Assembly (NCBI GenBank): GCA_947177425.1
Contig: CAMWUN010000005.1
Span: 1 to 64,000, forward strand
Length of the DNA: 64,000 bases
Direction: 5' to 3'
DNA from: an uncultured bacterium
GTDB taxonomy: Bacteria; Bacillota; Clostridia; Lachnospirales; Lachnospiraceae
Positions 1 through 64,000 of this stretch are shown in pieces. How positions within the stretch are numbered: position 1 is the stretch's first letter; each line of letters begins with the position of its first letter. The position numbers and the translations under genes were made by a program. The notes below the pieces were generated by a model. The model searched no databases and was not told where the DNA came from. It saw only the letters and a list, made by a program, of their open reading frames with translations.

Positions 1-112
1 TAACCGCTTCCCATAAGGCTCTGGCATGGATTCTGTGTCCGGCCTGCTGCCTGGGACTGCACCGGTCTGCTGCGTCTTATCATAATTCCATTTTACGCCG
101 CGGTGTATATCA

Positions 113-1012
113 TTACAGCGACAGGGAATCGAAAAAATCTGTTTCTTCCATCTGCTGTGATTTGTAGCGCATCAGATATCCTTTCATCTCCGGGAAGCTT
201 TCGCCCATCTGGGTGAGTATGGCGTCATAGTTATCCCCGGTCAGGCATCCGGCGCGGGTAAATGCCGCATAATAGTCCTGTTCGTCTCCATGTTCCCCAA
301 ACACCACTTCCCAGGCAGCTTCGGAATCACAGCCTTTGGTATGGTCCGCCAGATAACTGCATAGTTCCCTGCGGAATTCTTCTCCAAGCCCAATATCGTT
401 TATCAGACGCAGAAAGCAGAGTCTTGATTTGGCCCTTCTTCTTTCCGCCAGATAATTGTCCATATTTGCCACAATATCTTCTTCCCCACAGTAAACCATT
501 TTGGTATAACCATCCTCGTCCGGCTGTACAAGGAACTCCCACAGCTTATCGTCATATCTTCTAAGCCACTCCTCATCTCCCGCTTTATCCGGCGTGAAAA
601 GGTAATCCGCTTCCAGTTTAATGGGGACAGCCCCTAAAAGCTTCCCAATCTGCTCCCCCTTATCATCTTTCTCCTCTAAAAGCCTGATGCTTGCAAGATT
701 CCCACATTCTTTAAAAATCCCTCTTCCAAAGAAAATCTTCCCTTTAGGGAGCCAGATACTTTCAAGACTGCTGCAATAGGCAAAAGCCCAGTCGCCAATC
801 TCCCTAAGTCCTGCGGGAAGCCATATTTCTTTCAGTATTTTACAGCTTAAAAAGGCTTTTTTATCCAGTTTGGTCACAGGAAAGCCCTCTGCCCTATCGG
901 GAATTCTGACTCTGCTGCCCTGCACATGACAGGACAGGGCCGTTACTTCTCCCCCGCATACCCGGTAAACCAGCTTTCCCCCTTCGATTTTCAGTTCCTT
1001 ATCCAGTGCCAT
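113..1012 (-). CDS. BspA-like leucine-rich repeat protein, function unknown
   Basis: The N-terminal half (about residues 40-115) reads as LRR_5/BspA-type repeats, with motifs such as FLSCKILKEIWLP and FAYCSSLESIWLP. The C-terminal half (about 150-299) is acidic and has no motif I recognise. There is no signal peptide or membrane segment, so the protein is probably cytoplasmic, unlike surface BspA proteins. The ATG is preceded by GGAAGGA about 9 bases upstream. It lies last in a minus-strand run behind the MoxR ATPase and the VWA-like protein, about 75 bases after the ATPase stop, so co-transcription is likely. LRRs of this kind are protein-binding scaffolds; a role as substrate or target adaptor of the ATPase/VWA pair is inference only. 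Confidence 0.75.
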   Translation of the reverse strand: MALDKELKIEGGKLVYRVCGGEVTALSCHVQGSRVRIPDRAEGFPVTKLDKKAFLSCKILKEIWLPAGLREIGDWAFAYCSSLESIWLPKGKIFFGRGIFKECGNLASIRLLEEKDDKGEQIGKLLGAVPIKLEADYLFTPDKAGDEEWLRRYDDKLWEFLVQPDEDGYTKMVYCGEEDIVANMDNYLAERRRAKSRLCFLRLINDIGLGEEFRRELCSYLADHTKGCDSEAAWEVVFGEHGDEQDYYAAFTRAGCLTGDNYDAILTQMGESFPEMKGYLMRYKSQQMEETDFFDSLSL

Positions 1013-1087
1013 ATTTATCCATTCCTTCCAGTTCCACTTTCAAGCCTTCCGGCATCCCGCAAAAAATATCCTCCGGCCTGCCCTGCA

Positions 1088-2641
1088 TCAACTGATTCCT
1101 TCCAAATCCAGCGCCGCAATTTCCTCCTGTAAACGGTTCTGTCTCTCTGAAAGCATCAGCTCCTGATTGTGCCGCTGGTAGGCCGGACAGCCAAACTGCC
1201 CTATAAACCGGGCACTGTCATTATTTACCGTAAGTTCTGTCACCAGAATCAGCATCTCGTTTCCTTCCGCAAAGGCATTTTCCACAAATCCAAAAAGATG
1301 GGAAAGTCTCTCTCCTGTTCTCTTTGTCCGCTCTTTCAGTTCCGCCGCCTGCTTATCAAAGGCTTCCTTCAAAAACCCGAACGCTTCTTTTTCCCCGATC
1401 GCCCCTTCCAGAAGGACTTTCTTTTTTCCTTCCTCCAAAAAGCGGACGAGGCGTCTGCCCCTGCGCCGCTCCCTCTCCGAAAGGCTTCCCGCCATTCTTG
1501 CGGATTCCATCTGCTTCATGCGCCCCTGCATCTGGTAATCCAGCATCTTAGCCACCGGAACCTGCCTGCCAGAATCTGTGCCGCCCTTTTCCCCAGCCGT
1601 CTCCAAGGCCTTTTTCACAGCTTTCAGATTCTTTAAAAGTTCCACCAGATAATCGCTATATTCCATATCATCGCGGATTTCACTGATTACCTTATCCGTC
1701 AGCATTCCCAGCAGGGAAAGCCTCTCGTCAAACGCAGCGATTCTTGCCCGCTCCAAAGTCTGTGCCCCCACGGTACCGTCCAGAATTTCCTCTGTCTGGT
1801 ACTCCTTCTTGTATTTATTATAAAGGTCATAGTATGCCGTAAACTCCCTGACTACCCGTTCATTTCTGATATACTGCCCCACCAGATTTTCGTCCGCCTT
1901 CATGCCCTCTTCCTCATAAAGGCACAAAATCTCCGACAAATCCTCCCAGCCTCTGGCGGTTACGTAACTCCTCCCATTTACAGTAGTCTCTATTTTATAA
2001 AAATATTCCTTTTTCAATTCAAGAAAATTCAAAATTGCCGCGTGAAGTCCTTTCTGCCGGGCATATTCCTTCCATGCCTTATAATCCGCTTCCACCTCCA
2101 GCACCTTGAGCCTGTCCATCGTCACCACATCGAACTCTCTCACGGATTTATTATACTCCGGCGGATTACCTGCGGTCACAATGACCCAGCCCTCCGGCAC
2201 GCTGTTGCGCCCGAACACCTTATACTGCAGGAACTGGAGCATGGAGGGCGCCAGTGTTTCCGATACGCAGTTAATCTCGTCCAGAAACAGTATCCCCTCC
2301 CGGATACCGCTATTTTCCATCACTTCATACATGGACGCAATAATCTCGCTCATGGTATATTCTGACACGTCTATTTTCATGCCCTGGTATTCCCTGTGGG
2401 AAATAAAGGGAAGCCCCAGCGCCGACTGTCTGGTATGATGGGTCATAGAATAGGAAACCAGGGCAATGTTAAGTTCCTGGGCAATCTGCTCCATAATAGC
2501 GGTCTTTCCAATACCCGGCGCCCCTAATAGAAACACAGGCCTCTGGCGCACCACCGGAATCCTGTATTCCCCAAATTCATCTTTTTTCAAATATAAACGA
2601 ACCGTATTTTCTATATAATCTTTCGCCTGCTTAATATTCAT
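1088..2641 (-). CDS. MoxR-type AAA ATPase
   Basis: The first half is an AAA+ module: Walker A GAPGIGKT at about residues 40-47, Walker B LFLDEIN at about 118-124, and a sensor-like TAGNP at about 156-160. The C-terminal 200 residues are charged and helix-rich with no catalytic motif I recognise. MoxR ATPases usually act as chaperones that remodel or metallate partner proteins and are typically encoded beside a VWA-domain protein, as here (the 2708-3985 gene lies 66 bases upstream). GAGAGGT precedes the ATG at suitable spacing. At 517 residues it is longer than a minimal MoxR (about 330), the extra length being the C-terminal extension. The AAA assignment is firm; the client is unknown. Confidence 0.88.
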   Translation of the reverse strand: MNIKQAKDYIENTVRLYLKKDEFGEYRIPVVRQRPVFLLGAPGIGKTAIMEQIAQELNIALVSYSMTHHTRQSALGLPFISHREYQGMKIDVSEYTMSEIIASMYEVMENSGIREGILFLDEINCVSETLAPSMLQFLQYKVFGRNSVPEGWVIVTAGNPPEYNKSVREFDVVTMDRLKVLEVEADYKAWKEYARQKGLHAAILNFLELKKEYFYKIETTVNGRSYVTARGWEDLSEILCLYEEEGMKADENLVGQYIRNERVVREFTAYYDLYNKYKKEYQTEEILDGTVGAQTLERARIAAFDERLSLLGMLTDKVISEIRDDMEYSDYLVELLKNLKAVKKALETAGEKGGTDSGRQVPVAKMLDYQMQGRMKQMESARMAGSLSERERRRGRRLVRFLEEGKKKVLLEGAIGEKEAFGFLKEAFDKQAAELKERTKRTGERLSHLFGFVENAFAEGNEMLILVTELTVNNDSARFIGQFGCPAYQRHNQELMLSERQNRLQEEIAALDLEGIS

Positions 2642-2707
2642 TATTTACCTCTCCTCTGGCTGCCTTTCGCAGTCTGGCCGGAGAACAGTCTCCGCCCTGC
2701 GTACCAC

Positions 2708-3985
2708 CTACTCGGTCTCGTCTTCCAGCATTACTTTCACTGCCCATGGGGGCACATCCGGCCCCTCATCCCCATTGTCGGGGAATACGAACATTACATC
2801 GTAAGGCGGCATGGCCTTAGGGTATACCCCGTATCCGTCCGTAAAATACAAAAGCCCTTTCAGATTTTCAAACTCTCCCTTTTGAAGCAGTTCCTCCACA
2901 TAAGCAAACACGGGCCTGAAATCCGTAGAGCCAAATCCCGTCAGCTTCTCATGGGAAAGGAAGTAATCCAGATCATCCCTGCATGTAATTTTCGTATCCT
3001 GCTGTACCTCATGGTCACACTGGATAATATGCACATTCATTTTGCGGAAAAAATTGTCCTCTCCGCATAGCAGTCCATAGGTTTTCTCCAAAAAAGACCT
3101 GACCACTTCCCCCCGGCAGGAAGCCGAAGTATCTATGGCTATGACAAACTCCTTTATCTTTTTGGTATCCTTATATTCAAGAGGCTCCACCAAAGGCATA
3201 TTACCATAGGTGGAAAGCCCGTAAGTATAATAAATATAGTCAAATTCATCATCGTTTACCTGCATATCCTCATTCATCACCGTGAATTTCCGAAGCAGGT
3301 CACTGTAATTATGTCTGTCTCTTACCGCCTCCAAAAGACTCCTGTCCAGGCTCTCCGATTTGCTTTTTCCTGCTGAAAAGGACTTTAAGTCCGCCCGTAC
3401 CCTTTCGCTAAGTTTCTTCCACTGTTCGCTGGTTACTGCCAGTTCCTCCCGGGGCTGCCAGTAACTATGGTCATCCATGAAAAAGAGCCTGGAAAGTTCT
3501 CCCCTCTCTTTCCCGCTGACAGAAAAATTCTTTAAATACCGGTACACCTTTTCCGCACTTAAGGATCCTATATCCTCTCTGATAGCCCACAGTTTCCTTC
3601 CTGCCTCCTCATCCTTTCCAAGGGCTGTGCCTGGTATTTCCAGTTCCATCACTGCCGCTTCCGCCGCAATGTCCGCCGACAGGCTCCAGGCTTCCCTGTC
3701 CACCTTGTCAAACCGGAAGCTGTGGTAAAAAATAAGATGAAACAGCATATGCAGATATATGCGCACCGCAAAAGCCGGTTCTTCCTTATATCTTTTTAAA
3801 AGAAAGACTGGATCATAGTAGAGATTTGTCCCGTCAGATGCAAAACCTGACAGCCCCTGCCTGGGTATGGGAATAAGGGCTGACAGCGCCACATCCAGGA
3901 AACGCATGTTGACTAAAATACTGTCCCTCGCATAATTCATAATTTTCTCTGCCAGAGGCGCCGCCTTTTCATATATACTGTCCAT
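2708..3985 (-). CDS. VWA-like / DUF2201-type putative metallopeptidase-domain protein
   Basis: The N-terminal region contains HMLFHLIFYH near residues 80-90, resembling the degenerate zinc-peptidase-like helix of DUF2201 proteins. The C-terminal region is a von Willebrand A-like fold with an intact MIDAS start (DTSAS, about residue 286), a GFGSTDF motif and YFTDGYG. Such proteins pair with MoxR ATPases in many bacteria (compare RavA-ViaA), and the MoxR gene follows directly. The start is ambiguous: the track start (3997) has GGAGG only one base away, while the ATG at 3985 has it 13 bases away. I use 3985. No signal peptide is seen, so it is cytoplasmic. The biochemical role is unknown. Confidence 0.8.
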   Translation of the reverse strand: MDSIYEKAAPLAEKIMNYARDSILVNMRFLDVALSALIPIPRQGLSGFASDGTNLYYDPVFLLKRYKEEPAFAVRIYLHMLFHLIFYHSFRFDKVDREAWSLSADIAAEAAVMELEIPGTALGKDEEAGRKLWAIREDIGSLSAEKVYRYLKNFSVSGKERGELSRLFFMDDHSYWQPREELAVTSEQWKKLSERVRADLKSFSAGKSKSESLDRSLLEAVRDRHNYSDLLRKFTVMNEDMQVNDDEFDYIYYTYGLSTYGNMPLVEPLEYKDTKKIKEFVIAIDTSASCRGEVVRSFLEKTYGLLCGEDNFFRKMNVHIIQCDHEVQQDTKITCRDDLDYFLSHEKLTGFGSTDFRPVFAYVEELLQKGEFENLKGLLYFTDGYGVYPKAMPPYDVMFVFPDNGDEGPDVPPWAVKVMLEDETE

Positions 3986-4053
3986 GATAATAACCATGCC
4001 TCCTCTATATAATGTCAGTAACCCGGAAAGAAGGCTTCATGACATTGTTCCCT

Positions 4054-4545
4054 TTAATATCCTCTTGTTCCGTCCAGAGACTCGTCATTATCAATCCATT
4101 CCTGTACCTCAATCACCCGGTACTCATCCTTGGTGTCCCTGATATAGACCTTCTCAATCCCCGCATTGATTATTACACGCTTGCACATGGAACAGCTATT
4201 GGATCCTAAAATATATTCCCCCGTCTGGGCATCCACCCCTGCCAGAAACATGGCGCTTCCAATCATCTTGTCCCTTGGGGCGCTGATAATGGCATTCATT
4301 TCCGCATGGACACTGCGGCACAGTTCATACCTCTCGCCTCTTGGTATATTCATCTCCTGCCGGATACATACCAGTGTGTCCGTGCAGTTCTTCCTTCCTC
4401 TGGGCGCCCCTACGTATCCGGTAGAAATCACCTCATCGTTTTTTACAATCACAGCACCATATTTTCTCCTAAGACAGGTGCTCCGCATGGAAACTGTTTC
4501 CGCCAGATCCAGATAATAATTCATTTTATCACGCCGTTCAACCAT
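4054..4545 (-). CDS. dCMP deaminase-like cytidine/deoxycytidylate deaminase
   Basis: The 163-residue size and the zinc site are typical of the dCMP/ComEB deaminase family. HAEMNAI (about residues 80-86) supplies the zinc-binding His and catalytic Glu, and SCSMCKR (about 117-123) supplies the two Cys ligands. The expected reaction is zinc-dependent deamination of dCMP to dUMP, feeding thymidylate synthesis. AAGGAG lies 6 bases before the ATG. It sits between the MraY-like gene and the VWA gene on the same strand. An early Cys-rich segment (RSTCLRRKYGAVIV) matches the usual start of this family. Substrate specificity against other nucleotides cannot be told from sequence. Confidence 0.85.
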   Translation of the reverse strand: MVERRDKMNYYLDLAETVSMRSTCLRRKYGAVIVKNDEVISTGYVGAPRGRKNCTDTLVCIRQEMNIPRGERYELCRSVHAEMNAIISAPRDKMIGSAMFLAGVDAQTGEYILGSNSCSMCKRVIINAGIEKVYIRDTKDEYRVIEVQEWIDNDESLDGTRGY

Positions 4546-4614
4546 CTTCTTCTCCTTTTACTTTTGTTTAAATATATAAGCCAAAATATCCCAATATCAT
4601 CCCTGCGCTCCCTA

Positions 4615-5577
4615 TTATAATAACAACATACATATCACAGACACGGATACCACAATCTGAATAATTGCAAAACGGCATACGGTCTGGGTATTGGACCAGC
4701 CCATGGTCTTTCTCACATGGTCATGGAGAGGAGTTCTGACATTTTTAAGAATATGGATGTGGCAGAACCGGATCAGTGCAAGCTTTAAAAGCCCCAGTCC
4801 CCCATCAAGAATAAACACCACTGCCGCCGGAATATACAGCACCGGACTACCGCTTTTAAGGGCGGCGATACTGATGAAAATCCCCATGGCCCGGCTTCCC
4901 GCATCTCCCATCAGAAGCCTGCTTGGTGTTGCATTGTACCACAGATATCCCAGGATGCAGATAGAAAACATCAGAATTAAAAAGGTAAACTCATCCTGGT
5001 TCCCTTTGATATTATCAATCACATAAAAAGTTGACAGGGTGACAATTGCAAGGGTGCCAGAGAGCCCGTCCACCCCGTCGGAGCAGTTGGTCACATTGAT
5101 GGAGCCCCAAACCAATATCACTGTCAACAGGCCGTACACCAGCGGCGGCAAATCTATTTGTATCCCCAGCGTGGCTATATCTATGGTGCTGGAATTAAAA
5201 TTCAGATATGTGACCGCCAGGACTACCGCAATAACCAAATCCAGCAGGCCCTTTTTCAGTTCGCCCCAGGGATGCTTTGCCGCATCATCCAGATATCCGG
5301 TAAGCATCTCCGCCGCAATCAGTATCAGATAAATCACGATTTCCAGATTGACCGGTGCAAAAAAGAAAGTTGCAATCGCAAAAACCAGTATAAATATAAT
5401 CCCTGCGCCCCTGGGCTTTCCCGCAGAAAGCTTTCCATCATGGGCAAATTCCCTTCCTGCGTCCCTGGGCAGCAGGCCGCTGCATGCCGACATAAAGTAG
5501 CAGGTACATGCAAATGCAATCAACAGCCCCATAGCCGCTATCACAGGCTGGTTTTCATTCATAAAAAAATGTATCAC
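4615..5577 (-). CDS. MraY-like UDP-sugar:polyprenol-phosphate phosphotransferase
   Basis: This is a hydrophobic protein with about ten membrane segments. MraY/WecA-family landmarks are present: KPRGAG near the start, YLDDAAK (the DDxxK pair, about 95-101), NCSDGVDGL (about 164-172), LLMGDAGS, and HDHVRKTMGW near the end, resembling the family His motif. MraY makes lipid I for peptidoglycan from UDP-MurNAc-pentapeptide at the inner membrane face. The start is a GTG with GGGAGG 8 bases upstream. It is not within a dcw cell-division cluster, so it may be a relocated mraY or a paralogue for another polymer. The NCSDGVDGL motif departs slightly from the usual NxTDGLDGL. Gene symbol withheld for that reason. 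Confidence 0.82.
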   Translation of the reverse strand: MIHFFMNENQPVIAAMGLLIAFACTCYFMSACSGLLPRDAGREFAHDGKLSAGKPRGAGIIFILVFAIATFFFAPVNLEIVIYLILIAAEMLTGYLDDAAKHPWGELKKGLLDLVIAVVLAVTYLNFNSSTIDIATLGIQIDLPPLVYGLLTVILVWGSINVTNCSDGVDGLSGTLAIVTLSTFYVIDNIKGNQDEFTFLILMFSICILGYLWYNATPSRLLMGDAGSRAMGIFISIAALKSGSPVLYIPAAVVFILDGGLGLLKLALIRFCHIHILKNVRTPLHDHVRKTMGWSNTQTVCRFAIIQIVVSVSVICMLLL

Positions 5578-5659
5578 AATTTCTCCTCCCGATGTCTGTT
5601 CCTATATCTTCCTGGTACAGCATTGCGTAATTAACGGTGAATTCTGTACTAGCAGTTTC

Positions 5660-6271
5660 TTACTTGATTCCAAGGGCTTCTTTGGCAAGTTCATCCGCCA
5701 TATCATTGTATTTGTCATTGGAATGCCCTGTAACTTTCACAAAGGAAATCCGTATCTGCCTGCTGGCCGCCTCGTAAAAAGCCTTATATGCTTTCGTTCC
5801 CTCTTTGTTGGTCTTCCACTCTCCCAGACACCACTTGGCAATCCCTTCATAATCATGGTAAATCTCAATAGCAGGCAGGTTCCTGTCAAGGGCATACTGC
5901 ATGGCCGCCTGTGCCCCCTTAATTTCCCCTGCCACATTGCGCATGGACGCAAGTTCCATATCGTTAAACTTTCCATTATACTTTTCTTCCCCGTCCCTGC
6001 AAAGAACTACCATGCCGTAGGAAAATTCCTTTGTAGCGTTGTTGTAACTGCCGTCTACATATATTTTAACACAGTCCCTGCCATTCAAAACATTCTGGGG
6101 CTGAAAATTACTGTCTTGTCCCATTCCCAAATATTCCCTGGCCTCCGCTTCTGTCGGAAAGCTTTTGTAGGATGCCCCGGAATAACCGCTCACATTTGCC
6201 TTACACTCTTCCCATGTCCTGAAAATTCCTGTTTTCAGGCCCTTTTTAACTGCATAATATTTCTCCGCCAT
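5660..6271 (-). CDS. rnhA: Ribonuclease H1 with N-terminal hybrid-binding (viroplasmin-like) domain
   Basis: Residues 1-50 form the small hybrid-binding domain (YYAVKKGLKTGIFRTWEEC ending in EAREYLG). Residues about 65-203 form the RNase H fold. The catalytic carboxylates are visible: D in YVDGSYN (about 73), E in GEIKGA (about 116), D in IYHDYEG (about 140) and D in NDMADELAKEA (about 193). It cuts RNA in RNA-DNA hybrids. GGGAGG precedes the ATG by about 8 bases. It is the first gene of the minus-strand run that continues through the MraY-like gene. Length and domain order are normal for Firmicute RNase H1. Confidence 0.92.
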   Translation of the reverse strand: MAEKYYAVKKGLKTGIFRTWEECKANVSGYSGASYKSFPTEAEAREYLGMGQDSNFQPQNVLNGRDCVKIYVDGSYNNATKEFSYGMVVLCRDGEEKYNGKFNDMELASMRNVAGEIKGAQAAMQYALDRNLPAIEIYHDYEGIAKWCLGEWKTNKEGTKAYKAFYEAASRQIRISFVKVTGHSNDKYNDMADELAKEALGIK

Positions 6272-6482
6272 CGTCTAACCTCCCTGCCAGATACGGCATA
6301 TCTTTCAATAGTATTTGTGAGCCGCTTCCCACAGTCTGTATTGTGAATGTAAAGATCTGCCTGAATGTGTTACCAGTATACCACAAAATATATCTGTATG
6401 CCCAGCTATTTTGCGGCATGTATTTCGTATATATGTCATCATATATATTTTTTAGGGAAAGGGGATAAAAACGCGCAATCCA

Positions 6483-7343
6483 TCACTCCTGTCCGCAGGT
6501 ATTATGATTCTGGCGTTTATATCTCCGGCGGTATTGTATGGGAAGAATATCATAGTATTTCTGAAATGCATAATTGTAAGCACGAAGATTAGGAAATCCG
6601 TTTCTAATTGCAATATCAATCAGCGGAAGATCGGTACCAAGCAGATCCTTCTGCGCTTTAATCAGACGAATATTTGTCAGATGTTCCCGAAACCCTTCCC
6701 CAACATAAGAGCGGAACTCCCTTGATAAATGTTCTTTTGACAAATGCATTTTCCCTGCAATTTCATTGAGAGTAAGCGGCTCATTATAATGTTCCTCAAT
6801 ATATGCCATGAGTTCACAATACCGTTCATAATATTTTTCTGAATGTGACTGCAAACGTTTTGTACGCGAAATGCAAAGATACGTAATCATAAGATAAACA
6901 ATATGAAATACAAGTGAGTTTGCCTCCAGAAGCAATCCCGGTTTTTCCTCTTCCTGGGCATATAACTCATAAAGTTTCCGGCAGCAACATGCTATATCCT
7001 GGCTTACCTCTTTATTCCTGTTCAAATCAAACCAGTTATATGTTTCCTTAGAATAGTTTCTAAACAGCCCCGGATCCAACCGGAGGGACAGGCTTACAAC
7101 CGCATGTCCTTTCACAGGAACTACCCCGTGAATCATGGCGCTGTTAATCAGGGCAATCTCATTTTCCTTAAGTTCAATTCCATTCTGCCCGCAGGTAATG
7201 TGCAGGCGTGAATCCAAAGATGCTATCAGTTCTATGGATTCATGCCAGTGCGGGGCACTTACGGTGGTATTTTCCGGCGTATGGATAATGACAACCGCAG
7301 GGAAATTATCAGATGGAACTACTATTTCATGGAATGCATTCAT
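6483..7343 (-). CDS. AraC-family transcriptional regulator (cupin + HTH)
   Basis: The N-terminal portion is a cupin-like sensor (HWHESIELI at about residues 33-41). The C-terminal 100 residues carry two helix-turn-helix motifs of the AraC family (LTLNEIAGKMHLSKEHLSREF and IDIAIRNGFPN, ending in an imperfect Q-YRRRYK tail). It starts at an ATG with AGGAGG upstream. It is divergent from the esterase/GPH transporter/Nif3-like operon across 242 bases, so it is the likely local activator of that operon, responding to a sugar or oligosaccharide. Members of this class normally bind near poor -35 elements; the downstream operon has a TATAAT but no good -35. Confidence 0.9.
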   Translation of the reverse strand: MNAFHEIVVPSDNFPAVVIIHTPENTTVSAPHWHESIELIASLDSRLHITCGQNGIELKENEIALINSAMIHGVVPVKGHAVVSLSLRLDPGLFRNYSKETYNWFDLNRNKEVSQDIACCCRKLYELYAQEEEKPGLLLEANSLVFHIVYLMITYLCISRTKRLQSHSEKYYERYCELMAYIEEHYNEPLTLNEIAGKMHLSKEHLSREFRSYVGEGFREHLTNIRLIKAQKDLLGTDLPLIDIAIRNGFPNLRAYNYAFQKYYDILPIQYRRRYKRQNHNTCGQE

Positions 7344-7585
7344 TTTTACCTCCTGATTTCTGCAAAGTAAAATTTTCTGCTAAGTTTAAAGACGATATAT
7401 AGAACATACTTATGAGTGAAAATAACATAGCGCTTTTGAAAAGTCAATGCAAAACATCAATATTTTACACTTTTTTCCGCATGTTATTGCAGTCCTGTAT
7501 CAATTGCTTTCTATATAATAAGAAATAACAAAAAACAGCATTGGTTTTTCACGCGGCCGCATACAAAAATGAAAGGAGATAAGGT
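7344..7585. promoter_or_regulatory. Divergent promoter region, AraC regulator / esterase operon
   Basis: This is the intergenic region between divergent genes. On the plus strand a TATAAT at 7514-7519 is the best -10 for the esterase operon. The hexamer 17 bases upstream (AGTCCT) is a poor -35, as expected of an activator-dependent promoter. The stretch around 7435-7480 is AT-rich with repeated TCAAT/TGCA elements that could hold AraC-type half-sites, but I cannot define the operator precisely. Confidence 0.4.
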
Positions 7586-8389
7586 ATGGCTATTATTCAT
7601 GTAAAATTTTTTTCCAACTCTCTTATGCGTACTGTACCGTTTACTGCAGTGCTTCCAAACGATGGTACATTTAGTAAATATGGAGAACCGGACTTTATCA
7701 CAGGCAAAATGAAAACCCTATATTTATTGCACGGCTATACTGGTGATGAGACAGATTACCTTGCCAACACCCGGGTCCGCGAGCTGGGAAGAAAATATGG
7801 AATTGCCGTCATTATGCCAAATGGCGACAATAGTTTTTATGTGGACAATCCAGCAGAAAAAAGATATTTCGGAAAATATATAGGAGAAGAACTGGTGGCA
7901 TATACCCGCAGGCTGTTCTGTCTGTCAGAAAACCGGAAGGATACCTATATAGGTGGTCTGTCCATGGGTGGATATGGCGCAATGCGCAACGGCTTGAAAT
8001 ATGCGCATACTTTTTCAAAAATTTTTGCGTTCTCAGGCGCCTATCTTCCTGTCCGCATCGCAGATAACGGAGGAAATGCGGCCGATGACGGGATTTCTGA
8101 TGCAGCATTCCAGCACCGTATATTCGGGGACCCCAAAAAAATTGCTTCCAGTGATATGGATCCAAGGTTCATTTACAGCCAATTGAAAAATAATGGGAAA
8201 GATATTCCTAAAATATTTATGGCTGAAGGAAGTGAAGATATCCTTTTGAAGGAAAACCATTCCATGCGTGACTTTTTCCAGAAACATGACGCAGATTTTG
8301 TCTATATTGAAGACAGTGGCTCACATGACTGGGATTTTTGGAATAAACATCTGGAAAATGCATTTGCATTTCTATGCGACAAACTATAA
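7586..8389 (+). CDS. Esterase-D-like alpha/beta hydrolase (putative acetyl/carbohydrate esterase)
   Basis: The alpha/beta-hydrolase fold has the nucleophile elbow GLSMGG (Ser about 126), an oxyanion/early HGYTGD motif and a C-terminal GSHDWDFW that supplies the catalytic His. This matches the esterase D/acetylxylan-esterase-like family that removes acetyl or acyl groups from carbohydrates. There is no signal peptide, so it would act on oligosaccharides after uptake. AAAGGAGAT precedes the ATG. It is the first gene of an operon with a GPH sugar symporter (15 bases downstream) and a Nif3-like protein. Import followed by deacylation of an acylated glycoside is a reasonable inference; the substrate is unknown. 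Confidence 0.85.
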   Translation: MAIIHVKFFSNSLMRTVPFTAVLPNDGTFSKYGEPDFITGKMKTLYLLHGYTGDETDYLANTRVRELGRKYGIAVIMPNGDNSFYVDNPAEKRYFGKYIGEELVAYTRRLFCLSENRKDTYIGGLSMGGYGAMRNGLKYAHTFSKIFAFSGAYLPVRIADNGGNAADDGISDAAFQHRIFGDPKKIASSDMDPRFIYSQLKNNGKDIPKIFMAEGSEDILLKENHSMRDFFQKHDADFVYIEDSGSHDWDFWNKHLENAFAFLCDKL

Positions 8390-8404
8390 AATGGAGGGAA
8401 AAAA

Positions 8405-9766
8405 ATGTCAAAAGATACAAATAAAATTACTTTATTTGAGAAATTAATCTATGGTTCCGGCGCTTTCGGCATGAATGCCTTATACACCCTATTCAGTACA
8501 TATGTTCTATTTTTCTATACCGATGTAATTCTGCTAAATGCGGCGCTGGTTGGTTCTGTTATCGCGTTTTCCAAAATTTTTGATGGAATTTCCGACCTGA
8601 TTGCCGGACAGATTATTGACAGCCACAAGGGAAAAAGAGGACACTGTATTCCGGTTCTTCTAAAATGGTCTATACCTATGGTGCTTTCTGTCATCCTGGT
8701 ATTTCTGGTTCCTGATGGAAGCATTGCCCTGCGTGTTGCCTATATCTTTATTACTTACAACATGTTTAATACCATTTTATATACCTATGTGGGCATGGCT
8801 TTCGGCTCCCTTCCGTCCTATGTTACAAACGATTCCGTAGACCGTTCCCAGATGTTGATTTTCAACATGATGTTTTCCGCTCTCACCCAGACTATCATGG
8901 CTTCTGCCATGATGCCCATGGTTGAATTTTTTGGAGGACAGGGGCTGCAGTCTGCCTGGGTAAAGTCCATTCTGGTATTTGGTGTCGTTGGACTGATTCC
9001 ACTGGCTCTAAATGTTCTGTTTGTCAAAGAGCGCGTTGAAAATGATGTTCCTCCTGAAAATCTTATTGTCGGCGTGAAATGTGCTGTGGTAAACAAATAC
9101 TGGTGGATGGCTTTTGTTGTAAACCTAATGGCCAATTTCATTTTGACCTTCAATCTGTCCGTCTCTGTTTATTACCTGAACTCTGTCCTTGGAAATATGG
9201 CTTTGATGGGCACTTTTGTCGCCTGTTCAAATCTGCCGGGCGTATTCCTGTCTGCAGTTGCCCCGTTTTTCTTAAGGAAGTTTACCAAACGCCAAATGGT
9301 ACTGTTTGGCTCCATCTGTATGCTGGCGGCACAAATTGCCTTTATTGTCCTGCCCACAAGCAACACTGTCCTGTTTACTACTGCCCTCCTGCGCGGCATC
9401 GGCATGGGCTTTGCCATGGGCATGGCAGGCGCGCTGATTGGCGATACAATTGATTATGGCGAATGGAAAACGGGCGTCCGTGTTCAGTCTGTCCTGTTTT
9501 CTGCAAGTTCTGTCGGCGCCAAAGTGGGACAGGGCGCCCTGACTGCTGCTTTCGGTTTTGTTCTGAGTGCAATTGGATATAACGGTGCTCTGGAAACGCA
9601 GGCAGCTTCAACGATTGCAGGCATCGACGCCTTCTTTAAATTCGGCCCTCTGATTGTAGCCATTATCCTGGTGATAGACATCTGGTTTTTAGACGTAGAA
9701 ACGAAAAACCCGCAATATATCAAAGAAATTGCAGAACGTAAAGCATCCAATAACACTGCCCAATAA
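8405..9766 (+). CDS. GPH-family (MFS) glycoside/sugar:cation symporter
   Basis: This 453-residue protein has about 12 membrane segments. It starts with the typical GPH N-terminus (LFEKLIYGSGAFGMNALYTLF) followed by a helix-2/3 loop motif of the family (FDGISDLIAGQIID) and a conserved mid-protein IGDTIDYGEWKTG. Transporters of this glycoside-pentoside-hexuronide group import mono- or oligosaccharides with Na+ or H+ in the cytoplasmic membrane. GGAGGG precedes the ATG. It is tightly coupled to the upstream esterase and followed after 50 bases by the Nif3-like gene. Substrate is not predictable from sequence alone. Confidence 0.9.
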   Translation: MSKDTNKITLFEKLIYGSGAFGMNALYTLFSTYVLFFYTDVILLNAALVGSVIAFSKIFDGISDLIAGQIIDSHKGKRGHCIPVLLKWSIPMVLSVILVFLVPDGSIALRVAYIFITYNMFNTILYTYVGMAFGSLPSYVTNDSVDRSQMLIFNMMFSALTQTIMASAMMPMVEFFGGQGLQSAWVKSILVFGVVGLIPLALNVLFVKERVENDVPPENLIVGVKCAVVNKYWWMAFVVNLMANFILTFNLSVSVYYLNSVLGNMALMGTFVACSNLPGVFLSAVAPFFLRKFTKRQMVLFGSICMLAAQIAFIVLPTSNTVLFTTALLRGIGMGFAMGMAGALIGDTIDYGEWKTGVRVQSVLFSASSVGAKVGQGALTAAFGFVLSAIGYNGALETQAASTIAGIDAFFKFGPLIVAIILVIDIWFLDVETKNPQYIKEIAERKASNNTAQ

Positions 9767-9816
9767 TAAGAATACACTTTCTGCAGGCATTGCCTGTATA
9801 TATGGAGGAATATATA

Positions 9817-10662
9817 ATGTGTGAAAACAGCACAAGGATAAAAAACAATATGAAGGTACAGGACATAATTGACAAAATTCTGCTGGATATATGTAACGGC
9901 CCCAAGTTTGAAAAGACCTGTGATGTGATTACCGTGGGAAGCCCGGATAATATAGTAACCGGCATTGTAACCACATTTATGCCTACGTTTCACGTAATAC
10001 AGGAAACCGTACGTCTTGGGGCAAACTTCATCATCTCACATGAGCCCACCTGGTTTACTGGCAGGGATACAACAGACTGGTGCCAGCAGGACAGTGTATA
10101 TCTTGCAAAACGCAGATATCTTGATGAACATAATATCACCATATGGCGCTTCCACGACCACATGCACATTGGTTCGGACACAGATTACATTTATGACGGG
10201 CTTCTGAAAGAACTGGGCTGGCATAAATATTTACAGCCAGACGAAAAAGAGCCCTGGATTTATGAACTGCCGGAAACTACTGTCGGAGAACTGGCAAAGT
10301 TCTTTAAAAATAAACTGGAAATGGAAACCATACAGATCATCGGTTCTCCTGAAATGCATGTAAAACGTGCCGGTATCCTGGTAGGCGGCGGAAGTCTTGG
10401 ACTTGGAACAGAGGAAATGCCCATGAAAGTCATGGAGCGTAACAGACTGGATCTTCTAATTGTGGGAGACATCACCGAGTGGACCGTCTGCGCTTATATC
10501 AACGATGCTTATCAGATGGGCTTTAACCGTGCCATGCTTACTCTTGGACATGAGCGGAGTGAAGAGGCCGGAATGAAACATCTGGCTCCATGGCTGGCAG
10601 AACATATTCCAGCAATTCCAGTTACTTTTGTGGATGCAAAAGAACCTTTCAGGTATTTATAA
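9817..10662 (+). CDS. Nif3-like dinuclear metal centre protein
   Basis: This belongs to the Nif3/YbgI family: IISHEPTW (about residues 75-82), a FHDHMHIG metal-ligand region and a C-terminal LGHERSEEAGMKHL carrying the conserved His and Glu. These proteins form toroidal hexamers with two metals per subunit; some show GTP cyclohydrolase-like or hydrolase activity, and their physiological role is mostly unclear. The ORF track starts at a TTG (9790). I prefer the ATG at 9817 because GGAGG lies 8 bases before it. Its placement as third gene in an esterase/sugar-transporter operon is unusual and hints at a metal-dependent hydrolase for the same substrate. Confidence 0.85.
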   Translation: MCENSTRIKNNMKVQDIIDKILLDICNGPKFEKTCDVITVGSPDNIVTGIVTTFMPTFHVIQETVRLGANFIISHEPTWFTGRDTTDWCQQDSVYLAKRRYLDEHNITIWRFHDHMHIGSDTDYIYDGLLKELGWHKYLQPDEKEPWIYELPETTVGELAKFFKNKLEMETIQIIGSPEMHVKRAGILVGGGSLGLGTEEMPMKVMERNRLDLLIVGDITEWTVCAYINDAYQMGFNRAMLTLGHERSEEAGMKHLAPWLAEHIPAIPVTFVDAKEPFRYL

Positions 10663-10847
10663 ATCATTTTTTACATTTTGGCAAAAGGAACGGCAAAACC
10701 TGGATTACTGTGAAGTGCATCCTTTGCAATTTATCGCTGTAAAATACAATTTATGCGGAATAACCAGTCTTTTTTCACATCTGCGCGATAACTGAACCTT
10801 TACAGGCACAATGCCGCTCTTATATACTAAAATTGTAAAAGGGGTTG

Positions 10848-10876
10848 GCGGTGACAGTCTTTATGGCTGTCGCCGC
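10848..10876. terminator. Hairpin between convergent Nif3-like gene and tag
   Basis: GCGGTGACAG pairs with CTGTCGCCGC around a 9-base loop, with one G-T pair. It lies between two convergent genes, which suggests a shared terminator, but neither side has a clean run of T directly after the stem. The remaining intergenic bases (10663-10901) show no other gene. Confidence 0.4.
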
Positions 10877-10901
10877 TTCGTGGTTTTACCTGTTATACCG
10901 C

Positions 10902-11513
10902 TTATAAAGCAGCATCTTCCTTATACCTGCGCCTGCGGACCACCGGGCCCTTTTTCATCACTTCCTGATACCTGAAACACTCTTGCGTATGGTCATTGAT
11001 AATCCCACATGCCTGCAAATGGGAATACACGGTAACAGAACCAAGGTATTTAAATCCTCTCTTTTTCAGATCCCTGCTGACTTCATCCGAAAGGCCGTTC
11101 CTTGCCGGAATCTGCCCCTTTTGATGTCCCATGTACAGGATAGACTTTCCCTTTGAAAATCCCCATAAATAGCTGCTGAATGTACCAAATTCTTCCTGCA
11201 CTTTTAAAAAACACCCTGCATTGTGGATAACTGCAGCAATCTTTCTCCGGGACTTTATCATCCCTTCTGCCTCCATAATACGCTGGATGTCCGCTTCCGT
11301 GTATGCCGCCACTTTCCGGTAATCAAATCCGTCAAAACAGGCCCGGAATATTTCTCTTTTCTGTATCATCATATTCCAGTTCAGCCCGCACTGCATGGCT
11401 TCCATCATCAGAAATTCAAACTGTTTCTGGTCATCATGAAGGGGGACGCCCCACTCCTCATCGTGGTATTTTATCATTTTTTCATTGCAGAGACACCATT
11501 GGCACCGTTCCAT
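10902..11513 (-). CDS. tag: DNA-3-methyladenine glycosylase I
   Basis: It starts with the Tag signature MERCQWC and continues with KYHDEEWGVPLHDD, and it carries the C-terminal zinc-site motif NDHTQECF. These match the Cys/His zinc ligands of E. coli Tag. The enzyme excises 3-methyladenine from alkylated DNA in base-excision repair. The length (203 residues) is slightly above the usual 185-190, with a basic C-terminal tail. AAGGAGATGAGAT precedes the ATG. It is transcribed alone, convergent with the Nif3-like gene. Confidence 0.93.
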   Translation of the reverse strand: MERCQWCLCNEKMIKYHDEEWGVPLHDDQKQFEFLMMEAMQCGLNWNMMIQKREIFRACFDGFDYRKVAAYTEADIQRIMEAEGMIKSRRKIAAVIHNAGCFLKVQEEFGTFSSYLWGFSKGKSILYMGHQKGQIPARNGLSDEVSRDLKKRGFKYLGSVTVYSHLQACGIINDHTQECFRYQEVMKKGPVVRRRRYKEDAAL

Positions 11514-11745
11514 ATCTCATCTCCTTGTATATCTGTAAAATTACTCATTACGTTTCGCATATTTACTTTTAGCATCCTGTGTATAGAGGGAAATTATCAT
11601 GGAAACTGAAAACATGAAAGAAAAAGACAGATAAGCAGCGGGATTGGACTTTTACATATTGCTGGTCACGAAGTGGATACAGTAACAGCTTTCAGCCTTT
11701 TCATTTATATATCCCGGAAATGCCGTAAAAATGGGCATTAAAAAA

Positions 11746-11816
11746 AGCAGATGACGGGAATCGAACCCGCCTCCTCAGCTTGGGAAGCTGATATTCTACC
11801 AATGAACTACATCTGC
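11746..11816 (-). tRNA. tRNA-Gly (anticodon CCC)
   Basis: The reverse complement folds as a cloverleaf. The acceptor GCAGATG pairs with CATCTGC, a D arm with GTTC...TTGGTAGAA follows, the anticodon stem TCAGC/GCTGA encloses loop TTCCCAA (anticodon CCC), and the T arm carries GGTTCGATTCC. The discriminator is T and the CCA is not encoded. It reads the GGG glycine codon. A T-rich run directly follows the 3' end. No integrase or att-like duplication is visible beside it. The rest of the 11514-11896 gap holds no supported gene. Confidence 0.95.
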
Positions 11817-11896
11817 GTATGCCTTAGTATAGCACAAAAGTCCATACTAATGCAAGTAAAAAATAAATTTCCTTTCCGTTTCCGTTTTCATACCGC

Positions 11897-13615
11897 TCAC
11901 ACGCCAAACCGCAGTTTCCGGTAGCGGTTAATGCATGCTAATATCTCCTGCTTCCTGGGGCGTGCCAGGGAGGAGGACACGTCTCCCCTTTCAAAGAGAC
12001 TTTCCAGCCCGTCCTTATCAATCTGTGCCTCTATCATTTCACTGATTTTCTTTAAATCCTTCTTACCGTCCATCAGTTTCAGTTCTGCAAACTTCAGAAT
12101 CCATGCCAGCGCCGCTGTCTGCTCCTGGTCTTTAAGCTGTTCCAAATACCGCAGTTCCACACTTTCCTTTGACAGCAGAAGTTCGCTGGTTCCCATGGTC
12201 TTGATTTTAATCCGGTCATCTTTTCTAAGCGTCATGTCCGGCTGGGGACATCTTCTGTCAATAAAGGCAGGAAATCCCTCTTCCTCCCCGCTCATGGCAG
12301 GATACGCTTTCGCCGCTTCTTTTGCCTTACCAGTAATATCATAAGGCACATATTCCTTCATCTGTATCACTGTGTCCGCCACATGGAAATAAGAACCCGA
12401 ACTTCCTGCCACAATAATAGAAGAAATGCCCAAATCTTTGTACAGGCTGTTTACCCTGCAGATAAAGGGGGTAATCGGCTCTTCCCCTGCTGAAATCACC
12501 TCCTGCATAAGCTGGTCGCGAATCATAAAGTTGGTAGCGGAGGTATCCTCGTCTATGAGAAACAGGGTGCTTCCGGCCTCCACTCCTTCCATCAGATTAG
12601 CGGCCTGTGAGGTGCTTCCGCTGGCATCCTCTGTGGAGAAATGAGCTGTGTCCTTTTTGTTTGGAAGATTCTTTATAAAAGGAGAAATGTCTACGCTGGC
12701 AATGCTGCGCCCATCCTCCGCCCGTAGCTTAACCGCTGTCCCGTCGGTGATGACCAGTTCCCGGCCATCCCCTTTAATATGGTTATACACGCCGTTCTGC
12801 AGTGCCTGCAAAATAGTGGATTTCCCGTGATAACCGCCTCCCACGAAAAGGGTAATGCCCCTGGGGATACCCATGCCAGTCACCTTTCCCATGTTAGGCA
12901 GTTCCATTGTCACCTTAAGGGAATCCGGGGAACGGAAAGGTACCGCACCCTTCATGGGCTTTTCTGATATGCCGCTTTCCCTTGGAAGGATAGCGCCGTC
13001 CGCAACAAAGGCGCTAAGGCCGAGCAGGGGAATCTGCTCCCTGATATACTGCTGGTCCTCACAAAGACAGACTGCCTGTTTTAACCTGCCTTGGTCAATC
13101 CTTGCATAGTATAAACTCTTTCTGACGCATCCGGGCAGGATATCGAAAAGCATCTTTTCCAGTTCCCTTGCATTGATGGTTCTGCCGTTAGCCGGAAATC
13201 CCGCTTCAAACCGCAGGATAATATTTCCTTTCTGCATCTTAAGGGCAGTTCTCTCAAGCACCTGCTGGCCGCAGCGGGATACCCCCAGAAGTCCGCTTTT
13301 GCCCGAACCTTTTGCCTGAAAGCTGCCGCCGCTGACCTCCCGCCCAAACAGTCTGGTCAGGTGATCCTGCACTGTGATCCGCTTTTCTCTGGTATCATAT
13401 AATTCCGGGGGAAAGCCTGCATTTTCCGCTTTCACATGCACGGAAAGTCTGGAAGGGGCCGCAAAAGGATCCCCCTGCACATGGTCGATAGAAAGCACAT
13501 AATCCTTAAAGTCGTACCGCCCCCGCAGTTCCTTATAGGCCGGATAGCCCCTGTGGTCTATCTGGTTTAATTTATTTCTTAAGTCTGTTGCTGTACGTGT
13601 ATTTTCTGTATACAT
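11897..13615 (-). CDS. ABC-class predicted ATPase (COG3044 type)
   Basis: This 572-residue soluble ATPase has a P-loop GGGYHGKST (about residue 260) and a Walker B-like LFLIDEDTSA (about 350). The long N-terminal domain (about 1-230) is characteristic of the COG3044 'predicted ATPase of the ABC class', sometimes wrongly labelled isopentenyl-diphosphate isomerase. There is no membrane segment and no partner permease, so it is not a transporter subunit; the cellular role of the family is not established. The start lies 5 bases after the argS stop, so it is probably translated from the argS transcript. Confidence 0.85.
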   Translation of the reverse strand: MYTENTRTATDLRNKLNQIDHRGYPAYKELRGRYDFKDYVLSIDHVQGDPFAAPSRLSVHVKAENAGFPPELYDTREKRITVQDHLTRLFGREVSGGSFQAKGSGKSGLLGVSRCGQQVLERTALKMQKGNIILRFEAGFPANGRTINARELEKMLFDILPGCVRKSLYYARIDQGRLKQAVCLCEDQQYIREQIPLLGLSAFVADGAILPRESGISEKPMKGAVPFRSPDSLKVTMELPNMGKVTGMGIPRGITLFVGGGYHGKSTILQALQNGVYNHIKGDGRELVITDGTAVKLRAEDGRSIASVDISPFIKNLPNKKDTAHFSTEDASGSTSQAANLMEGVEAGSTLFLIDEDTSATNFMIRDQLMQEVISAGEEPITPFICRVNSLYKDLGISSIIVAGSSGSYFHVADTVIQMKEYVPYDITGKAKEAAKAYPAMSGEEEGFPAFIDRRCPQPDMTLRKDDRIKIKTMGTSELLLSKESVELRYLEQLKDQEQTAALAWILKFAELKLMDGKKDLKKISEMIEAQIDKDGLESLFERGDVSSSLARPRKQEILACINRYRKLRFGV

Positions 13616-13620
13616 ATTTC

Positions 13621-15387
13621 CTACATTCTTTCCGGCGCAGTAAATCCAAGGAGGTCAATGCATGTTTCAAGAATATCCCTTGTCAGTAAAAGAAGGGCTA
13701 CCCAGCCGGACTTTATCTCCTCATCTTCCTGCGCAACAATTTTGGTTTCATGGTAAAAACGGTTAAAAGCATTGGCAAGGTCATAAATATAAGCGCAGAC
13801 CTTGTGGGGCGCCGTCTCCTTATAAGCAGTTTCCATCATCCCGTTAAATCCTGCCAGATTCAGCATCAGCGCTTTCTCAGACCCGCTTCTGGCTTCTTTA
13901 AGCAGCGTGCACTCCCCACTGCCTCCCTGCTCTTTTATCTTATTTAATATAGATTTGATTCTCACAATGGTGTACAAAATGTAAGGCCCGGTATCTCCCT
14001 CAAAGGAAGTGAACTTATCCACATCAAAAATGTAATCCTTCGATGCCTGGTTGGACAAATCGCCGTATTTGATGGCTGACAATGCCACCACCCGGGCTGT
14101 CCGGCGCGCTTCCTCCTCGTCCACCTGCCTGTTGTCGGTAATCTTCCGGTACATCTCCTCATTGATTTCCTTTACCAGCATTTCAAGGCGCATGACGCCT
14201 CCTTCCCTGGTCTTAAATGGCTTTCCGTCCTTTCCGTTCATGGTGCCGAAACCAATGTGCAGAAGATCCGTTTCCGGTTCCACCAGTCTGGTTTTCCTTG
14301 CGCAGCGGAATATCTGCTCAAAGTACAAATCCTGACGTTTGTCCGTCACATAAATCATTCTGTGGGGATGGTAATTCTGCATCCTGTCCATAATCGTAGC
14401 CAAATCCGTCGTATTGTAAAGGGACGCGCCGTCTGACTTTAAAACCATGCATGGGGGTATTTCCTTCGTATCCGTCTCTTCCTTTACATCCACCACCAGA
14501 GCCCCGTCGCTGATATAGGCATACCCCTCCTTTTTCAGATAATCCACCATGCCCGGTATCAAGTCCTGGACATCGGATTCCCCCTTCCAAAGGTCAAAAT
14601 CCACCAGCAGATTTTCATAATTTTTCTTTAAATCTGCTACCGACACCTGCATAATGTGATTCCACAGTGCACGGTATCCCCTGACTCCGCTTTGGAGTTT
14701 AAAAGTGGCTTCCATGGCCCGCTCTTTATAAGCGGCGTCTTCCTTGGATTTGGCGCTGGCCGTAGGGTAAATCTCCTCCAGCTCCGAAATGGTAAAAGGG
14801 GCCTCCTCAGGATAATCCCCTTCAAAATCTTCCTGAAAATATACAAGGTTCGGCTGACGCTCCTTTAATTCCGTGATAATCAGCCCCATCTGCAGTCCCC
14901 AGTCTCCCAGATGGATATCCCCCAGCACATCATGCCCGGCATACCGTGCAATCCGCTTAATACTCTCGCCGATAATGGCCGGACGCAGGTGTCCCACATG
15001 AAGGGGCTTTGCCACATTAGGGCCGCCATAATCTACAATGATTTTGCAGGGGGACTTTGGCATATCCATGCCGAACTTCTCCCCGGCACGCATCCCGTTC
15101 AGATATTCAGCCACAAAGGCTTCCCTCACCTTTAAGTTAAGAAAACCGGGATTTACCGCCTCCACACTGGCAAATACTTTACTGCTGCCTAATTTCTCCG
15201 CCACATCCCCGGCAATCATAATGGGCGCTTTCTTGTAGAGTTTCGCCCCTGCCATTGCGCCGTTGCACTGATATTCACAAAGATCCGGCCTGTTAGAGGG
15301 GGTCACTTTTCCAAGTTCCCTGCTGAAACCAGCCGCCTCAAAAGCATCTTTCATTTCCTCTGAAATTAAATCCAGAAACTTCTTCAT
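13621..15387 (-). CDS. argS: Arginyl-tRNA synthetase
   Basis: Class I synthetase of the ArgRS type: HIGH-like LHVGHLRPA in the context NVAKPLHVGH, a KTREGG element in place of KMSKS, and a C-terminal DALR anticodon-binding domain with family landmarks (YGDLSNQ, YDLANAFNRFYHE). It charges tRNA-Arg. I move the start from 15423 to the ATG at 15387 (MKKFLDLISEEMK) because GGAGGAGACAG precedes it and because a promoter fits upstream. The length then becomes 588 residues, normal for the family. It is followed immediately by the COG3044-type ATPase. Confidence 0.95.
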   Translation of the reverse strand: MKKFLDLISEEMKDAFEAAGFSRELGKVTPSNRPDLCEYQCNGAMAGAKLYKKAPIMIAGDVAEKLGSSKVFASVEAVNPGFLNLKVREAFVAEYLNGMRAGEKFGMDMPKSPCKIIVDYGGPNVAKPLHVGHLRPAIIGESIKRIARYAGHDVLGDIHLGDWGLQMGLIITELKERQPNLVYFQEDFEGDYPEEAPFTISELEEIYPTASAKSKEDAAYKERAMEATFKLQSGVRGYRALWNHIMQVSVADLKKNYENLLVDFDLWKGESDVQDLIPGMVDYLKKEGYAYISDGALVVDVKEETDTKEIPPCMVLKSDGASLYNTTDLATIMDRMQNYHPHRMIYVTDKRQDLYFEQIFRCARKTRLVEPETDLLHIGFGTMNGKDGKPFKTREGGVMRLEMLVKEINEEMYRKITDNRQVDEEEARRTARVVALSAIKYGDLSNQASKDYIFDVDKFTSFEGDTGPYILYTIVRIKSILNKIKEQGGSGECTLLKEARSGSEKALMLNLAGFNGMMETAYKETAPHKVCAYIYDLANAFNRFYHETKIVAQEDEEIKSGWVALLLLTRDILETCIDLLGFTAPERM

Positions 15388-15433
15388 TTCCTGTCTCCTC
15401 CGTATGAAATTCTCAACATCCATTGTACATTAT

Positions 15434-15462
15434 AATATAACGCCAAGGCAAGCAAATTTCAA
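15434..15462 (-). promoter_or_regulatory. Sigma-A-type promoter for argS
   Basis: On the minus strand TTGAAA (15457-15462) is followed after 17 bases by TATATT (15434-15439), about 47 bases ahead of the argS start. The gap between queH and argS is 118 bases and holds no T-box-like structure that I can see. Confidence 0.55.
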
Positions 15463-15505
15463 ATCCAAATACAGTATTAACTATCCCCACACAATATCAG
15501 TAAAT

Positions 15506-16219
15506 TCAGCGGTCGTCCCCAGACAGGGCGGCGTCCCCCTGCCGGGGATGCCTTTCCAGCCTGGAAAAAACGCATCCGCAGTAGTCCTGTCTGTACAGGC
15601 CATACTCTGCGGAAAGCTCCACCGACCGTTTATAGCCGTCCTTTTTCTTAAAGTCGGAAGGAAGAAAGGCTGTTCCGTATTCCAAAGCAAGCCGCTCCCC
15701 TATCTCATTTATCTTTGCCGCATTTTTTAAAGGGCTGATGGTCAGGGTTGTGGTAAAGTAATCGGCATTTGCTTCCCCTGCCCGTATCGCCGTTTCCAAA
15801 AGCCGCAGCTCATAGCACACAAAACACCGCTCTGTCCCTTCTTTGCACTTTTCCAGCCCCTTAACACTTTCAAAAAATATGTCCTTATCGTAGCTGCCCT
15901 CTATCACTTCTATTTTATAGGCGTCCTCCCTTCCTCCACCGGACAGACGCCTGTTGAATTCTCCTATCAGTCTTTTCTGCTCTGCTGCCCGCTTCAGATA
16001 CTCCCCATCTTCAGTAATATTGGGATTATAATAAAACACAGTGATCCTGAAAAAAGACCGCAGATATTCAAGCACATAGCTGCTGCAGGGTGCGCAGCAG
16101 CTATGAAGAAAGAGATGTTTTCCTTTGTTTTTTTCATTACTTAATATTTTGTCCAGTTCCTTTGCGTAATTCCTGTTCATCATTCCCACCAGTTTACAGC
16201 CTTTCGTCTTTTTATCCAT
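15506..16219 (-). CDS. queH: Epoxyqueuosine reductase QueH
   Basis: QueH (DUF208) landmarks are clear: LHSCCAPCSSYVLEYL with the paired Cys, YYNPNI, CFVCYELRL and a C-terminal YCGCVFS. These Cys residues bind an iron-sulfur cluster and a second metal. The enzyme performs the last step of queuosine formation, reducing epoxyqueuosine in tRNA, and replaces the unrelated QueG. No other que gene lies in the window. The start is uncertain: the first ATG (16219) has a poor ribosome site, while ATGs at 16183/16180 follow GGTGGGA closely. Confidence 0.93.
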   Translation of the reverse strand: MDKKTKGCKLVGMMNRNYAKELDKILSNEKNKGKHLFLHSCCAPCSSYVLEYLRSFFRITVFYYNPNITEDGEYLKRAAEQKRLIGEFNRRLSGGGREDAYKIEVIEGSYDKDIFFESVKGLEKCKEGTERCFVCYELRLLETAIRAGEANADYFTTTLTISPLKNAAKINEIGERLALEYGTAFLPSDFKKKDGYKRSVELSAEYGLYRQDYCGCVFSRLERHPRQGDAALSGDDR

Positions 16220-16248
16220 AGGAAAACCCTACATGGATAATCATATAC

Positions 16249-16598
16249 CTATCTGCCCTGACAGTAAACAGAAATTGCCTCTTTTACAAATTCAGCAGTG
16301 CCTTCTCCCCCTGCCTTGTCAATATTGCCCTTCATACGCTCATCGCCTACATACATTTTTCCCAGCCTGTCTAAAATTTCATCGGTACAGTTGTAGTAGT
16401 TTTCCGTAATAAATGCCTGTAATTCTCCTATTTTCTTCTGTACCTTTTCATCTGACGGGGATAACTGCCGCAAAGCTCCGGTCTCTGCAAGCAGAGCCAA
16501 AAGTTTCGGGCCGGTTTCAATAAGCCGATAGCATCATAATGGTGAAGCGTCCGGACACTTACCCCTGTGATTTTGCTTACCTCATTGACTGTCCGCAT
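16249..16598 (-). pseudogene. MerR-family/TipAS regulator with internal deletion
   Basis: From the ATG at 16598 (GGAGGG 6 bases upstream) the frame encodes [20 protein letters not shown] and then [11 protein letters not shown], the DNA-binding helices of a MerR regulator. It then diverges into unrelated sequence. Shifted by one frame, the C-terminal end of a TipAS ligand-binding domain follows at once ([45 protein letters not shown]). An intact MerR-TipAS protein is about 250 residues; here about 130-140 middle residues are missing and the join is out of frame. The track ORF 16249-16500 uses a TTG inside the remnant and is not a real start. This reads as a decayed drug-responsive regulator. 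Confidence 0.85.
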
Positions 16599-16750
16599 AT
16601 CCATCCCTCCTGTATTCCTTTACCCGTTTTTACATTGTATACTATGACGCAACGTAAGAGTCAAGCATTATTTTTGTCTGCCAGTCAACACTTTTTTGCC
16701 GCTAACACGCTCCCACGGAAACTTCATCTCAAAGCGTTGCACAAATACCC

Positions 16751-16790
16751 TTGACAGAATCAACTCAACATTGTATATTCAATGTTGAGT
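16751..16790 (+). promoter_or_regulatory. PadR-hydrolase operon promoter with overlapping perfect dyad operator
   Basis: TTGACA (16751-16756) and TATATT (16774-16779) are separated by 17 bases. A perfect inverted repeat, ACTCAACATTG / CAATGTTGAGT with a 6-base centre, spans 16763-16790 and encloses the -10. This placement fits steric repression and autoregulation by the PadR protein encoded 24 bases downstream. Confidence 0.8.
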
Positions 16791-16813
16791 ATATAAATTA
16801 GGGGGGTAAAATT

Positions 16814-17350
16814 GTGACGAAATTACTTGTACTCGGTTTGTTAGATGATGGCCCTAAATCTGGATATGATATTCAGCAAAAGTTGAGTGAAGCTGATGCT
16901 GAAAGATGGGGCGGCGTATTAGTTGGATCTATATATCATGCTCTGAAAAAATTGGAACAGGAAAAGTATATAAAATTAGCTGGTGTTGAACAAACTGGTC
17001 ATAGGCAAAAAGCCGTGTACCAAATCACAGAACAAGGCAGGATATATTTACAGTCTTTAATTCAGGAATCCTTGAGCAGTGTGTCCGCTTTATATCCAAC
17101 GACATTATACAGCGGCCTGTCTCTACTTGAAAAAATTCCTCGTGAAGCTGCTTTCCACGCATTGGAAATGCAAAAGCAATTATTAGAGAAAGAATACCAG
17201 GCACTGAAACAAGGAGAACTGCAAAATGAACAGGAACAGCAGGAAATTCCTCCGCTATCAAAAATAACGATTGAAAATATGTTTTTGATTCTCCAACAGC
17301 AACAACTATTTGTTGAAAAGATATTGGAGATATTGGAGGATAAAACATAA
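16814..17350 (+). CDS. PadR-family transcriptional repressor
   Basis: The N-terminal winged helix is PadR-like: LVLGLLDDGPKSGYDIQQKL, then GSIYHALKKLEQEKYI and YQITEQGRIYL. The C-terminal half (about 100-178) is a Glu/Gln-rich coiled helix used for dimerisation. It starts with GTG behind AGGGGGG. The stop overlaps the ATG of the hydrolase gene by one base, so the two are translationally coupled. The AT content and codon use (many AAA, ATA, TTA) differ clearly from the flanking GC-richer genes, which suggests acquisition by transfer. PadR proteins usually repress a neighbouring transport or detoxification gene and respond to a small ligand. Confidence 0.93.
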   Translation: MTKLLVLGLLDDGPKSGYDIQQKLSEADAERWGGVLVGSIYHALKKLEQEKYIKLAGVEQTGHRQKAVYQITEQGRIYLQSLIQESLSSVSALYPTTLYSGLSLLEKIPREAAFHALEMQKQLLEKEYQALKQGELQNEQEQQEIPPLSKITIENMFLILQQQQLFVEKILEILEDKT

Positions 17351-18411
17351 TGAAATTGACAATATTTGTGCTTTGGGGTCTAATAGCTTTCTTTGCATTT
17401 TGGCTCAAAGCTATAAAAGTTTATAATGCAAAAAAGTATAGTATTAAAGCTGAAAAAGGGATACAAGAAGCGAAATATATAACCATTGGAGAGATAAAGC
17501 AGTATATCCAGATTCGCGGGCAAAGCATTTCTAATCCGTTTATTATCATGCTTCATGGAGGCCCCGGCAACAATATGGCCTATTATTCCTATAGATGGCA
17601 AACACTGTTGGAACATAAATATACTATTGTTCATTGGGATCAACGTGGATGTGGAAATACTTATTACAGCAATAAAAATGCTCAAAAGCCAACATTGGAA
17701 TTGCTGTTGACAGATTTAGAAGCATTAGTTACATATATTTGTGCAGAGTATAAAAAGGAAAAAGTCATCATCATGGGGCACTCATGGGGGACATTTTTAG
17801 GAGCTGTTTATTCAATAAAATATCCTGATAAAGTAGAGGCATATATCTCCATTGGACAGATGTTAGATTTCAAAAAGTCTGAGCAAATTTCTGCACAAGA
17901 AGCAATTCGGTTAGCAAATATAGCTGGTAATCATCAGCAGACACAAGAACTTCAGCAAAAACTCACATTAGTTATGGGTTTCCATAAGTTTGACAGGCAA
18001 GAGGCTATGTACCTGCTCAACTTTCGTCAACTAAAGGAAAAGTATTTGCCTGCTCAGTATCCTAAAAAGATGCTTTCCCTCAGAATTTTTTCGCCCTATA
18101 TGACTTTTCGTGACTTCAAATGGATGATTGCATTTGATAAACTTGTTGAAACCAACAAAGAAATATATCAAGAACTATTGTTAAAAGAACTGTCCCTATA
18201 TAATTATGCTTTGGATTATTTTGTTCCAGTGATTATAATTGCAGGAGAAAATGACTGGACAACACCACATACTATGGCCTTAAAGTATTTTGAAGATATT
18301 TCTGCTCCATATAAAAAGTTCATAACAATTAAGGATGCCGGACACATTCCATTTCTTGATAAGCCAGAAGAGTTTGCCGAAACACTGTTAGATGCACTTC
18401 ACAGTTTATAG
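17350..18411 (+). CDS. Membrane-anchored alpha/beta hydrolase (S33 / proline-iminopeptidase-like)
   Basis: An N-terminal hydrophobic segment (about residues 3-21) predicts a signal anchor. The hydrolase domain follows: MLHGGPGNN (oxyanion), WDQRGCGNTYY, nucleophile elbow GHSWGT, AGENDWTTP (acid) and DAGHIPFLDKPEEF (His). HGGPG with DQRGxG is typical of the S33 proline iminopeptidase/hydrolase group, but true aminopeptidase activity is not assured. It is coupled to the upstream PadR gene. Like padR it is AT-rich, so the pair appears to be one transferred unit. A role in hydrolysing a PadR-sensed ester, lactone or peptide is inference. Confidence 0.87.
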   Translation: MKLTIFVLWGLIAFFAFWLKAIKVYNAKKYSIKAEKGIQEAKYITIGEIKQYIQIRGQSISNPFIIMLHGGPGNNMAYYSYRWQTLLEHKYTIVHWDQRGCGNTYYSNKNAQKPTLELLLTDLEALVTYICAEYKKEKVIIMGHSWGTFLGAVYSIKYPDKVEAYISIGQMLDFKKSEQISAQEAIRLANIAGNHQQTQELQQKLTLVMGFHKFDRQEAMYLLNFRQLKEKYLPAQYPKKMLSLRIFSPYMTFRDFKWMIAFDKLVETNKEIYQELLLKELSLYNYALDYFVPVIIIAGENDWTTPHTMALKYFEDISAPYKKFITIKDAGHIPFLDKPEEFAETLLDALHSL

Positions 18412-18562
18412 AACTGAGAAATTTTCCACTTTTTTGCCCCACAGTAAGCTGCGAAAATAGTCTTTTCCTGTCGGCTCTGCGTCTGTGCGTCTGGCTCTTT
18501 GATGATGTATCTGCTTTCCCCTGCAAATGAAAATTTAACTAATGAAAGATTTTCTATAACAT

Positions 18563-18589
18563 AAAAACAGGGGAAGCTTCGCTTCCCCT
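18563..18589 (-). terminator. Rho-independent terminator of purA
   Basis: A 9-bp perfect stem (AGGGGAAGC / GCTTCCCCT, 3-base loop) is followed on the minus strand by a run of five T. It sits about 20 bases after the purA stop. Confidence 0.85.
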
Positions 18590-18609
18590 ACTGCCCGGCT
18601 ACCGCTTTC

Positions 18610-19902
18610 TTATTTCTTAAGCGGACTTTTCCTGTATATTATGTCATCCCGGCCCGGTCCGTTGGATACCATGGTAATGGGATGCCCAATCTGTTCTTCA
18701 ATAAATTCCACATAATTCCTACAGTTTTCCGGCAGGTCTTCGTAATTCCTGATTCCCCGTATCTCGCATTTCCATCCGGGAAGTGTCTTAAGAACCGGTT
18801 TTGCCTTTTCCAGTTTTGCCGTTACCGGAAAATCCGTTGTAACTTCCCCGTCAATGTCATAGCCCACACAGACAGGAATCTCGTCCAGATAGCCCAGCAC
18901 GTCCAGCACGGTAAAGGCCACGTCCGTAGCCCCCTGCAGTCTGCACCCGTATCTGGAAGCCACACAGTCAAACCACCCCATACGTCTGGGACGCCCTGTG
19001 GTTGCGCCGTATTCTCCGCCGTCGCCGCCCCGTCTCCTTAATTCCTCCGCTTCCTCCCCGAATATTTCGGACACAAAAGCCCCTGCTCCTACCGCTGAGG
19101 AATATGCTTTACATACGGTAATAATCTCTTTAATTTCATAAGGCGGAATGCCTGCCCCGATTGCGCCATAGGCCGCTAAGGTGGAAGAAGACGTTACCAT
19201 GGGGTAGATGCCGTGATCCGGATCTTTCAGAGTGCCAAGCTGCCCCTCTAAGAGAATGGTCTTTCCCTCCTTCATTGCCCTGTCCAGATATGCAGACACA
19301 TCGCACACATACGGGGCAATCATTTCCCTGTACCCGCGCAGGGTTTCCATAAGCTGTTCCGGGTCTATGAGGGGCTTATGGTACATATGTTCCAGCATAA
19401 TATTTTTCTGCTCACAGACTCTTTCTATCTTTTCCCTAAGCCGCTCCTCATCAAAAAGTTCGCTGACCTGGAAACCAATCTTTGCATATTTATCCGAATA
19501 AAAAGGTGCAATGCCTGATTTTGTGGAACCAAAAGATTTTCCTCCAAGCCGCTCCTCCTCATACTGGTCAAGGAGAATATGATAGGGCATTACCATCTGC
19601 GCCCTGTCAGATACCAGAATTTTAGGCATAGGCACATTTCTGTCCGTAATGGATTTTATTTCATTAAAAAGCACCGGAATATTCAGTGCCACGCCGTTGC
19701 CCACAATGCTGGTAGTATGACTGTAAAATACACCGGAGGGCAGCGTATGCAATGCAAATTTCCCATAATTGTTCACAATGGTATGCCCTGCATTGGCTCC
19801 CCCCTGAAAACGGACAATAATATCCGCTTTCTGTGCCAGCATATCAGTTATCTTGCCCTTTCCTTCATCGCCCCAGTTGGCTCCTACTACCGCTTTAACC
19901 AT
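18610..19902 (-). CDS. purA: Adenylosuccinate synthetase
   Basis: It begins VKAVVGANWGDEGKGKITDM, carrying the GDEGKGK P-loop of PurA, followed by FQGGANAGHTIV, the catalytic region, and a C-terminal GPGRDDII. It condenses IMP and aspartate using GTP to form adenylosuccinate, the first committed step to AMP. The track start (19953) is too early; the ATG at 19902 has CAGGAGG 8-9 bases upstream and gives a normal 430-residue protein. It is monocistronic with its own terminator. Confidence 0.96.
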   Translation of the reverse strand: MVKAVVGANWGDEGKGKITDMLAQKADIIVRFQGGANAGHTIVNNYGKFALHTLPSGVFYSHTTSIVGNGVALNIPVLFNEIKSITDRNVPMPKILVSDRAQMVMPYHILLDQYEEERLGGKSFGSTKSGIAPFYSDKYAKIGFQVSELFDEERLREKIERVCEQKNIMLEHMYHKPLIDPEQLMETLRGYREMIAPYVCDVSAYLDRAMKEGKTILLEGQLGTLKDPDHGIYPMVTSSSTLAAYGAIGAGIPPYEIKEIITVCKAYSSAVGAGAFVSEIFGEEAEELRRRGGDGGEYGATTGRPRRMGWFDCVASRYGCRLQGATDVAFTVLDVLGYLDEIPVCVGYDIDGEVTTDFPVTAKLEKAKPVLKTLPGWKCEIRGIRNYEDLPENCRNYVEFIEEQIGHPITMVSNGPGRDDIIYRKSPLKK

Positions 19903-20043
19903 ATTCTTTTCCTCCTGCCGGATACCTGTGACGGCGCTGCGCCAATTCCGCAAACCGCATCAGGCATTTACTATCAAACGCTGTTATCCTTGCAAACCAG
20001 CTTACTATAACAACAATCAGCACGCTCTGCGAACTGACCTTAT

Positions 20044-20088
20044 GTTAAACGACGGATGTCAGGCTTAGCCAGCCATCCTTATGTTAAC
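20044..20088 (-). repeat. Dispersed REP-like palindromic repeat, module A
   Basis: Read on the minus strand this is GTTAACATAAGGATGGCTGG and continues through an imperfect palindrome (GGATG...CATCC). Nearly the same 37 bases recur at 34018-34055, and a shortened form at about 42728-42752. It lies in the 5' region of purA next to a module-B repeat. Confidence 0.75.
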
Positions 20089-20094
20089 ATGAAC

Positions 20095-20122
20095 AAAAGC
20101 AGGCTTGTAAAAACCTGCTTTT
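20095..20122. terminator. Bidirectional terminator-like hairpin
   Basis: AAAAGCAGG pairs with CCTGCTTTT across a 10-base loop, with A/T tails on both sides. On the minus strand it could end the aldo/keto reductase transcript, whose stop is about 140 bases away. Confidence 0.6.
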
Positions 20123-20261
20123 ATTATCAGCTTCTTACCTGATGATTATACCTGATATATAACCATAAGTAAAATCAATATTTATTATATGTATTATAAA
20201 TAAAAATTATATCATTCTAATAATGACTTTCCAGCCAGACTGCTTCTTTTGAGCTGCCCGG

Positions 20262-21413
20262 TCAATGCCCAAACACCTCAGCCGCTTTCTTCATCTTCTG
20301 AATAATCTCTACCCCAAAAGGGCAGTTCTTCTCACATCTGCCGCAGGCAATGCATTCTCCTGCATGGTGTGCAAGCAGCCTGTAATGGTCCGCCACGGTT
20401 TCCGGCACTTCCTTCTGGGCAAGACAGAGGTTTAAGTATTTATTGACTTCCGCCACATTGATTCCCACACTGCAGGGTGCGCAATGTCCGCAGTACATAC
20501 AATTTCCACGGAACTGGAACTTATCCATCCGGGACAGGATCATAGAATAATCTTTCTCCTCCCTGGATGCCTCATAATAAGACACTGCTTTTTCAATTTC
20601 ATTTTCGCTGTGGCAGCCTGCCATAACAGACACCACTCCCGGTCTGGTCAGGCAGTATTCAATACACTGGTATTCATTAAAGGCCACGCCAAAAGGAGAC
20701 AGTTCTGCATTTAACATATCCCCGCCGCCAAACACCTTCATAACGTCAATGGCAACATTTTCCCGGTCGCATAATTCATACAGGGCTTTTCTGTCGGGGT
20801 TCATTCCCACAAACCCGTTCTGATAGGCGGCCGGGTCGAACAAATCGTTGCAGTCCTCACTTGCCGGCTGCATATCATAGGCTGCATTCACGGAAAACAT
20901 CAATACATCAATCAGCCCGCTTTCCACGGCTTTCCGGGCAATCACCGGATTATGGGAACTTAATCCTATTGCCCGGATTTTCCCTTCCGCTTTCAGTTCT
21001 TTACAGTACCGGATGATCTCTCCCTGAAAAACTTCCTGAAAATCCCTTTCCCCGTCCACATAGTGAATCATGCCGATGTCCAGATAATCCGTTCCCAGCC
21101 TTTTTAGCTGGTCTTCAAAGGCTTCTTTTGCCTTTTTGATGTCTCTGGTGCGCAGATACTGTCCATCCTCCCACACCGCACAAATATGTCCCTGCAAAAC
21201 AAGCTTATCCCGTCTTCCCGCCATTGCCGCGCCTAAATTATCCCGGAATTCGGGATTAGGCGTATACATGTCAATAAAATTGATTCCAAGTTCCATTGCC
21301 CGGTCCAGCATTTTCTTAAATTCTTCCCGGGTCCTGCCTATAAAACCCTCGCACCCTAAGGCAATTTCACTTACTGCCAGACCGCCGCATCTTTTGATTT
21401 CCCTATACTTCAC
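20262..21413 (-). CDS. Aldo/keto reductase with C-terminal 4Fe-4S ferredoxin domain
   Basis: Residues about 1-290 form an AKR barrel (NFIDMYTPNPEF, DYLDIGMIHYVD, GLSSHNP). The C-terminal 90 residues carry cysteine sets for iron-sulfur binding: CMYCGHCAPC and CIACGRCEKNC. This architecture is common in anaerobic Clostridia as a predicted NAD(P)H- or ferredoxin-linked oxidoreductase; the substrate is unknown. The track start is a TTG at 21419. I prefer the GTG at 21413 because GGAAGG then lies 8 bases upstream. It is transcribed alone. Confidence 0.88.
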   Translation of the reverse strand: MKYREIKRCGGLAVSEIALGCEGFIGRTREEFKKMLDRAMELGINFIDMYTPNPEFRDNLGAAMAGRRDKLVLQGHICAVWEDGQYLRTRDIKKAKEAFEDQLKRLGTDYLDIGMIHYVDGERDFQEVFQGEIIRYCKELKAEGKIRAIGLSSHNPVIARKAVESGLIDVLMFSVNAAYDMQPASEDCNDLFDPAAYQNGFVGMNPDRKALYELCDRENVAIDVMKVFGGGDMLNAELSPFGVAFNEYQCIEYCLTRPGVVSVMAGCHSENEIEKAVSYYEASREEKDYSMILSRMDKFQFRGNCMYCGHCAPCSVGINVAEVNKYLNLCLAQKEVPETVADHYRLLAHHAGECIACGRCEKNCPFGVEIIQKMKKAAEVFGH

Positions 21414-21520
21414 AGGCAATACCTTCCTTCCGCTAATTTATTTTGATATTACCTATTCTATAATAAATTGAATGGAATGGAAATCCCTTTCCGGCAATCT
21501 GATGTTAAATTTGTTACTAT

Positions 21521-23686
21521 TTACAGACAAATCTCCCCGGTAAGGGCCGCCTGGCAATCGCCTCCCACATAAACTTTCAAGAAACCTTCGCAGGGGACTT
21601 CTTTCATATCCCAGTCATAATAACATAACTCTGAAAAAGGAATTCTAAAGCTCACTGTCTTTGTCTCCCCTGCTTTCAGGCTGACTTTCTCAAAGGCTTT
21701 TAGCTGCCGCACCGGACGCACTCTCTTTGCGGCCCTGTCCTGCACATAACACTGGGCCGTCTCCTGCCCGTCCCTGTCCCCTGTATTGGTTACAGACACA
21801 GATACCAGCAGAGCTTCATCCTCCTTCTTCACTTCTAAATCCCCATAAGAATAAGCTGTATAGGAAAGCCCATATCCAAAAGGGTATAAAGGCTCTACCG
21901 GTGCGTCCAGATATTTGGAAGTAAACTTGGACTTCCCTCCCGGACGTCCTGTATTGATATGGGCATAGTACATGGGACACTGGCCCGCAGCCGCTGGAAA
22001 AGTGACTGTCAGTTTCCCGGAAGGGTTTACATCCCCATAGAGCACATCCAGGACAGCGTTTCCTGCTTCCACTCCCAAATGCCATGCTTCCACAATTGCC
22101 GGAACCTTTTGTGCCAGTTTGGGTATTGCCAGGGGTCTGCCGTTAAATAATACCGCCACCACCGGCTTGCCTGTTGCCAGCAGTCCTTCTATCAGCGCCA
22201 TGTGTTCCGGGCTTAAAGTAATGTCAGCCCGGCTTGCCGCCTCGCCGCTCTCTTCCTTCATCTCTCCTATGGCTGCTACCAGCACATCCGAATCCGCTGC
22301 GATTTTCTCCGCATCTGTAAGATTTTCACTGTACTGAAAAGGAATTCCACGCATCCGGCATGCTTCCAGAATACTTACACAGTCCTCCGGCTTTGCACCG
22401 ATGGCCCAGGCTCCAGTCATCTGCTCTTTATCCGAAGCAAGGGAGCCAAAGAGTCCTATTTTTGCGTCTGCCTTTAAAGGCAGTACCTTATTTTCATTCT
22501 TTAGAAGGACGATGGATTTGACAGCCGCCTCTCTGGCAAGGGCACGGCTTTCTTCCTTCAGCATGGCATGGCTTTCCCTTTCTTCGTCAGTCTGGTAAGG
22601 ATCGTCAAACAGTCCCAGTTCAAATTTAATGCGGAGCACATCCGCTGCTGCCTCATCCAGTATCTGTTCCGGCACTTCCCCGCTTTCCACCAGTTCCTTT
22701 AAACAGGAAATATAGGAATTGGAAGACATATCCATATCCATTCCTGCCAGAATCGCCTGCTTTGCCGCATCCTTCTTATCTTCTGCAATACCGTGGTTCA
22801 CACATTCTGCAATGGCATTGGAGTCGCTGATTACAAGGCCGTCAAATCCCCATCTTTCCCGCAGAACGTCCCGCATCAGCCATGAATTGACCGTGCAGGG
22901 TACACCGTTTATATCGTTAAAAGCAGGCATCACAGCCCTTGCGCCTGCGTCCACACATGCTTTGTAGGCAGGCATATATTCTTCCCAGAGTCTCTGCATG
23001 GACATATCCACACGGTTATAATCCTGTCCGGCTTCCACCGCGCCGTATGCCGCAAAATGTTTCAGGCATGCCGCCATGGCATTTTCCCTGGACAAATCGT
23101 CTCCCTGGAAGCCCCTCACCTTTGCGGCTCCATAAAGGCCGTTTAAAAGCACATCTTCCCCTGCGCCCTCGCTGACACGTCCCCAGCGGGCATCCTTTGC
23201 CACATCCACCATAGGCGCAAAAGTCATATGGATGCCTGCAGCGGTAGCTTCTTCCGCCGCCACCCTTCCGGTTCTTTCCCAAAGTTCCGGCTCCCATGCG
23301 CAGCTTTCCGCCAGCGGAATCGGTGTCACCGTGCGGAAGCCATGAATAACATCATATCCGAACAGCAGCGGAATTCCCAGCCGCGTTTCCTCCACTGCAA
23401 TTTTCTGAAGCCTGTTGGCTGTGGCGGAATCGCCGATGCCATTGTAGGAACCGATTTTTCCTGCCCGCAGATCTTCCTCATGGAAATCCTGCTGGGCAGT
23501 TCCCATCAGACGGTTAAACTCCTCCTGGGTAATCCGCCCGTCAAACATCATATTTAAAAGTTCTTCAAAACTAACATCAAAAGCCCCCACCAGTGAAGGG
23601 CCGCACTGCTGGAGCTGCCCGATTTTCTCTTCAACCGTCATCCGGGCAAGCAGCTTTTGTATCTGTTCTTCATAATCTTTCTTCAT
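21521..23686 (-). CDS. Glycoside hydrolase family 3 (beta-glucosidase-like)
   Basis: The N-terminal (alpha/beta)8 domain begins at LLARMTVEEKIGQLQQCGP. Family landmarks are VKGF-like VRGFQGDD, CLKHFAAYGA and the nucleophile region GLVISDSNAI, with Asp in SDS. The second domain (LLKNENKVLPL) and a C-terminal fibronectin-III-like domain (FGYGLSYTAYSYGDL) complete a BglX-type layout. There is no signal peptide, so it hydrolyses imported beta-glycosides in the cytoplasm. The track GTG (23710) is replaced by the ATG at 23686, although its ribosome site is weak. It is the last gene of the MBL-GH2-GH78-GH3 operon, 37 bases after GH78. Confidence 0.92.
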   Translation of the reverse strand: MKKDYEEQIQKLLARMTVEEKIGQLQQCGPSLVGAFDVSFEELLNMMFDGRITQEEFNRLMGTAQQDFHEEDLRAGKIGSYNGIGDSATANRLQKIAVEETRLGIPLLFGYDVIHGFRTVTPIPLAESCAWEPELWERTGRVAAEEATAAGIHMTFAPMVDVAKDARWGRVSEGAGEDVLLNGLYGAAKVRGFQGDDLSRENAMAACLKHFAAYGAVEAGQDYNRVDMSMQRLWEEYMPAYKACVDAGARAVMPAFNDINGVPCTVNSWLMRDVLRERWGFDGLVISDSNAIAECVNHGIAEDKKDAAKQAILAGMDMDMSSNSYISCLKELVESGEVPEQILDEAAADVLRIKFELGLFDDPYQTDEERESHAMLKEESRALAREAAVKSIVLLKNENKVLPLKADAKIGLFGSLASDKEQMTGAWAIGAKPEDCVSILEACRMRGIPFQYSENLTDAEKIAADSDVLVAAIGEMKEESGEAASRADITLSPEHMALIEGLLATGKPVVAVLFNGRPLAIPKLAQKVPAIVEAWHLGVEAGNAVLDVLYGDVNPSGKLTVTFPAAAGQCPMYYAHINTGRPGGKSKFTSKYLDAPVEPLYPFGYGLSYTAYSYGDLEVKKEDEALLVSVSVTNTGDRDGQETAQCYVQDRAAKRVRPVRQLKAFEKVSLKAGETKTVSFRIPFSELCYYDWDMKEVPCEGFLKVYVGGDCQAALTGEICL

Positions 23687-23723
23687 ATTTTTGACTCTCT
23701 TTCTTTCCACTTACATATGCATT

Positions 23724-26261
23724 TCACAGGCGGAATGTATATTCCCCTGTTTTTATGGTTTCCTCCCGTCCGTCGGGAAGCCGTACCTGGGCCTGCGCCC
23801 CAAAAGGTACAGTAATCTTTATGGATATTGTGCCGTCCTGTTCATAGCGCCACTTAGAACGGTATGTTCCTGCCGCGGATTTACATTCGCACTCTGCAAA
23901 TCCGAGCCTTTCATCGGGATGGGGTTCAATCACCGCCTTACGGAATCCCGGAGCTGCCGGACGGATACCTCCAAGGTACCCATACATCCATGCCGCAATG
24001 CTGCCATAGCTGTAATGGTTCAGACTGTTCATCCCCTCCGGGTTCATCCGGCCGTCGGGCAGCACAGAGTTCCACCTCTCCCAGATTGTGGTCGCTCCCA
24101 GATTGACGCTGTAAAGCCAGCCCGGATAGCCTTCATTTAAAAGCAGGTCCACAGCCTGTGTATGGTGTCCGGTGCGGGTAAGCGCAGGGCATAGCATCCC
24201 CGTCCCCACAAATCCTGTGTTTAAATGATTATTATTTTCCGAAACTCTCCCCGAAAGCGCCTCTCCTTCTTTTTCCTCTTCCTGGGTAATGCCAAACATA
24301 ATGGCAATGGAAGCGCCTGTCTGTGTGCGGCATACGCACAGGCCCTCATCATCAAAATATTTTTCCAGTATGGCTTTCTTTATTTCTCCTGCCAGCGTGG
24401 CATATTCCCGGGCGTCCTCTCCAAATCCCAGTATTTCCGCCGCCTTTGCAATAATATCCGCATCCTTGTAATAATAACAGCTTGCTATATATAAGGGATC
24501 GGTAGCCCCGAAAGGGCCTGGCTGTTCATTGTCAAGGGCCAGCCAGTCAGCAAAATGGAATCCGCCCTTTACAAGATGGGGACCGCCTTCCTTCTCTTCC
24601 AGACTTCTCTGGTAATCCACCCATGCCCTCATGCCCGGATACATCTCTGCAAGCAGGGTTCTGCTTCCATAATGCAGATATACGTTCCAGGGAATAATCA
24701 CCCCTGCGTCCGCCCATGGACAGCTTCCGCACTCTGCAACCATCCCCTCCTTAATCCGGGGCACGATATTGGGCACTGCTCCGCCAGTGATGCTCTGTTC
24801 CGCACGCATATCCCACAAATATTTGCGGTAAAAAGCCGGCATATACATGTTGTAGCATGCAGTTTCCGCAAATACCTGGGCATCCCCCGTCCATCCAAGG
24901 CGCTCATCTCTCTGGGGACAGTCCGTAGGCACATCCAGGAAATTATCTTTCTGCCCCCACAGGGCATTGGAAAACAACTGGTTCACCTTTTCGTTTCCGG
25001 TGACAATACGTCCGGTCTGTTCAAAGTCACTGCGCAGATGCCATGCGGTAAAATGATATTCTTCCCATCCTGTCGCCAATGGCTCCCACTGCCCTTGTGT
25101 ATGACAGATTTCCGCCAGCATATACCGGAACCCGTAAAAGGTAAAGTGCGGCCTTGCATGGGCAGGCGCCCCTTTGGAAAGATAAACAAACTCCGTTTTT
25201 GCCAGCCGCAGGTTTTCATGGTAAAAACAGCCGTCCTGTAAAATCTCACAGGCAGTCAGCCGTATTCCCTCCCCCTCAGGAAGGTTACAGTCAAATTCCA
25301 CCCACCCTGTAAGGTTCTGCCCGAAATCCAGAATCGTCTCTCCCTTAGGAGATACAATAATCTCTATGGGCGCAAAAGATTCCTTTTTTACAATGGGAAG
25401 ACTGTAACGCTCTGTCAGTTCCCCGCAGCGTGCAGGTTCTTCCAGACTGACCGGAACTGTATGCCTGCTGCCTTCCAGCCGCGCATCATAAATCTCTCCG
25501 TCATAAATTCCGCTGAAAGCAATGGGCGAAGGACGGCTGCCCCAGCTTTCATCAGAGCATAGGAGCAGTTTTCCGTCAACATACAGTTCGCATACCGCAT
25601 ATAATTTATCTCCATACAGATTGGGAATGCCGCCTTCAAATCCCAGACGGCTTTTGAACCAGCCCTCTCCCAGCCATATTTCCAGTTTGTTCTCCCCGCT
25701 CTTTATATATTCCGTTACGTCTATAACAGCCGTCTGTAAATGAAAATCGTAAGAATGGTAGCCGGGGGCCAGATATTCCTCCCCGGCCTTCTTTCCGTTC
25801 AGATAACACTCATATACACCAAGTCCGCAGATGTACAGCCTGGCCGCTTCCGCCGCCTGGGCTTCAAAAGTTTTTTCAAGAATATATCCTTTGTGGAGTT
25901 TTTCATCTACAATCTCTTCTCCCGGCGTTATCCACTTTCCGCGCCATTCTTCCATCAATTTTCCTGTCTCAAAAAAGCTGCGCCCTGATGCTTTCTCTTT
26001 TGTGTCAGCCGTTACCTCCACACAGTAATCATAACGGCTTCTGGGCTGTAATGGAAAGACCAGCGGGAAATCCATGCTGTCCCCATCCGGCACATCACCG
26101 CTGTCATAAACGGTTTCCCCATCCTTTTCCACAAAAATCCGTACCTTTTCCTGTCGGACGGCATCCCCTGCATCCTCCACTTTCCATGAAAGGGAAACCG
26201 GTGTATAGCTGTAACCCAAAGGCTCCTCAATATGGTTTGCACGCAATTCCGTAATTTTCAT
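23724..26261 (-). CDS. GH78 alpha-L-rhamnosidase
   Basis: The domain order is that of GH78: N-terminal beta-sandwich domains (VSLSWKVEDAG, YICGLGVYECYLNG, WLGEGWF), then the (alpha/alpha)6 catalytic domain with DCPQRDERLGWTGDAQVF, which bears the conserved catalytic acids, and GATTIWERWNS with the general-base Glu. A C-terminal beta-domain ends the 845-residue protein. It releases terminal alpha-L-rhamnose from plant glycosides or polysaccharides. No signal peptide is visible, so it is probably intracellular. AAGGAG lies just before the ATG. It is flanked by GH2 upstream and GH3 downstream in one operon, pointing to stepwise trimming of a rhamnosylated glycoside. Confidence 0.94.
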   Translation of the reverse strand: MKITELRANHIEEPLGYSYTPVSLSWKVEDAGDAVRQEKVRIFVEKDGETVYDSGDVPDGDSMDFPLVFPLQPRSRYDYCVEVTADTKEKASGRSFFETGKLMEEWRGKWITPGEEIVDEKLHKGYILEKTFEAQAAEAARLYICGLGVYECYLNGKKAGEEYLAPGYHSYDFHLQTAVIDVTEYIKSGENKLEIWLGEGWFKSRLGFEGGIPNLYGDKLYAVCELYVDGKLLLCSDESWGSRPSPIAFSGIYDGEIYDARLEGSRHTVPVSLEEPARCGELTERYSLPIVKKESFAPIEIIVSPKGETILDFGQNLTGWVEFDCNLPEGEGIRLTACEILQDGCFYHENLRLAKTEFVYLSKGAPAHARPHFTFYGFRYMLAEICHTQGQWEPLATGWEEYHFTAWHLRSDFEQTGRIVTGNEKVNQLFSNALWGQKDNFLDVPTDCPQRDERLGWTGDAQVFAETACYNMYMPAFYRKYLWDMRAEQSITGGAVPNIVPRIKEGMVAECGSCPWADAGVIIPWNVYLHYGSRTLLAEMYPGMRAWVDYQRSLEEKEGGPHLVKGGFHFADWLALDNEQPGPFGATDPLYIASCYYYKDADIIAKAAEILGFGEDAREYATLAGEIKKAILEKYFDDEGLCVCRTQTGASIAIMFGITQEEEKEGEALSGRVSENNNHLNTGFVGTGMLCPALTRTGHHTQAVDLLLNEGYPGWLYSVNLGATTIWERWNSVLPDGRMNPEGMNSLNHYSYGSIAAWMYGYLGGIRPAAPGFRKAVIEPHPDERLGFAECECKSAAGTYRSKWRYEQDGTISIKITVPFGAQAQVRLPDGREETIKTGEYTFRL

Positions 26262-26300
26262 GTCCTGCTCCTTTTCTGTTTCCTTCCGGTGTTCCGGCTT

Positions 26301-28673
26301 CTATATTTCCACACACTGCTCTTTCAGGTTTTCACCTGTCACCGTCACCAGAATTTTCCCTTGCTCCCCGGTTTTCTTAAGGACGGCAAGGGCATGGCCT
26401 TCTCCGGCGGTTGTATCCGGCAGTTCATAACCTTTATGATGCCGGGCCCCCACACTGCCAAAAGCCATCAGCTTTGCCGGGCCTTCTACCTGAATGGAAA
26501 GAGGGGTTTGGGCATCCGCTGCCAGAAGACCCTTTTCGTCCACCAGATCTATATTTACAAATATCAGTTTTTCATATTTCTCTACAGAAAGCGCTGTACT
26601 TTCCGGCTTCCCGGACGTCTGAAGGGATGTTCTTCCAATTTCCTTCCCGTCCTCGTAAGCTACTGCAGTCAGCTCTCCCGGCTCATATACCGTATGGAAC
26701 TGTGTTTCATAACTGGTCTTACTGCCGCACGGCTGTATCCCCAGCGATTTTCCGTTTTGGAACAGTTCCACACTGTCCCCTCCTGCATACACCTGAATCA
26801 TAATGGGCTTTCCTTCCTGCCCTTTATAGGAATAACAGAAAGTGCAGTCTGTAAACCGCCATGGACCGAAATTCCGGGGAATCCCATAACTTCCGGGATC
26901 CTGTACCGCAATGCAGGGCTGTTTTGTAAGCCCGTACACAATTTCCCGGTAATAGGAAACAGGACGGCGGTTCCCGGTAATGGAAATGTCCCCTCCCGTA
27001 TTCATCAGATCCGGATATACATTCGTCACTTCTCCCAGATAATCCCATCCTGTCCAGGTAAAATCGCCGATGACCGCAGGGCACCTTGTGATTACATCCC
27101 AGTTTTCCGCAATCTGCTTCGGATAGGTTTCCGTTCCCACCATCACCCGGTCTGCATACTTTTTGGCATCCGGTAGATAACGGGAAGTCATATAATTGTA
27201 TCCGGCAATATCCATGGTGGTTTCCAGTTTATCCAGTATGCCGCCGATAATCGGATGGGACACGATACCCGGCATATTGGTTTCCATGGCCATCATAAAT
27301 ACATTCACATCCCCTTTTCCGGTGTCGGCTTTTCCCTCCGTAATGTCCTCCACGATTTTTGCCAGCCCGTCTCCTGCGGCAAAGGCGCCGTTGATGCCGT
27401 TGGTGGTAAAGCGGGTGGCATCCATCTGGTGAAATTTATCGCCAAGCATCCGGCTTGTCTCAAGACCTTTTTCCGTACAGATTTCAAAAATCTCATTGCC
27501 CGTGGAATACATAATCACACAGGGATGATTGTAATCTGCTTCCACCATATGGGCAATATCACGCTCCCAGCTTCTCTCAAAATCAATGGCATAGTCGAAA
27601 CTTACTTTGCTTTTATTCCAGACATCCACCAGTTCATCCATCACATAAACGCCCAGCCGGTCACAGGCTCCAAGCAATGCCTGGGATGCAGGATTGTGGG
27701 CGGAACGCACTGCATTGAACCCGGCTTCCTTTAAACGTTTCACACGGCGGTATTCATAATCCTCATAAGTGGCCGCCCCTAAAAGTCCCTGGTCATGATG
27801 GATGCAGGCTCCCCGCAGTTTTACCGTCCTTCCGTTGACTCTGAGGCCATGGCGGGCATCCACGGAAAGCTTCCGTATACCTGAAGTTACAACGGCCCCA
27901 TCCAGCGCCTTTTCCCCATCGGAAAGTGTCACAGACACAGTGTAAAGTTCCGGCGAAAACTCATCCCACAGCTTTGCCTGGTCAATATAAATATTTTTGC
28001 GCAGTTCAAGAACGCTTTGGCTCTTTATTCTTACCGGATAGGTATTGTCCGCCGCCGTATTTCCTTCCATGTCTTTCACAGCCACCGATACCTGAATGGT
28101 CTGGGCCTTAAGGCTGTCGTTGTGGATTTTGGCAGATACATTTACCAAGGCGCCATCTTCATCCGCCTCCAGGGTTGTAAATCGCAAATCACCAGGCTTT
28201 ATGTAAATACTGCCCCCGTGAATCAGCCACACATCCCGGTAGATTCCTGCCCCGCTGTACCAGCGGCTGCTGCGGGTACCGCACTTAACGGCTACAAGCA
28301 CCTCGTTTTCTTCCCCGAATTTTAGATAATCACCGGCATCAACCATAAAATCTGTGTAGCCGTAGGCGCTCTCTCCTGCCTTGGACTGATTGACAAATAC
28401 GCTGGCATTTCTATATATTCCTTCAAACTGCAGCATCACATGGCCGCTCTGGTACTCCTCCGGAACAAAAAAGCGCTTATAATACTTGTATTCGGCCCCG
28501 TCAATGTTCCCTGTAAATCCCCCGTTTACCGCTCCGTCCTTCTGCTCCTCATGAAACATGGCATCGTAAGGCAGATTTACCTCCTTTGCATTGTCCGGCA
28601 CATGAAACACCAGTTCAAAAGGGTCCAGATCCTTCCACACTTTCCAGTTATCATTAAAATTTATTTTTTCCAT
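26301..28673 (-). CDS. Glycoside hydrolase family 2 (beta-galactosidase-like)
   Basis: GH2 layout: sugar-binding jelly roll (FNDNWKVW, YKRFFVPEEY), an immunoglobulin-like domain, then a TIM barrel with RSAHNPASQALL, acid/base MYSTGNEIFE and probable nucleophile region GTETYP, followed by a DUF4982/C-terminal beta-domain (VQVYAGGDSVELFQNGKSLG). The catalytic glutamates are therefore present. Family members cleave beta-galactosides, beta-glucuronides or related links; the precise sugar is unclear. The ATG at 28673 (AGAAGGCGG upstream) is preferred over the track start (28691). It lies between the MBL-fold gene and GH78 in the operon. Confidence 0.92.
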   Translation of the reverse strand: MEKINFNDNWKVWKDLDPFELVFHVPDNAKEVNLPYDAMFHEEQKDGAVNGGFTGNIDGAEYKYYKRFFVPEEYQSGHVMLQFEGIYRNASVFVNQSKAGESAYGYTDFMVDAGDYLKFGEENEVLVAVKCGTRSSRWYSGAGIYRDVWLIHGGSIYIKPGDLRFTTLEADEDGALVNVSAKIHNDSLKAQTIQVSVAVKDMEGNTAADNTYPVRIKSQSVLELRKNIYIDQAKLWDEFSPELYTVSVTLSDGEKALDGAVVTSGIRKLSVDARHGLRVNGRTVKLRGACIHHDQGLLGAATYEDYEYRRVKRLKEAGFNAVRSAHNPASQALLGACDRLGVYVMDELVDVWNKSKVSFDYAIDFERSWERDIAHMVEADYNHPCVIMYSTGNEIFEICTEKGLETSRMLGDKFHQMDATRFTTNGINGAFAAGDGLAKIVEDITEGKADTGKGDVNVFMMAMETNMPGIVSHPIIGGILDKLETTMDIAGYNYMTSRYLPDAKKYADRVMVGTETYPKQIAENWDVITRCPAVIGDFTWTGWDYLGEVTNVYPDLMNTGGDISITGNRRPVSYYREIVYGLTKQPCIAVQDPGSYGIPRNFGPWRFTDCTFCYSYKGQEGKPIMIQVYAGGDSVELFQNGKSLGIQPCGSKTSYETQFHTVYEPGELTAVAYEDGKEIGRTSLQTSGKPESTALSVEKYEKLIFVNIDLVDEKGLLAADAQTPLSIQVEGPAKLMAFGSVGARHHKGYELPDTTAGEGHALAVLKKTGEQGKILVTVTGENLKEQCVEI

Positions 28674-28705
28674 ATTATACCGCCTTCTCACATATATTTT
28701 AAAAA

Positions 28706-29557
28706 CTATTTCCCATAGACTGTCATAAGCAGATCTTTCCGTATGAAAATGCTGACATTCTTCCAGCGTACCCGACAGAGAGCAGACGCCTTTTCATCTC
28801 TCTCAATAAACGGATGGTTCAGCTTATCTTCTATTACAGCAGTCCCTGCATAAACCCCATCCACCAGCTCTATGTACTGGTTCAGATATTCTTTGGCAAT
28901 GGGGCAGCCATTATGGTTGGGAAACAGAAAATCATATGACTTTTCCAGCCCCTTAAGGCGTTCCCCATTGGCCTTCAGATTGTCCAGACGTTCCTTTACA
29001 TTATAAGGCGCTTCCGGATTCCGGGAGTTATCGTACATCAGTGTCTGGGCGCTCTCATATTCATCCCCCGTAAAAAGCATCCTGTGCTCCCTGTCCAGAA
29101 AAAACAAGCTGCTGTTGCAGTGGGCAGGCGCAGCCACCAAAACTTCCACCTTTCTCCCTCCCAGTTCAAAAATATAGCCGTCCCCTACTGTTATTTTTTC
29201 ATAGTCCGCAAAAGGAAGTTTTGCCAGATCGAAAGGCACCGCTCCCTCTCCATATACGGAAGGGGCGTCTGTTTCCCACCCGGGGCTTACAAAGACTCTT
29301 TCAAATTCCCCGTTTCCTCCTGCATGATCCGGGTGGAAGTGGGTGTTTGCCACCAAAACCGGCTTATCGGTCAGCTTTTCTACAAAGGCCCTTAAGTTCC
29401 CTGCACCGTAACCGGTATCAATCAGCAGGGCTTTTTCATCCCCTTCCAGCAAGTACATATTTTCTGTTCCGTTCATAAAGCTTATAATCCATGTACCTTC
29501 ATCCATCTTCCAGGCCATGTAACTTCCAAAAATCTGTTCCAGTGTTGGTTCCTGCAT
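28706..29557 (-). CDS. Metallo-beta-lactamase-fold hydrolase
   Basis: The zinc-site motif THFHPDHAGG and the later LFTGDEYE show an MBL-fold metallohydrolase of the glyoxalase II-like class; length 283 residues, no signal peptide. MBL proteins hydrolyse esters, lactones or thioesters. AAGGAGG lies 7 bases ahead of the ATG. It is the first gene of the GH2-GH78-GH3 operon (32 bases to the GH2 start), so an action on a sugar ester or lactone released during glycan breakdown is possible; this is inference. Confidence 0.88.
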   Translation of the reverse strand: MQEPTLEQIFGSYMAWKMDEGTWIISFMNGTENMYLLEGDEKALLIDTGYGAGNLRAFVEKLTDKPVLVANTHFHPDHAGGNGEFERVFVSPGWETDAPSVYGEGAVPFDLAKLPFADYEKITVGDGYIFELGGRKVEVLVAAPAHCNSSLFFLDREHRMLFTGDEYESAQTLMYDNSRNPEAPYNVKERLDNLKANGERLKGLEKSYDFLFPNHNGCPIAKEYLNQYIELVDGVYAGTAVIEDKLNHPFIERDEKASALCRVRWKNVSIFIRKDLLMTVYGK

Positions 29558-29610
29558 ATAGCTGCCTCCTTATAAATTTTCTCATTCCTATCTTAATATA
29601 TTTTTATAAA

Positions 29611-29699
29611 AAATGGTACGACACCATTTATTCTTTATACGATATTATTTACGATTCAGACATGATGCAGTTGACACTTCCGCAGGCGTATTTTATGTT
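29611..29699 (+). promoter_or_regulatory. Promoter and dyad operator of the GH3 gene (shared with 44.1-kb esterase)
   Basis: A perfect inverted repeat AAATGGT-N5-ACCATTT spans 29612-29630, followed by TTCTTTATACGATATTATTT. The core promoter is TTGACA (29671-29676), 17 bases, TATGTT (29694-29699). The same arrangement, nearly base for base in the upstream 38 bases, occurs at 43941-44030 ahead of the sialate-O-acetylesterase-like gene. The dyad could also control the divergent MBL-GH2-GH78-GH3 operon. Confidence 0.8.
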
Positions 29700-29729
29700 A
29701 TAGAAAACTATATTTAGGAGGCTACCATC

Positions 29730-31997
29730 ATGGAAAGAAATCTGAAAGAATTAATCGGCCAGATGACATTAGAGGAAAAAGCCGGCATGTGCTCCGGGCT
29801 GGATTTCTGGCATTTAAAGGGCGTAGAACGGCTGGGCATACCCAGCGTCATGGTCAGCGACGGCCCTCACGGCCTGCGTAAGCAGGATGAAAAAGGCGAC
29901 CATCTGGGTATCAATGACAGCATCAAAGCCGTATGCTTTCCTCCCGCTGTCCTCAGCGCCTGCTCTTTTGACCGGGAATTGATGGGTCAGTTCGGCGATG
30001 CAATAGGCCGGGAAGCACAGGCAAATGATTTATCCGTAGTGCTGGGCCCCGGCGTCAACATCAAACGCTCGCCTTTGTGCGGACGTAACTTTGAATATTA
30101 CTCGGAAGATCCTTATCTGGCAGGGGAAACCGCCGCCTCATTTATAAATGGTGTGCAGTCACATCATGTCGGCACATCCGTAAAACATTTTGCCGGAAAC
30201 AATCAGGAATTCAACCGTATGAGCAGTTCTTCCAACATTGATGAACGGACCCTTAGGGAAATATACCTTCCTGCTTTTGAGACTGCTGTAAAAAAGGCAC
30301 AGCCCTATACCGTTATGTGCTCCTACAACCGCTTAAACGGCGTCTTTTCTTCCGAAAACCGCTGGCTTCTGACGGATGTGCTCCGGGAGGAATGGGGATT
30401 TCAGGGTTATGTCATGTCAGACTGGGGCGCAGTCAATGAACGGGTTCCCGGCTTAAAAGCAGGTCTTGAACTTGAGATGCCTTCTTCTAACGGCGCCAAC
30501 GACCAGGAAATCATTGCTGCAGTGAAAAACGGGGACCTGGAGGAATCTGTTTTGGATCAGGCAGTGGAAAGGATTCTGCATATTATTTTCAAATATACAG
30601 ACAACCGTGAAGACGCTGAATTTACCCTGGAAAAAGACCACGCACTGGCCGCCCGCATCGCAGAAGAATCCATGGTTCTGTTAAAAAATGAAAATGTACT
30701 CCCACTGAAAGAAGATGAAAAGATTGCGTTCATCGGAGAGTTTGCCGCAAAGCCGCGCTATCAGGGCGGCGGAAGTTCCCATATAAACAGTTTCCGCGTC
30801 AGCAGTATTTTAGAGGAAGTAAAAGACCGTCCAGGCATCACTTATGTAAAAGGATTTTCTGCGGACAGCGATCTCTATGATGAGGTTCTTGCCAGGGAAG
30901 CCATTGATGCAGCCGCCAAAGCAGATAAGGCTGTTATTTTTGCCGGGCTTCCAGACAGCTTCGAGTCGGAAGGCTACGACCGCACCCACATGAGACTGCC
31001 CCAATGTCAGAACCGCCTGATTGAAGAAGTCCTGAAAGTACAGCCTGAAACAATTGTTGTCCTTCACAACGGCTCGCCTGTTGAAATGCCCTGGCTTTCC
31101 AGGGTAAAAGGTATTCTGGAAGCTTATCTGGGAGGACAGGCGGTAGGGACTGCCCTTGCCGGCATCCTTTTCGGCAAAGTAAACCCTTCCGGCAAGCTGG
31201 CGGAAACCATGCCTTACAAACTTTCTGACAATCCTTCCCATCTGTGCTTTGGCGATGCTGAAAATGTCGACTACAACGAAGGCATTTTTGTTGGATACCG
31301 TTACTACGAAGCCAAAGAGATGCCTGTTGCCTTCCCCTTTGGATTCGGCCTTTCCTACACCACCTTTTCCTACAGCAATTTAAGTATAGATAAGGAAAAG
31401 ATCCAGGATACCGATACCCTCACCGTAACCGTGGACGTAACCAATACCGGAAACGTGGAAGGAAAGGAAATTGTCCAGCTTTACGTCAGCGACCTGACCC
31501 ATGCTGCGCGCCGGCCCGTCAAAGAACTGAAAGGTTATGACAAAGTTTCCTTAAAGCCCGGCGAAACAAAAACCATTACATTTACCCTTGATTACCGGAG
31601 TTTTGCCTGGTACAACACTGACATACACGACTGGTATGCGGCGGCGGGCGACTATGAAATCCTTATCGGCGCTTCCTCACAGGATATACGCCTGACTGGA
31701 AAAGTCTGCCTTTGCACAGACAAAATGCTGCCTCTGAAAATACATATGAACACGACTCTGGGAGAATTATCCGCAGACCCGCGCACAAAAGAATACGGAC
31801 AGAAATTCAAAAAATCCCTTGACGACTTTTTCGGCGTGATGGATTCTGATGGAAAAACCGATGACGCGGATACGGCAGACTCTGATGATATGGGCGCAGC
31901 CATTGCGGCCTCCATGCCCCTTAGAAATGTAACCACCTTTGGACTTTATACAAAGGAAGAACTTCAGGAAATGATTGAGAAATTAAACAATTTGTAA
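29730..31997 (+). CDS. Glycoside hydrolase family 3 beta-glucosidase
   Basis: The 755-residue GH3 starts LIGQMTLEEKAGMCSGLDFW and shows VSDGPHGLRKQ, SVKHFAGNNQEFNR, the nucleophile motif VMSDWGAVNE, a second domain (LLKNENVLPL, GGGSSHI) and a C-terminal fibronectin-III-like domain (FGFGLSYTTFSYSNL). This matches intracellular beta-glucosidases of the BglB/DesR type. AGGAGG precedes the ATG. The last 80 residues are an acidic extension (KTDDADTADSDD) not typical of the family. It is divergent from the MBL-GH2-GH78-GH3 operon and probably works with it. Confidence 0.94.
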   Translation: MERNLKELIGQMTLEEKAGMCSGLDFWHLKGVERLGIPSVMVSDGPHGLRKQDEKGDHLGINDSIKAVCFPPAVLSACSFDRELMGQFGDAIGREAQANDLSVVLGPGVNIKRSPLCGRNFEYYSEDPYLAGETAASFINGVQSHHVGTSVKHFAGNNQEFNRMSSSSNIDERTLREIYLPAFETAVKKAQPYTVMCSYNRLNGVFSSENRWLLTDVLREEWGFQGYVMSDWGAVNERVPGLKAGLELEMPSSNGANDQEIIAAVKNGDLEESVLDQAVERILHIIFKYTDNREDAEFTLEKDHALAARIAEESMVLLKNENVLPLKEDEKIAFIGEFAAKPRYQGGGSSHINSFRVSSILEEVKDRPGITYVKGFSADSDLYDEVLAREAIDAAAKADKAVIFAGLPDSFESEGYDRTHMRLPQCQNRLIEEVLKVQPETIVVLHNGSPVEMPWLSRVKGILEAYLGGQAVGTALAGILFGKVNPSGKLAETMPYKLSDNPSHLCFGDAENVDYNEGIFVGYRYYEAKEMPVAFPFGFGLSYTTFSYSNLSIDKEKIQDTDTLTVTVDVTNTGNVEGKEIVQLYVSDLTHAARRPVKELKGYDKVSLKPGETKTITFTLDYRSFAWYNTDIHDWYAAAGDYEILIGASSQDIRLTGKVCLCTDKMLPLKIHMNTTLGELSADPRTKEYGQKFKKSLDDFFGVMDSDGKTDDADTADSDDMGAAIAASMPLRNVTTFGLYTKEELQEMIEKLNNL

Positions 31998-32009
31998 ATT
32001 GATATAAAA

Positions 32010-32059
32010 AGAGCCTCAGCCGGGCAGAGGAGCAATGAATGATTTTATCTCCTCTGCCC
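32010..32059 (-). terminator. Terminator between convergent GH3 and AAA/nuclease genes
   Basis: GGGCAGAGGAG pairs perfectly with CTCCTCTGCCC across a 16-base loop, overlapping the stop of the AAA/PD-(D/E)XK gene. On the minus strand an 11-base spacer and then a TTTTT run follow. No T run follows on the plus strand. Confidence 0.5.
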
Positions 32060-33646
32060 ATACGTTATGTTTCCAAGCTTCTCTATCACACAGCTATGCG
32101 GTTTGCTTTCCTTATCCTTATCCTTGTCATAGTTCACTCCCACAAGCATTATTTCACCGCTGAAACCTTCCAGCGCTTTGAAATAATGCCTATCTTTAAT
32201 CTGCTGTATCGCTGTGCAGGCTGATTTATCATATTTTAATTCTACTATAATTGCAGGCTTCCCGGTATGTGGCAACGGAAGAAAAACAACGTCGGCAAAA
32301 CCGCGCCCTGCTGGAAGTTCCCGGATTATTCTATAATCCTTCCTTGCGCTGTAGTATGCCAGACTGATAGCACACCCAAGCGAATTCTCGTCATTATAAG
32401 TAAGTATGGAAGCTACCTCCGTATGCGCCCTGTCAAGCCCTTCCGCAACACGTTTTTCATTGCCCGAAAGTGTGTCTTCAAGAAGTTTTTCAGATGCCTT
32501 CAGTACGCGCATAACTTCCTGCCATCCTCCGACGCTCATAGCATTTTCAAATTCCTCAATAATTTCCTTGTTGGGAATGAAAGATTCCTTTTTCTCTGAG
32601 TCATAGGCAAGATATCCCAAATGAATCAGCAGTGTCAACACATCATCTTTTGTTTTAAACGTACGCATATCATTCTGGAAGCTGCGTGTGTTCACCTTAA
32701 CCCGGCCGCCGCCAAGCATCTGAACAATATCTGAACGCAGTCCGTCAAAATCCATATCCATATAGATTTTCAATGCCTCATAAGTCTCTGTGGAAGTCCA
32801 GTAATTAGAAAAATCCTGACAGCGCATTGCCTCAACCACTGATCTTGGGTTATAAATATGCTGGAACTTTTTAAACATATATCCGTCATACCATCTGCCT
32901 GTCGCCTCAAAATCCATATGATACTGTTCACATAAGTTCTTTACTTCTGCCTCTGTAAATCCGGTATATTCCTCAAAAACATATTGGCTGGTCATCGAAT
33001 ATTCAGCAAACATATTCAGGGCAGAGTGCGTACCATATTTTTTTACCGGAAGAATTCCCGTCATATAAGCCAGTGCGACATAAGGCTGGTCTTTCAAAAG
33101 GTTACGCAGGAAATCAAGATAATGCTTCTGCAACTCCTCCTCCTCCTGCTTTTCACGCATCACACAATCCCACTCATCTATCAGAAAAACAAACTGCCTG
33201 TCTGTTTCCACATAAATATTCTCCAGAACAACGGCAAGATCCGTTTCATGTTCCGAAAACAGTCCCCCGTATACCCTGCGTATCTCTGCAATAACAACCT
33301 GCTCTAAATATTCCGTCACTTCCTGATTTCTGGCTTTGCCCAAAAGCTGCTGCATATTAAGAAAAATTACATCATACTTGTTCAAGTGTTCTTTAAAGGT
33401 TTCATTATTTTCTATTTTATAACCTGTAAACAACGCTTCTGAATCGCAGCCGCAGCTATAATAAGCTGCCAGCATCTCAAGTGCCATGGATTTTCCAAAG
33501 CGCCGGGGTCTGCTGACACAAATAAACTGCTCTCTTGTATTTAAACATTTATTGGTATATGCTATCAGTTCTGTCTTATCCACATATATTTCTGAACGGA
33601 CCGCTTTCCAAAAACTTTTATTTCCCGGATTCAGATAAATTCCCAT
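32045..33646 (-). CDS. AAA-ATPase-like protein with C-terminal PD-(D/E)XK nuclease domain
   Basis: This is the DUF1703-type architecture. The N-terminal AAA-like domain has SRPRRFGKSMALEML (P-loop) and FVFLIDEWDCVM (Walker B). The C-terminal fold has GFADVVF and VELKYDKSA, fitting the Asp and ExK of a PD-(D/E)XK nuclease. These proteins are numerous in gut Bacillota and Bacteroidota; their function is unproven, with mobile-element or defence roles suggested. I start at the ATG 33646 (GGGAGGT upstream, giving MGIYLNPGN), not at 33673. It stands alone between the GH3 and the small-protein repeat. Confidence 0.88.
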   Translation of the reverse strand: MGIYLNPGNKSFWKAVRSEIYVDKTELIAYTNKCLNTREQFICVSRPRRFGKSMALEMLAAYYSCGCDSEALFTGYKIENNETFKEHLNKYDVIFLNMQQLLGKARNQEVTEYLEQVVIAEIRRVYGGLFSEHETDLAVVLENIYVETDRQFVFLIDEWDCVMREKQEEEELQKHYLDFLRNLLKDQPYVALAYMTGILPVKKYGTHSALNMFAEYSMTSQYVFEEYTGFTEAEVKNLCEQYHMDFEATGRWYDGYMFKKFQHIYNPRSVVEAMRCQDFSNYWTSTETYEALKIYMDMDFDGLRSDIVQMLGGGRVKVNTRSFQNDMRTFKTKDDVLTLLIHLGYLAYDSEKKESFIPNKEIIEEFENAMSVGGWQEVMRVLKASEKLLEDTLSGNEKRVAEGLDRAHTEVASILTYNDENSLGCAISLAYYSARKDYRIIRELPAGRGFADVVFLPLPHTGKPAIIVELKYDKSACTAIQQIKDRHYFKALEGFSGEIMLVGVNYDKDKDKESKPHSCVIEKLGNITYGQRR

Positions 33647-33722
33647 TCCCCGTACCTCCCAAAGTTTAAACAATTATATCAAATTCTTTTTTCTTTATCT
33701 ACTGCCAATTTGCATGGACATC

Positions 33723-33769
33723 AAAAAGAGCCAGTAACCTGCATTTCCATGCACTTACCGGCTCTTTTA
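33723..33769. terminator. Terminator of small-protein gene copy 1
   Basis: AAAAGAGCCAGTAA pairs with TTACCGGCTCTTTT around a 17-base loop with one mismatch. A and T tails on both sides make it potentially bidirectional. The same hairpin is found in copy 2. Confidence 0.85.
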
Positions 33770-33812
33770 CTCTCTAAAATTATTCTTTTGTTCCTCCATA
33801 CCGCTTATCAGC

Positions 33813-33998
33813 CTATTTCTTTAACATCTGATAAACAAGGGCTGTATTGGTATTTCCCGACATTGCAAGCATGCCGCATGCGATTTCCGCACCATGCTCT
33901 TCCATTGTTGTCCTGAAATATTTTGCAATTCTCTCCTTAAGGGATACTCTGTTTCTGCCTTCTGTATAGGCTTTTCCTTTTAATGCTATTGTACTCAT
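33813..33998 (-). CDS. 61-residue small protein, copy 1 (unknown function)
   Basis: The small, basic, soluble protein starts MSTIALKGKAYTEGRNRV and ends YQMLKK. It has no signal peptide, membrane helix or double-glycine leader, and a single Cys (EIACGML). GAGAGGT precedes the ATG and a strong terminator follows. The near-identical copy at 42522-42707 differs at 11 of 186 bases, 8 of them synonymous (protein changes K/E, H/Y, T/A). That pattern supports a translated, selected gene. I do not recognise the family. It lies just downstream of the ABC operon terminator and has its own 5' region. Confidence 0.8.
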   Translation of the reverse strand: MSTIALKGKAYTEGRNRVSLKERIAKYFRTTMEEHGAEIACGMLAMSGNTNTALVYQMLKK

Positions 33999-34017
33999 AA
34001 CTTAACCTCTCTTTCTT

Positions 34018-34055
34018 TTTAACATAAGGATGGCTGGCACAGCCTGGCATCCGTT
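34018..34055 (+). repeat. Dispersed REP-like palindromic repeat, module A (second copy)
   Basis: TTAACATAAGGATGGCTGGC followed by an imperfect palindrome (GGATGGCTGGC...GCCTGGCATCC) matches 20044-20088 read on the opposite strand. A module-B-like stretch (about 34053-34092) follows directly, as it does at purA. Confidence 0.75.
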
Positions 34056-34159
34056 GTTACAATAAGTTAAACCGCGAAGCATGGCAGCGTTTGCTGCTGT
34101 TTTGCTTTCGCTTTACATGTTATATCTTACAGCTTAAAAAAGAGGAATTCTAGGTTGGA

Positions 34160-34190
34160 TTTTGACTCTTTTTAAGGCAATATTGACTTT
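34160..34190. promoter_or_regulatory. TTGAC direct repeats spaced 21 bp (copy 1)
   Basis: TTGAC starts at 34162 and again at 34183, two helical turns apart, inside TTTTGACTC...ATTGACTTT. Equivalent pairs are at 42838/42859 and, reading the minus strand, at 42364-42389 before the GH39 operon. A 21-bp period suits AraC-type DNA-binding domains such as that of the YesN-like regulator encoded nearby. Confidence 0.6.
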
Positions 34191-34193
34191 TTA

Positions 34194-34230
34194 TTTACAA
34201 TAGACTGGCTTGCGAAACATGGCAGTTCCC
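34194..34230 (+). repeat. Dispersed repeat, module B
   Basis: TTACAATAGACTGGCTTGCG and the following bases resemble stretches at 19975-20012 (minus), 34053-34092 (plus) and 56584-56622 (minus). The core is TAAGCTGGYTTGC followed by an A/G-rich tract and GCGYTTG. Similarity is partial. Confidence 0.5.
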
Positions 34231-34262
34231 TATGCAGCACGGCGTTGGCAGGCAGCAGAAAA

Positions 34263-34286
34263 CCGCAAAACTTTTGCGTTTTGCGG
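34263..34286 (-). terminator. Terminator of the GH39/two-component/ABC operon
   Basis: A 9-bp perfect stem (CCGCAAAAC / GTTTTGCGG, 6-base loop) with TTTT on the minus-strand side lies about 50 bases after the last permease stop. Confidence 0.75.
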
Positions 34287-34338
34287 CTTCCTCTATTATT
34301 CCATATTCATTTTATACTATACTATACTTTCCATACCT

Positions 34339-35178
34339 TTAGCCTTTTACAGCGCCAACCGTAAAGCTTTCCTGAACCTGCTTGCTCAGCATCAGATAAA
34401 TTACAACTGTCGGCAGTGTCGCGATTACCATGCCTGCGCCTATGATTCCCCAGTTCGTGGAATGCTCTCCCACAAAGGACATGATACCTACAGGCAGTGT
34501 CTTGTATTCCGCGCTGTCCACAAATGTGTTTGCAAACAGCAGTTCATTCCATGTATTTAAAAACGTAAAGATACATGCCGTGGCAATTCCGGGCTTTATC
34601 ATAGGGAAAATAATCCTGAAAAACATGGAAAATATATTACAGCCGTCTATACATGCGGCTTCTTCAATTTCTCTGGGCAGGGATTTGAAGAATCCTCCTA
34701 AAATCATAACGCTCATGGGCATTGCAAAAGTGATGTAGGGGAGAAGCAGACCTAAATATCCTCTTCTTACTCCCATCATGTCAAGTCCCTGGAACAGGGG
34801 AAGCAAAGTAGCCTGCACGGGAATCATAATGCCAAGACTGAAAATTACAGCAACAATCCCCTTTGCTTTCCAGTACATTCTGTTAATTGCATATGCCGCC
34901 ATTGCTGACAGCAGGGTTGCGATAACTACGGTCAGTACAGCATACAAAACCGAATTCAGCAGATAATGCAGAATATTTCCTCCCATTAAGGCTTTTGAAT
35001 AGTTTTCCAGGCGCCATACTTTTGGCAGGCCCATCAAATTGTTTGAATCGAATATCTCCGTATTACTTTTAAAGGAAAATGTTATGAGCCAGTAAAAAGG
35101 AAAGATCTGGATAAAGGTAAACGCCAGCAAAAACACGTATATCAAAACTCTCTTGATTTTATTAAAATTTATTTCCAT
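34339..35178 (-). CDS. Carbohydrate ABC transporter permease, MalG type
   Basis: This 279-residue inner-membrane protein has about six membrane segments and the EAA loop EIEEAACIDGCNIFSMFFRI, which contacts the ATPase. The N-terminal IQIFPFYWLITFSFKSNTE is typical of MalG/CUT1 permeases. AAAGGAG precedes the ATG. It is the last gene of the GH39 operon, 12 bases after the MalF-type permease. No ATPase gene is in the operon; CUT1 systems of Firmicutes commonly share an MsmK-type ATPase encoded elsewhere. Confidence 0.94.
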   Translation of the reverse strand: MEINFNKIKRVLIYVFLLAFTFIQIFPFYWLITFSFKSNTEIFDSNNLMGLPKVWRLENYSKALMGGNILHYLLNSVLYAVLTVVIATLLSAMAAYAINRMYWKAKGIVAVIFSLGIMIPVQATLLPLFQGLDMMGVRRGYLGLLLPYITFAMPMSVMILGGFFKSLPREIEEAACIDGCNIFSMFFRIIFPMIKPGIATACIFTFLNTWNELLFANTFVDSAEYKTLPVGIMSFVGEHSTNWGIIGAGMVIATLPTVVIYLMLSKQVQESFTVGAVKG

Positions 35179-35190
35179 ACCCCTCTCCTT

Positions 35191-36078
35191 TTAAATTGCC
35201 GATGCATTTTCTTCAGATTTTTTAAAGATACAATTCAGCAGAAAACTGAACAGCAGACACTCAAACACGATGAAAAACGCCTGAGCGCTGCCATAACCGT
35301 ACCGACACTTGACGAAAAGGTTATCATACATCAAAGTTGCAGGAACTTCACTGGCATGATTGGGGCCGCCGCCAGTCATAACGTATACCAGATCAAATAC
35401 TCTGAGAGAACCGACCAGGGCAAACGTTGCACTGACTTTAATCGTGGGCATAAGCAGCGGGATGGTAATTTTCATTGCCGCCTTAAACCCGGTGGCACCG
35501 TCCAGTTTCGCCGCCTCATAATATTCAGGGGAAATATTCTTAACCCCTGCGTAGAGGATGACCATATGGTACCCGATGCTTTGCCAGACTGCCGGAATGA
35601 CAGTTGTCATATATGCGGTTTTTGAATTTACCAGCCATGCAATGTCATCTGTACAGCCAAAAAATCCCAATATTGCATTTAGAAGGCCGTCACTGTTAAA
35701 AATTTTACACCAGAGTTGCCCGATAACCATACTTGAAATAACCACAGGCAGGAAAAACACTGTCCTGTAAAATCCTTCTCCTTTTACCCCGTTTGCCAGC
35801 AAAATAGCAAGCAGCAGCGCAATTGGGAGCTGCACAAACAAAGAACCAGCCGCCAGTATGAACGAATTTAAAATAGATTTCAGAAAATAAGCGTCTGCCG
35901 CAAACAAATCAATATAATTCTGCAAGCCTATAAAAGTCTTCTTTCCAATGCCATCGTAATCAAACAATCCATAATATCCAGTAATAAACAGTGGAACAAC
36001 TCCCATGGCAATAAACAAAATCAATGCCGGCGCAACAAAAATCGCTATGTACAACTTATTACTCAATAATCTCTTCAT
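35191..36078 (-). CDS. Carbohydrate ABC transporter permease, MalF/UgpA type
   Basis: This 295-residue membrane protein has about six helices and the EAA loop EYYEAAKLDGATGFKAAMKI. The N-terminal LYIAIFVAPALILFIAMGVVP is the usual first helix of CUT1 permeases. It pairs with the MalG-type permease and the lipoprotein binding protein on either side. ACAGGAG precedes the ATG, 4 bases after the solute-binding gene stop. Confidence 0.94.
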   Translation of the reverse strand: MKRLLSNKLYIAIFVAPALILFIAMGVVPLFITGYYGLFDYDGIGKKTFIGLQNYIDLFAADAYFLKSILNSFILAAGSLFVQLPIALLLAILLANGVKGEGFYRTVFFLPVVISSMVIGQLWCKIFNSDGLLNAILGFFGCTDDIAWLVNSKTAYMTTVIPAVWQSIGYHMVILYAGVKNISPEYYEAAKLDGATGFKAAMKITIPLLMPTIKVSATFALVGSLRVFDLVYVMTGGGPNHASEVPATLMYDNLFVKCRYGYGSAQAFFIVFECLLFSFLLNCIFKKSEENASAI

Positions 36079-36082
36079 AGCA

Positions 36083-37369
36083 TTACTCCTGTGTACTGAT
36101 TGCTTCCTGATGTGCCTTCATAAAACTTTCAGCGCTTGCGCCCTCAACCAGCAGAGACTGTGCCTGTTCCAGATGGACAGCCGTTGCGTTTGCATCCAGA
36201 ATGCCGTCCCAGTTTTGAATTCCTGTTTCCACGCTGTTATACAGATTGTATAAGGATACAAATGTCGGGGAAAGAGCAGACTCATCAACGTCTACATTCC
36301 AGCAGGGAAATCCCGAACCAATTTCAAGCGCCTTACTGCCCATCTGTTCTGCAATATAGATTGCAAAGTCTGCTGCCTCTGCCGGTGTATCCGTGTTTTT
36401 GTTTACAAAGAAGGATGCGCTTGCACCGCCTGCATAATCGGTTCTGCTCTGTCCTTCCGAAACGACGGGGAAAGTGATTACTTCCACATCCGTTACCACG
36501 CTTTCTTCTGTATTATCAATCGTACCTGCAAACCAGCTTCCATCCAACTGCATGGCAGCCTTTCCGTTTAAGAAATCTGCTGTCGCTTCCGGTTCTCCAT
36601 CCTCTAAGGGATTCTTTCCGAAAATGCCTTTCTGGTTCAATTCGATTACTTTTTCAGCAGCCCTTTTAAACCCTTCATTGGTAAATGCAGTCTCCCCAAG
36701 CAAAGCTGCCTGTACTTCCCCGGCGCCCACTTCCCTAAGGGCAACGGCTTCATACAAAGCGCCTGCAAGCCAGGAATCTTTTGCACCAATCACCAGCGGC
36801 GTAACCCCGTCCAGCGTCTGAAGCTTTTCTCCTGCTGCAATCAGTTCATCATAAGTGGAAGGGATTTCTGCCCCAGCCTCCTCAAACAGTGTCTTATTGC
36901 AAAACAGACACATCATATAGCTGTCGATTGGAAGTGCATATAAATCATCTCCAAACTCAAAAGCGCTTGTGGAGCCTTCTTTTACCCTGCTCATAACCTC
37001 ATCTGTCACATAATCATTCAGAGGTAATACTTTATCTGCATTAACCAGTTGTTTCAGTTTGCCGGGGGACCAGTAATAAAAGACGTCTATGCCCGATGCG
37101 CTGCTTGCAAATTCAGTGGAAATCTTGGTCTTGTAAGATTCCGTATCCAGTCCGTGCAGTTCAATCTTGATATTCTCATGCTCACTTTCATAATTGTCTA
37201 CTGCTGCCAGAAATGTCTTTGTCTGCTCACTTTCCGGATCTGTGAACTGGTGCCATACATCCAGTACCACTTCATCGCTTTCCTGCTTTGCCGCCGGGGA
37301 ACATGCCGATACGCCAGTCAGAACTGCAATACTCATGCACACTGCCGCAACCTTTTTCCAATTTTTCAT
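36083..37369 (-). CDS. Sugar ABC transporter solute-binding lipoprotein (family 1)
   Basis: It begins with a lipoprotein signal peptide and lipobox (VLTGVSACSP, modified Cys about residue 23). The mature part has the type-1 binding-protein fold (VVLDVWHQFTDPESEQTKTF, LNGKAAMQLDGSWFAG). It delivers oligosaccharide to the adjacent permeases on the outside of the membrane. AGGAGG precedes the ATG. A hairpin separates it from the regulator genes upstream, consistent with the higher dose of binding protein often needed. The specific sugar is not predictable; GH39 in the operon hints at xylo-oligosaccharides. Confidence 0.94.
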   Translation of the reverse strand: MKNWKKVAAVCMSIAVLTGVSACSPAAKQESDEVVLDVWHQFTDPESEQTKTFLAAVDNYESEHENIKIELHGLDTESYKTKISTEFASSASGIDVFYYWSPGKLKQLVNADKVLPLNDYVTDEVMSRVKEGSTSAFEFGDDLYALPIDSYMMCLFCNKTLFEEAGAEIPSTYDELIAAGEKLQTLDGVTPLVIGAKDSWLAGALYEAVALREVGAGEVQAALLGETAFTNEGFKRAAEKVIELNQKGIFGKNPLEDGEPEATADFLNGKAAMQLDGSWFAGTIDNTEESVVTDVEVITFPVVSEGQSRTDYAGGASASFFVNKNTDTPAEAADFAIYIAEQMGSKALEIGSGFPCWNVDVDESALSPTFVSLYNLYNSVETGIQNWDGILDANATAVHLEQAQSLLVEGASAESFMKAHQEAISTQE

Positions 37370-37403
37370 TATTTTTTCCTCCTTCTAAGAACAGCCTTTT
37401 CCT

Positions 37404-37435
37404 GTGGCTTTTAACATATGTTTATCATAAGCCAC
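37404..37435 (-). promoter_or_regulatory. Intercistronic hairpin between response regulator and solute-binding gene
   Basis: GTGGCTT pairs with AAGCCAC around an 18-base AT-rich loop, between the regulator stop and the binding-protein start. It could be an mRNA-stabilising or partial-termination element that sets separate levels for regulators and transporter. No long T run follows. Confidence 0.45.
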
Positions 37436-37458
37436 ATGCCAGTCTGCCTCAATTCAAA

Positions 37459-39015
37459 TTATTCACCTAAAAGGTTGCGATTTTTACTTTTGTACTGATT
37501 GACCGTTTTCCCTGTATATTTTTTAAAGCATGTTCCAAAGTAATGTGCATCCGGCATGCCCACCGCCGCCGCCACCTCATACACCTTTAAATGCGTATTA
37601 TCAAACAGATCCATGCTTTTTTCCATGCGCTTTCTCATAATATATTTCGTCAGGCTTTCCCCTGTGACCTGTTTGAATATACGGCTGAGATAGCTGGAAT
37701 TTACAAACAAATCAGAAGCAATCCTGTTCAGGGACAATCCCTCTTTTCCAAGATTTTCTGCAATATACTCCTGGGCTGTTAAAACAATACTGTTCCCCAC
37801 ATGATTTTCAGAAATGATTTCAATCACTTTTTCAATAAAAGAATAAAATATTCTGCAGAATTCATGCAGGGTGTTTATATTGGAAATTGCCGTAAACAGT
37901 TCCATCTGCTCCGAATCATCCAGATATTTATTGTATTCTTTTAAGATAGACAAAGAATTATGCAGAATTAAGCCCCCCAGATTCCGCAGTTGGGAAATCA
38001 TCATCGGTCCGTCATAGACATATTTTTTCAAATACTGGTCAATGATTGCAACAGCCGCTTCCAGATCACCGCCCTTTACTGCAATTCTGTATTCGTCAAA
38101 ATTTACCGGGCAGGAGCGCTTGATATGCAGCATAAGGCCAATATAGTCCTCATAAAAAATCAGTATTTTGCTCTTATCCCTGATGATGTTCAGCGCCGCT
38201 TCCTCACATTCGGAAAGCATTCTGGTACAGTCTGTAATGCCCTTGCAGCAGTGGCTGACGGACATCACACGGATACTGTCATTGTTTACTTTTGTCATCT
38301 TTAAGAATGCAAGTTCAATCTCTTCCTTGATATTTTCTTTTTCTTCAATTATAAAGAAAATAATATCTTTATCCAGAAAAGTATACCAATATCTCCCGCC
38401 TGTCATGCTGTTCATGACTTCCAGGACCGATGATGTGAAAATCTTTTCAACCCCGTCAACCTTTATAAAAATTCCCCGGACTTTATTCTTGTGGAGGAAT
38501 AGCATGTTATATGCAGATAGCTTTTCCTCCGCGTCTTTCTCACTGATATCGCCCCTTACAATCCTGCGCACCAGTTCCTGGCAAAGAACAGGTAAATTTT
38601 CCTTCTGCTTTAATTCTTCTTTTTTGGATTTTAAAATTGCCTGTTTCGCTTTTTCGGCTGTCGCAATCAGTTCATCTGTCAAAATCGGCTTTAAAAGAAA
38701 ATCCTCCACCCCTATATGAATTGCTTCTCTGGCATATTCAAATTCACGATAACCTGTCACAATGACTATATGGACAGACGGATAAGCTTCTCTGATTCTT
38801 TTACTTAATTCCAGCCCGTCCATCATTGGCATATTGATATCCGTATAAACAAGATCCGGAAGTTCCCTTTCCATTATCTTCAAAGCCTCTGCCGCAGACT
38901 GGACAGTTGCCATGATACGGAATCCATGCCTGTCCCATTCAACACTTTTTGCCATCAATATACCTTCATATTTTTCATCATCTATGATCAATATGCTAAT
39001 GATATCCTTCTCCAT
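37459..39015 (-). CDS. YesN-type response regulator (receiver + AraC DNA-binding domain)
   Basis: Residues 1-125 are a receiver domain (ILIIDDEKYEGILM, phosphoacceptor in LVYTDINMPMMDG, Asp about 57). Residues about 415-518 are an AraC domain (LSLNRIASDLFVNSSYLSRIF and VAAAVGMPDAHYFGTCFKKY). The middle 250 residues are a linker typical of the YesN group. It overlaps the kinase gene by 20 bases. Partner kinase, ABC transporter and GH39 in one operon indicate that it activates sugar uptake and hydrolysis. The TTGAC pairs 21 bp apart near the operon start are candidate targets. Confidence 0.95.
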   Translation of the reverse strand: MEKDIISILIIDDEKYEGILMAKSVEWDRHGFRIMATVQSAAEALKIMERELPDLVYTDINMPMMDGLELSKRIREAYPSVHIVIVTGYREFEYAREAIHIGVEDFLLKPILTDELIATAEKAKQAILKSKKEELKQKENLPVLCQELVRRIVRGDISEKDAEEKLSAYNMLFLHKNKVRGIFIKVDGVEKIFTSSVLEVMNSMTGGRYWYTFLDKDIIFFIIEEKENIKEEIELAFLKMTKVNNDSIRVMSVSHCCKGITDCTRMLSECEEAALNIIRDKSKILIFYEDYIGLMLHIKRSCPVNFDEYRIAVKGGDLEAAVAIIDQYLKKYVYDGPMMISQLRNLGGLILHNSLSILKEYNKYLDDSEQMELFTAISNINTLHEFCRIFYSFIEKVIEIISENHVGNSIVLTAQEYIAENLGKEGLSLNRIASDLFVNSSYLSRIFKQVTGESLTKYIMRKRMEKSMDLFDNTHLKVYEVAAAVGMPDAHYFGTCFKKYTGKTVNQYKSKNRNLLGE

Positions 39016-40777
39016 CCTTTTCCTCTTTCTTACACGGAATTCTTACTTTAATCTCGGTTTCTTTTCCAAAATCACTGTAGATACTCAAAGCATCTTCAAT
39101 TCCGTAGAAAAGTTCTATCCGCTGTTTGACACTGTAAATACCAAATCCTGATTTCCTTGTCCTGTACTCTCCCCTTAATATTTTATCTATCTTATCCCGC
39201 TCAATACCTGCCCCATTATCCCATACAGAAAATTCAATCATTTCATCTCCCAATGCCTTTACAGATATTCTTAATTCTCCCGCGCACTCTTTCTGGCGCA
39301 TACCGTGGTGAATGGCGTTTTCCACCAGCGGCTGCAGGATAAGCTTTAAAATCAAAACCTCCTGTACTTTCTCATCAACATCGTATGTTACCCGGATATC
39401 CCCATCGTAGCGGATATTTATAATTGTTATATAGCTTTTTATGATATCCAGTTCCTCCCAGACAAAAAGCATTTGCCGTCCGCTGTTTAAACTGTTCCGG
39501 TAAAACCGGCCAAGCGCCTGTGTCATCTGAAAGCTTTTTTTCTGATCTCCAATCAGCGTCAGTCCGCTGATTGCATCCAGTGTGTTATATAAAAAATGAG
39601 GGCTTATCTGTTCCAGTATCAAATTTAGTTCGTTTTCCCGAAGCAGCTTTTCTTTCTGTTTTGTCTGCTCCAGTAACCCCCGTATGGAATGAAGCATACC
39701 ATTATAGGCACGCTTTAAGTTGCTGATTTCATCTTCACATCCTTCTTCTATAGCCATATCCTCCGGTATGGAATCTGCAGATGTCATCTGCTCCTCCATT
39801 TTCTGAATCGGCCAGCTCAGCACATAGGAAATATAGAACCAGCACAAAATAAGCAGAAGCACATTAAAGCTAAGTACAAACAAAGTCTGCCCATATCCGG
39901 CGGACACGGCAAAGCTGTCTAAAGGTATCTTGGCGACAATATTCCAGCCCTCTACCACGGAAGAAATCTTTTTATATACCGCGGAATTCTTTCCGGCTTT
40001 TACAATTTTTACCTCATCTTCGGCCAGACTTAAGATAATATCTTTATCTGTTTTATATTGCCCACTGTCTTCTGTTCCAAAAATCAGTTCATCACCCTGC
40101 AAAATATAAAAACCGGAATTCAAATTCTCACCAACTGTTGAAAAGCTGTTGCGAATCGTCTTTTCATCAATATTCACCATAAGAATCCCAAGCTTTGAAT
40201 AGTCAGTCTTCTTTTTTATCAGCTTTATCATAGACAAAACATTTCTGTTCTGGCTTTTATAGCTGACCATGCCTCCTCCATCCGTTTCAAATATCCAATT
40301 GCCGTCCAAATCAAGCACCCTGTCATACCAGTATGCCTCCTCAACCGGAATATTGTTTTTAAAGACCACCTCATCTCTGTTACAGCTATATACATTCCCT
40401 AAATTGTCATAGAATATAATAGACGATATATAGTCGCCGGCCAGCATAATATTAACCAGACAGTCCTGTAAGTCTGATCGTGTTTCCACAGTCAGGTTTC
40501 CCTTTGATATTTCATCCAGTGTATCCTGAAACATTTTGCTCCAGAAAACAGCATAAGTATCCTGATTAACATGCTCAATCATCAGATTCATATTGTTATC
40601 AATCGCAAGCAATGTCTGGGTTGTCATTTCCCCAATCTGGTTCAGCATGGCTTTTTTGTTATTGTAGACCACAGCCGCAATGGATACCAGGGACGTGGCT
40701 ATAATGCATGTGACGAACAATCCCCACAGCTTTGTTTTAATCTTCACTTTCTTCCAGGCAATTCTATTCAATCTCAT
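38996..40777 (-). CDS. YesM-type sensor histidine kinase
   Basis: After an N-terminal membrane helix (LWGLFVTCIIATSLVSIAAVV) comes an extracellular sensor region of about 240 residues, a second helix (LFVLSFNVLLLILCWFYI), HAMP-like linker, HisKA_7TM-type phosphoacceptor ISPHFLYNTLDAI and an ATPase domain (VENAIHHGMRQK, DNGAGIERD, GFGIYSVKQRIELFYG). The track start 40954 lies inside the GH39 gene. The ATG at 40777 (MRLNRIAWKKVKIKT), 8 bases after the GH39 stop, is the better start, though its ribosome site is weak. It senses an extracellular sugar or the binding protein and phosphorylates the adjacent YesN regulator. Confidence 0.93.
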   Translation of the reverse strand: MRLNRIAWKKVKIKTKLWGLFVTCIIATSLVSIAAVVYNNKKAMLNQIGEMTTQTLLAIDNNMNLMIEHVNQDTYAVFWSKMFQDTLDEISKGNLTVETRSDLQDCLVNIMLAGDYISSIIFYDNLGNVYSCNRDEVVFKNNIPVEEAYWYDRVLDLDGNWIFETDGGGMVSYKSQNRNVLSMIKLIKKKTDYSKLGILMVNIDEKTIRNSFSTVGENLNSGFYILQGDELIFGTEDSGQYKTDKDIILSLAEDEVKIVKAGKNSAVYKKISSVVEGWNIVAKIPLDSFAVSAGYGQTLFVLSFNVLLLILCWFYISYVLSWPIQKMEEQMTSADSIPEDMAIEEGCEDEISNLKRAYNGMLHSIRGLLEQTKQKEKLLRENELNLILEQISPHFLYNTLDAISGLTLIGDQKKSFQMTQALGRFYRNSLNSGRQMLFVWEELDIIKSYITIINIRYDGDIRVTYDVDEKVQEVLILKLILQPLVENAIHHGMRQKECAGELRISVKALGDEMIEFSVWDNGAGIERDKIDKILRGEYRTRKSGFGIYSVKQRIELFYGIEDALSIYSDFGKETEIKVRIPCKKEEKDGEGYH

Positions 40778-40785
40778 GGCTGTTT

Positions 40786-42252
40786 TTATTTTAGCTTGAT
40801 TAATGCGACTCCATGTTCCGGAAGGCAGAATTCCAAGCTTATCCCATTCTCTGTTTTTGTTACACATAGCGTTTCTTCCTGAACAAAAGATGCTCTTTTT
40901 AAACTCTTTATCTGCTCTGTATCCGGATAAACCGGTGAACCCATTTTCTCCCACTCGCTTCTTGCATTTGCATGGGCATCATCAATTCTCTGAATGGAGG
41001 CAGAAACTACTGAAATATTCTTTATGTCAATTTTTATGTTTTCTGCTTTTATCGGCTTTCCAGGCATCTCATGATTATATGCAATAATACACATTTTTTC
41101 GTCCCTGCCGCTGGCTGCAAAAACACCTGCTGTTCCCTGCTCGGCTTCCTTCTGGTACTGCCGGCTGCCCAACTGATGCATCAATTCCAGGGCACGATAG
41201 GCAGGTTTGGGAATTCCATGGATAGTCTGCAGTCCAAACCCGCCGCGAAATTCTCCCGGCGCCTGCCCATGCTCCTCAAAAATGTCCGAAAATGTCCAAA
41301 AAGAGTATATATCAGCATATCCATAGTTATCAAGCAAAGTCTTTACCATCAATGCTGAACTGTATGAGGTGTCATGGACTGCATCCCCTTCGTTGGCGGA
41401 TGTGTTCCATTCCGTATAGTATAGCGGCAGTTCTCCTGCCTCAGCCTTTGCTTTTTTCGCCATTCTTGTAAGAATTCCTCTTCTGTCTACTTCCCCACCG
41501 GTGTCCCTTTTTTCCTTTTGGATAAAATCATCCAGGTTCATATCCCCGTTCCAGTTAGGATCATCGGTCGGATAATGATGCGTTGAAATGAAATCTATAG
41601 GCACATGATTCTTTTTGCAATATTCAATTATATCCAAAATCCATGCATTATTTGCAGTAGAGGGACCTCCTGTTCTTAATCCGGCATCAACAGATTTTAT
41701 TGCCCTTACTGTATGTTCATATAAAGTAAAATAATCTTCCTGATTCCCAGCAAAAAAGAACTTAAGGTTTGGCTCATTCCAAACTTCAAAATACCATTTT
41801 TGCACCTCTTCCACGCCATAACGTTCCACTAGATGCTGGATAAATGTGACGATAAAGGAATCCCAGAGCTGAAAATCCTTTGGCATGGTAACATTTCCTT
41901 TATAATGAAAGCACGTTTGCTCTCCGGACGCAAAAGGCGATGGCATGAAGCTAATCTCAATAAACGGCCGCATATCTATACTTAACAGAAAATCAATAAT
42001 ATTATCTATATTTACAAAATTGTATTCCAGACCCCCATGCTCTTTTTCAAAAACCACACTCATATCATCATTCAAAATTCCGTGAAAACGCACATATTGA
42101 AATCCAACATCCTCTTTCACCTTTTTCAATTGATTTCGGTAATCCTCTCTTAACGCTGTATAGCCATGGCATGACCCGACACACTTTTCCCAATAATGTT
42201 CAAAATCTTTCGTTGATGCAGCAGCATCCAGATGAAACTGTAAATGACCCAT
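40786..42252 (-). CDS. Glycoside hydrolase family 39 (beta-xylosidase-like)
   Basis: The TIM-barrel GH39 enzyme has acid/base motif YFEVWNEPNLKFFF and nucleophile motif LYYTEWNTSANEG. It also has the N-terminal signature YVRFHGILNDDM and a C-terminal beta-sandwich. GH39 enzymes are mainly beta-xylosidases, some alpha-iduronidase-like. The ATG at 42252 (GGAGG 8 bases upstream, MGHLQFHLD) replaces the track start. No signal peptide: it is intracellular. It is the first gene of the two-component/ABC operon, so it probably cleaves the imported oligosaccharide. Confidence 0.92.
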   Translation of the reverse strand: MGHLQFHLDAAASTKDFEHYWEKCVGSCHGYTALREDYRNQLKKVKEDVGFQYVRFHGILNDDMSVVFEKEHGGLEYNFVNIDNIIDFLLSIDMRPFIEISFMPSPFASGEQTCFHYKGNVTMPKDFQLWDSFIVTFIQHLVERYGVEEVQKWYFEVWNEPNLKFFFAGNQEDYFTLYEHTVRAIKSVDAGLRTGGPSTANNAWILDIIEYCKKNHVPIDFISTHHYPTDDPNWNGDMNLDDFIQKEKRDTGGEVDRRGILTRMAKKAKAEAGELPLYYTEWNTSANEGDAVHDTSYSSALMVKTLLDNYGYADIYSFWTFSDIFEEHGQAPGEFRGGFGLQTIHGIPKPAYRALELMHQLGSRQYQKEAEQGTAGVFAASGRDEKMCIIAYNHEMPGKPIKAENIKIDIKNISVVSASIQRIDDAHANARSEWEKMGSPVYPDTEQIKSLKRASFVQEETLCVTKTENGISLEFCLPEHGVALIKLK

Positions 42253-42361
42253 TTCGATTTCCTCCAAATTAAAAATATGATTCCATCTTACATGATTTCG
42301 TAATGATGATTAAATTATTTCTATCATCTGCGTTTATCCAAATCAATACGACCATTTTATA

Positions 42362-42392
42362 AAGTCAAAATTGCAACATAAAATGTCAAAAC
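42362..42392 (-). promoter_or_regulatory. TTGAC direct repeats upstream of the GH39 operon
   Basis: On the minus strand TTTTGACATTTTATGTTGCA continues into a second TTTTGACTTTATA, the TTGAC cores 21 bp apart. It closely resembles the elements in both small-protein modules (shared GCAATNTTGACTTT). It lies about 110 bases before the GH39 start. The core promoter between it and the gene is not obvious. Confidence 0.55.
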
Positions 42393-42432
42393 TACACACT
42401 CCCTGCCATATTTCGCGGTCCAGCTTATTGTA

Positions 42433-42477
42433 AAAAGAGCCAGTAACCTGCATTTCCATGCGTTTACTGGCTCTTTT
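42433..42477. terminator. Terminator of small-protein gene copy 2
   Basis: AAAAGAGCCAGTAA pairs perfectly with TTACTGGCTCTTTT; A- and T-rich tails allow function in both directions. The stem differs from copy 1 by a base change that repairs the mismatch. Confidence 0.85.
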
Positions 42478-42521
42478 ATTCCCGAAAGTCATTCTTTTGT
42501 TTTTCCATACCGCTTATCAGC

Positions 42522-42707
42522 CTATTTCTTTAGCATCTGATAAACAAGGGCTGCATTGGTATTCCCTGACATTGCAAGCATACCGCAAGCGATTTCCGCA
42601 CCATACTCTTCCATTGTTGTCCTGAAATATTCTGCGATTCTCTCCTTAAGGGATACTCTGTTTCTGCCTTCTGTGTAGGCTTTTCCTTTTAAAGCTATTG
42701 TACTCAT
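42522..42707 (-). CDS. 61-residue small protein, copy 2 (unknown function)
   Basis: This is the paralogue of the 33813-33998 product with three replacements (E for K, Y for H, A for T). The predicted middle helix SLKERIAEYFRTTMEEYG is amphipathic in pattern. The ribosome site and 5' leader are conserved between copies. Just upstream is the AraC gene in the opposite direction, and downstream is the GH39 operon. Possible roles are a small regulatory or peptide signal linked to that operon, or a selfish duplicated unit; I cannot choose from sequence. Confidence 0.8.
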   Translation of the reverse strand: MSTIALKGKAYTEGRNRVSLKERIAEYFRTTMEEYGAEIACGMLAMSGNTNAALVYQMLKK

Positions 42708-42837
42708 AACTTAACCTCTCTTTCTTTTTAACATCAGGATGGCTGGCATCCTTTGTCACAATAAGCTGTTTTTGTTTTCGCTTTCGCTTTACATGTTATA
42801 TCTTACAGCTTAAAAGAGAGGAATTCTAGGTTAGATT

Positions 42838-42887
42838 TTGACTCTTTTTAAGGCGATATTGACTTTTCATTTCACTTTTGCTAAATT
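42838..42887 (+). promoter_or_regulatory. TTGAC repeats (copy 2) overlapping the AraC-gene promoter
   Basis: TTGAC starts at 42838 and 42859. The second one also forms a -35 (TTGACT, 42859-42864) with TAAATT 17 bases later (42882-42887), placed to transcribe the AraC gene at 43001. A regulator bound here could act on both the small-protein gene and the AraC gene. Confidence 0.5.
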
Positions 42888-43000
42888 AAAATAACAGTCA
42901 GCGTACCACTCTGCCGCCAGTTGCTGCTTCTTACATCCGGCATACTGAATAACAACTAACAATAAAAAATATTTAACATCTTTTAAGCAGGAGACACTTT

Positions 43001-43849
43001 ATGGAAAACTCATACTATGCAGCAGCAAGCCCCTTGTCCACGGGAATATCCATTGCATACACCACCGCTCCCGGCGGTTATTTTCCCCTGCACTGGCATG
43101 AAGAACTGGAAATCCTGTATCCCCTAAACGGTGCGGCGGATATCACCATTGAAGGGAAAAATTTCCGTCTTTTGAACAAACATATGCTTGTTGTGGAATC
43201 CCGCAAGGTACACAGCACTTACACTTATGACGAACTCTCTATGTTCGTCTGTATTCATGTATCCAAAAAGCATATCCGTCAGTATTTCCCGGAAATAGAC
43301 TCTTATCAGATTCTCTGTACCCCGGAGGACGCATCCGACGAACTGTTTCCCTTATACCGGAGCGCCTGCGAACTGCTAGAAGCTCTGACAAGACTGTATA
43401 TGGAGGAGCCGCCCACTTACCGCATGGAAGCCGAAGGGATTGTGCTTCAGATCGTATCCCGCTTAATCCGCTTTTTTTCCGTAAAAAAGCCCCAGCCATA
43501 CCATGGCAGCGACACCCCTGCAATGGAACGCATCCGGGATGTCATCACCTATGTGGAGGAACATTTCAGGGAACCTGTTGCCCTGGACGATGCTGCCAGC
43601 CTGTTAGGTCTGGGCAGGGAGTATTTCTGCCGCTTTTTTAAGAAAAATATGGGCATGACCTTTTTAAACTATTTAAATGAGGTCAGACTGGCTCATGCTT
43701 ATGCTGATTTGTTAAATACAAATGCCCCCATTTCCGAAGTCATGGAGGCAAATGGTTTTACAAACCAGAAACTGTTTAATTCTTCTTTTAAAGCGCTCTA
43801 TGGATGCACGCCTTCATCCATCCGCCGGGAGCATTCCAATGCAGAATAA
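43001..43849 (+). CDS. AraC-family transcriptional regulator (cupin + HTH)
   Basis: The cupin sensor has PLHWHEELEILYPLNG (about residues 27-42). The C-terminal AraC domain has VALDDAASLLGLGREYFCRFF and SEVMEANGFTNQKLFNSSFK. The expected role is a sugar-responsive activator. GCAGGAG precedes the ATG. The sialate-O-acetylesterase-like gene follows on the same strand 300 bases later with its own promoter and dyad. This makes the AraC protein a candidate regulator of that gene and of the GH3 at 29730, which has the same promoter element. Confidence 0.92.
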   Translation: MENSYYAAASPLSTGISIAYTTAPGGYFPLHWHEELEILYPLNGAADITIEGKNFRLLNKHMLVVESRKVHSTYTYDELSMFVCIHVSKKHIRQYFPEIDSYQILCTPEDASDELFPLYRSACELLEALTRLYMEEPPTYRMEAEGIVLQIVSRLIRFFSVKKPQPYHGSDTPAMERIRDVITYVEEHFREPVALDDAASLLGLGREYFCRFFKKNMGMTFLNYLNEVRLAHAYADLLNTNAPISEVMEANGFTNQKLFNSSFKALYGCTPSSIRREHSNAE

Positions 43850-43940
43850 CTGCTTTTTACCATACAAATCCAACACTCCGCGGCACCTGTCAAATGCGTC
43901 AATCCGCCAGTTCCCCTTGTATCTTAGCTTAATCATTCAT

Positions 43941-44030
43941 TAAATAGTACGACAGCATTTATTCTTTATACGATATAATTTATGGTTTTTGCAGCATACA
44001 ATTGACACCGGAGAAGGATTCACTTATCTT
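43941..44030 (+). promoter_or_regulatory. Promoter and degenerate dyad of the sialate-O-acetylesterase-like gene
   Basis: AAATAGT-N5-AGCATTT (43942-43960) is followed by ATTCTTTATACGATATAATT, almost identical to the element at 29611-29650. TTGACA (44002-44007) and TATCTT (44025-44030) have 17-base spacing, as at the GH3 gene. Confidence 0.8.
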
Positions 44031-44149
44031 AAAATCATCCTTTGAAGGGATACGTAATAATAAAAACACTCTCTCAGCCTATGCAATACAATTTCAATGT
44101 AAAAGAGGGTATATCCTGTTTTACAGACATGGAAAGGAGACATGTTTCT

Positions 44150-45715
44150 ATGAAAACAGCATCTATTTTTACATCCCATATGATATTTCAGCGTGGAAAA
44201 GATATACATATCTGGGGTGTCGGAGAAGAAAACGAAAAAGTATCCGTAACGCTGCAATATTCAGAATCCGGCCAGCCTGTGGTCATCCCCTCATCCTGCT
44301 CTGTGCAGACTGCAGTACAGGACGGGTGCTGGCATATCATACTTCCGCCTTTGGATGTCTGCAGAAATGTAGTCTGCATAATCTGTGGGGAATCAGAAAC
44401 CATTACTCTGGAAGATATTTCGATTGGAGATGTATATCTTGCCGGAGGCCAGTCCAATATGGAATTCTGGATGCGCTATGACGCAGACCTGGCGGCAGAA
44501 CGAAATATCTGTGCCAATCAGGATATCCGCTTTTATGACTGTCCCGAAATATGCTATGAAGGTCAGGAACAGGACTTTGATTATTCCAAAATGGGATTCT
44601 GGAGAACCTGTGACCCAGAAAATATCGAATATTTCAGTGCCGTTGGCTACTATTTTGCCAAAGAAATCCAGCGAAGCCAGCAGATTCCTGTCGGCATCAT
44701 CGGTTGTAACTGGGGCGGCAGTACCGCTTCTGCATGGATGGATGAAGAACACCTGTCAAAACACGGACAAATCTGGCTGGACGAATACCAGGAAGGTCTG
44801 AAAAATATTCCGGAAGATTACGTTGAGAACTTCCGCAAAAATCCGATGAATGACCGGGGAAATCCATTTGAGAATGCATTCGGCGAAACCATGCTCTTCG
44901 GCCTCTCCCACGAAGAACAGCTTAAATTCATGAAAGAGAATCCTTCCGACGACTCTATAAACCTGATTGGTCCATGCCACCAGAACCGTCCCGGTGGTCT
45001 ATATGAATTTATGCTGAAAAAAACTGCACCTTTTCCCGTCAGCGGTGTGCTCTGGTATCAGGGAGAAAGTGACGAAACCCACGCTGCAATCTACAAGGAT
45101 GTGCTTTCTGATATGATTGACTGCTGGAGAGAATTGTGGCATGACACACTGCCCTTCTTCTGCGTACAGCTTGCGCCTTTTGACGTCTGGCTGGAATGCA
45201 CCGGCGATAACTTCCCTGTCATAAGGCAGCAGCAGTATGACCTATCCCGGGAAAAAGAAGGTGTATTCTTGATTTCCAGTTCCGATGGGGGCATGCGCTA
45301 TGACATCCATCCGAAAAAAAAGCAGCCTATCGGATACCGGCTGGCGTTATGTGCACGCAGCTATATATATGGAGAGGATATCTCCTGGGATGCGCCCGTG
45401 ATGGACAGCGTCGTGCTAAAAGACAGAACACTCCTTCTGCACTTTGCACATGCTTATGAAGGATTGTCCATGCAGGGCAGTCTGCAGGCATTACAGATTT
45501 TCGGCATAACCCCAGAAGGTAAACGGACGGAAATACCTGCGGACTCCTGCCAGTATATGGCAGGCGGCGAACAGATAACCGTTATTCTTCCTGATGCGGT
45601 TCTTTTTGCCGAACTGGAAATCGCATTCGCATATACCCCCTACTATGAAGTGAACCTGTACAACAGCGCAGGCATTCCCGCTATTCCGTCCCGGATTGTT
45701 ATGAAAACCATGTAA
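44150..45715 (+). CDS. Sialate O-acetylesterase-like SGNH carbohydrate esterase
   Basis: The SGNH/DUF303 pattern is seen: AGGQSNMEFWMRYD (nucleophile Ser), GCNWGGSTASAWM and LWYQGESDE, with a late DGGMRYDIHPKKK region likely holding the Asp-x-His pair. Members remove O-acetyl groups from sialic acid or plant-glycan sugars. The track start (44042) is upstream of a weak region; the ATG at 44150 (MKTASIFTSHM) has GGAGA at normal spacing. There is no signal peptide. Given the rhamnosidase context, plant-glycan deacetylation is at least as likely as sialate. Confidence 0.88.
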   Translation: MKTASIFTSHMIFQRGKDIHIWGVGEENEKVSVTLQYSESGQPVVIPSSCSVQTAVQDGCWHIILPPLDVCRNVVCIICGESETITLEDISIGDVYLAGGQSNMEFWMRYDADLAAERNICANQDIRFYDCPEICYEGQEQDFDYSKMGFWRTCDPENIEYFSAVGYYFAKEIQRSQQIPVGIIGCNWGGSTASAWMDEEHLSKHGQIWLDEYQEGLKNIPEDYVENFRKNPMNDRGNPFENAFGETMLFGLSHEEQLKFMKENPSDDSINLIGPCHQNRPGGLYEFMLKKTAPFPVSGVLWYQGESDETHAAIYKDVLSDMIDCWRELWHDTLPFFCVQLAPFDVWLECTGDNFPVIRQQQYDLSREKEGVFLISSSDGGMRYDIHPKKKQPIGYRLALCARSYIYGEDISWDAPVMDSVVLKDRTLLLHFAHAYEGLSMQGSLQALQIFGITPEGKRTEIPADSCQYMAGGEQITVILPDAVLFAELEIAFAYTPYYEVNLYNSAGIPAIPSRIVMKTM

Positions 45716-45768
45716 ACATTCTATTGCAGATTTACATATTTAATGCTATCGTAATTTCCTGTCTGCAA

Positions 45769-45804
45769 AAAATGCTCCCTGCGTCTGCACGCAGAGAGCA
45801 TTTT
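45769..45804. terminator. Bidirectional terminator between convergent esterase genes
   Basis: AAAATGCTCCCTGCG pairs with CGCAGAGAGCATTTT around TCTGCA with one mismatch. A-rich and T-rich flanks serve both strands. Confidence 0.85.
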
Positions 45805-45821
45805 GTATCATGTCCCATCCG

Positions 45822-46850
45822 CTATATAAGTGTCCTGTCCAGCCAGTTGACAAACAGATCCTTCCACTGCTCCACCGCAGAATAATCCGGCACGCTCATG
45901 CCGGGTATGGGAGGCGCAGGCTGGGGTTTACAGCCTCCGAATCCATGTCCCCCATAGGGAAATATATGCATTTCAAAAGGTACCTTTTTCTCCCTGCATG
46001 CCCCTGCAAAATCCACCATATGGAAAGGGTCAATTACGTTATCATCCAGGGTATTGCACAAAAACATGGGAGCATCACCCTCTTTCACGTGGGTTTTCAT
46101 CTCATACCGCTCACTGAACTGCTTTCTTTTCTCCGGGTTATTGTAAGTTTCCACATCAGCCATAACTACCTGAATCTTGTCGTCTGCCACTGTTACCGCC
46201 GGATAAATAAGTCCCACCCCGTTGGGAATCCCGCTGACCTTATCAATTTCATCCGGTTCGTATCCCGCTTCTTCTACCGGCGCATCCCCGAAGCAGACCG
46301 CCTGCACACCTGCAAGATTGCCCCCTGCTGAAAATCCCAGGGTCGCTATCCCGTCCGGTTCAAAGCCATACTCTTTCGCATGAAACCGCAGGAAACGGAC
46401 TGCCCGCTGGAGGTCAAGAAACATATAAGGTGCTCTGTAAGGATAAGACCTGTACCAGAGTACAAAGCAACTGATTCCGGCCGCATTCAGAAACTCTGCA
46501 ATATCCTTCCCTTCGTTTTCAATGCTTTTGGACAGATATGCGCCTCCCGGGCAGGAAATCACGCATTTTTTACTGCCTGGAACAAGATAAGGCACTAAAA
46601 AGGGAATATCGTCATAGGTTTCCTCTGCATAACCATCCTTAATTTCCTCCCGGTATGTAAGGGTGTCATTTCCCCGCATATCACCGATTAAATCCGTTGT
46701 TTTATCCCAGATACCGGGATATTTGGTAAAAATCTCCTGAAAAGTCAGGGTATCATCCCAGTTCATCCGGTCATGTTTGCTTTTTCCCGTATTGCCGGGC
46801 ACTTTATTTCCCCAAATAGGAATTCTTTCTTTGGATTTTTCAAACTTCAT
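45822..46850 (-). CDS. Alpha/beta hydrolase, carbohydrate esterase-like
   Basis: The esterase/lipase fold has oxyanion motif CPGGAYLSKS, nucleophile elbow GFSAGGNLAG, acid region NTLDDNVID and catalytic His in YGGHGFG. This resembles acetyl-xylan/BD-FAE-type carbohydrate esterases. The ATG at 46850 (AGAGGT 7 bases before) is preferred to the GTG at 46859. The gene overlaps the beta-phosphoglucomutase gene by about 11 bases, so they are translationally coupled. It has no signal peptide and a predicted cytoplasmic location. Confidence 0.87.
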   Translation of the reverse strand: MKFEKSKERIPIWGNKVPGNTGKSKHDRMNWDDTLTFQEIFTKYPGIWDKTTDLIGDMRGNDTLTYREEIKDGYAEETYDDIPFLVPYLVPGSKKCVISCPGGAYLSKSIENEGKDIAEFLNAAGISCFVLWYRSYPYRAPYMFLDLQRAVRFLRFHAKEYGFEPDGIATLGFSAGGNLAGVQAVCFGDAPVEEAGYEPDEIDKVSGIPNGVGLIYPAVTVADDKIQVVMADVETYNNPEKRKQFSERYEMKTHVKEGDAPMFLCNTLDDNVIDPFHMVDFAGACREKKVPFEMHIFPYGGHGFGGCKPQPAPPIPGMSVPDYSAVEQWKDLFVNWLDRTLI

Positions 46851-47496
46851 CCTTTTCACCTCTGGTAACTGATAATAAGTCAGAAAACTTTTCTAATGGA
46901 TAGGTTACTTTTTCGTGGGTTGCCGCTTCACCGATACCTGCCCCATGGAATCCGCCCGCCACAGCCGCGTCAATTCCAGCCAGCGCATCTTCCACCACCA
47001 GACAGTCGGAAGGATCAAGGCCCAGAAAGGCCGCTGCCTTCAAAAAGACTTCCGGATCCGGTTTGGAATAGGTGATATTCGTGCCATCGCTGATTGCGTC
47101 AAAATATCCTTCCAGCCCCAATTGCTTTAAAATCATCTTCGTATTTTTGCTGGAAGATCCGATAGCAAGTTTATGCCCCCTGTTCCTTAACTCATCCAGG
47201 GTGTTCTTTACCTCTTCTGACAGATCCGCAGGAGACATCTGCTCCAGAAGCTTTTTATATATTTCATTTTTCTGCGCCGCCAGCTCTTCCTTCTCCTTTT
47301 CGCTGTATGACTTTTCACTGCGCTCCAGAATAATATCCAGGCTTGCCATCCGGCTGACACCCCTTAAACGGTTATTGATTACCTCATCAAAATACACACC
47401 GATACCGTCCGCCATCTCTTTCCATGCCTGATAATGATACTGGTCTGTAAAGCAGATTACCCCGTCCAAATCAAAAATAATTCCCTTGTAGCTCAT
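46840..47496 (-). CDS. pgmB: Beta-phosphoglucomutase (HAD superfamily)
   Basis: The HAD nucleophile motif IFDLDGVICFTDQYHYQAW and the cap signature RLRGVSRMASLDIIL are specific for beta-phosphoglucomutase, as are GSSSKNT and KPDPEVFLKAA. It converts beta-glucose-1-phosphate to glucose-6-phosphate. Such enzymes usually follow an inverting or beta-glucose-1-P-forming disaccharide phosphorylase, but none is seen in this window. The start at 47496 (GGAG 10 bases upstream) replaces the track start. It is first in a two-gene operon with the esterase. Confidence 0.92.
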   Translation of the reverse strand: MSYKGIIFDLDGVICFTDQYHYQAWKEMADGIGVYFDEVINNRLRGVSRMASLDIILERSEKSYSEKEKEELAAQKNEIYKKLLEQMSPADLSEEVKNTLDELRNRGHKLAIGSSSKNTKMILKQLGLEGYFDAISDGTNITYSKPDPEVFLKAAAFLGLDPSDCLVVEDALAGIDAAVAGGFHGAGIGEAATHEKVTYPLEKFSDLLSVTRGEKDEV

Positions 47497-47646
47497 ACTG
47501 AAATCTCCTCTCAATTTATACTTGTTATTTGTACTAAAACTATATCATTTTCTTTTTGTGCATTCAAGAAACTTAACTGACAATCTTCTTGCCCCGCCCA
47601 CTTGATTATTATATAATAACCTTAGAAAAACGGGGGTTTGAATACA

Positions 47647-48414
47647 ATGAATCATGTAGAATACATACTTGACTTTGCCGCAAATCTGGGCTGCCGGATG
47701 TTAACTGTCGGCGCAAATCTGGAGCGCGTCAACGATACCATGTTCCGCATCTGCCACAGTTATCAATTAAGTTCCATCAGCATATTCTCATTGAGCACTA
47801 TTATTATCATCAGCGCCAAATCCCAGGACGGGCAGTCCGGGACCAGACAGATTTCCGTGCCTCATGAAGACAAACATCTGGAAAAGCTGAACCGGTTCAA
47901 CCAGCTCTCCCGCAAGGTGTGCGCCAAAACGCCGCCTCCCGAAACACTTTCAAGACTGCTGGAGGAAGCGGAAAAAGTCAGTGATTACTCCCTGCCCGCC
48001 ATTATTTCCGGCTATCTCATTGCAATGACCAGTCTGGGCGTGCTCAACGGCGGAACCATAGGGGATATCATTTCTGCCGACCTCAATACGCTGATTCTGC
48101 TATGGCTGACAGATTTTCTGGATAAGAGGAATATCAACCGGATCGTGGCCAATACCCTCTGCACATGGATCGCCGGAACCCTCGCCATCCTATATGTAAA
48201 GCTGGGAATCGGTGAACATTTCTTTATCATTGTCATTGTCAACAGCATGCTGATGATCCCCGGCACCGCCCTGGTAAATGCGTTCCGCAACATTCTCTGT
48301 GGCAATGAAATGAACGGTATTCTGGAACTTTTGAAGGTCATTCTGGAAACCATGGCAATCGTGTTCGGCCTGATTGTCAGCATATATATGTTTGGAGGCT
48401 TAATTTCATGGTAG
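47647..48414 (+). CDS. Threonine/serine exporter, large (N-terminal) subunit
   Basis: This is a DUF1212/ThrE N-domain protein: soluble N-terminal 115 residues (AANLGCRMLTVGANLERVND, SRLLEEAEKVSDYSLP) followed by about five membrane helices. In Corynebacterium ThrE both halves are one protein; Firmicutes often split them, as here. It exports threonine/serine or other small solutes by proton exchange. A TTGCCC-N17-TATAAT promoter lies just upstream, and GGGGG precedes the ATG at 47647 (track TTG 47638 rejected). It overlaps the small-subunit gene by 7 bases. Confidence 0.9.
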   Translation: MNHVEYILDFAANLGCRMLTVGANLERVNDTMFRICHSYQLSSISIFSLSTIIIISAKSQDGQSGTRQISVPHEDKHLEKLNRFNQLSRKVCAKTPPPETLSRLLEEAEKVSDYSLPAIISGYLIAMTSLGVLNGGTIGDIISADLNTLILLWLTDFLDKRNINRIVANTLCTWIAGTLAILYVKLGIGEHFFIIVIVNSMLMIPGTALVNAFRNILCGNEMNGILELLKVILETMAIVFGLIVSIYMFGGLISW

Positions 48415-48893
48415 AAAATATAAAACTGATTCTCTTTTCGTTTACTGCTTCTTTTGGATTCGGCATCGTATTCCACATTAAAAAAGAATATTTAATCTGG
48501 GCCGGCCTGGGCGGCGCCCTGACGCGTCTTAGCTATCTGCTCCTGCTGGAAATCATAGACAAACGGTTTGTGTATACCCTTCTGGCCGCCATCATCGCTT
48601 CCCTCTATGCCGAGATCATGGCCCTAGAGTTAAAGACACCATCTACGGTTTTCTTATACCCGGCCATAATCCCGCTGATTCCCGGAGGGCTTCTTTATAA
48701 TACAGCGGTAAACTTCTTTTTGCATGAAACCGCCCTTATGCTTGAAAACGCCAGGGACTGCGCGCTGACCTTAGTTGGAATGAGCATTGGTTTTGTTCTT
48801 ATCTCCACCTTTACCTATTACCGGAGAGTTTACTTTTTCAGCAAGGATATTGCTTCCCACTTTCTGCATTATTCCCACAGGAAAAATTCCTGA
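48408..48893 (+). CDS. Threonine/serine exporter, small (C-terminal) subunit
   Basis: This 161-residue protein with about five membrane helices (DUF3815/ThrE_2 type) has motifs FGIVFHIKKEYLIWAGLGGA and FLYPAIIPLIPGGLLY. The ATG overlaps the stop of the large-subunit gene (ATGGTAG), a tight translational coupling that supports formation of one membrane complex. Confidence 0.9.
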   Translation: MVENIKLILFSFTASFGFGIVFHIKKEYLIWAGLGGALTRLSYLLLLEIIDKRFVYTLLAAIIASLYAEIMALELKTPSTVFLYPAIIPLIPGGLLYNTAVNFFLHETALMLENARDCALTLVGMSIGFVLISTFTYYRRVYFFSKDIASHFLHYSHRKNS

Positions 48894-48910
48894 CGAAAAT
48901 TTCTTTCTGG

Positions 48911-48964
48911 TTCCGGCGTTTTGTCCGTTTATCCTGTTTTGCGGATGGACAAAACTGCCGGGAA
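48911..48964. terminator. Long hairpin between convergent exporter and GH78 genes
   Basis: TTCCGGCGTTTTGTCC pairs with GGACAAAACTGCCGGGAA, with an inner ATCC/GGAT stem. It is a stable structure in a 128-base convergent gap. T runs are poor, so factor-independent termination is not certain. Confidence 0.55.
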
Positions 48965-49021
48965 GTCACAGACTGCCTGTTCTCCGCTTTTTGGACTTTT
49001 GCTGTCATTCATTTCCCCAAT

Positions 49022-51763
49022 TCATCCCCTGGCAGTTTTAAGCTGGGTGTTAAAGGCTTCTATCTGTTCCTCTGTCAGATTGACAAAAGGCGTATCGCTC
49101 AGCATCTCCACTGTCATATCATGCATGCCTCCCGGCACAGCCTTCCATCCCGGTATAAATGTCTCCACAACAGCCATGGCTTCGGGGTTCTCCAGCAGTT
49201 CCCTGAAAGGCGATTTGGATGAATACACCTTAATAATAGGCGTTTCGGGCAGATAGAAATAAGTATGGGTGCCCGCTTCCACCTCTTCCGGCTGTCTTGT
49301 TGTATTGGGGAGTATAATTTTTGCAGATGCCCCGAAAGGTACCGTCACTTTTAAGCGGAATTCCCCGCTCTGCTCCACCTGCCAGCTAATTTCATATGTT
49401 CCCGCTATGGACTGGTATTTCATGTCGCACTGTGTAATACGGTAGTCCGGCTGGGGTGCAATGGTCACATGGGTAAAACCTGGATTTTCCTCTTCCACAT
49501 GCAGTCCCGCCATATTCCGGTACATCCACTCCACAACGCTTCCGTAGGAATAGTGGTTCAAAGAATTCATCTCCGTGCCGCTTATTTTTCCGTCCGGCAG
49601 TATGGAGTTCCATCTCTCCCAGATTGTGGTTGCCCCCATATTTACCGCATACAGCCAGCTTGGGCATTCTTCATTTAAGAGAAGCTTATAAGCCAGTTCA
49701 TTGTTACCGTAATCAGACAAAACCCTGTTCAGGATATAGGTTCCCACAAATCCTGTTTTTAAGTATCCCTTGTTGACCTTCAGCTTTTCCTTAAGGAATT
49801 CTGCAATCCGCTCTTTGCTTCCTTCCGGTGCAAAATCCATATACAGTGCTACTGCATACGCGGTCTGTGTGGTCAGGCCAAGACGTCCGTTGGCTGTAAA
49901 ATACTCTGCCCCAAGGGCGGCCTTAATCTCTCCGGCCAGTTTCCCATAATAATCTGCTTCCTCTTTTTTTCCAAGAATTTCCGCCGCCTTTGCCACAATC
50001 CGGGCGGAATTATAATAATAGGCCGTGGCAATATAACCGTCCTCGGTAGAACCTTTAAAGCCGTCGTCCCCTTCCCCGTCCAACGCCAGCCAGTCTCCAA
50101 AATGGAATCCCACATCCCAGAAACGCCTGCCTCCGGTTTCTTCATCAATGCCTTTGATGTAGTCCACCCACTGTCTCATGCTCTCGAACTGCTCTTTTAA
50201 GATATGAATATCCCCATAGTACAGATAAAGATTCCATGGCAGGATTGTGGCTGCATCTCCCCATACAGAGCAGGTCGGCCCATTCTCATGGAAAGCCGGA
50301 ACCACCGATGTCACATGACCGTATTCCTTCTGTGTTTCATAAAGATCATGGCAGAATTTACGCAGGAAATTGTAGCTGTCCATGTTAAAACATGCTGTGC
50401 CCGAAAATACCTGTGTATCCGCCGTCCATCCCATCCGCTCGTCTCTCTGGGGACAGTCCGTGGGAACATCCACATAATTACACTTCTGCCCCCACATGGC
50501 ATTCTGAATCAGTTTATTTACTTTCTCATTATTGGTGGAAATCCATCCTGTCCGGTCAAGGTCACTATAAAGCACACAGCCGGTAAACTGCTCCGGCGTA
50601 AGTTCCTTCGTAAATCCCTCCACTTTCACATAGCGGAATCCATAATAGGTAAAATGGGGCTGCACGTATTTGGGAATACCGTCGGAAATATAAGTAAATT
50701 CCGCTTTTGCCGTGCGCAGGTTATCCCGGTAGAAGTTTCCCTCCTGCAGCACTTCCCCGAACTGCATATAAATTCTGACGCCTTTCGGCTCATCCACATA
50801 AAAACCCAGGAAACCCGCCATATTTTGTCCCATATCAATGACAGTCTCGCCTGCCGGCGTATGAATAATTCCAGCCGGCCTGATTTCCTCTTTGATAATG
50901 ACCGGCTGTCCGTATCTTGCAGTAAGGCGGCTTGTGGGGCCATCTAAAACCTCCGCAGCGTAACGGGGAGAGGGACCGGACGCAGGGGCATATGTTTCTC
51001 CGTCATAAATATTGCTGAACACCACATCCCCGGCAGACACTTCCCAGGATTCGTCAGAAATAATCCTGTCTTCGCTGCCTTCCTCATCCTGCATAACCAG
51101 TTCCAGAATCATTTTGTGCTGATCTCCATAGTTATTTACCGCATGGTCAAGGCCAAACCTTCCCATATACCACCCGTCAGCCAGAAATACTTCCAGTCTA
51201 TGGGAGCCGCTCTTTATTTCCACCTCATAGGTCTGATACTGTATCCACTGATTATAGTCCGTACAGCCCGGTGTCAGGTACTCGTTCCCTACCCGCTGTC
51301 CGTCAAGATACATTTCGTACAGGCCAAGTCCTGTAATATAGATCCTTGATTTTTGATAGGCTTTCTTCGTGGTGAATTCCTTCACCAGCATAGGATTGAT
51401 ATCCTTTAATTTCGTGGTTCCAATCCATCTGCCTTCCCAGGGTTCCTCCATTTTGGCTGTCTCAAACCATGCCGTATCGCTTATGGCGTGCTCCCCGTTA
51501 TCTCCCCATACCTCCACTTTCCAGTAATATCTGGTACGGGGCTTTAACTGAATTTTCAAATCAGTCCCTATGGTCTGTATTCCGGAAGATTTACCGGTAT
51601 CGTAAATAATTTCTTCAAAATCTTCATCCAGAGCCGCCAGAATCCGTACCGATTCCGCCTTCCTGGCTTCTGTATCCGTAACCTGAAAAGATACTCTGGG
51701 TGTCCGGATATCATATCCCAGAGGATTTGTGAGATGATTTGTCTGCAATCCTGTTATTTTCAT
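49022..51763 (-). CDS. GH78 alpha-L-rhamnosidase
   Basis: This 913-residue protein has the full GH78 layout: N-terminal sandwich (LTNPLGYDIRTPRVSFQV), YITGLGLYEMYLDGQRVGNE, ADGWYMGRFGL, catalytic DCPQRDERMGWTADTQVF and GATTIWERWNS with the base Glu. It has a C-terminal extension of about 70 residues (EETPIIKV... to the end) absent from the paralogue at 23724. GAAGAGGT precedes the ATG. No signal peptide. It sits 31 bases after the NagZ-like GH3 stop and shares its strand, so they form an operon. Confidence 0.94.
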   Translation of the reverse strand: MKITGLQTNHLTNPLGYDIRTPRVSFQVTDTEARKAESVRILAALDEDFEEIIYDTGKSSGIQTIGTDLKIQLKPRTRYYWKVEVWGDNGEHAISDTAWFETAKMEEPWEGRWIGTTKLKDINPMLVKEFTTKKAYQKSRIYITGLGLYEMYLDGQRVGNEYLTPGCTDYNQWIQYQTYEVEIKSGSHRLEVFLADGWYMGRFGLDHAVNNYGDQHKMILELVMQDEEGSEDRIISDESWEVSAGDVVFSNIYDGETYAPASGPSPRYAAEVLDGPTSRLTARYGQPVIIKEEIRPAGIIHTPAGETVIDMGQNMAGFLGFYVDEPKGVRIYMQFGEVLQEGNFYRDNLRTAKAEFTYISDGIPKYVQPHFTYYGFRYVKVEGFTKELTPEQFTGCVLYSDLDRTGWISTNNEKVNKLIQNAMWGQKCNYVDVPTDCPQRDERMGWTADTQVFSGTACFNMDSYNFLRKFCHDLYETQKEYGHVTSVVPAFHENGPTCSVWGDAATILPWNLYLYYGDIHILKEQFESMRQWVDYIKGIDEETGGRRFWDVGFHFGDWLALDGEGDDGFKGSTEDGYIATAYYYNSARIVAKAAEILGKKEEADYYGKLAGEIKAALGAEYFTANGRLGLTTQTAYAVALYMDFAPEGSKERIAEFLKEKLKVNKGYLKTGFVGTYILNRVLSDYGNNELAYKLLLNEECPSWLYAVNMGATTIWERWNSILPDGKISGTEMNSLNHYSYGSVVEWMYRNMAGLHVEEENPGFTHVTIAPQPDYRITQCDMKYQSIAGTYEISWQVEQSGEFRLKVTVPFGASAKIILPNTTRQPEEVEAGTHTYFYLPETPIIKVYSSKSPFRELLENPEAMAVVETFIPGWKAVPGGMHDMTVEMLSDTPFVNLTEEQIEAFNTQLKTARG

Positions 51764-51794
51764 AGCTTACCTCTTCTTTTATGCTGGATTTTAC

Positions 51795-53504
51795 CTAAAA
51801 CTGTGCGCCCCATATGCCGCAGAAGGGATCCACCGGGCTGATGCCTTTAAATTCTGACCTTCCCATAATTTTCTCCACCACCTGGTCAACCACTTCTTCA
51901 CTTGGCGTATAGGCGTTGATAAAAGTCTTCACCATCGGCGCATCCACTAAATGGTAAGGGTTGGCAAGGGAAATAAACATGACCGGAACATCCATTAAAA
52001 ACCAGGGAGCATCCGACGCCATCAGATGTACCCAGTCAATCCTTCTGACGGACTGGTTACTTGCAGTGTCTATACATGCCACATATACTGCAAGATCAAA
52101 TTTACTCTTAATATCTTCCACGCCGCCTTCAAACATTTCATAAAAGTCGGGTTTTGTATAGTCAAAAAGGGAAACCTCAAAGCCTTCTTTTTCCAGCTTT
52201 TCTTTCACTTTGCCGATGGCCCCTTCGCCGTCCTTAAAGCCGCCGCCAATACGGTCCTCCAGCAGATAGAGACGGATCTTTTTATATTTATCAGGAGATA
52301 TGGGCAGCAGATTCTGGGTATCTTTTACCAGTGTTACAGCTTCATCCGCACATGCTTTCGTCCATGCTTTATGCTCCTGGCATCCCACAACATCCAAAGC
52401 CTCCCTGCCTGGAACAATGGTGCCTGCTTCTTTCTGTTCCGGAAGCCCCATCGCCGCTTTCATTGCAAGGATTCTGGTCACGGCCTCGTCCACTCTCTCC
52501 ATGGTCAGCCGCCCGTCCTTTAATGCGTCGCGTACAAACTGATAATCTTCACGGATGCTTTTGTTGAACAGAATCATGTCGCAGCCTGCCGCAAGCGCCG
52601 CCGGAACCGCTTCAGAGCGCTTCATCGGAGTGCAAAATCCCATCATAGGCGTTGCATCCGTAACGATCATTCCGTTAAATCCCAGTTTTCCCCGCAGAAG
52701 CCCCTGAAGGATTTCTTTGGATAAGGTAGCCGGAAGAATTTCTTCGTCCTTTATTTCCGGGTTAAAATGCCTGCTGTAGGCAGGCTGCAGAATATGCCCG
52801 ACCATAACAGAAAGCGTCCCTGCATCCACCACTTCCTGCCAGATGGCTCCGTAAGTCCTGTCATATTCTTCCACAGAAAGACTGTTGACAGAAGCCACCA
52901 GGTGCTGGTCCCTCTCGTCCACGCCGTCCCCCGGGAAATGCTTGACTGCCGCCGCAACACCATTGTCTTTAAGCCCTTTCAACTGTTCCTTTACGAAGCT
53001 GGTCACTCTCTCCTGTTTACTGCCAAAGGTACGGACATTGGTAATCGGGTTTCGGAAGTTCATATCCAAATCGCAGATTGGGGAAAATGCCCAGTTACAT
53101 CCAACTGCAATGGCTTCTTTTCCGGCAATCTCCCCCAGGCGGTATGCGTTAACCGGATTGTCCGTAGCCGCCACGCCCATAGGTCTGGAAAAATAAGTCC
53201 CGTCCGCACAAATACCGTTTCCGCCGGACTCCAGATTGGCGCCAAAAAGCATCGGCACTTTGGAATGTTCCTGTAAAAAACGGTGGGTCTTCTGTATGTC
53301 TGCCGCAGGCATCGGCCGGTACAGCATTGCCCCCGGTTTAAATTCATTCAGAAACTCCTGTAGAAACTCTTCCTCAATATTTCCGCCAATCGGACAGAAC
53401 ATCTGTCCAATTTTTTCCTCCACACTCAGTGAAGCAAGTGTCTCTGTTACCCATTTTTCCTTCTTTTCATCCAGAAAGAAGGGATTTGCTTTCAAATCTA
53501 CCAT
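51795..53504 (-). CDS. NagZ-like glycoside hydrolase family 3
   Basis: GH3 of the beta-N-acetylhexosaminidase branch: AAVKHFPGDGVDERDQH contains the NagZ His/Asp catalytic-loop signature and IVTDATPMMGF the nucleophile Asp. A second domain (DEAVTLVKDTQNLLPI onward) gives 569 residues, typical of two-domain Firmicute NagZ-like enzymes. The paralogues at 21521 and 29730 lack this loop. It may release GlcNAc or glucose-type residues by the His-Asp mechanism. No signal peptide. It is first in an operon with GH78 and divergent from an AraC gene. Confidence 0.9.
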   Translation of the reverse strand: MVDLKANPFFLDEKKEKWVTETLASLSVEEKIGQMFCPIGGNIEEEFLQEFLNEFKPGAMLYRPMPAADIQKTHRFLQEHSKVPMLFGANLESGGNGICADGTYFSRPMGVAATDNPVNAYRLGEIAGKEAIAVGCNWAFSPICDLDMNFRNPITNVRTFGSKQERVTSFVKEQLKGLKDNGVAAAVKHFPGDGVDERDQHLVASVNSLSVEEYDRTYGAIWQEVVDAGTLSVMVGHILQPAYSRHFNPEIKDEEILPATLSKEILQGLLRGKLGFNGMIVTDATPMMGFCTPMKRSEAVPAALAAGCDMILFNKSIREDYQFVRDALKDGRLTMERVDEAVTRILAMKAAMGLPEQKEAGTIVPGREALDVVGCQEHKAWTKACADEAVTLVKDTQNLLPISPDKYKKIRLYLLEDRIGGGFKDGEGAIGKVKEKLEKEGFEVSLFDYTKPDFYEMFEGGVEDIKSKFDLAVYVACIDTASNQSVRRIDWVHLMASDAPWFLMDVPVMFISLANPYHLVDAPMVKTFINAYTPSEEVVDQVVEKIMGRSEFKGISPVDPFCGIWGAQF

Positions 53505-53751
53505 ACTTTTACCTCGTTTCTGCGCTGCTTCAAGTTATCCGTCAGTGCCTGTTTTATTTCGATTTAATACTGATATTAGTTTAACAATTCTGTTCCTGAT
53601 TACAATGTACATTTTTCCTGTCCACCCGACATATTTTCATGGGTTAAGAAAAACCCTTTCTGTGTTAAACCAAGATTCTGATAGACTCTGCATTCTGATT
53701 GTGCTATACTAAATTCATGTCAACAGTTGTTTTCCATTAGGAGATGATTTC

Positions 53752-53907
53752 ATGCCTTGTAACGGTGAGATTATAAAAGATGCAGCAGAACAATTCCCAA
53801 AAGTACAAGTCCATATCAAACGCGCAAATCTATTATGTACAGGCTGCGCTCTGATACATGTGGTTTGTAAAGGAGCCGTCAATGACATACTATATTACTT
53901 ATGGTAA
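53752..53907 (+). CDS. Small 51-residue ORF overlapping the AraC gene start
   Basis: Not in the ORF track because of length. It starts at an ATG 8 bases after AGGAG, encodes MPCNGEIIKDAAEQFPKVQV and ends NDILYYLW. It contains four Cys residues, including a CTGC pair. The 3' end overlaps the AraC start (53882) by 26 bases, so its translation could open or couple the AraC ribosome site. It could be a real small protein or a leader ORF; no family is recognised. Confidence 0.5.
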   Translation: MPCNGEIIKDAAEQFPKVQVHIKRANLLCTGCALIHVVCKGAVNDILYYLW

Positions 53908-55000
53908 ATTTCAGCATTATCTGAAGGAATATTATATAAGAACCGGAAGCCGGATGCAGTTTCCGGAAATGATCAGCTATCTGAAACGCAAGGGGTTATT
54001 ATGTGAAGGCTGTCCTGAAAGCACGCCTGGCCATAAAATGTTTTCCCATATGTCAGACGATGAATTTGAAAAAATACTGGATAATATGGTTTTGACGATA
54101 ACGCCGGATCTGCAGCTTTCCCCTTATGTCAGAGAATCCTCCATCATCCCCACAGAACGGGATGTTTTTATTATCCGCCATCCCAGATATACCCGTCTGT
54201 TTCTGCATACGCATAATTATTTTGAGATCAATTTCGTGGCATCGGGAAGCTGTACCTTCTATTTTGAAAAAGAGTCCCGTGTGCTCAACGAAGGAGAATT
54301 TTGCATTATTGCGCCCGAATCCCGGCATGATTTATCCATCAGCGACGAGTCCATTGTATTTTGCATGATGCTTCGGAAAAGTACCTTTAACACCACCTTC
54401 TTTTCCCTGCTGTCACAGAAGGATTTGCTCTCGCTGTTTTTCCGGACTATCCTGCAGGGGAATTCCCGCCCTAATTATCTTCTGTTTTTTGTAAAAGATA
54501 CTGACTGGATTAAAACAATTATTCACAACGCACTGGGAGAATGCCACAAAAACGATTCCTACAGCAATATAAGCTGCATCAACTGGATGAATCTTCTGTT
54601 CTCCACTTTGCTTCGCAACTACAGCCAGACCCTGCAGTTCTATAATTATCAGATGGGTTCCGATTTTTCACTGGTACTGCAGTATATCCAGCACAACTAC
54701 CAGACGCTGACTCTTTCTTCCCTTGCGGAATTTTTCCATTACAGCGAACCCCATCTGTGTACCTTAATTAAACAGAACACCGGATACAGCTTTACAGAGT
54801 TAATCAGGCAGCTTCGTATGGCAGACGCCGTCAGCTACCTGATCAACACAAATTTAAAGGTAAGCGAAATCGCGGAGCGGATCGGCTATAATTCAGCGGA
54901 TCATTTCTCCCGTGTGTTCCGCAATGCCTATAAGATGTCTCCCCAGGAATACCGGAAAACCCAGTCTTCCCCACAGGAGACGTTTATTCCGTTTGCCTGA
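53882..55000 (+). CDS. AraC-family transcriptional regulator (long N-terminal domain)
   Basis: The 372-residue regulator has an N-terminal helical segment of about 80 residues, cupin sensor (LFLHTHNYFEINFVASGSC, about 105-123) and C-terminal AraC domain (LTLSSLAEFFHYSEPHLCTLI and SEIAERIGYNSADHFSRVFR). The track start (53858) is replaced by the ATG at 53882, which has AGGAG 6 bases upstream. It is divergent from the NagZ-like GH3/GH78 operon across about 250 bases and convergent with GH43, so it probably controls one or both. Confidence 0.9.
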   Translation: MTYYITYGKFQHYLKEYYIRTGSRMQFPEMISYLKRKGLLCEGCPESTPGHKMFSHMSDDEFEKILDNMVLTITPDLQLSPYVRESSIIPTERDVFIIRHPRYTRLFLHTHNYFEINFVASGSCTFYFEKESRVLNEGEFCIIAPESRHDLSISDESIVFCMMLRKSTFNTTFFSLLSQKDLLSLFFRTILQGNSRPNYLLFFVKDTDWIKTIIHNALGECHKNDSYSNISCINWMNLLFSTLLRNYSQTLQFYNYQMGSDFSLVLQYIQHNYQTLTLSSLAEFFHYSEPHLCTLIKQNTGYSFTELIRQLRMADAVSYLINTNLKVSEIAERIGYNSADHFSRVFRNAYKMSPQEYRKTQSSPQETFIPFA

Positions 55001-55051
55001 TATCCGCGAAACTGCCGCTAGTCAGCATATACAAAGGTATTACATGCATTT

Positions 55052-56542
55052 TTATATGATTTCAAATTCTGCAAAGTCAAGGCTGCCATCCAGAATTCTG
55101 AAATACACTGCATGATTTCCGGCTGGTACAGGGTTTTCCCCAAAAGAAATTTCCATCTCTTTAAATTTCGCCGAGTCAAGGCTGACACTGCCCAGAACAT
55201 CCTTATCCGGCATGTCTGTGCTGAATCCAATACGACCTTTTCCCCGTGCCAGGACTTTTACCCCTGTCTCGTCTCCGTCAAAAGACAGATATTTAAATCC
55301 GCAGACAGCCCCGCTTCTCATATTGCATATATAGGGGCGAACCCCTTTTTCCCCATCCTTCCAGGGTTCCTGTGTAATATAGGGCATCTCCCGGGGCAGT
55401 TCCAGCATGCCTCCCTCCGGCCCTGTCATTACCACCTGCCCTACCTTTAATCTGTCCCTTTCGGTCAGATGGCAGGCAATGTAGGTCTGATATCTTCCCC
55501 TGGCCGGAAGCGGTCCCCCGTTCAGCCCACAGCTTGTCATTTCTGTCTGGGGTATGGTTCCATCCTCCAGCATAGTCACCTTTTCCGCCACCCCCTGCCG
55601 TGAAAAAGCAGTGCCGTGGGTATGCCGGTGTCCGAAAATAAAATAGTCCTCTCCCACCTGCACCAGTCCGCCGTGATTATTTCCCGTATAGTTTACCGCC
55701 AGTTCATTTCCCTGATATCCAATATCTCCGTTAGAATGAATCACCCCCCGGTATTCAAACGGACCTTCCGGTGTCCTGGACATTCCATAGCAGAGTTCAT
55801 GTCCCTGCAGGCTGGAATACACCAGATAATACCAGTCCTTGTAGTGGCGGATACTGGATGCTTCAAAAAAAGGATGCTCCTCATAGGATGTCCCTTTGGC
55901 CGTATCACAGCCATTAGCTACACAGACCGGTTCGCTGATAATCGTGTGCATGTCGTCCGCCAGACGCACCATCATTGCACCGGGAATCTCCAGTTTTTCC
56001 ATTCCCGGAAAACGTACCGGAGGGCAGAACCCGTAATACAGATAATTTCCGCCTTCCTCACTTAAAACAGCAGGGTCGAACCATCTTCCCACATCCGGTC
56101 TGCTTCCGTCCTGCCTTGCCACGAAATCCAGAAATTCGTACTTTCCTGCCGGCGTATCGCACACTGCCACAGAAATGATATTAGTGAAGTCCAGTGAATA
56201 ATATAGATAATATCTGCCATCCGGCCCCTTAGCCACATCCGGCGCATATAAAAGGTGTGCCTGCCCTGTAGAAAAAGCGCTGTCATACAGCGGAATTTCC
56301 TTATCATATGGCGCCCCGTTAATTGGATCCTGCTCTTTGCGGTAAATAACGCCTTCATATCTCCAGTCCCCCAAATCCTCCGCCGGAGCGCTCCAGCACA
56401 CATAATCCTCCACACAGAAAGCCTGTGCGCCAGCCTTGTCATGGCTGCCGTAAATATAAACTCTTCCGTTAAATAAATGAGGTTCCCCGTCCGGGACAAA
56501 CTCCCAGAAAGGCAGATACGGATTTAATCCCAATTTCTTCAT
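55052..56542 (-). CDS. Glycoside hydrolase family 43 (arabinofuranosidase/xylosidase-like)
   Basis: The five-bladed propeller enzyme starts LNPYLPFWEFVPDGEPHLF with the family catalytic Asp, then YIYGSHDK, LYAPDVAKGPDGRYYLYYS and EASSIRHYKDWYYLVYS with the proton-donor Glu. The C-terminal 110 residues look like a beta-sandwich carbohydrate-binding module. GH43 enzymes cut alpha-arabinofuranosyl or beta-xylosyl links. The ATG at 56542 (GGAAGGG upstream) replaces the track start. A terminator separates it from the upstream transporter gene, so it is probably transcribed separately. Confidence 0.92.
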   Translation of the reverse strand: MKKLGLNPYLPFWEFVPDGEPHLFNGRVYIYGSHDKAGAQAFCVEDYVCWSAPAEDLGDWRYEGVIYRKEQDPINGAPYDKEIPLYDSAFSTGQAHLLYAPDVAKGPDGRYYLYYSLDFTNIISVAVCDTPAGKYEFLDFVARQDGSRPDVGRWFDPAVLSEEGGNYLYYGFCPPVRFPGMEKLEIPGAMMVRLADDMHTIISEPVCVANGCDTAKGTSYEEHPFFEASSIRHYKDWYYLVYSSLQGHELCYGMSRTPEGPFEYRGVIHSNGDIGYQGNELAVNYTGNNHGGLVQVGEDYFIFGHRHTHGTAFSRQGVAEKVTMLEDGTIPQTEMTSCGLNGGPLPARGRYQTYIACHLTERDRLKVGQVVMTGPEGGMLELPREMPYITQEPWKDGEKGVRPYICNMRSGAVCGFKYLSFDGDETGVKVLARGKGRIGFSTDMPDKDVLGSVSLDSAKFKEMEISFGENPVPAGNHAVYFRILDGSLDFAEFEII

Positions 56543-56583
56543 TTTCAATTCCCTTCCTTTATCCAGTTTAATATCGTGGTTCT

Positions 56584-56622
56584 CAAGCGCTTCCATTCTC
56601 TGCAAGCCAGCTTACTGATACA
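56584..56622 (-). repeat. Dispersed repeat, module B (upstream of GH43)
   Basis: Read on the minus strand, GTATCAGTAAGCTGGCTTGC and the next 18 bases resemble the module-B copy upstream of purA (TAGTAAGCTGGTTTGC...). It lies directly after the MFS terminator and about 40 bases from the GH43 start. Confidence 0.5.
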
Positions 56623-56665
56623 AAAAAGGGTATTCTTTCCGTTTTAGCCAACCTGAAGAATACCC
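56622..56665 (-). terminator. Terminator of the GPH transporter gene
   Basis: GGGTATTCTT pairs perfectly with AAGAATACCC across 18 bases. On the minus strand a TTTTTT run follows immediately. Confidence 0.85.
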
Positions 56666-56754
56666 TCCTTAACCTTTTATACTTTTCTATAAACTTCTTA
56701 CTTCCTGTTCGTAACAGTTCAGCCTTCGGCCAAACTGTTACTCCTGTTCATCTT

Positions 56755-58188
56755 TTAGACAGTTTCATTTGCCTGATGCTCTGCTGCCATCTTCGCTTTC
56801 ATTTCAGCAATCTCCGGGAAGAATTTCTTCAGCGGATAGAATATCATCAGTACAAGAATCACTGCAGATACAATTGCCGGAATCAGGAAACGAATCATAT
56901 TGGTACCCATAATTGCTGTCTCAGACTGCCCAAAAGGCCCTAACTGTGCGTCAAATCCGCAAATAGCCAGAATAGCCAGCATACCGGAATTTACCACTGT
57001 ATTACCACATTTTTGGGCAAAACCTTTTACAGAAGAAATAACGCCGTTTAACTGTTTGCCCTCTTTGAGCATAATAAAATCAATAGTATCATTTACAAGG
57101 ACATTTACCAAAGCATTTACCATAGCTCCTACCAGGGTTGCAACAAAGGACAGGATACAGCAATACATAAAGTTCATACGTCCTGTAAAGTACAGAAGAA
57201 TGTAGCAGATAACCGTCAACGCCTGGGAAACAATCAGCGCTTTATAACCTGTCTTAAACTTCTTTAAGAAAATCGGCATGAGCACCATCATTGAGAACAG
57301 TGCGCCCATGGAAATGAATCCCATATAAGTGGAAATAGTACCGCCGATGGTTGCCCCAATCATCCCCTCGTCCATAGTTGCAAAGTCTACTCTCTGTCCT
57401 GCAAGGATATACTGTGCATAATATACGGAAGAAGCAAACATAAAACCGTAAGAAATGGAAGCCAGGCACCATGTTATCATTACCGGCCAGATTTCTTTAT
57501 GACGGAATACAAAAACCAACTGTTTCAGACCGCCGTCTCCTTTTACCTTGGGGGCTACATAACGCTCCTCGGAGGTTTTGTACAGGCCCCAGAAGGAGAT
57601 AATTGCGAATACAGCATAAACGCACATAATGTTGCGGTAACTTCCAAAAATCTGCACTAACTGGGTGGAGAATGTGGACGCAATTGTAAACATCAGCGCA
57701 CAGACGCCTGCACCTTTTGCCACCACATCGTTACGCTCCTGATCGTCCAGTGTCATAGCAGGCAGGATTGCCATCTGAGGCATGGTATATGCAGTTACAA
57801 TCATGCCATAGAACATATATGTAATGCAGACATAAATACATTTTGCCATGGGACTTCCCTGAATGAATCCCGGATTGCTGAACAGCAGAAACATATCTAC
57901 CAGCAGGAATACTGGTGTAAAGGTAAACCATGTGCGGTAGCGTCCCCATCTGGGGTTCATGGTATCACAGACAACCCCCATCATAGGGTCATTAATTGCA
58001 TCCCACAAAGTACAAATTAACAGAATAACAGATAGCTGCGCTGCAGTGATTCCGATTTCCTCCTGCACATATAAGGAAAAATAGGAGGCAATTGTCGCTG
58101 CAATTGCCATAGCGCCGCCGTTCACAGATGTTGCGTGAAACCAGACAAATGCTTTACTGAGTCCTTTTTTCTTAGGTTGATTACTCAT
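56755..58188 (-). CDS. GPH-family (MFS) sugar:cation symporter
   Basis: This 477-residue protein has about 12 membrane helices and GPH landmarks: LCTLWDAINDPMMGVVCDTM after helix 2, WGRYRTWF in the first loop, and NDTIDFIMLKEGKQLNG in the second half. It imports a glycoside or sugar across the cytoplasmic membrane. The ATG at 58188 (GGAAGGA upstream) replaces the track start (58218). The upstream region contains TTTAATAA and TTATTAAA arms about 19 bases apart, a possible operator. It lies between the rhamnosidase-like gene and GH43. Confidence 0.92.
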   Translation of the reverse strand: MSNQPKKKGLSKAFVWFHATSVNGGAMAIAATIASYFSLYVQEEIGITAAQLSVILLICTLWDAINDPMMGVVCDTMNPRWGRYRTWFTFTPVFLLVDMFLLFSNPGFIQGSPMAKCIYVCITYMFYGMIVTAYTMPQMAILPAMTLDDQERNDVVAKGAGVCALMFTIASTFSTQLVQIFGSYRNIMCVYAVFAIISFWGLYKTSEERYVAPKVKGDGGLKQLVFVFRHKEIWPVMITWCLASISYGFMFASSVYYAQYILAGQRVDFATMDEGMIGATIGGTISTYMGFISMGALFSMMVLMPIFLKKFKTGYKALIVSQALTVICYILLYFTGRMNFMYCCILSFVATLVGAMVNALVNVLVNDTIDFIMLKEGKQLNGVISSVKGFAQKCGNTVVNSGMLAILAICGFDAQLGPFGQSETAIMGTNMIRFLIPAIVSAVILVLMIFYPLKKFFPEIAEMKAKMAAEHQANETV

Positions 58189-58371
58189 TTCATTCCTTCC
58201 CTTCTCATTAATTTTCATGCAGACCCTGATCCTTTCCTCCAGCCATCCTGTTTATACAGCTTCAGGCGGCCCATAAACGTTCCTGCATTTTATGTTTTAA
58301 TAATACCGAATTACAAATTGTTATTAAATGTTGTTTTTTTAGTTATATCCGACATTTTTTCCTATATGACA

Positions 58372-58407
58372 AAAATGAGGGTATCTTTTTACAGATACTC
58401 TCATTTT
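58372..58407 (-). terminator. Terminator of the GH78-like gene
   Basis: AAAATGAGGGTATC pairs with GATACTCTCATTTT (one mismatch, 8-base loop), followed on the minus strand by TTTTTG. It separates the rhamnosidase-like gene from the GPH transporter gene. Confidence 0.8.
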
Positions 58408-58438
58408 CAGACATGTTTACCTATATTCTGTTCCCAAA

Positions 58439-60328
58439 TTATATAATCTTAAGTTCCTTCCCGTCCCATATGATATGGACAGTCTTATCTCCCACCGGAA
58501 GAATGCAGTCCAGAGTGTCAAAATACTCCAGATGGGGATGAACCACATATTCTCCCCTGACAGGGTCTGTAATTTCCAGCCCCACGAAATATCTTGCCAG
58601 CAGGTAAATGGGGCTTGCCGACCATGCATGGCACAGGCTTTTGCCGAACTTATCGCCATACATGTCATACTGTTCTTCCTCCGGCACATCAGGGTCATAT
58701 TCCTCCCAAAACGTTACTGCCCCCTGTTCCAGCATGCCGCCCCAGTATTCCCGGATACGCACCAGTACCTCTTCCAGATATCCCATTTTACACAGAGCAT
58801 CCATCTCATAAAATTTAAAGTAGGGGGTGGTAATCCGGGCAATACCGTCATTAAAGAGCACATTTTCTGCAATCCGCTCCTTCTGTCCCTTATCCGCTAT
58901 GTCAAACAATACCGCAAAAATATTTGCATGCCTGGTGACATGCTTTTTCCCGGAAGCAAAAGAATCTATATAAGCGCCTTTACTGCTGTCCCAATAGAAC
59001 TCGTTAATATTCTTTTTAAGCAATTCATATTTTTCCTGATATCCGTCAGATATGGCGCTGTCCTTCCCCAGCCGCCGGCACAGCACAGCCATAGTTCTGA
59101 AACATTCGGCATAAAGCATCTGTACTGCACACAGCGCTCCTTCTTTATCCAGATCCGCCCAGTCGATAAATATCCAGTCCCCCTGCCGGCCTGTCAGGAA
59201 TCCGTGCTCATCCCTCTGGCCTTCGCAAAAAGCCATCAGTGACTGCATCTTTGGATATATCTGCTCTATAAACGGCAAATCCCCATAGGCTTCATAATGT
59301 ATTTTGATACTCAAAATCCAATAGAGTGTGTAGTCCAGAATGGTATTTATATGTGTCGTCATGGGATCGTTTCCCCTAAGGGCAAGCAGCGTGCGGCGGT
59401 TAATATCCCTGTCTGACATCAGGTATTGGTTGACGAAAAAACTCTGGTATGCATCGCCGCCCCAAATCCATTTGTCCCTCTTAATCCCGTCAATAAAAAA
59501 GATACCGCTGCACAATTTAAATGTATGTTCCGCAACCGACCAGATTTGGTTTACCAGCCCGTCACTGCTGCAAAACTGTGCTTTTACAGGGATATCAACA
59601 TATTGGTGGATTGCTTTTACCTCAAGTTCTTTCTCTTGGCAGTCCGGTATAAATGCATAGCGCACCGCACATCTGGGGCATCTTCCGGTCCTGGCATCCG
59701 GTATCCAACTGTAATAGCAGTGCTCCCTGTCCAGTGCCTCCTCCCTGGATTCCCCACAGCAGACTCTTAAAGGACGGTATCCCTTTTTATCCTTTATCTC
59801 AAGAACCGCTGTCAGTTCTGTCTCAAATTCATACAACAGGCCGCCGCCACAGGCTTCCACTGATACAGGCAGGTATACGTCCTCGCTGTAATCCCAGCAG
59901 GAAGGATTCTGGTTCTCATCCGTAAAATATCTGCTATATCCGGCCTTCACCGGAGGATTCCCATAGTCCTCCACCTGCCAGGTTCCGTCCGAATAAATCA
60001 CCTCGCCTTTTACATAGATGCTGGGAAAGGTTTCAATGCAGCCTGCATGAACCGAAATTTTTATTTTTCCCGGGCCGCAGACGATTTTCTCCCCAAAGGG
60101 ATATTTTTTATCCCCGGCAAGCACATATCCCACTGCCCCGGAATATACGCAGAAAGCCGTTTCCCTCTCCAGATAATATTCCCTCCGGAACGCAACACGG
60201 TTCCGGAACCCTTCGCTTTTCCAGAAAGCCGGCCATCCGTATCCCCGTTCAATACGGCTGAAATTCTGCTTCATGGCATGATATAGTTCAAAGTCCCCAA
60301 AATACCAAATCCAGTAACAAGTATTCAT
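58439..60328 (-). CDS. GH78-like glycoside hydrolase ((alpha/alpha)6 barrel)
   Basis: This 629-residue protein is related to but shorter than the two typical rhamnosidases. Catalytic-domain motifs are FIDGIKRDKWIWGGDAYQSF (equivalent of the DxPxRDERxxWxGD site) and AVTFWEEYDPD (base Glu). The N-terminal beta-domains are reduced. The fold suggests an alpha-L-rhamnosidase or related inverting alpha/alpha-barrel enzyme. The ATG at 60328 (GGGAGG 10 bases upstream) replaces the track GTG. It has its own terminator and lies upstream of the GPH transporter gene, suggesting linked substrate. Confidence 0.85.
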   Translation of the reverse strand: MNTCYWIWYFGDFELYHAMKQNFSRIERGYGWPAFWKSEGFRNRVAFRREYYLERETAFCVYSGAVGYVLAGDKKYPFGEKIVCGPGKIKISVHAGCIETFPSIYVKGEVIYSDGTWQVEDYGNPPVKAGYSRYFTDENQNPSCWDYSEDVYLPVSVEACGGGLLYEFETELTAVLEIKDKKGYRPLRVCCGESREEALDREHCYYSWIPDARTGRCPRCAVRYAFIPDCQEKELEVKAIHQYVDIPVKAQFCSSDGLVNQIWSVAEHTFKLCSGIFFIDGIKRDKWIWGGDAYQSFFVNQYLMSDRDINRRTLLALRGNDPMTTHINTILDYTLYWILSIKIHYEAYGDLPFIEQIYPKMQSLMAFCEGQRDEHGFLTGRQGDWIFIDWADLDKEGALCAVQMLYAECFRTMAVLCRRLGKDSAISDGYQEKYELLKKNINEFYWDSSKGAYIDSFASGKKHVTRHANIFAVLFDIADKGQKERIAENVLFNDGIARITTPYFKFYEMDALCKMGYLEEVLVRIREYWGGMLEQGAVTFWEEYDPDVPEEEQYDMYGDKFGKSLCHAWSASPIYLLARYFVGLEITDPVRGEYVVHPHLEYFDTLDCILPVGDKTVHIIWDGKELKII

Positions 60329-60405
60329 ACACCAGTTTCCTCCCACGAACTGTTGCTTCTTAACCTAATACTATTGCCTGTCCATATTACAGGTACTGCA
60401 AAACA

Positions 60406-61230
60406 CTATATGGTTTCCAGTCCCACATCCATGCTTCCCGAACGGAATCCCTCCAGATCCAGGGTTACATAAACATATCCTAATTCTTTCAGACAGGAGA
60501 CAATTTCATGCTTCCGCTTTACCACTTCTCCCAATGCATCCCCGTCCACTTCGATTCTTGCTATGGTTCCGTGGACTCTGATTCTCACATTTTTAAAGCC
60601 AAGGCCCTTAAGATACGTCTCGCCCCTTTCTACCCGCTCCATATCCTTGTAGGACAGGGCTGTTCCGTATGGAAATCTTGTGGCAAGACAGGGCATGGAA
60701 GGTTTGGACGCCGTCTCAATCCCGTACTCTGAGGCAAGTTTTCTGACTTCCTTCTTGGTAAGGGCCGCTTCCGCTAAGGGGCTGATGATTTGAAGTTCCC
60801 GCAAAGCCCTGATTCCCGGCCTGTATACATGAAGGTCATCCTCATTGGTTCCCTCTAAAATAATGCTGATTCCAAGTTCCGCCGCTTTCTCCTTTATTTG
60901 GGTAAAAAGATGTCTCTTACACAGGTAACAGCGTTCCGGCGGATTGCCCATAATACCCGCTTCATTCAGCTCGTCTATGGCAATCACTATATGCCCGGCT
61001 TTCATCCTCTGGCAGATTCTCTTTGCTTCCTCTATCTCTCCCATAGGGTGCAGCATGGTCTGCATGGTGACGGCGTATACCTGTGTCCCCCTCTCCCCTG
61101 CCATGTCGCAGGCAATTTTGAGGAGAAGACTGCTGTCAACGCCCCCCGAAAAAGCAACCATCATATCCTGCCCGGCATATTCCCACATTTTTTTTAAAAG
61201 TTTTTCCTTTTTTATCTGCAAATCACACAT
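60406..61230 (-). CDS. larE: LarE sacrificial sulfur transferase (nickel-pincer cofactor)
   Basis: The PP-loop ATPase motif AFSGGVDSSLLLKIA begins at about residue 26. The segment ASKPSMPCLATRFPYG contains the Cys that in LarE of Lactobacillus plantarum gives up its sulfur. A further CYLCKRH lies at about 100. LarE converts the two carboxylates of P2CMN into thiocarboxylates. GGGAGA precedes the ATG. It follows larC by 57 bases and closes the lar operon. Length (274) is normal. Confidence 0.95.
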   Translation of the reverse strand: MCDLQIKKEKLLKKMWEYAGQDMMVAFSGGVDSSLLLKIACDMAGERGTQVYAVTMQTMLHPMGEIEEAKRICQRMKAGHIVIAIDELNEAGIMGNPPERCYLCKRHLFTQIKEKAAELGISIILEGTNEDDLHVYRPGIRALRELQIISPLAEAALTKKEVRKLASEYGIETASKPSMPCLATRFPYGTALSYKDMERVERGETYLKGLGFKNVRIRVHGTIARIEVDGDALGEVVKRKHEIVSCLKELGYVYVTLDLEGFRSGSMDVGLETI

Positions 61231-61287
61231 ACGTTCTCCCTGTCATATCTCTATTGTTTGTGCTGTCAGACCGCTCTCTGCCTGACT

Positions 61288-62700
61288 TTATACTGTATGC
61301 CTGAAAGCATCCATTATCTGTCCCAAGGTGCAGCCCTTTTCTTTTGCCAGCTCCACAACACTATCATATTCCGGGTAACACCTCACCTGTCCGTCCGGCA
61401 GGGTACATTTCTTCACCTTAAGTTCCCGCCCGTCAATCATAATGCTTCCGCTTTTCCTTGGCAGGATCGTGCGTTCCATCTTCATGCGCCGGATTCCTAT
61501 CGTAGTGGTCTCCTCAAAAATAATCTGTTCCAGCTTTCCAATACTGCTTTCATCACAGATAACCGTCAGTTCATATGCAGGACGGTTCTTTTTCATATAG
61601 ACAGGAATAAAGTGTGCATCCCTGGCCCCTGCTTCCAGCAGCCGTTCCATTACATAGCCCAAAATTTCCCCAGTACAGTCATCAATATTGGTTTCAAGTT
61701 TATAGATAACATCTTCCCGGTTGTCTTCCCCGGCGCAATCTTCCGGCTCTATCAGTATTGCCCGAAGCAGGCTGGGTCTTTCATAACTGCGTTTTCCTGC
61801 GCCCATCCCCGTTTTCACTATTTTAAACTGTTCCGGGAGCCTTGACGATGTCATTACCGCCGCCGCAATTGCCGCCCCTGTGGGCGTTACCAGCTCCCCC
61901 TTCACTTCCGTAATTCTGACCGGAAGCTGGCAGGCTTCCATAATATTCACCACCGCCGGAACCGGAACCGGGAGAATCCCGTGCTGACACCTAACCGTTC
62001 CCGTTCCTTCACACACAAAAGGCACTATCACTTCTGTAATGTCCAGATTGTCCAGACATACTGCCACTGCAACAATATCCACAATGGAGTCCACTGCTCC
62101 TACTTCGTGAAAATGCACCTGCTCCATGGATACCCCATGGGCCTTTGCCTCTGCTCTGGCCAGTATGTGGAAAATTCTGGCTGCAGTGTCCTTTGCGCGA
62201 GCCGTTATCTTTGCTTTATCTATGATATCCAGAATTTCCGGCAGTCCCCTGTGCTCATGAGGATGCTCGTGGACATGCTGCTTTACCTCACCATGATAGT
62301 GATGTTCATGACCGTGTGCTTCCGCTTCTCCATGATGGCTGCGTTCATGGCCATGTCCTATCGCTTCTCCATGATGGCTGTGTTCATGGTCATGTCCTAT
62401 CTCTTCTCCATGATGATTCTCATGTCCTTCCCCGCCGTGTAGATGCCCATGGTCATGACCATGCAGATAGGTCATGTCGTGGTCATGGTTTTCGTGGGAC
62501 GTATCCAGCTTCACAAGAAAATCACACACATCAAGCCCTGCTTTTTTTACCCTGGTTATTTCAACCGAAAATCCCTTTACCGGAAGACTGTCCAATGCAT
62601 CCCCAAGAACCTGCTTATCCGCTCCAATATCCAGCAGGGCCGCTACTGCCATATCGCCGCTGATTCCCGAATTGCATTCCAGATATAATGTCTTTCCCAC
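61288..62700 (-). CDS. larC: LarC nickel-insertion cyclometallase with His-rich repeats
   Basis: It starts TLYLECNSGISGDMAVAALL, the LarC signature, and continues with VHFHEVGAVDSIVDIVAVAV and LETNIDDCTGEILGYVMERL. It inserts nickel into P2TMN to make the nickel-pincer cofactor, in the cytoplasm. Residues about 69-150 form a His-rich stretch with four 13-residue repeats (HHGEEIGHDHEHS type), probably a nickel store or relay. The start is a GTG 3 bases after the larB stop with AATAAAGG ahead. It is one continuous frame, unlike L. plantarum larC, which needs a programmed frameshift. Confidence 0.96.
   Translation of the reverse strand: MGKTLYLECNSGISGDMAVAALLDIGADKQVLGDALDSLPVKGFSVEITRVKKAGLDVCDFLVKLDTSHENHDHDMTYLHGHDHGHLHGGEGHENHHGEEIGHDHEHSHHGEAIGHGHERSHHGEAEAHGHEHHYHGEVKQHVHEHPHEHRGLPEILDIIDKAKITARAKDTAARIFHILARAEAKAHGVSMEQVHFHEVGAVDSIVDIVAVAVCLDNLDITEVIVPFVCEGTGTVRCQHGILPVPVPAVVNIMEACQLPVRITEVKGELVTPTGAAIAAAVMTSSRLPEQFKIVKTGMGAGKRSYERPSLLRAILIEPEDCAGEDNREDVIYKLETNIDDCTGEILGYVMERLLEAGARDAHFIPVYMKKNRPAYELTVICDESSIGKLEQIIFEETTTIGIRRMKMERTILPRKSGSIMIDGRELKVKKCTLPDGQVRCYPEYDSVVELAKEKGCTLGQIMDAFRHTV
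62260..62415 (-). repeat. 39-bp tandem repeats inside larC encoding His-rich 13-mers
   Basis: About four tandem units of 39 bases, two of them nearly identical (CTTCTCCATGATGGCTG with minor changes on the plus strand). They encode HHGEEIGHDHEHS, HHGEAIGHGHERS, HHGEAEAHGHEHH and a more diverged YHGEVKQHVHEHP. The period is a multiple of three, so copy-number change keeps the reading frame. Confidence 0.9.
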
Positions 62701-62703
62701 CCT

Positions 62704-63474
62704 TTATTCTCCTTCCTGTCTGCATCCCAGCCTGTTAATCTGGGTTGCAATATATCCGGCTCCGTAGCCATTGTCAATATTTACCACTGCAATGCCGTTG
62801 GCACAGGAGTTAATCATGGTCAGCAACGCAGAAAGCCCATGCATACTTGCCCCGTACCCCACAGAGGTCGGCACGGCAATCACCGGCCTGCTCACCAGCC
62901 CACCGATTACACTGGCCAGAGCGCCTTCCATGCCTGCCACTGCCACCACACAGTTGGCCCCCTGTATGGTATCTATCCGGGAAAGAAGCCTGTGCAGGCC
63001 ACTGACTCCCACATCATAAATCCGCTCTACATAAGAGCCGAAATACTCCGCTGTCTGAGCCGCCTCCTCCGCTACCGGAATATCCGCCGTACCGGCTGTG
63101 CACACTGCAATCTTTCCATATCTGACTTTGCCCGGCTTTTCCAGTTTCAATATACGGGATGTCCTGTCATAAGACACTTCAGAAAGAACGGCTTTAACCA
63201 GCCGGAACTGACGTTCGTCCGCTCTGGTTCCGAATACTTCCCCATTTCTCTCAAACAGCTTCTGGTAAATGGACACCAGATATTCGTCCTGCTTTCCGCT
63301 GCAATAAACCACCTCCGGGAATCCTGAACGAATCTCCCTGTGAGTGTCCAGCTTCGCATAACCCAGCTCCTCAAAAGGCTGCTTTCTGAAATATTTTTCC
63401 GCTTCCTCCACAGTTATGCTTCCTGCTTTTACCTGTTCCAATACTTCTCTTGCTTCCAACCAGGCATCCTCCAT
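62704..63474 (-). CDS. larB: LarB P2CMN synthase (carboxylase/hydrolase of NaAD)
   Basis: The N-terminal half has family motifs (VEEAEKYFRKQPFEELGYAKLD). The C-terminal half is PurE-like: VAVAGMEGALASVIGGLVSRPVIA and GYGASMHGLSALLTMINSCANG. LarB carboxylates and hydrolyses nicotinic acid adenine dinucleotide to form P2CMN, the first step of nickel-pincer cofactor synthesis. ATG at 63474. It lies 3 bases before larC and about 90 bases after an ECF-type ATPase gene, in one likely nickel operon. No larA racemase is visible in the window. Confidence 0.95.
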   Translation of the reverse strand: MEDAWLEAREVLEQVKAGSITVEEAEKYFRKQPFEELGYAKLDTHREIRSGFPEVVYCSGKQDEYLVSIYQKLFERNGEVFGTRADERQFRLVKAVLSEVSYDRTSRILKLEKPGKVRYGKIAVCTAGTADIPVAEEAAQTAEYFGSYVERIYDVGVSGLHRLLSRIDTIQGANCVVAVAGMEGALASVIGGLVSRPVIAVPTSVGYGASMHGLSALLTMINSCANGIAVVNIDNGYGAGYIATQINRLGCRQEGE

Positions 63475-63566
63475 CCTATTCCTAAACCTTATTATTTTGC
63501 AATCTGCTATTTATACTTGTAGTGAGTTACAAAAATTTTTGTTTTTGGCGTTCGCTATATATGATT

Positions 63567-64000
63567 TTAAATGTATTGACGCTGCATGCTAAGAGGCAGT
63601 TCCAGCCCATTTGCCTCCAGAAGTTCCTTATCCATTAGTATTTCCCTGGTTTTTCCGTCTTTTATTACCCTGCCGTCTGAAAGAAGGATTGTCCTTTCGC
63701 AGATATCCCACACCATATCCAGGTCATGGGATGCAATCACTTTTGTCTCCTTTATTCCATTCAGAATATGAATCAATGTGCGCCTGTTCTTGGGATCCAG
63801 GGCGATGGACGGCTCGTCCAAAAGCATCACTTCCGGCTCTAAAGACAATATGGTGGCAATAGATGCCAGCTTCTTCTGCCCTCCCGACATCCTGTAAATC
63901 TGCCTGTCCTTTAAGCCCTCTATATGCATCTTCCGAAGGGCTTCCATAACCCTTCCTTCCACTTCTTCCTCTGTATACCCATAATTTCTGGGGCCGAAAG
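63567..64000 (-). CDS. ECF-type ABC ATPase (CbiO/NikO-like), cut by window end
   Basis: The C-terminal part of an energy-coupling ATPase: FGPRNYGYTEEEVEGRV reads to the right edge, followed by signature MSGGQKKLASIATIL, Walker B VMLLDEPSIALDP and H-loop VIASHDLDMVWDIC. The track start (63962) is an internal GTG; the true start lies outside. Beside the lar genes it is probably the ATPase of a nickel (CbiMNQO/NikMNQO-type) transporter. The N-terminal P-loop cannot be seen. Confidence 0.93.
   Translation of the reverse strand, partial: FGPRNYGYTEEEVEGRVMEALRKMHIEGLKDRQIYRMSGGQKKLASIATILSLEPEVMLLDEPSIALDPKNRRTLIHILNGIKETKVIASHDLDMVWDICERTILLSDGRVIKDGKTREILMDKELLEANGLELPLSMQRQYI

Follow-up and report, generated by a model that had tools for sequence, protein, structure and literature searches.

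Duplicated copies of a small-protein unit, probably controlled by an adjacent AraC-family regulator, flank a GH39 operon in a Lachnospiraceae genome

The ANR (AraC negative regulator) family, which includes Aar, Rnr, and Cnr, consists of helical proteins of 39 to 80 aa. The ANR genes adjoin or diverge from those of AraC-family activators, by which they are activated and which their products then inhibit; more than one copy is present in some strains, and one cysteine is highly conserved in the family. ANR proteins have been described only from Gram-negative bacteria (PMC4038620, PMC10148876). The locus analyzed here resembles these systems in that its small proteins, of 41 to 61 aa, are predicted to be mainly helical and are encoded divergent from or close to an AraC gene. 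It differs in that the regulator is a cupin-AraC protein from Lachnospiraceae, the 31-bp operator is explicit and conserved, and the copies are unlinked or in tandem. A second comparison is offered by the divergent promoters of AraC-type systems (araC-araBAD and rhaSR), where a cupin-HTH regulator is likewise divergent from its target and half-sites in direct repeat, spaced by two helical turns, overlap the regulator’s own promoter. At this locus, however, the regulator would act on a single small-protein gene that has its own terminator, not on a catabolic operon, and copies of the gene are scattered through the genome. No AraC/small-protein pair from Lachnospiraceae was found described in the literature.

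The window, meaning the whole 64,000-nt stretch of DNA that was analyzed, contains two same-orientation copies of a unit, U1 (positions 33723 to 34196) and U2 (42432 to 42872), that align over their whole length. Each comprises an operator, a leader, a 61-aa gene, and a terminator. The genes (33813 to 33998 in U1 and 42522 to 42707 in U2) lie on the minus strand, as do their intrinsic terminators, located at 33726 to 33770, where a ∼14-bp stem followed by a T-run forms a hairpin in the RNA fold, and at 42434 to 42479. The two units are 93% identical in the 300-nt block of terminator and gene, 95% identical in the 97-nt promoter/operator block, and 91.4% identical overall (442 aligned columns), with the leader as the sole site of indels (one of 10 bp and one comprising a REP-like hairpin of ∼40 bp). 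Since the likeness runs from the terminator to 9 nt beyond the second TTGAC of the operator, it is not confined to the coding region. The only Rfam match anywhere in the window was a tRNA, and the leader was thus not matched to an RNA family. The 4.19-Mb draft genome has no copy of the gene besides those of U1 and U2; these two differ at 11 of 61 codons, with 8 of the differences synonymous. A dS of 0.24 and the absence of any identical run longer than 41 bp indicate that the units are old duplicates. Between them, on the minus strand, lies a single operon (34339 to 42267, with the GH39 ATG at approximately 42252) in the order GH39, His kinase (HK), YesN-type response regulator (RR), solute-binding protein (SBP), and two permeases. 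The GH39 assignment is based on PF01229 (438.7 bits, residues 12 to 465 of 493). The preliminary description had reported two same-orientation units sharing a terminator, a 61-aa gene, a leader, and a TTGAC pair, exactly one operon between them, and no transposase or integrase; the end-to-end alignment and the annotation agree with all of this, and tests of the main ORFs between 29730 and 45715 revealed neither a transposase nor an integrase.

The operator is a pair of TTGAC motifs spaced 21 bp start to start (TTGAC-N16-TTGAC) within a 31-bp sequence that is conserved at 12 loci outside the window. A position weight matrix (PWM) built from these 12 loci of relatives, with the window left out, scored 47.0 for the U1 operator (TTTTGACTCTTTTTAAGGCAATATTGACTTT, 34160 to 34190, plus strand) and 49.5 for the U2 operator (42836 to 42866, plus strand). 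The exact pair occurs three times in the window, versus 0.11 expected, and all three occurrences are at this locus (U1, U2, and the operon promoter). Across the genome, 32 exact pairs were counted versus 45 in a reversed control. Thus, the TTGAC pair alone is not a genome-wide marker of the regulon, and specificity comes from the internal sequence only. In the fetched relatives, every operator match is followed, 77 to 116 bp downstream, by the start of a 41- to 61-aa ORF with a ribosome-binding site. In linked as well as unlinked copies, the −10 element of the small gene is mostly separated from the operator by 32 to 39 nt; in U1, the probable −10, identified by consensus match only, is AAGATATAAC (34120 to 34128, minus strand), 37 nt from the operator. 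On the opposite side of U2, the second TTGACT of the operator is also the −35 of a predicted araC promoter (TTGACT-17-TAAATT, 42859 to 42887). Among the relatives, good araC-side −35/−10 elements with a 17-bp spacer are found mainly where the AraC gene is divergent, and the second half-site then usually coincides with the −35.

The presumed master of the units is a cupin/AraC-family regulator encoded divergently from U2 (43001 to 43849, plus strand). It has a C-terminal double HTH and an N-terminal AraC-binding/cupin domain, with PF12833 (HTH_18), PF00165 (HTH_AraC), and PF02311 (AraC_binding) all above the curated cut-offs. Orthologs were detected in 9 of the 37 genus genomes, including all 8 that carry the small gene and only 1 of the 29 without a profile-detected small gene (Fisher P = 2.3e-7, or 1e-6 without the window’s own genome). 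That one genome, G028, does carry three small genes, but they are of a divergent type and escaped the profile. The small gene is close to and divergent from the AraC gene at U2 and in L029, G005, G012, G001, L030/G427, G028, and G029. Gene and regulator are on different contigs in G021, G023, and G060, as is one copy each in G005 and G029, and the co-occurrence therefore reflects more than adjacency. Because no operator was found upstream of the AraC gene in G021, G023, and G060, autoregulation is not universal.

From these patterns, the units probably answer to the adjacent cupin-AraC regulator and form a dedicated regulon. Each monomer of the AraC protein would bind one of the two TTGAC half-sites, which are separated by two helical turns; a spacing of 21 bp between half-sites is established for AraC proteins. 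Bound in this manner, the regulator would act as an activator of the small gene, from a position immediately upstream of the −35 of that gene, and it may repress its own gene, as the second half-site is the −35 of araC.

Apart from two noise-level hits, the 61-aa protein matched no Pfam, NCBIfam, or PHROG model, and a PDB profile search returned chance-level hits only. Its predicted structure, of modest confidence (pLDDT 72), contains a long helix at residues 20 to 46 and a short one at residues 52 to 60. The dN/dS ratio is 0.09 between U1 and U2 and 0.09 to 0.21 in all paralog and ortholog pairs compared, which points to purifying selection on the protein. Counting the window’s own genome, relatives of the gene are present in 8 of the 37 genus genomes and in 7 of the 397 family genomes sampled. 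The conserved cysteine is missing from the G028 proteins and from the tandem G029 proteins, and these proteins are only weakly alike. An AgrD-like autoinducer was considered and rejected, given the lack of a family match and a cysteine that is not universal; a prophage or plasmid origin was likewise rejected, as no relative was found among viral contigs or PLSDB plasmids. Kinship with ANR proteins was sought with family models, and no NCBIfam or Pfam match up to an E value of 5 rose above noise. The small protein may work like ANR proteins and is not assigned as a member of that family. The most likely single role, put forward tentatively and by analogy, would be ANR-like: binding of its AraC activator as a partner and tuning of its activity, with extra copies raising the dose.

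The alternative that survives best, at somewhat short of an even chance, is that AraC merely switches the gene on and the product acts elsewhere, either as a downstream effector or as a peptide signal that the cupin domain would sense. SgrT, which acts on a sugar transporter, is an example of such an effector. The locus is full of carbohydrate genes, the proteins are short with a long helix, and recurrent amplification, including tandem copies, would suit a dose-dependent effector or signal. However, no transporter is a constant neighbor across relatives, the autoinducer-peptide models and the other NCBIfam and Pfam models did not match, and the cysteine is missing from the G028 and tandem G029 copies.

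Duplication of the unit is not peculiar to the window. In G028, three direct copies, 86 to 90% alike, are arranged around the AraC gene and another, clpP-like gene; in G029, a single operator is followed by four small ORFs in tandem; and G005, G021, G023, and G292 each have two dispersed, unlinked copies. None of these duplications involves this operon, so interest centers on the repeats themselves, with the operon as a probable bystander. In every pair compared, paralog likeness ends within a few nucleotides of the operator’s outer edge. The shape of the unit can be explained without mobility because its boundaries are those of a complete transcription unit, apparently run by a dedicated AraC protein.

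The preliminary description had suggested searching related genomes for a locus that has one unit and lacks the operon; Lachnospiraceae 1XD21-87 (L029) has such a locus. Its unit is joined on one side to the outer flank of U1 (33611 to 33725, 80% identity) and on the other to the AraC gene that lies outside U2, and its small protein is 85% and 90% identical to those of U1 and U2, respectively. One unit, divergent from an AraC homolog, is likewise present in L030, which is more distantly related. Because the single unit of L029 lies between both outer flanks, some event must have gained or lost one unit together with the operon here. U1 and U2 are more similar to each other (91.4%) than either is to L029 (83%); private sites in the aligned columns number 50 for L029, 14 for U1, and 16 for U2; and a REP-like leader insertion is common to U1 and U2 and absent from L029. 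The closer relationship and the shared insertion suggest a gain, and they disfavor deletion of the operon in L029 by recombination between U1 and U2. These values are to be read with the caveat that three taxa are unrooted on their own and that gene conversion could mimic a late duplication. The single unit is thus probably ancestral and the bracket derived. An ancestral single unit would have been duplicated in the window’s lineage, and the GH39 operon would have ended up between the two copies, with REPs possibly marking the breakpoints, leaving the bracket as a by-product and not a device for moving the operon. Overall, we consider it likely from the sequence comparisons that U1 and U2 are copies of a self-contained, monocistronic unit in the regulon of the adjacent cupin-AraC protein, duplicated in this lineage, with the bracket arising as a by-product. 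The duplicated element is a unit encoding a small protein of an undescribed family and is probably under AraC control; the presence of the operon is probably incidental.

The operon could nevertheless belong to the same AraC regulon through a TTGAC pair of its own, in which case the locus would be a co-regulated sugar module and the bracket would have a regulatory meaning. This possibility, which is compatible with the duplicated-unit reading, is doubtful, although not without evidence. An operator-like sequence in the operon promoter (42361 to 42391, minus strand; exact pair at 42364 to 42389) is weaker than those of the units (PWM score of 14.7) and ambiguous as to the binding protein; pairs like it elsewhere in the genome precede unrelated genes. 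It is the third-best PWM match in 64 kb, unmatched in 4 Mb of Markov sequence, and eight homologous operons lack such a promoter pair. Against this, its central part does not resemble that of the unit operators, two comparable pairs elsewhere precede an ABC exporter or adjoin an AgrC-like gene, as LytTR-type sites might, and the operon carries its own AraC-type response regulator. In its content and conserved order (HK, YesN-type RR, SBP, and two permeases), the operon resembles YesMN two-component/CUT1 ABC operons with GH39; in contrast, GH39 is the first gene here and was not found in the eight homologous operons, and the operon here sits between two small-gene units. Distant homologs of the HK-RR-SBP-permease-permease core occur in other Lachnospiraceae genera, without GH39 beside them and without the units. 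At the DNA level, short fragments aside, the operon was not found in the 36 other genus genomes or in 396 sampled family genomes. A plasmid origin of the GH39 gene was also considered and rejected: the matches were distant (<60% identity), and those listed were in other phyla.

It is less probable still, though again compatible with the duplicated-unit reading, that REP-like hairpins at the unit ends caused the copying, by recombination or through a REP-associated Y1 transposase, so that the unit would be a small mobile module. The REP-like palindromes have 57 matches in the window’s own genome, dispersed and mostly intergenic, with a tandem spacing of ∼37 nt. Like REP/BIME elements, they are imperfect palindromes of 37 nt, dispersed and in tandem; they differ in that these sequence types were seen in these Lachnospiraceae only and in the duplication role proposed for them. 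The U1 leader contains a type A followed by a type B element (34022 to 34094, plus strand), and U2 retains a decayed type A remnant (42731 to 42747). A further type B element lies within 1 to 2 nt of each inner, i.e., new, junction: at 34197 to 34225 (plus strand) between U1 and the operon and, in inverted orientation, at 42403 to 42431 (minus strand) between the operon and U2. Elsewhere, unit a of G028 has REPs at distances of 8 and 60 bp from its ends, and REPs are located 24 bp from unit b of that genome and 48 bp from the unlinked G005 copy. The abrupt end of paralog likeness at the operator edge also favors this reading, as does the comparison of G021 with G023, in which a 7.3-kb stretch of 97.8% likeness stops exactly at this edge. 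However, most dispersed units have no nearby REP, and REP hairpins are common near or after terminators anyway. A role for REPs at the breakpoints is therefore only possible.

The preliminary description had proposed that recombination between the direct repeats could delete, circularize, or amplify the operon, or that the repeats could mark its mode of insertion. In its fullest form, the operon would enter or leave by homologous recombination between the direct units, for example by Campbell integration of a circle bearing the operon and one unit, and the repeats would be its functional ends. The empty single-unit site with both outer flanks in L029 upholds part of this expectation, and the absence of the operon DNA from the other genomes and of a transposase or integrase from the segment suits such a cassette. 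The role of the operon as cassette cargo is not supported, because relatives duplicate the units without it, homologs of its core adjoin no units, and no circular form or second site was seen. At 91% identity, with 41 bp as the longest identical run, the repeats are poor substrates for frequent excision, and these values and the dS show that they have not been kept homogeneous; excision or amplification through them would be rare at best. The ends of a composite transposon or integrative element can also be set aside, as no IS, transposase, or integrase was present among the main ORFs from 29730 to 45715. A recombination-based cassette is thus unlikely. The most elaborate reading, a REP-bounded mobile regulatory module that is copied around Lachnospiraceae genomes but stays tied to a single AraC master, with the small protein feeding back on the activity of that master, is likewise unlikely.

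The pairing of an AraC-family activator with a small protein, as in the ANR systems, has been described from Gram-negative pathogens, and the present analysis points to a comparable pairing in gut Lachnospiraceae, without detected sequence kinship. Here the pairing comes with a defined operator and an undescribed, repeatedly duplicated family of small proteins. With one regulator, one 31-bp site, and one or a few small genes, the putative regulon is directly testable.

The similarity between two relatives breaks at the operator, the conserved 31-bp TTGAC-N16-TTGAC element of the unit: 7.3 kb common to two species at 97.8% identity end exactly at the operator edge (L090:7297 and L091:7900, apparently in genomes G021 and G023), past which the sequences are unrelated.

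U1, the copy of the unit at 33723-34196, is adjoined by an AAA-ATPase_like/PDDEXK_9 gene (32045-33673), of which the single-unit, operon-less locus of Lachnospiraceae 1XD21-87 retains the first codons alone, with divergence thereafter. Farther along that locus, past the remnant, lies an ORF judged by eye to be IS66-like. Also missing there are 16.6 kb that encode glycoside hydrolases and transporters (43841-60421), a block which extends in the window from the AraC gene (43001-43849) to the gene at 60406; these two genes adjoin in the relative. Between the window and this relative, synteny is kept across the genes for a PP-loop protein, a Ni_insertion protein and a third product (60406-63474), probably lar-type genes for the nickel-pincer cofactor. 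Two long genes, 23724-26261 and the alpha-L-rhamnosidase gene 49022-51763, share 73% DNA similarity between 24052-25055 and 49590-50590.

Dispersed, imperfect REP-like hairpins of ∼37 nt, of at least three types with common joints (ACATAAG/ACAATAAG...GTT), form tandem arrays, and the family has 57 matches in the 4.19-Mb draft genome. They occur in the window at 34022-34094, 34197-34225, 42403-42431, 20009-20084, and 56584-56617, and also at loci L003-L020. Further 21-bp TTTTGACATTT pairs were noted elsewhere in this genome (L060:1501-1526 and L064:1501-1526), one beside an AgrC-like gene and the other with an ABC exporter downstream; both pairs are perhaps LytTR-type sites.

Follow-up and report, generated by a model that had tools for sequence, protein, structure and literature searches.

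A microprotein gene family and a putative AraC-type activator in Lachnospiraceae

Two microprotein genes and the promoter ahead of them

The window, by which we mean the whole 64,000-nucleotide stretch of Lachnospiraceae DNA that was analysed, contains two copies of a 61-codon gene, the second of them divergent from a gene for an AraC-family regulator (Table 1). The two encoded proteins are identical at 58 of 61 residues. An earlier sequence-only reading had counted eight synonymous and three non-synonymous changes between the copies; this count proved exact, and the dN/dS recomputed from it is 0.087. The matching ribosome sites that it described were found again as AGAGG in the leaders of both copies, as were the strong terminators, which are near-identical and have a 13-bp stem (z about -6). 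On sequence grounds, the gene and its paralogue are real and protein-coding. Indels separate the two leaders. That of copy 1 also holds a palindrome-like element (GGATGGCTGGC...GCCTGGCATCC, about 34013-34058) which occurs a second time at 20048-20093 and looks like an intergenic repeat.

Table 1. Features of the microprotein genes, their regulator and the related sister-clade loci
Feature	Position	Strand	Basis or remark
Microprotein gene copy 1, 61 aa	33813..33998	(-)	ORF; dN/dS 0.087 against copy 2; homologues; no adjoining AraC gene
Microprotein gene copy 2, 61 aa	42522..42707	(-)	Paralogue ORF; divergent from AraC gene
AraC-family regulator, cupin AraC_binding + HTH_18, 282 aa	43001..43849	(+)	Domain matches; co-occurrence with promoter
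GTCAA direct repeat, copy 1, 21-bp period	34162..34187	(-)	Putative AraC-type activator site
GTCAA direct repeat, copy 2, 21-bp period	42838..42863	(-)	Putative site in AraC/microprotein intergenic region
-10 box TAAGAT, copy 1	34124..34129	(-)	32 bp after second GTCAA
-10 box TAAGAT, copy 2	42800..42805	(-)	32 bp after second GTCAA
Intrinsic terminator, copy 1	33725..33767	(-)	-24.8 kcal/mol, z -6.1
Intrinsic terminator, copy 2	42433..42477	(-)	-24.8 kcal/mol, z -6.2
Sister-clade repeat region, genome G315	L074 1269-1370
Sister-clade repeat region, genome G314	L082 1264-1354

Ahead of the microprotein genes stands the consensus GTCAATATyGnCnTAAAnnnnGTCAA, with its half-sites 21 bp apart, and in most of the 29 distinct promoters the -10 box follows 32 bp after the second GTCAA. 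A good -35 is missing, which would fit an activator-dependent promoter. When the 4.2-Mb home genome was searched with this strict pattern (up to 3 mismatches), exactly two sites were returned, both before a microprotein gene, and the reversed control returned none. A looser search of the same genome gave 25 candidates, compared with 11 for the reversed control; additional, weaker targets are therefore possible. Control of the LytTR/AgrA type, which the 21-bp repeats had suggested, was dropped since the constant neighbour is an AraC gene.

Some promoters lead elsewhere. At G198 (L134, 7292 onward), promoter and AraC gene are followed by a 70-aa ORF that does not resemble the family and may encode another output protein. 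No recognisable ORF follows the promoter in G359 C141 or in G136 C59, and in the latter (L146, 7031) a perfect site has on one side the gene for an AraC-type regulator of 839 aa and on the other a short stretch that contains a terminator and no clear ORF.

Between the two copies lies an operon for a GH39 protein, a histidine kinase, a response regulator, a solute-binding protein and permeases. The small protein had been described as the neighbour of a sugar-sensing operon; the GH39 operon does lie next to it here, but the link is not general, for the operon is absent at other loci and the AraC gene is the only constant neighbour. A function read from the GH39/ABC operon was rejected as a general rule for the same reason. 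Inspected by eye, the neighbours at other loci include lar-like nickel-cofactor genes, alpha-glucosidases, ABC exporters and unrelated genes, and sugar genes are frequent near microprotein loci without being constant. As the neighbours differ from locus to locus, the context does not name a partner for the microprotein. We also noted a weak GTCAA repeat in the opposite orientation (42364-42389) just upstream of the GH39/two-component/ABC operon, through which this operon may possibly be co-regulated. Additionally, the window carries larE/larC/larB-like genes (nickel-pincer cofactor; Ni_insertion domain confirmed) at 60406-63474, and in Lachnospiraceae 1XD21-87 (L003) such genes stand beside the AraC/microprotein pair.

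The AraC-family regulator and its co-occurrence with the promoter

The product of the gene divergent from copy 2 carries the domains of the AraC/XylS group (PF12833, 3.4e-20; PF00165, 4.6e-13) together with a cupin domain (PF02311, 25.9 bits against a cut-off of 21.1). At many other loci a full-length homologue, 36-91 % identical, adjoins the microprotein gene, and in most of these adjacent pairs the promoter site sits in the gap between the two divergent genes; in G303, G325 and G316 the AraC gene occurs without an adjacent microprotein gene.

Regulator and promoter are distributed together. Among 37 genomes of the same genus, the AraC orthologue (E <= 1e-89, the next best match being at 1e-44) and the promoter (0-2 mismatches) were found in the identical nine, for which Fisher's test gives 8e-9, a value that overstates independence because the genomes of a genus are related. 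Of 397 genomes of the family, 17 carry the regulator, 20 the strict site and 13 both (2e-16). The four genomes with a regulator and no strict site carry variants of it, recognised by inspection after the fact: G148, G243 and G357 have a 22-bp spacing, and G273 has two mismatches. Repeats with a period of 21-22 bp co-occur with the AraC regulator; for AraC/XylS proteins, binding to direct-repeat half-sites separated by some two helical turns is characteristic. Where a family genome has the promoter only, its site in most cases carries one mismatch and does not appear to be conserved. A sample of 196 genomes of the class, mostly from outside the family, yielded no regulator at E <= 1e-45 besides the home genome's own. 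The claim that the small gene is regulated is strongly supported by these sequence data, through the unique promoter and the co-occurring AraC regulator.

A tree built from 48 AraC proteins places the regulators of the module in one clade (support 94/94), whose sister clade is about 32 % identical to it. With two sister-clade members, those of G314 and G315, the GTCAATATyGAC repeat is found again, there ahead of a divergent gene that encodes a GH3 C-terminal domain, and a scan of the sister clade found most of the other members to be without the two-half-site repeat. The presence of the repeat before a GH3-type glycosidase gene in these two genomes implicates the AraC protein as its binder, and we regard the regulator as the likely binder of the GTCAA repeat. 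A related regulator may thus be paired with a similar site even when an enzyme is the target, which also points to carbohydrate sensing. The best reading of the arrangement is that the AraC regulator and the microprotein would constitute a self-contained, dedicated pair, with two copies served in the home genome.

The microprotein family in Lachnospiraceae

No family of Pfam, NCBIfam, PHROG or PADLOC matches the microprotein, in keeping with the earlier statement that its family was not a known one, and the family is new to these libraries. A sequence search of the PDB with it gave a single match at chance level (E 0.085). A mobile or phage origin was rejected, since PHROG gave no convincing match and PADLOC none, and an RNA element was rejected on an Rfam scan of the window, which returned a tRNA and no other match.

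The absence of homologues beyond the strain had been named as grounds for giving up the family; homologues were found well beyond it. Close relatives of the 61-aa protein occur in Lachnospiraceae 1XD21-87 (85 %) and MGBC000137 (47 %), shorter ones of 41-43 aa, with the consensus MSIVxLKxNIxKYFExHxxEIMCSLAxLxxNSNAxExYLLLxK, in the same genus; profile and promoter searches led to more distant forms in other genera. Altogether, about 16 genera of Lachnospiraceae have similar proteins of 29-67 aa behind the promoter, the smallest of which, with 29 aa, is that of G265. They share one layout: after an N-terminus that varies comes an amphipathic segment of about 20 residues, and then a short tail in which (A/S)M(S/N)G often precedes an end with a tyrosine. 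Most homologue pairs have a dN/dS of 0.05-0.25, which, with the value between the two copies, upholds the idea of purifying selection on a new small-protein family. The types of microprotein track the regulator clades (the KRNSYxLLN type, for instance, goes with the regulators of G107, G264 and G299), and G299 holds two very different types in one regulator genome. In G264 (L047, 8216-12003), four tandem 48-aa paralogues are preceded by three copies of the promoter.

As the sequence-only reading had it, the microproteins are without a secretion leader and without a membrane-spanning segment. The AlphaFold model places a helix at residues 20-46 with low confidence (pLDDT 62), and the predicted fold, one long helix and a short second one, is offered with equally low confidence. 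Probably, the microprotein has an amphipathic helix and acts through binding a partner.

Proposed mechanism and comparison with known systems

The best explanation of the whole, to which we assign a probability of roughly one half, is that an AraC activator switches on a microprotein which acts on a partner protein, in a layout like that of SgrR and SgrT. The cupin N-terminus of the activator would sense a small, probably carbohydrate-derived ligand, and the activator would bind the two GTCAA half-sites 21-22 bp apart, a binding that we infer because of the co-occurrence and because two sister-clade regulators have the same repeat. Sitting just upstream of a promoter with a -10 box only (no -35 consensus), it would turn on a monocistronic gene, in this genome in two copies, whose product would be a leaderless protein of 29-67 aa with a predicted amphipathic helix. 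Since all strict sites found in the genome precede its gene, the microprotein would be the regulator's main output. We hold this course of events, from sensing and binding to promoter activation and main output, to be highly probable; judged by sequence, the genes, the promoter, the coding constraint and the co-inheritance of the module are real. After translation, the helix would dock on a partner protein, most likely in the cytosol, and the most plausible effect would be the damping of a sugar-uptake or catabolic protein, as SgrT blocks PtsG under SgrR control. This choice of partner class is tentative and, in our estimate, falls somewhat short of an even chance; the candidates comprise a sugar-uptake protein, the regulator itself and a receiver outside the cell.

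The regulator itself is the partner in another explanation, whereby the microprotein would bind and shut off its own AraC-type activator in a delayed negative feedback, as ANR proteins of Gram-negative pathogens do (Aar on AggR, Rnr on RegA). The strict pairing with one AraC regulator, the activator-dependent look of the promoter and the matching of microprotein types to regulator clades all speak for it, as do two traits of the ANR proteins: their size is alike (39-80 aa), and each is switched on by the AraC protein that it inhibits (PMC4038620). However, no NCBIfam or Pfam match, hence no detectable kinship, ties the microproteins to a named anti-AraC family; the genome has no other strict target, which would leave a pure loop without output; and the regulator genome G299 has two very different microprotein types. 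We consider such feedback unlikely, and equally so the broader proposal that the microprotein is a direct ligand, anti-activator or peptide signal, of its own AraC/cupin regulator in a stand-alone AraC-peptide circuit across gut Lachnospiraceae. If it were true, the output of the sensor would serve also as its input.

An exported peptide made on an AraC cue, either a pheromone-like signal or a leaderless antimicrobial, would account for short, leaderless and diverse sequences, down to 29 aa, and for several paralogues per genome, such as the tandem genes of G264. We find it quite improbable, however, for a net charge between 0 and +7, many acidic residues and the lack of a leader or membrane helix argue to some degree against an export peptide of the bacteriocin kind, no exporter, immunity or processing gene is conserved around the microprotein loci, and purifying selection is strong. 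Leaderless bacteriocins are cationic and come with transporter/immunity genes; by charge, acidic residues and the lack of a conserved exporter or immunity gene nearby, the likeness to them also fails. Lastly, the transcript may act as a regulatory RNA, alone or in addition as SgrS does, with the ORF secondary. The monocistronic transcript with its strong terminator agrees with this, and so does G136 C59, where promoter and terminator enclose no clear ORF, but Rfam gave no match and constraint is strong at the codon level, while the leaders of the two copies differ by indels; we hold this to be very improbable.

To our knowledge, most bacterial microproteins come without a known regulator or a testable context. 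The family described here is accompanied by a regulator of its own, an operator that can be read and a clear on/off pattern across the phylogeny, whereby ligand, regulon and partner become directly testable. Should the SgrT-like explanation be true, a dominant family of the gut would have a microprotein that brakes its use of sugar; should the feedback explanation be true, an AraC anti-activator would exist beyond the Gram-negative ANR family. A literature search for the combination of AraC regulator and microprotein found no paper on this exact combination and nothing on point more loosely. While the family is new to the libraries searched, its kind, an activator with a dedicated microprotein, has precedents.

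In the SgrR/SgrS-SgrT system of Enterobacteriaceae, the activator gene adjoins the gene of a microprotein of about 43 aa, and few targets of the activator are known (PMC4021124; PMC3901232). The module described here resembles it in the adjoining genes for activator and microprotein, the conserved intergenic promoter, the intrinsic terminator and the few targets. It differs in that SgrT, which binds PtsG, is encoded within a base-pairing RNA, and in that the systems belong to different bacterial phyla with no sequence kinship seen between them; SgrR, moreover, is not known to be an AraC protein, unlike the regulator here. Embedding in an SgrS-like RNA was not found, the Rfam matches in the window being limited to a tRNA. 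The ANR proteins, with 39-80 aa and genes activated by an AraC-family protein (PMC4038620), share with the microproteins the small size, whereas they have been described in Gram-negative bacteria; promoter and co-occurrence suggest that the microprotein genes, too, may be activated by an AraC protein. Among 11 microproteins scanned, none matched an NCBIfam or Pfam model above its cut-off and none hit a model naming ANR at E <= 0.1, a comparison made through family models. The AraC_binding/HTH_18 glycosidase regulators of G314 and G315 share the GTCAATATyGAC repeat and the divergent target gene, although the target there is a GH3-type glycosidase gene and here a microprotein gene. By analogy, we judge SgrR-SgrT to be the best counterpart in layout of the AraC/microprotein pair, with feedback of the ANR type as the main rival.
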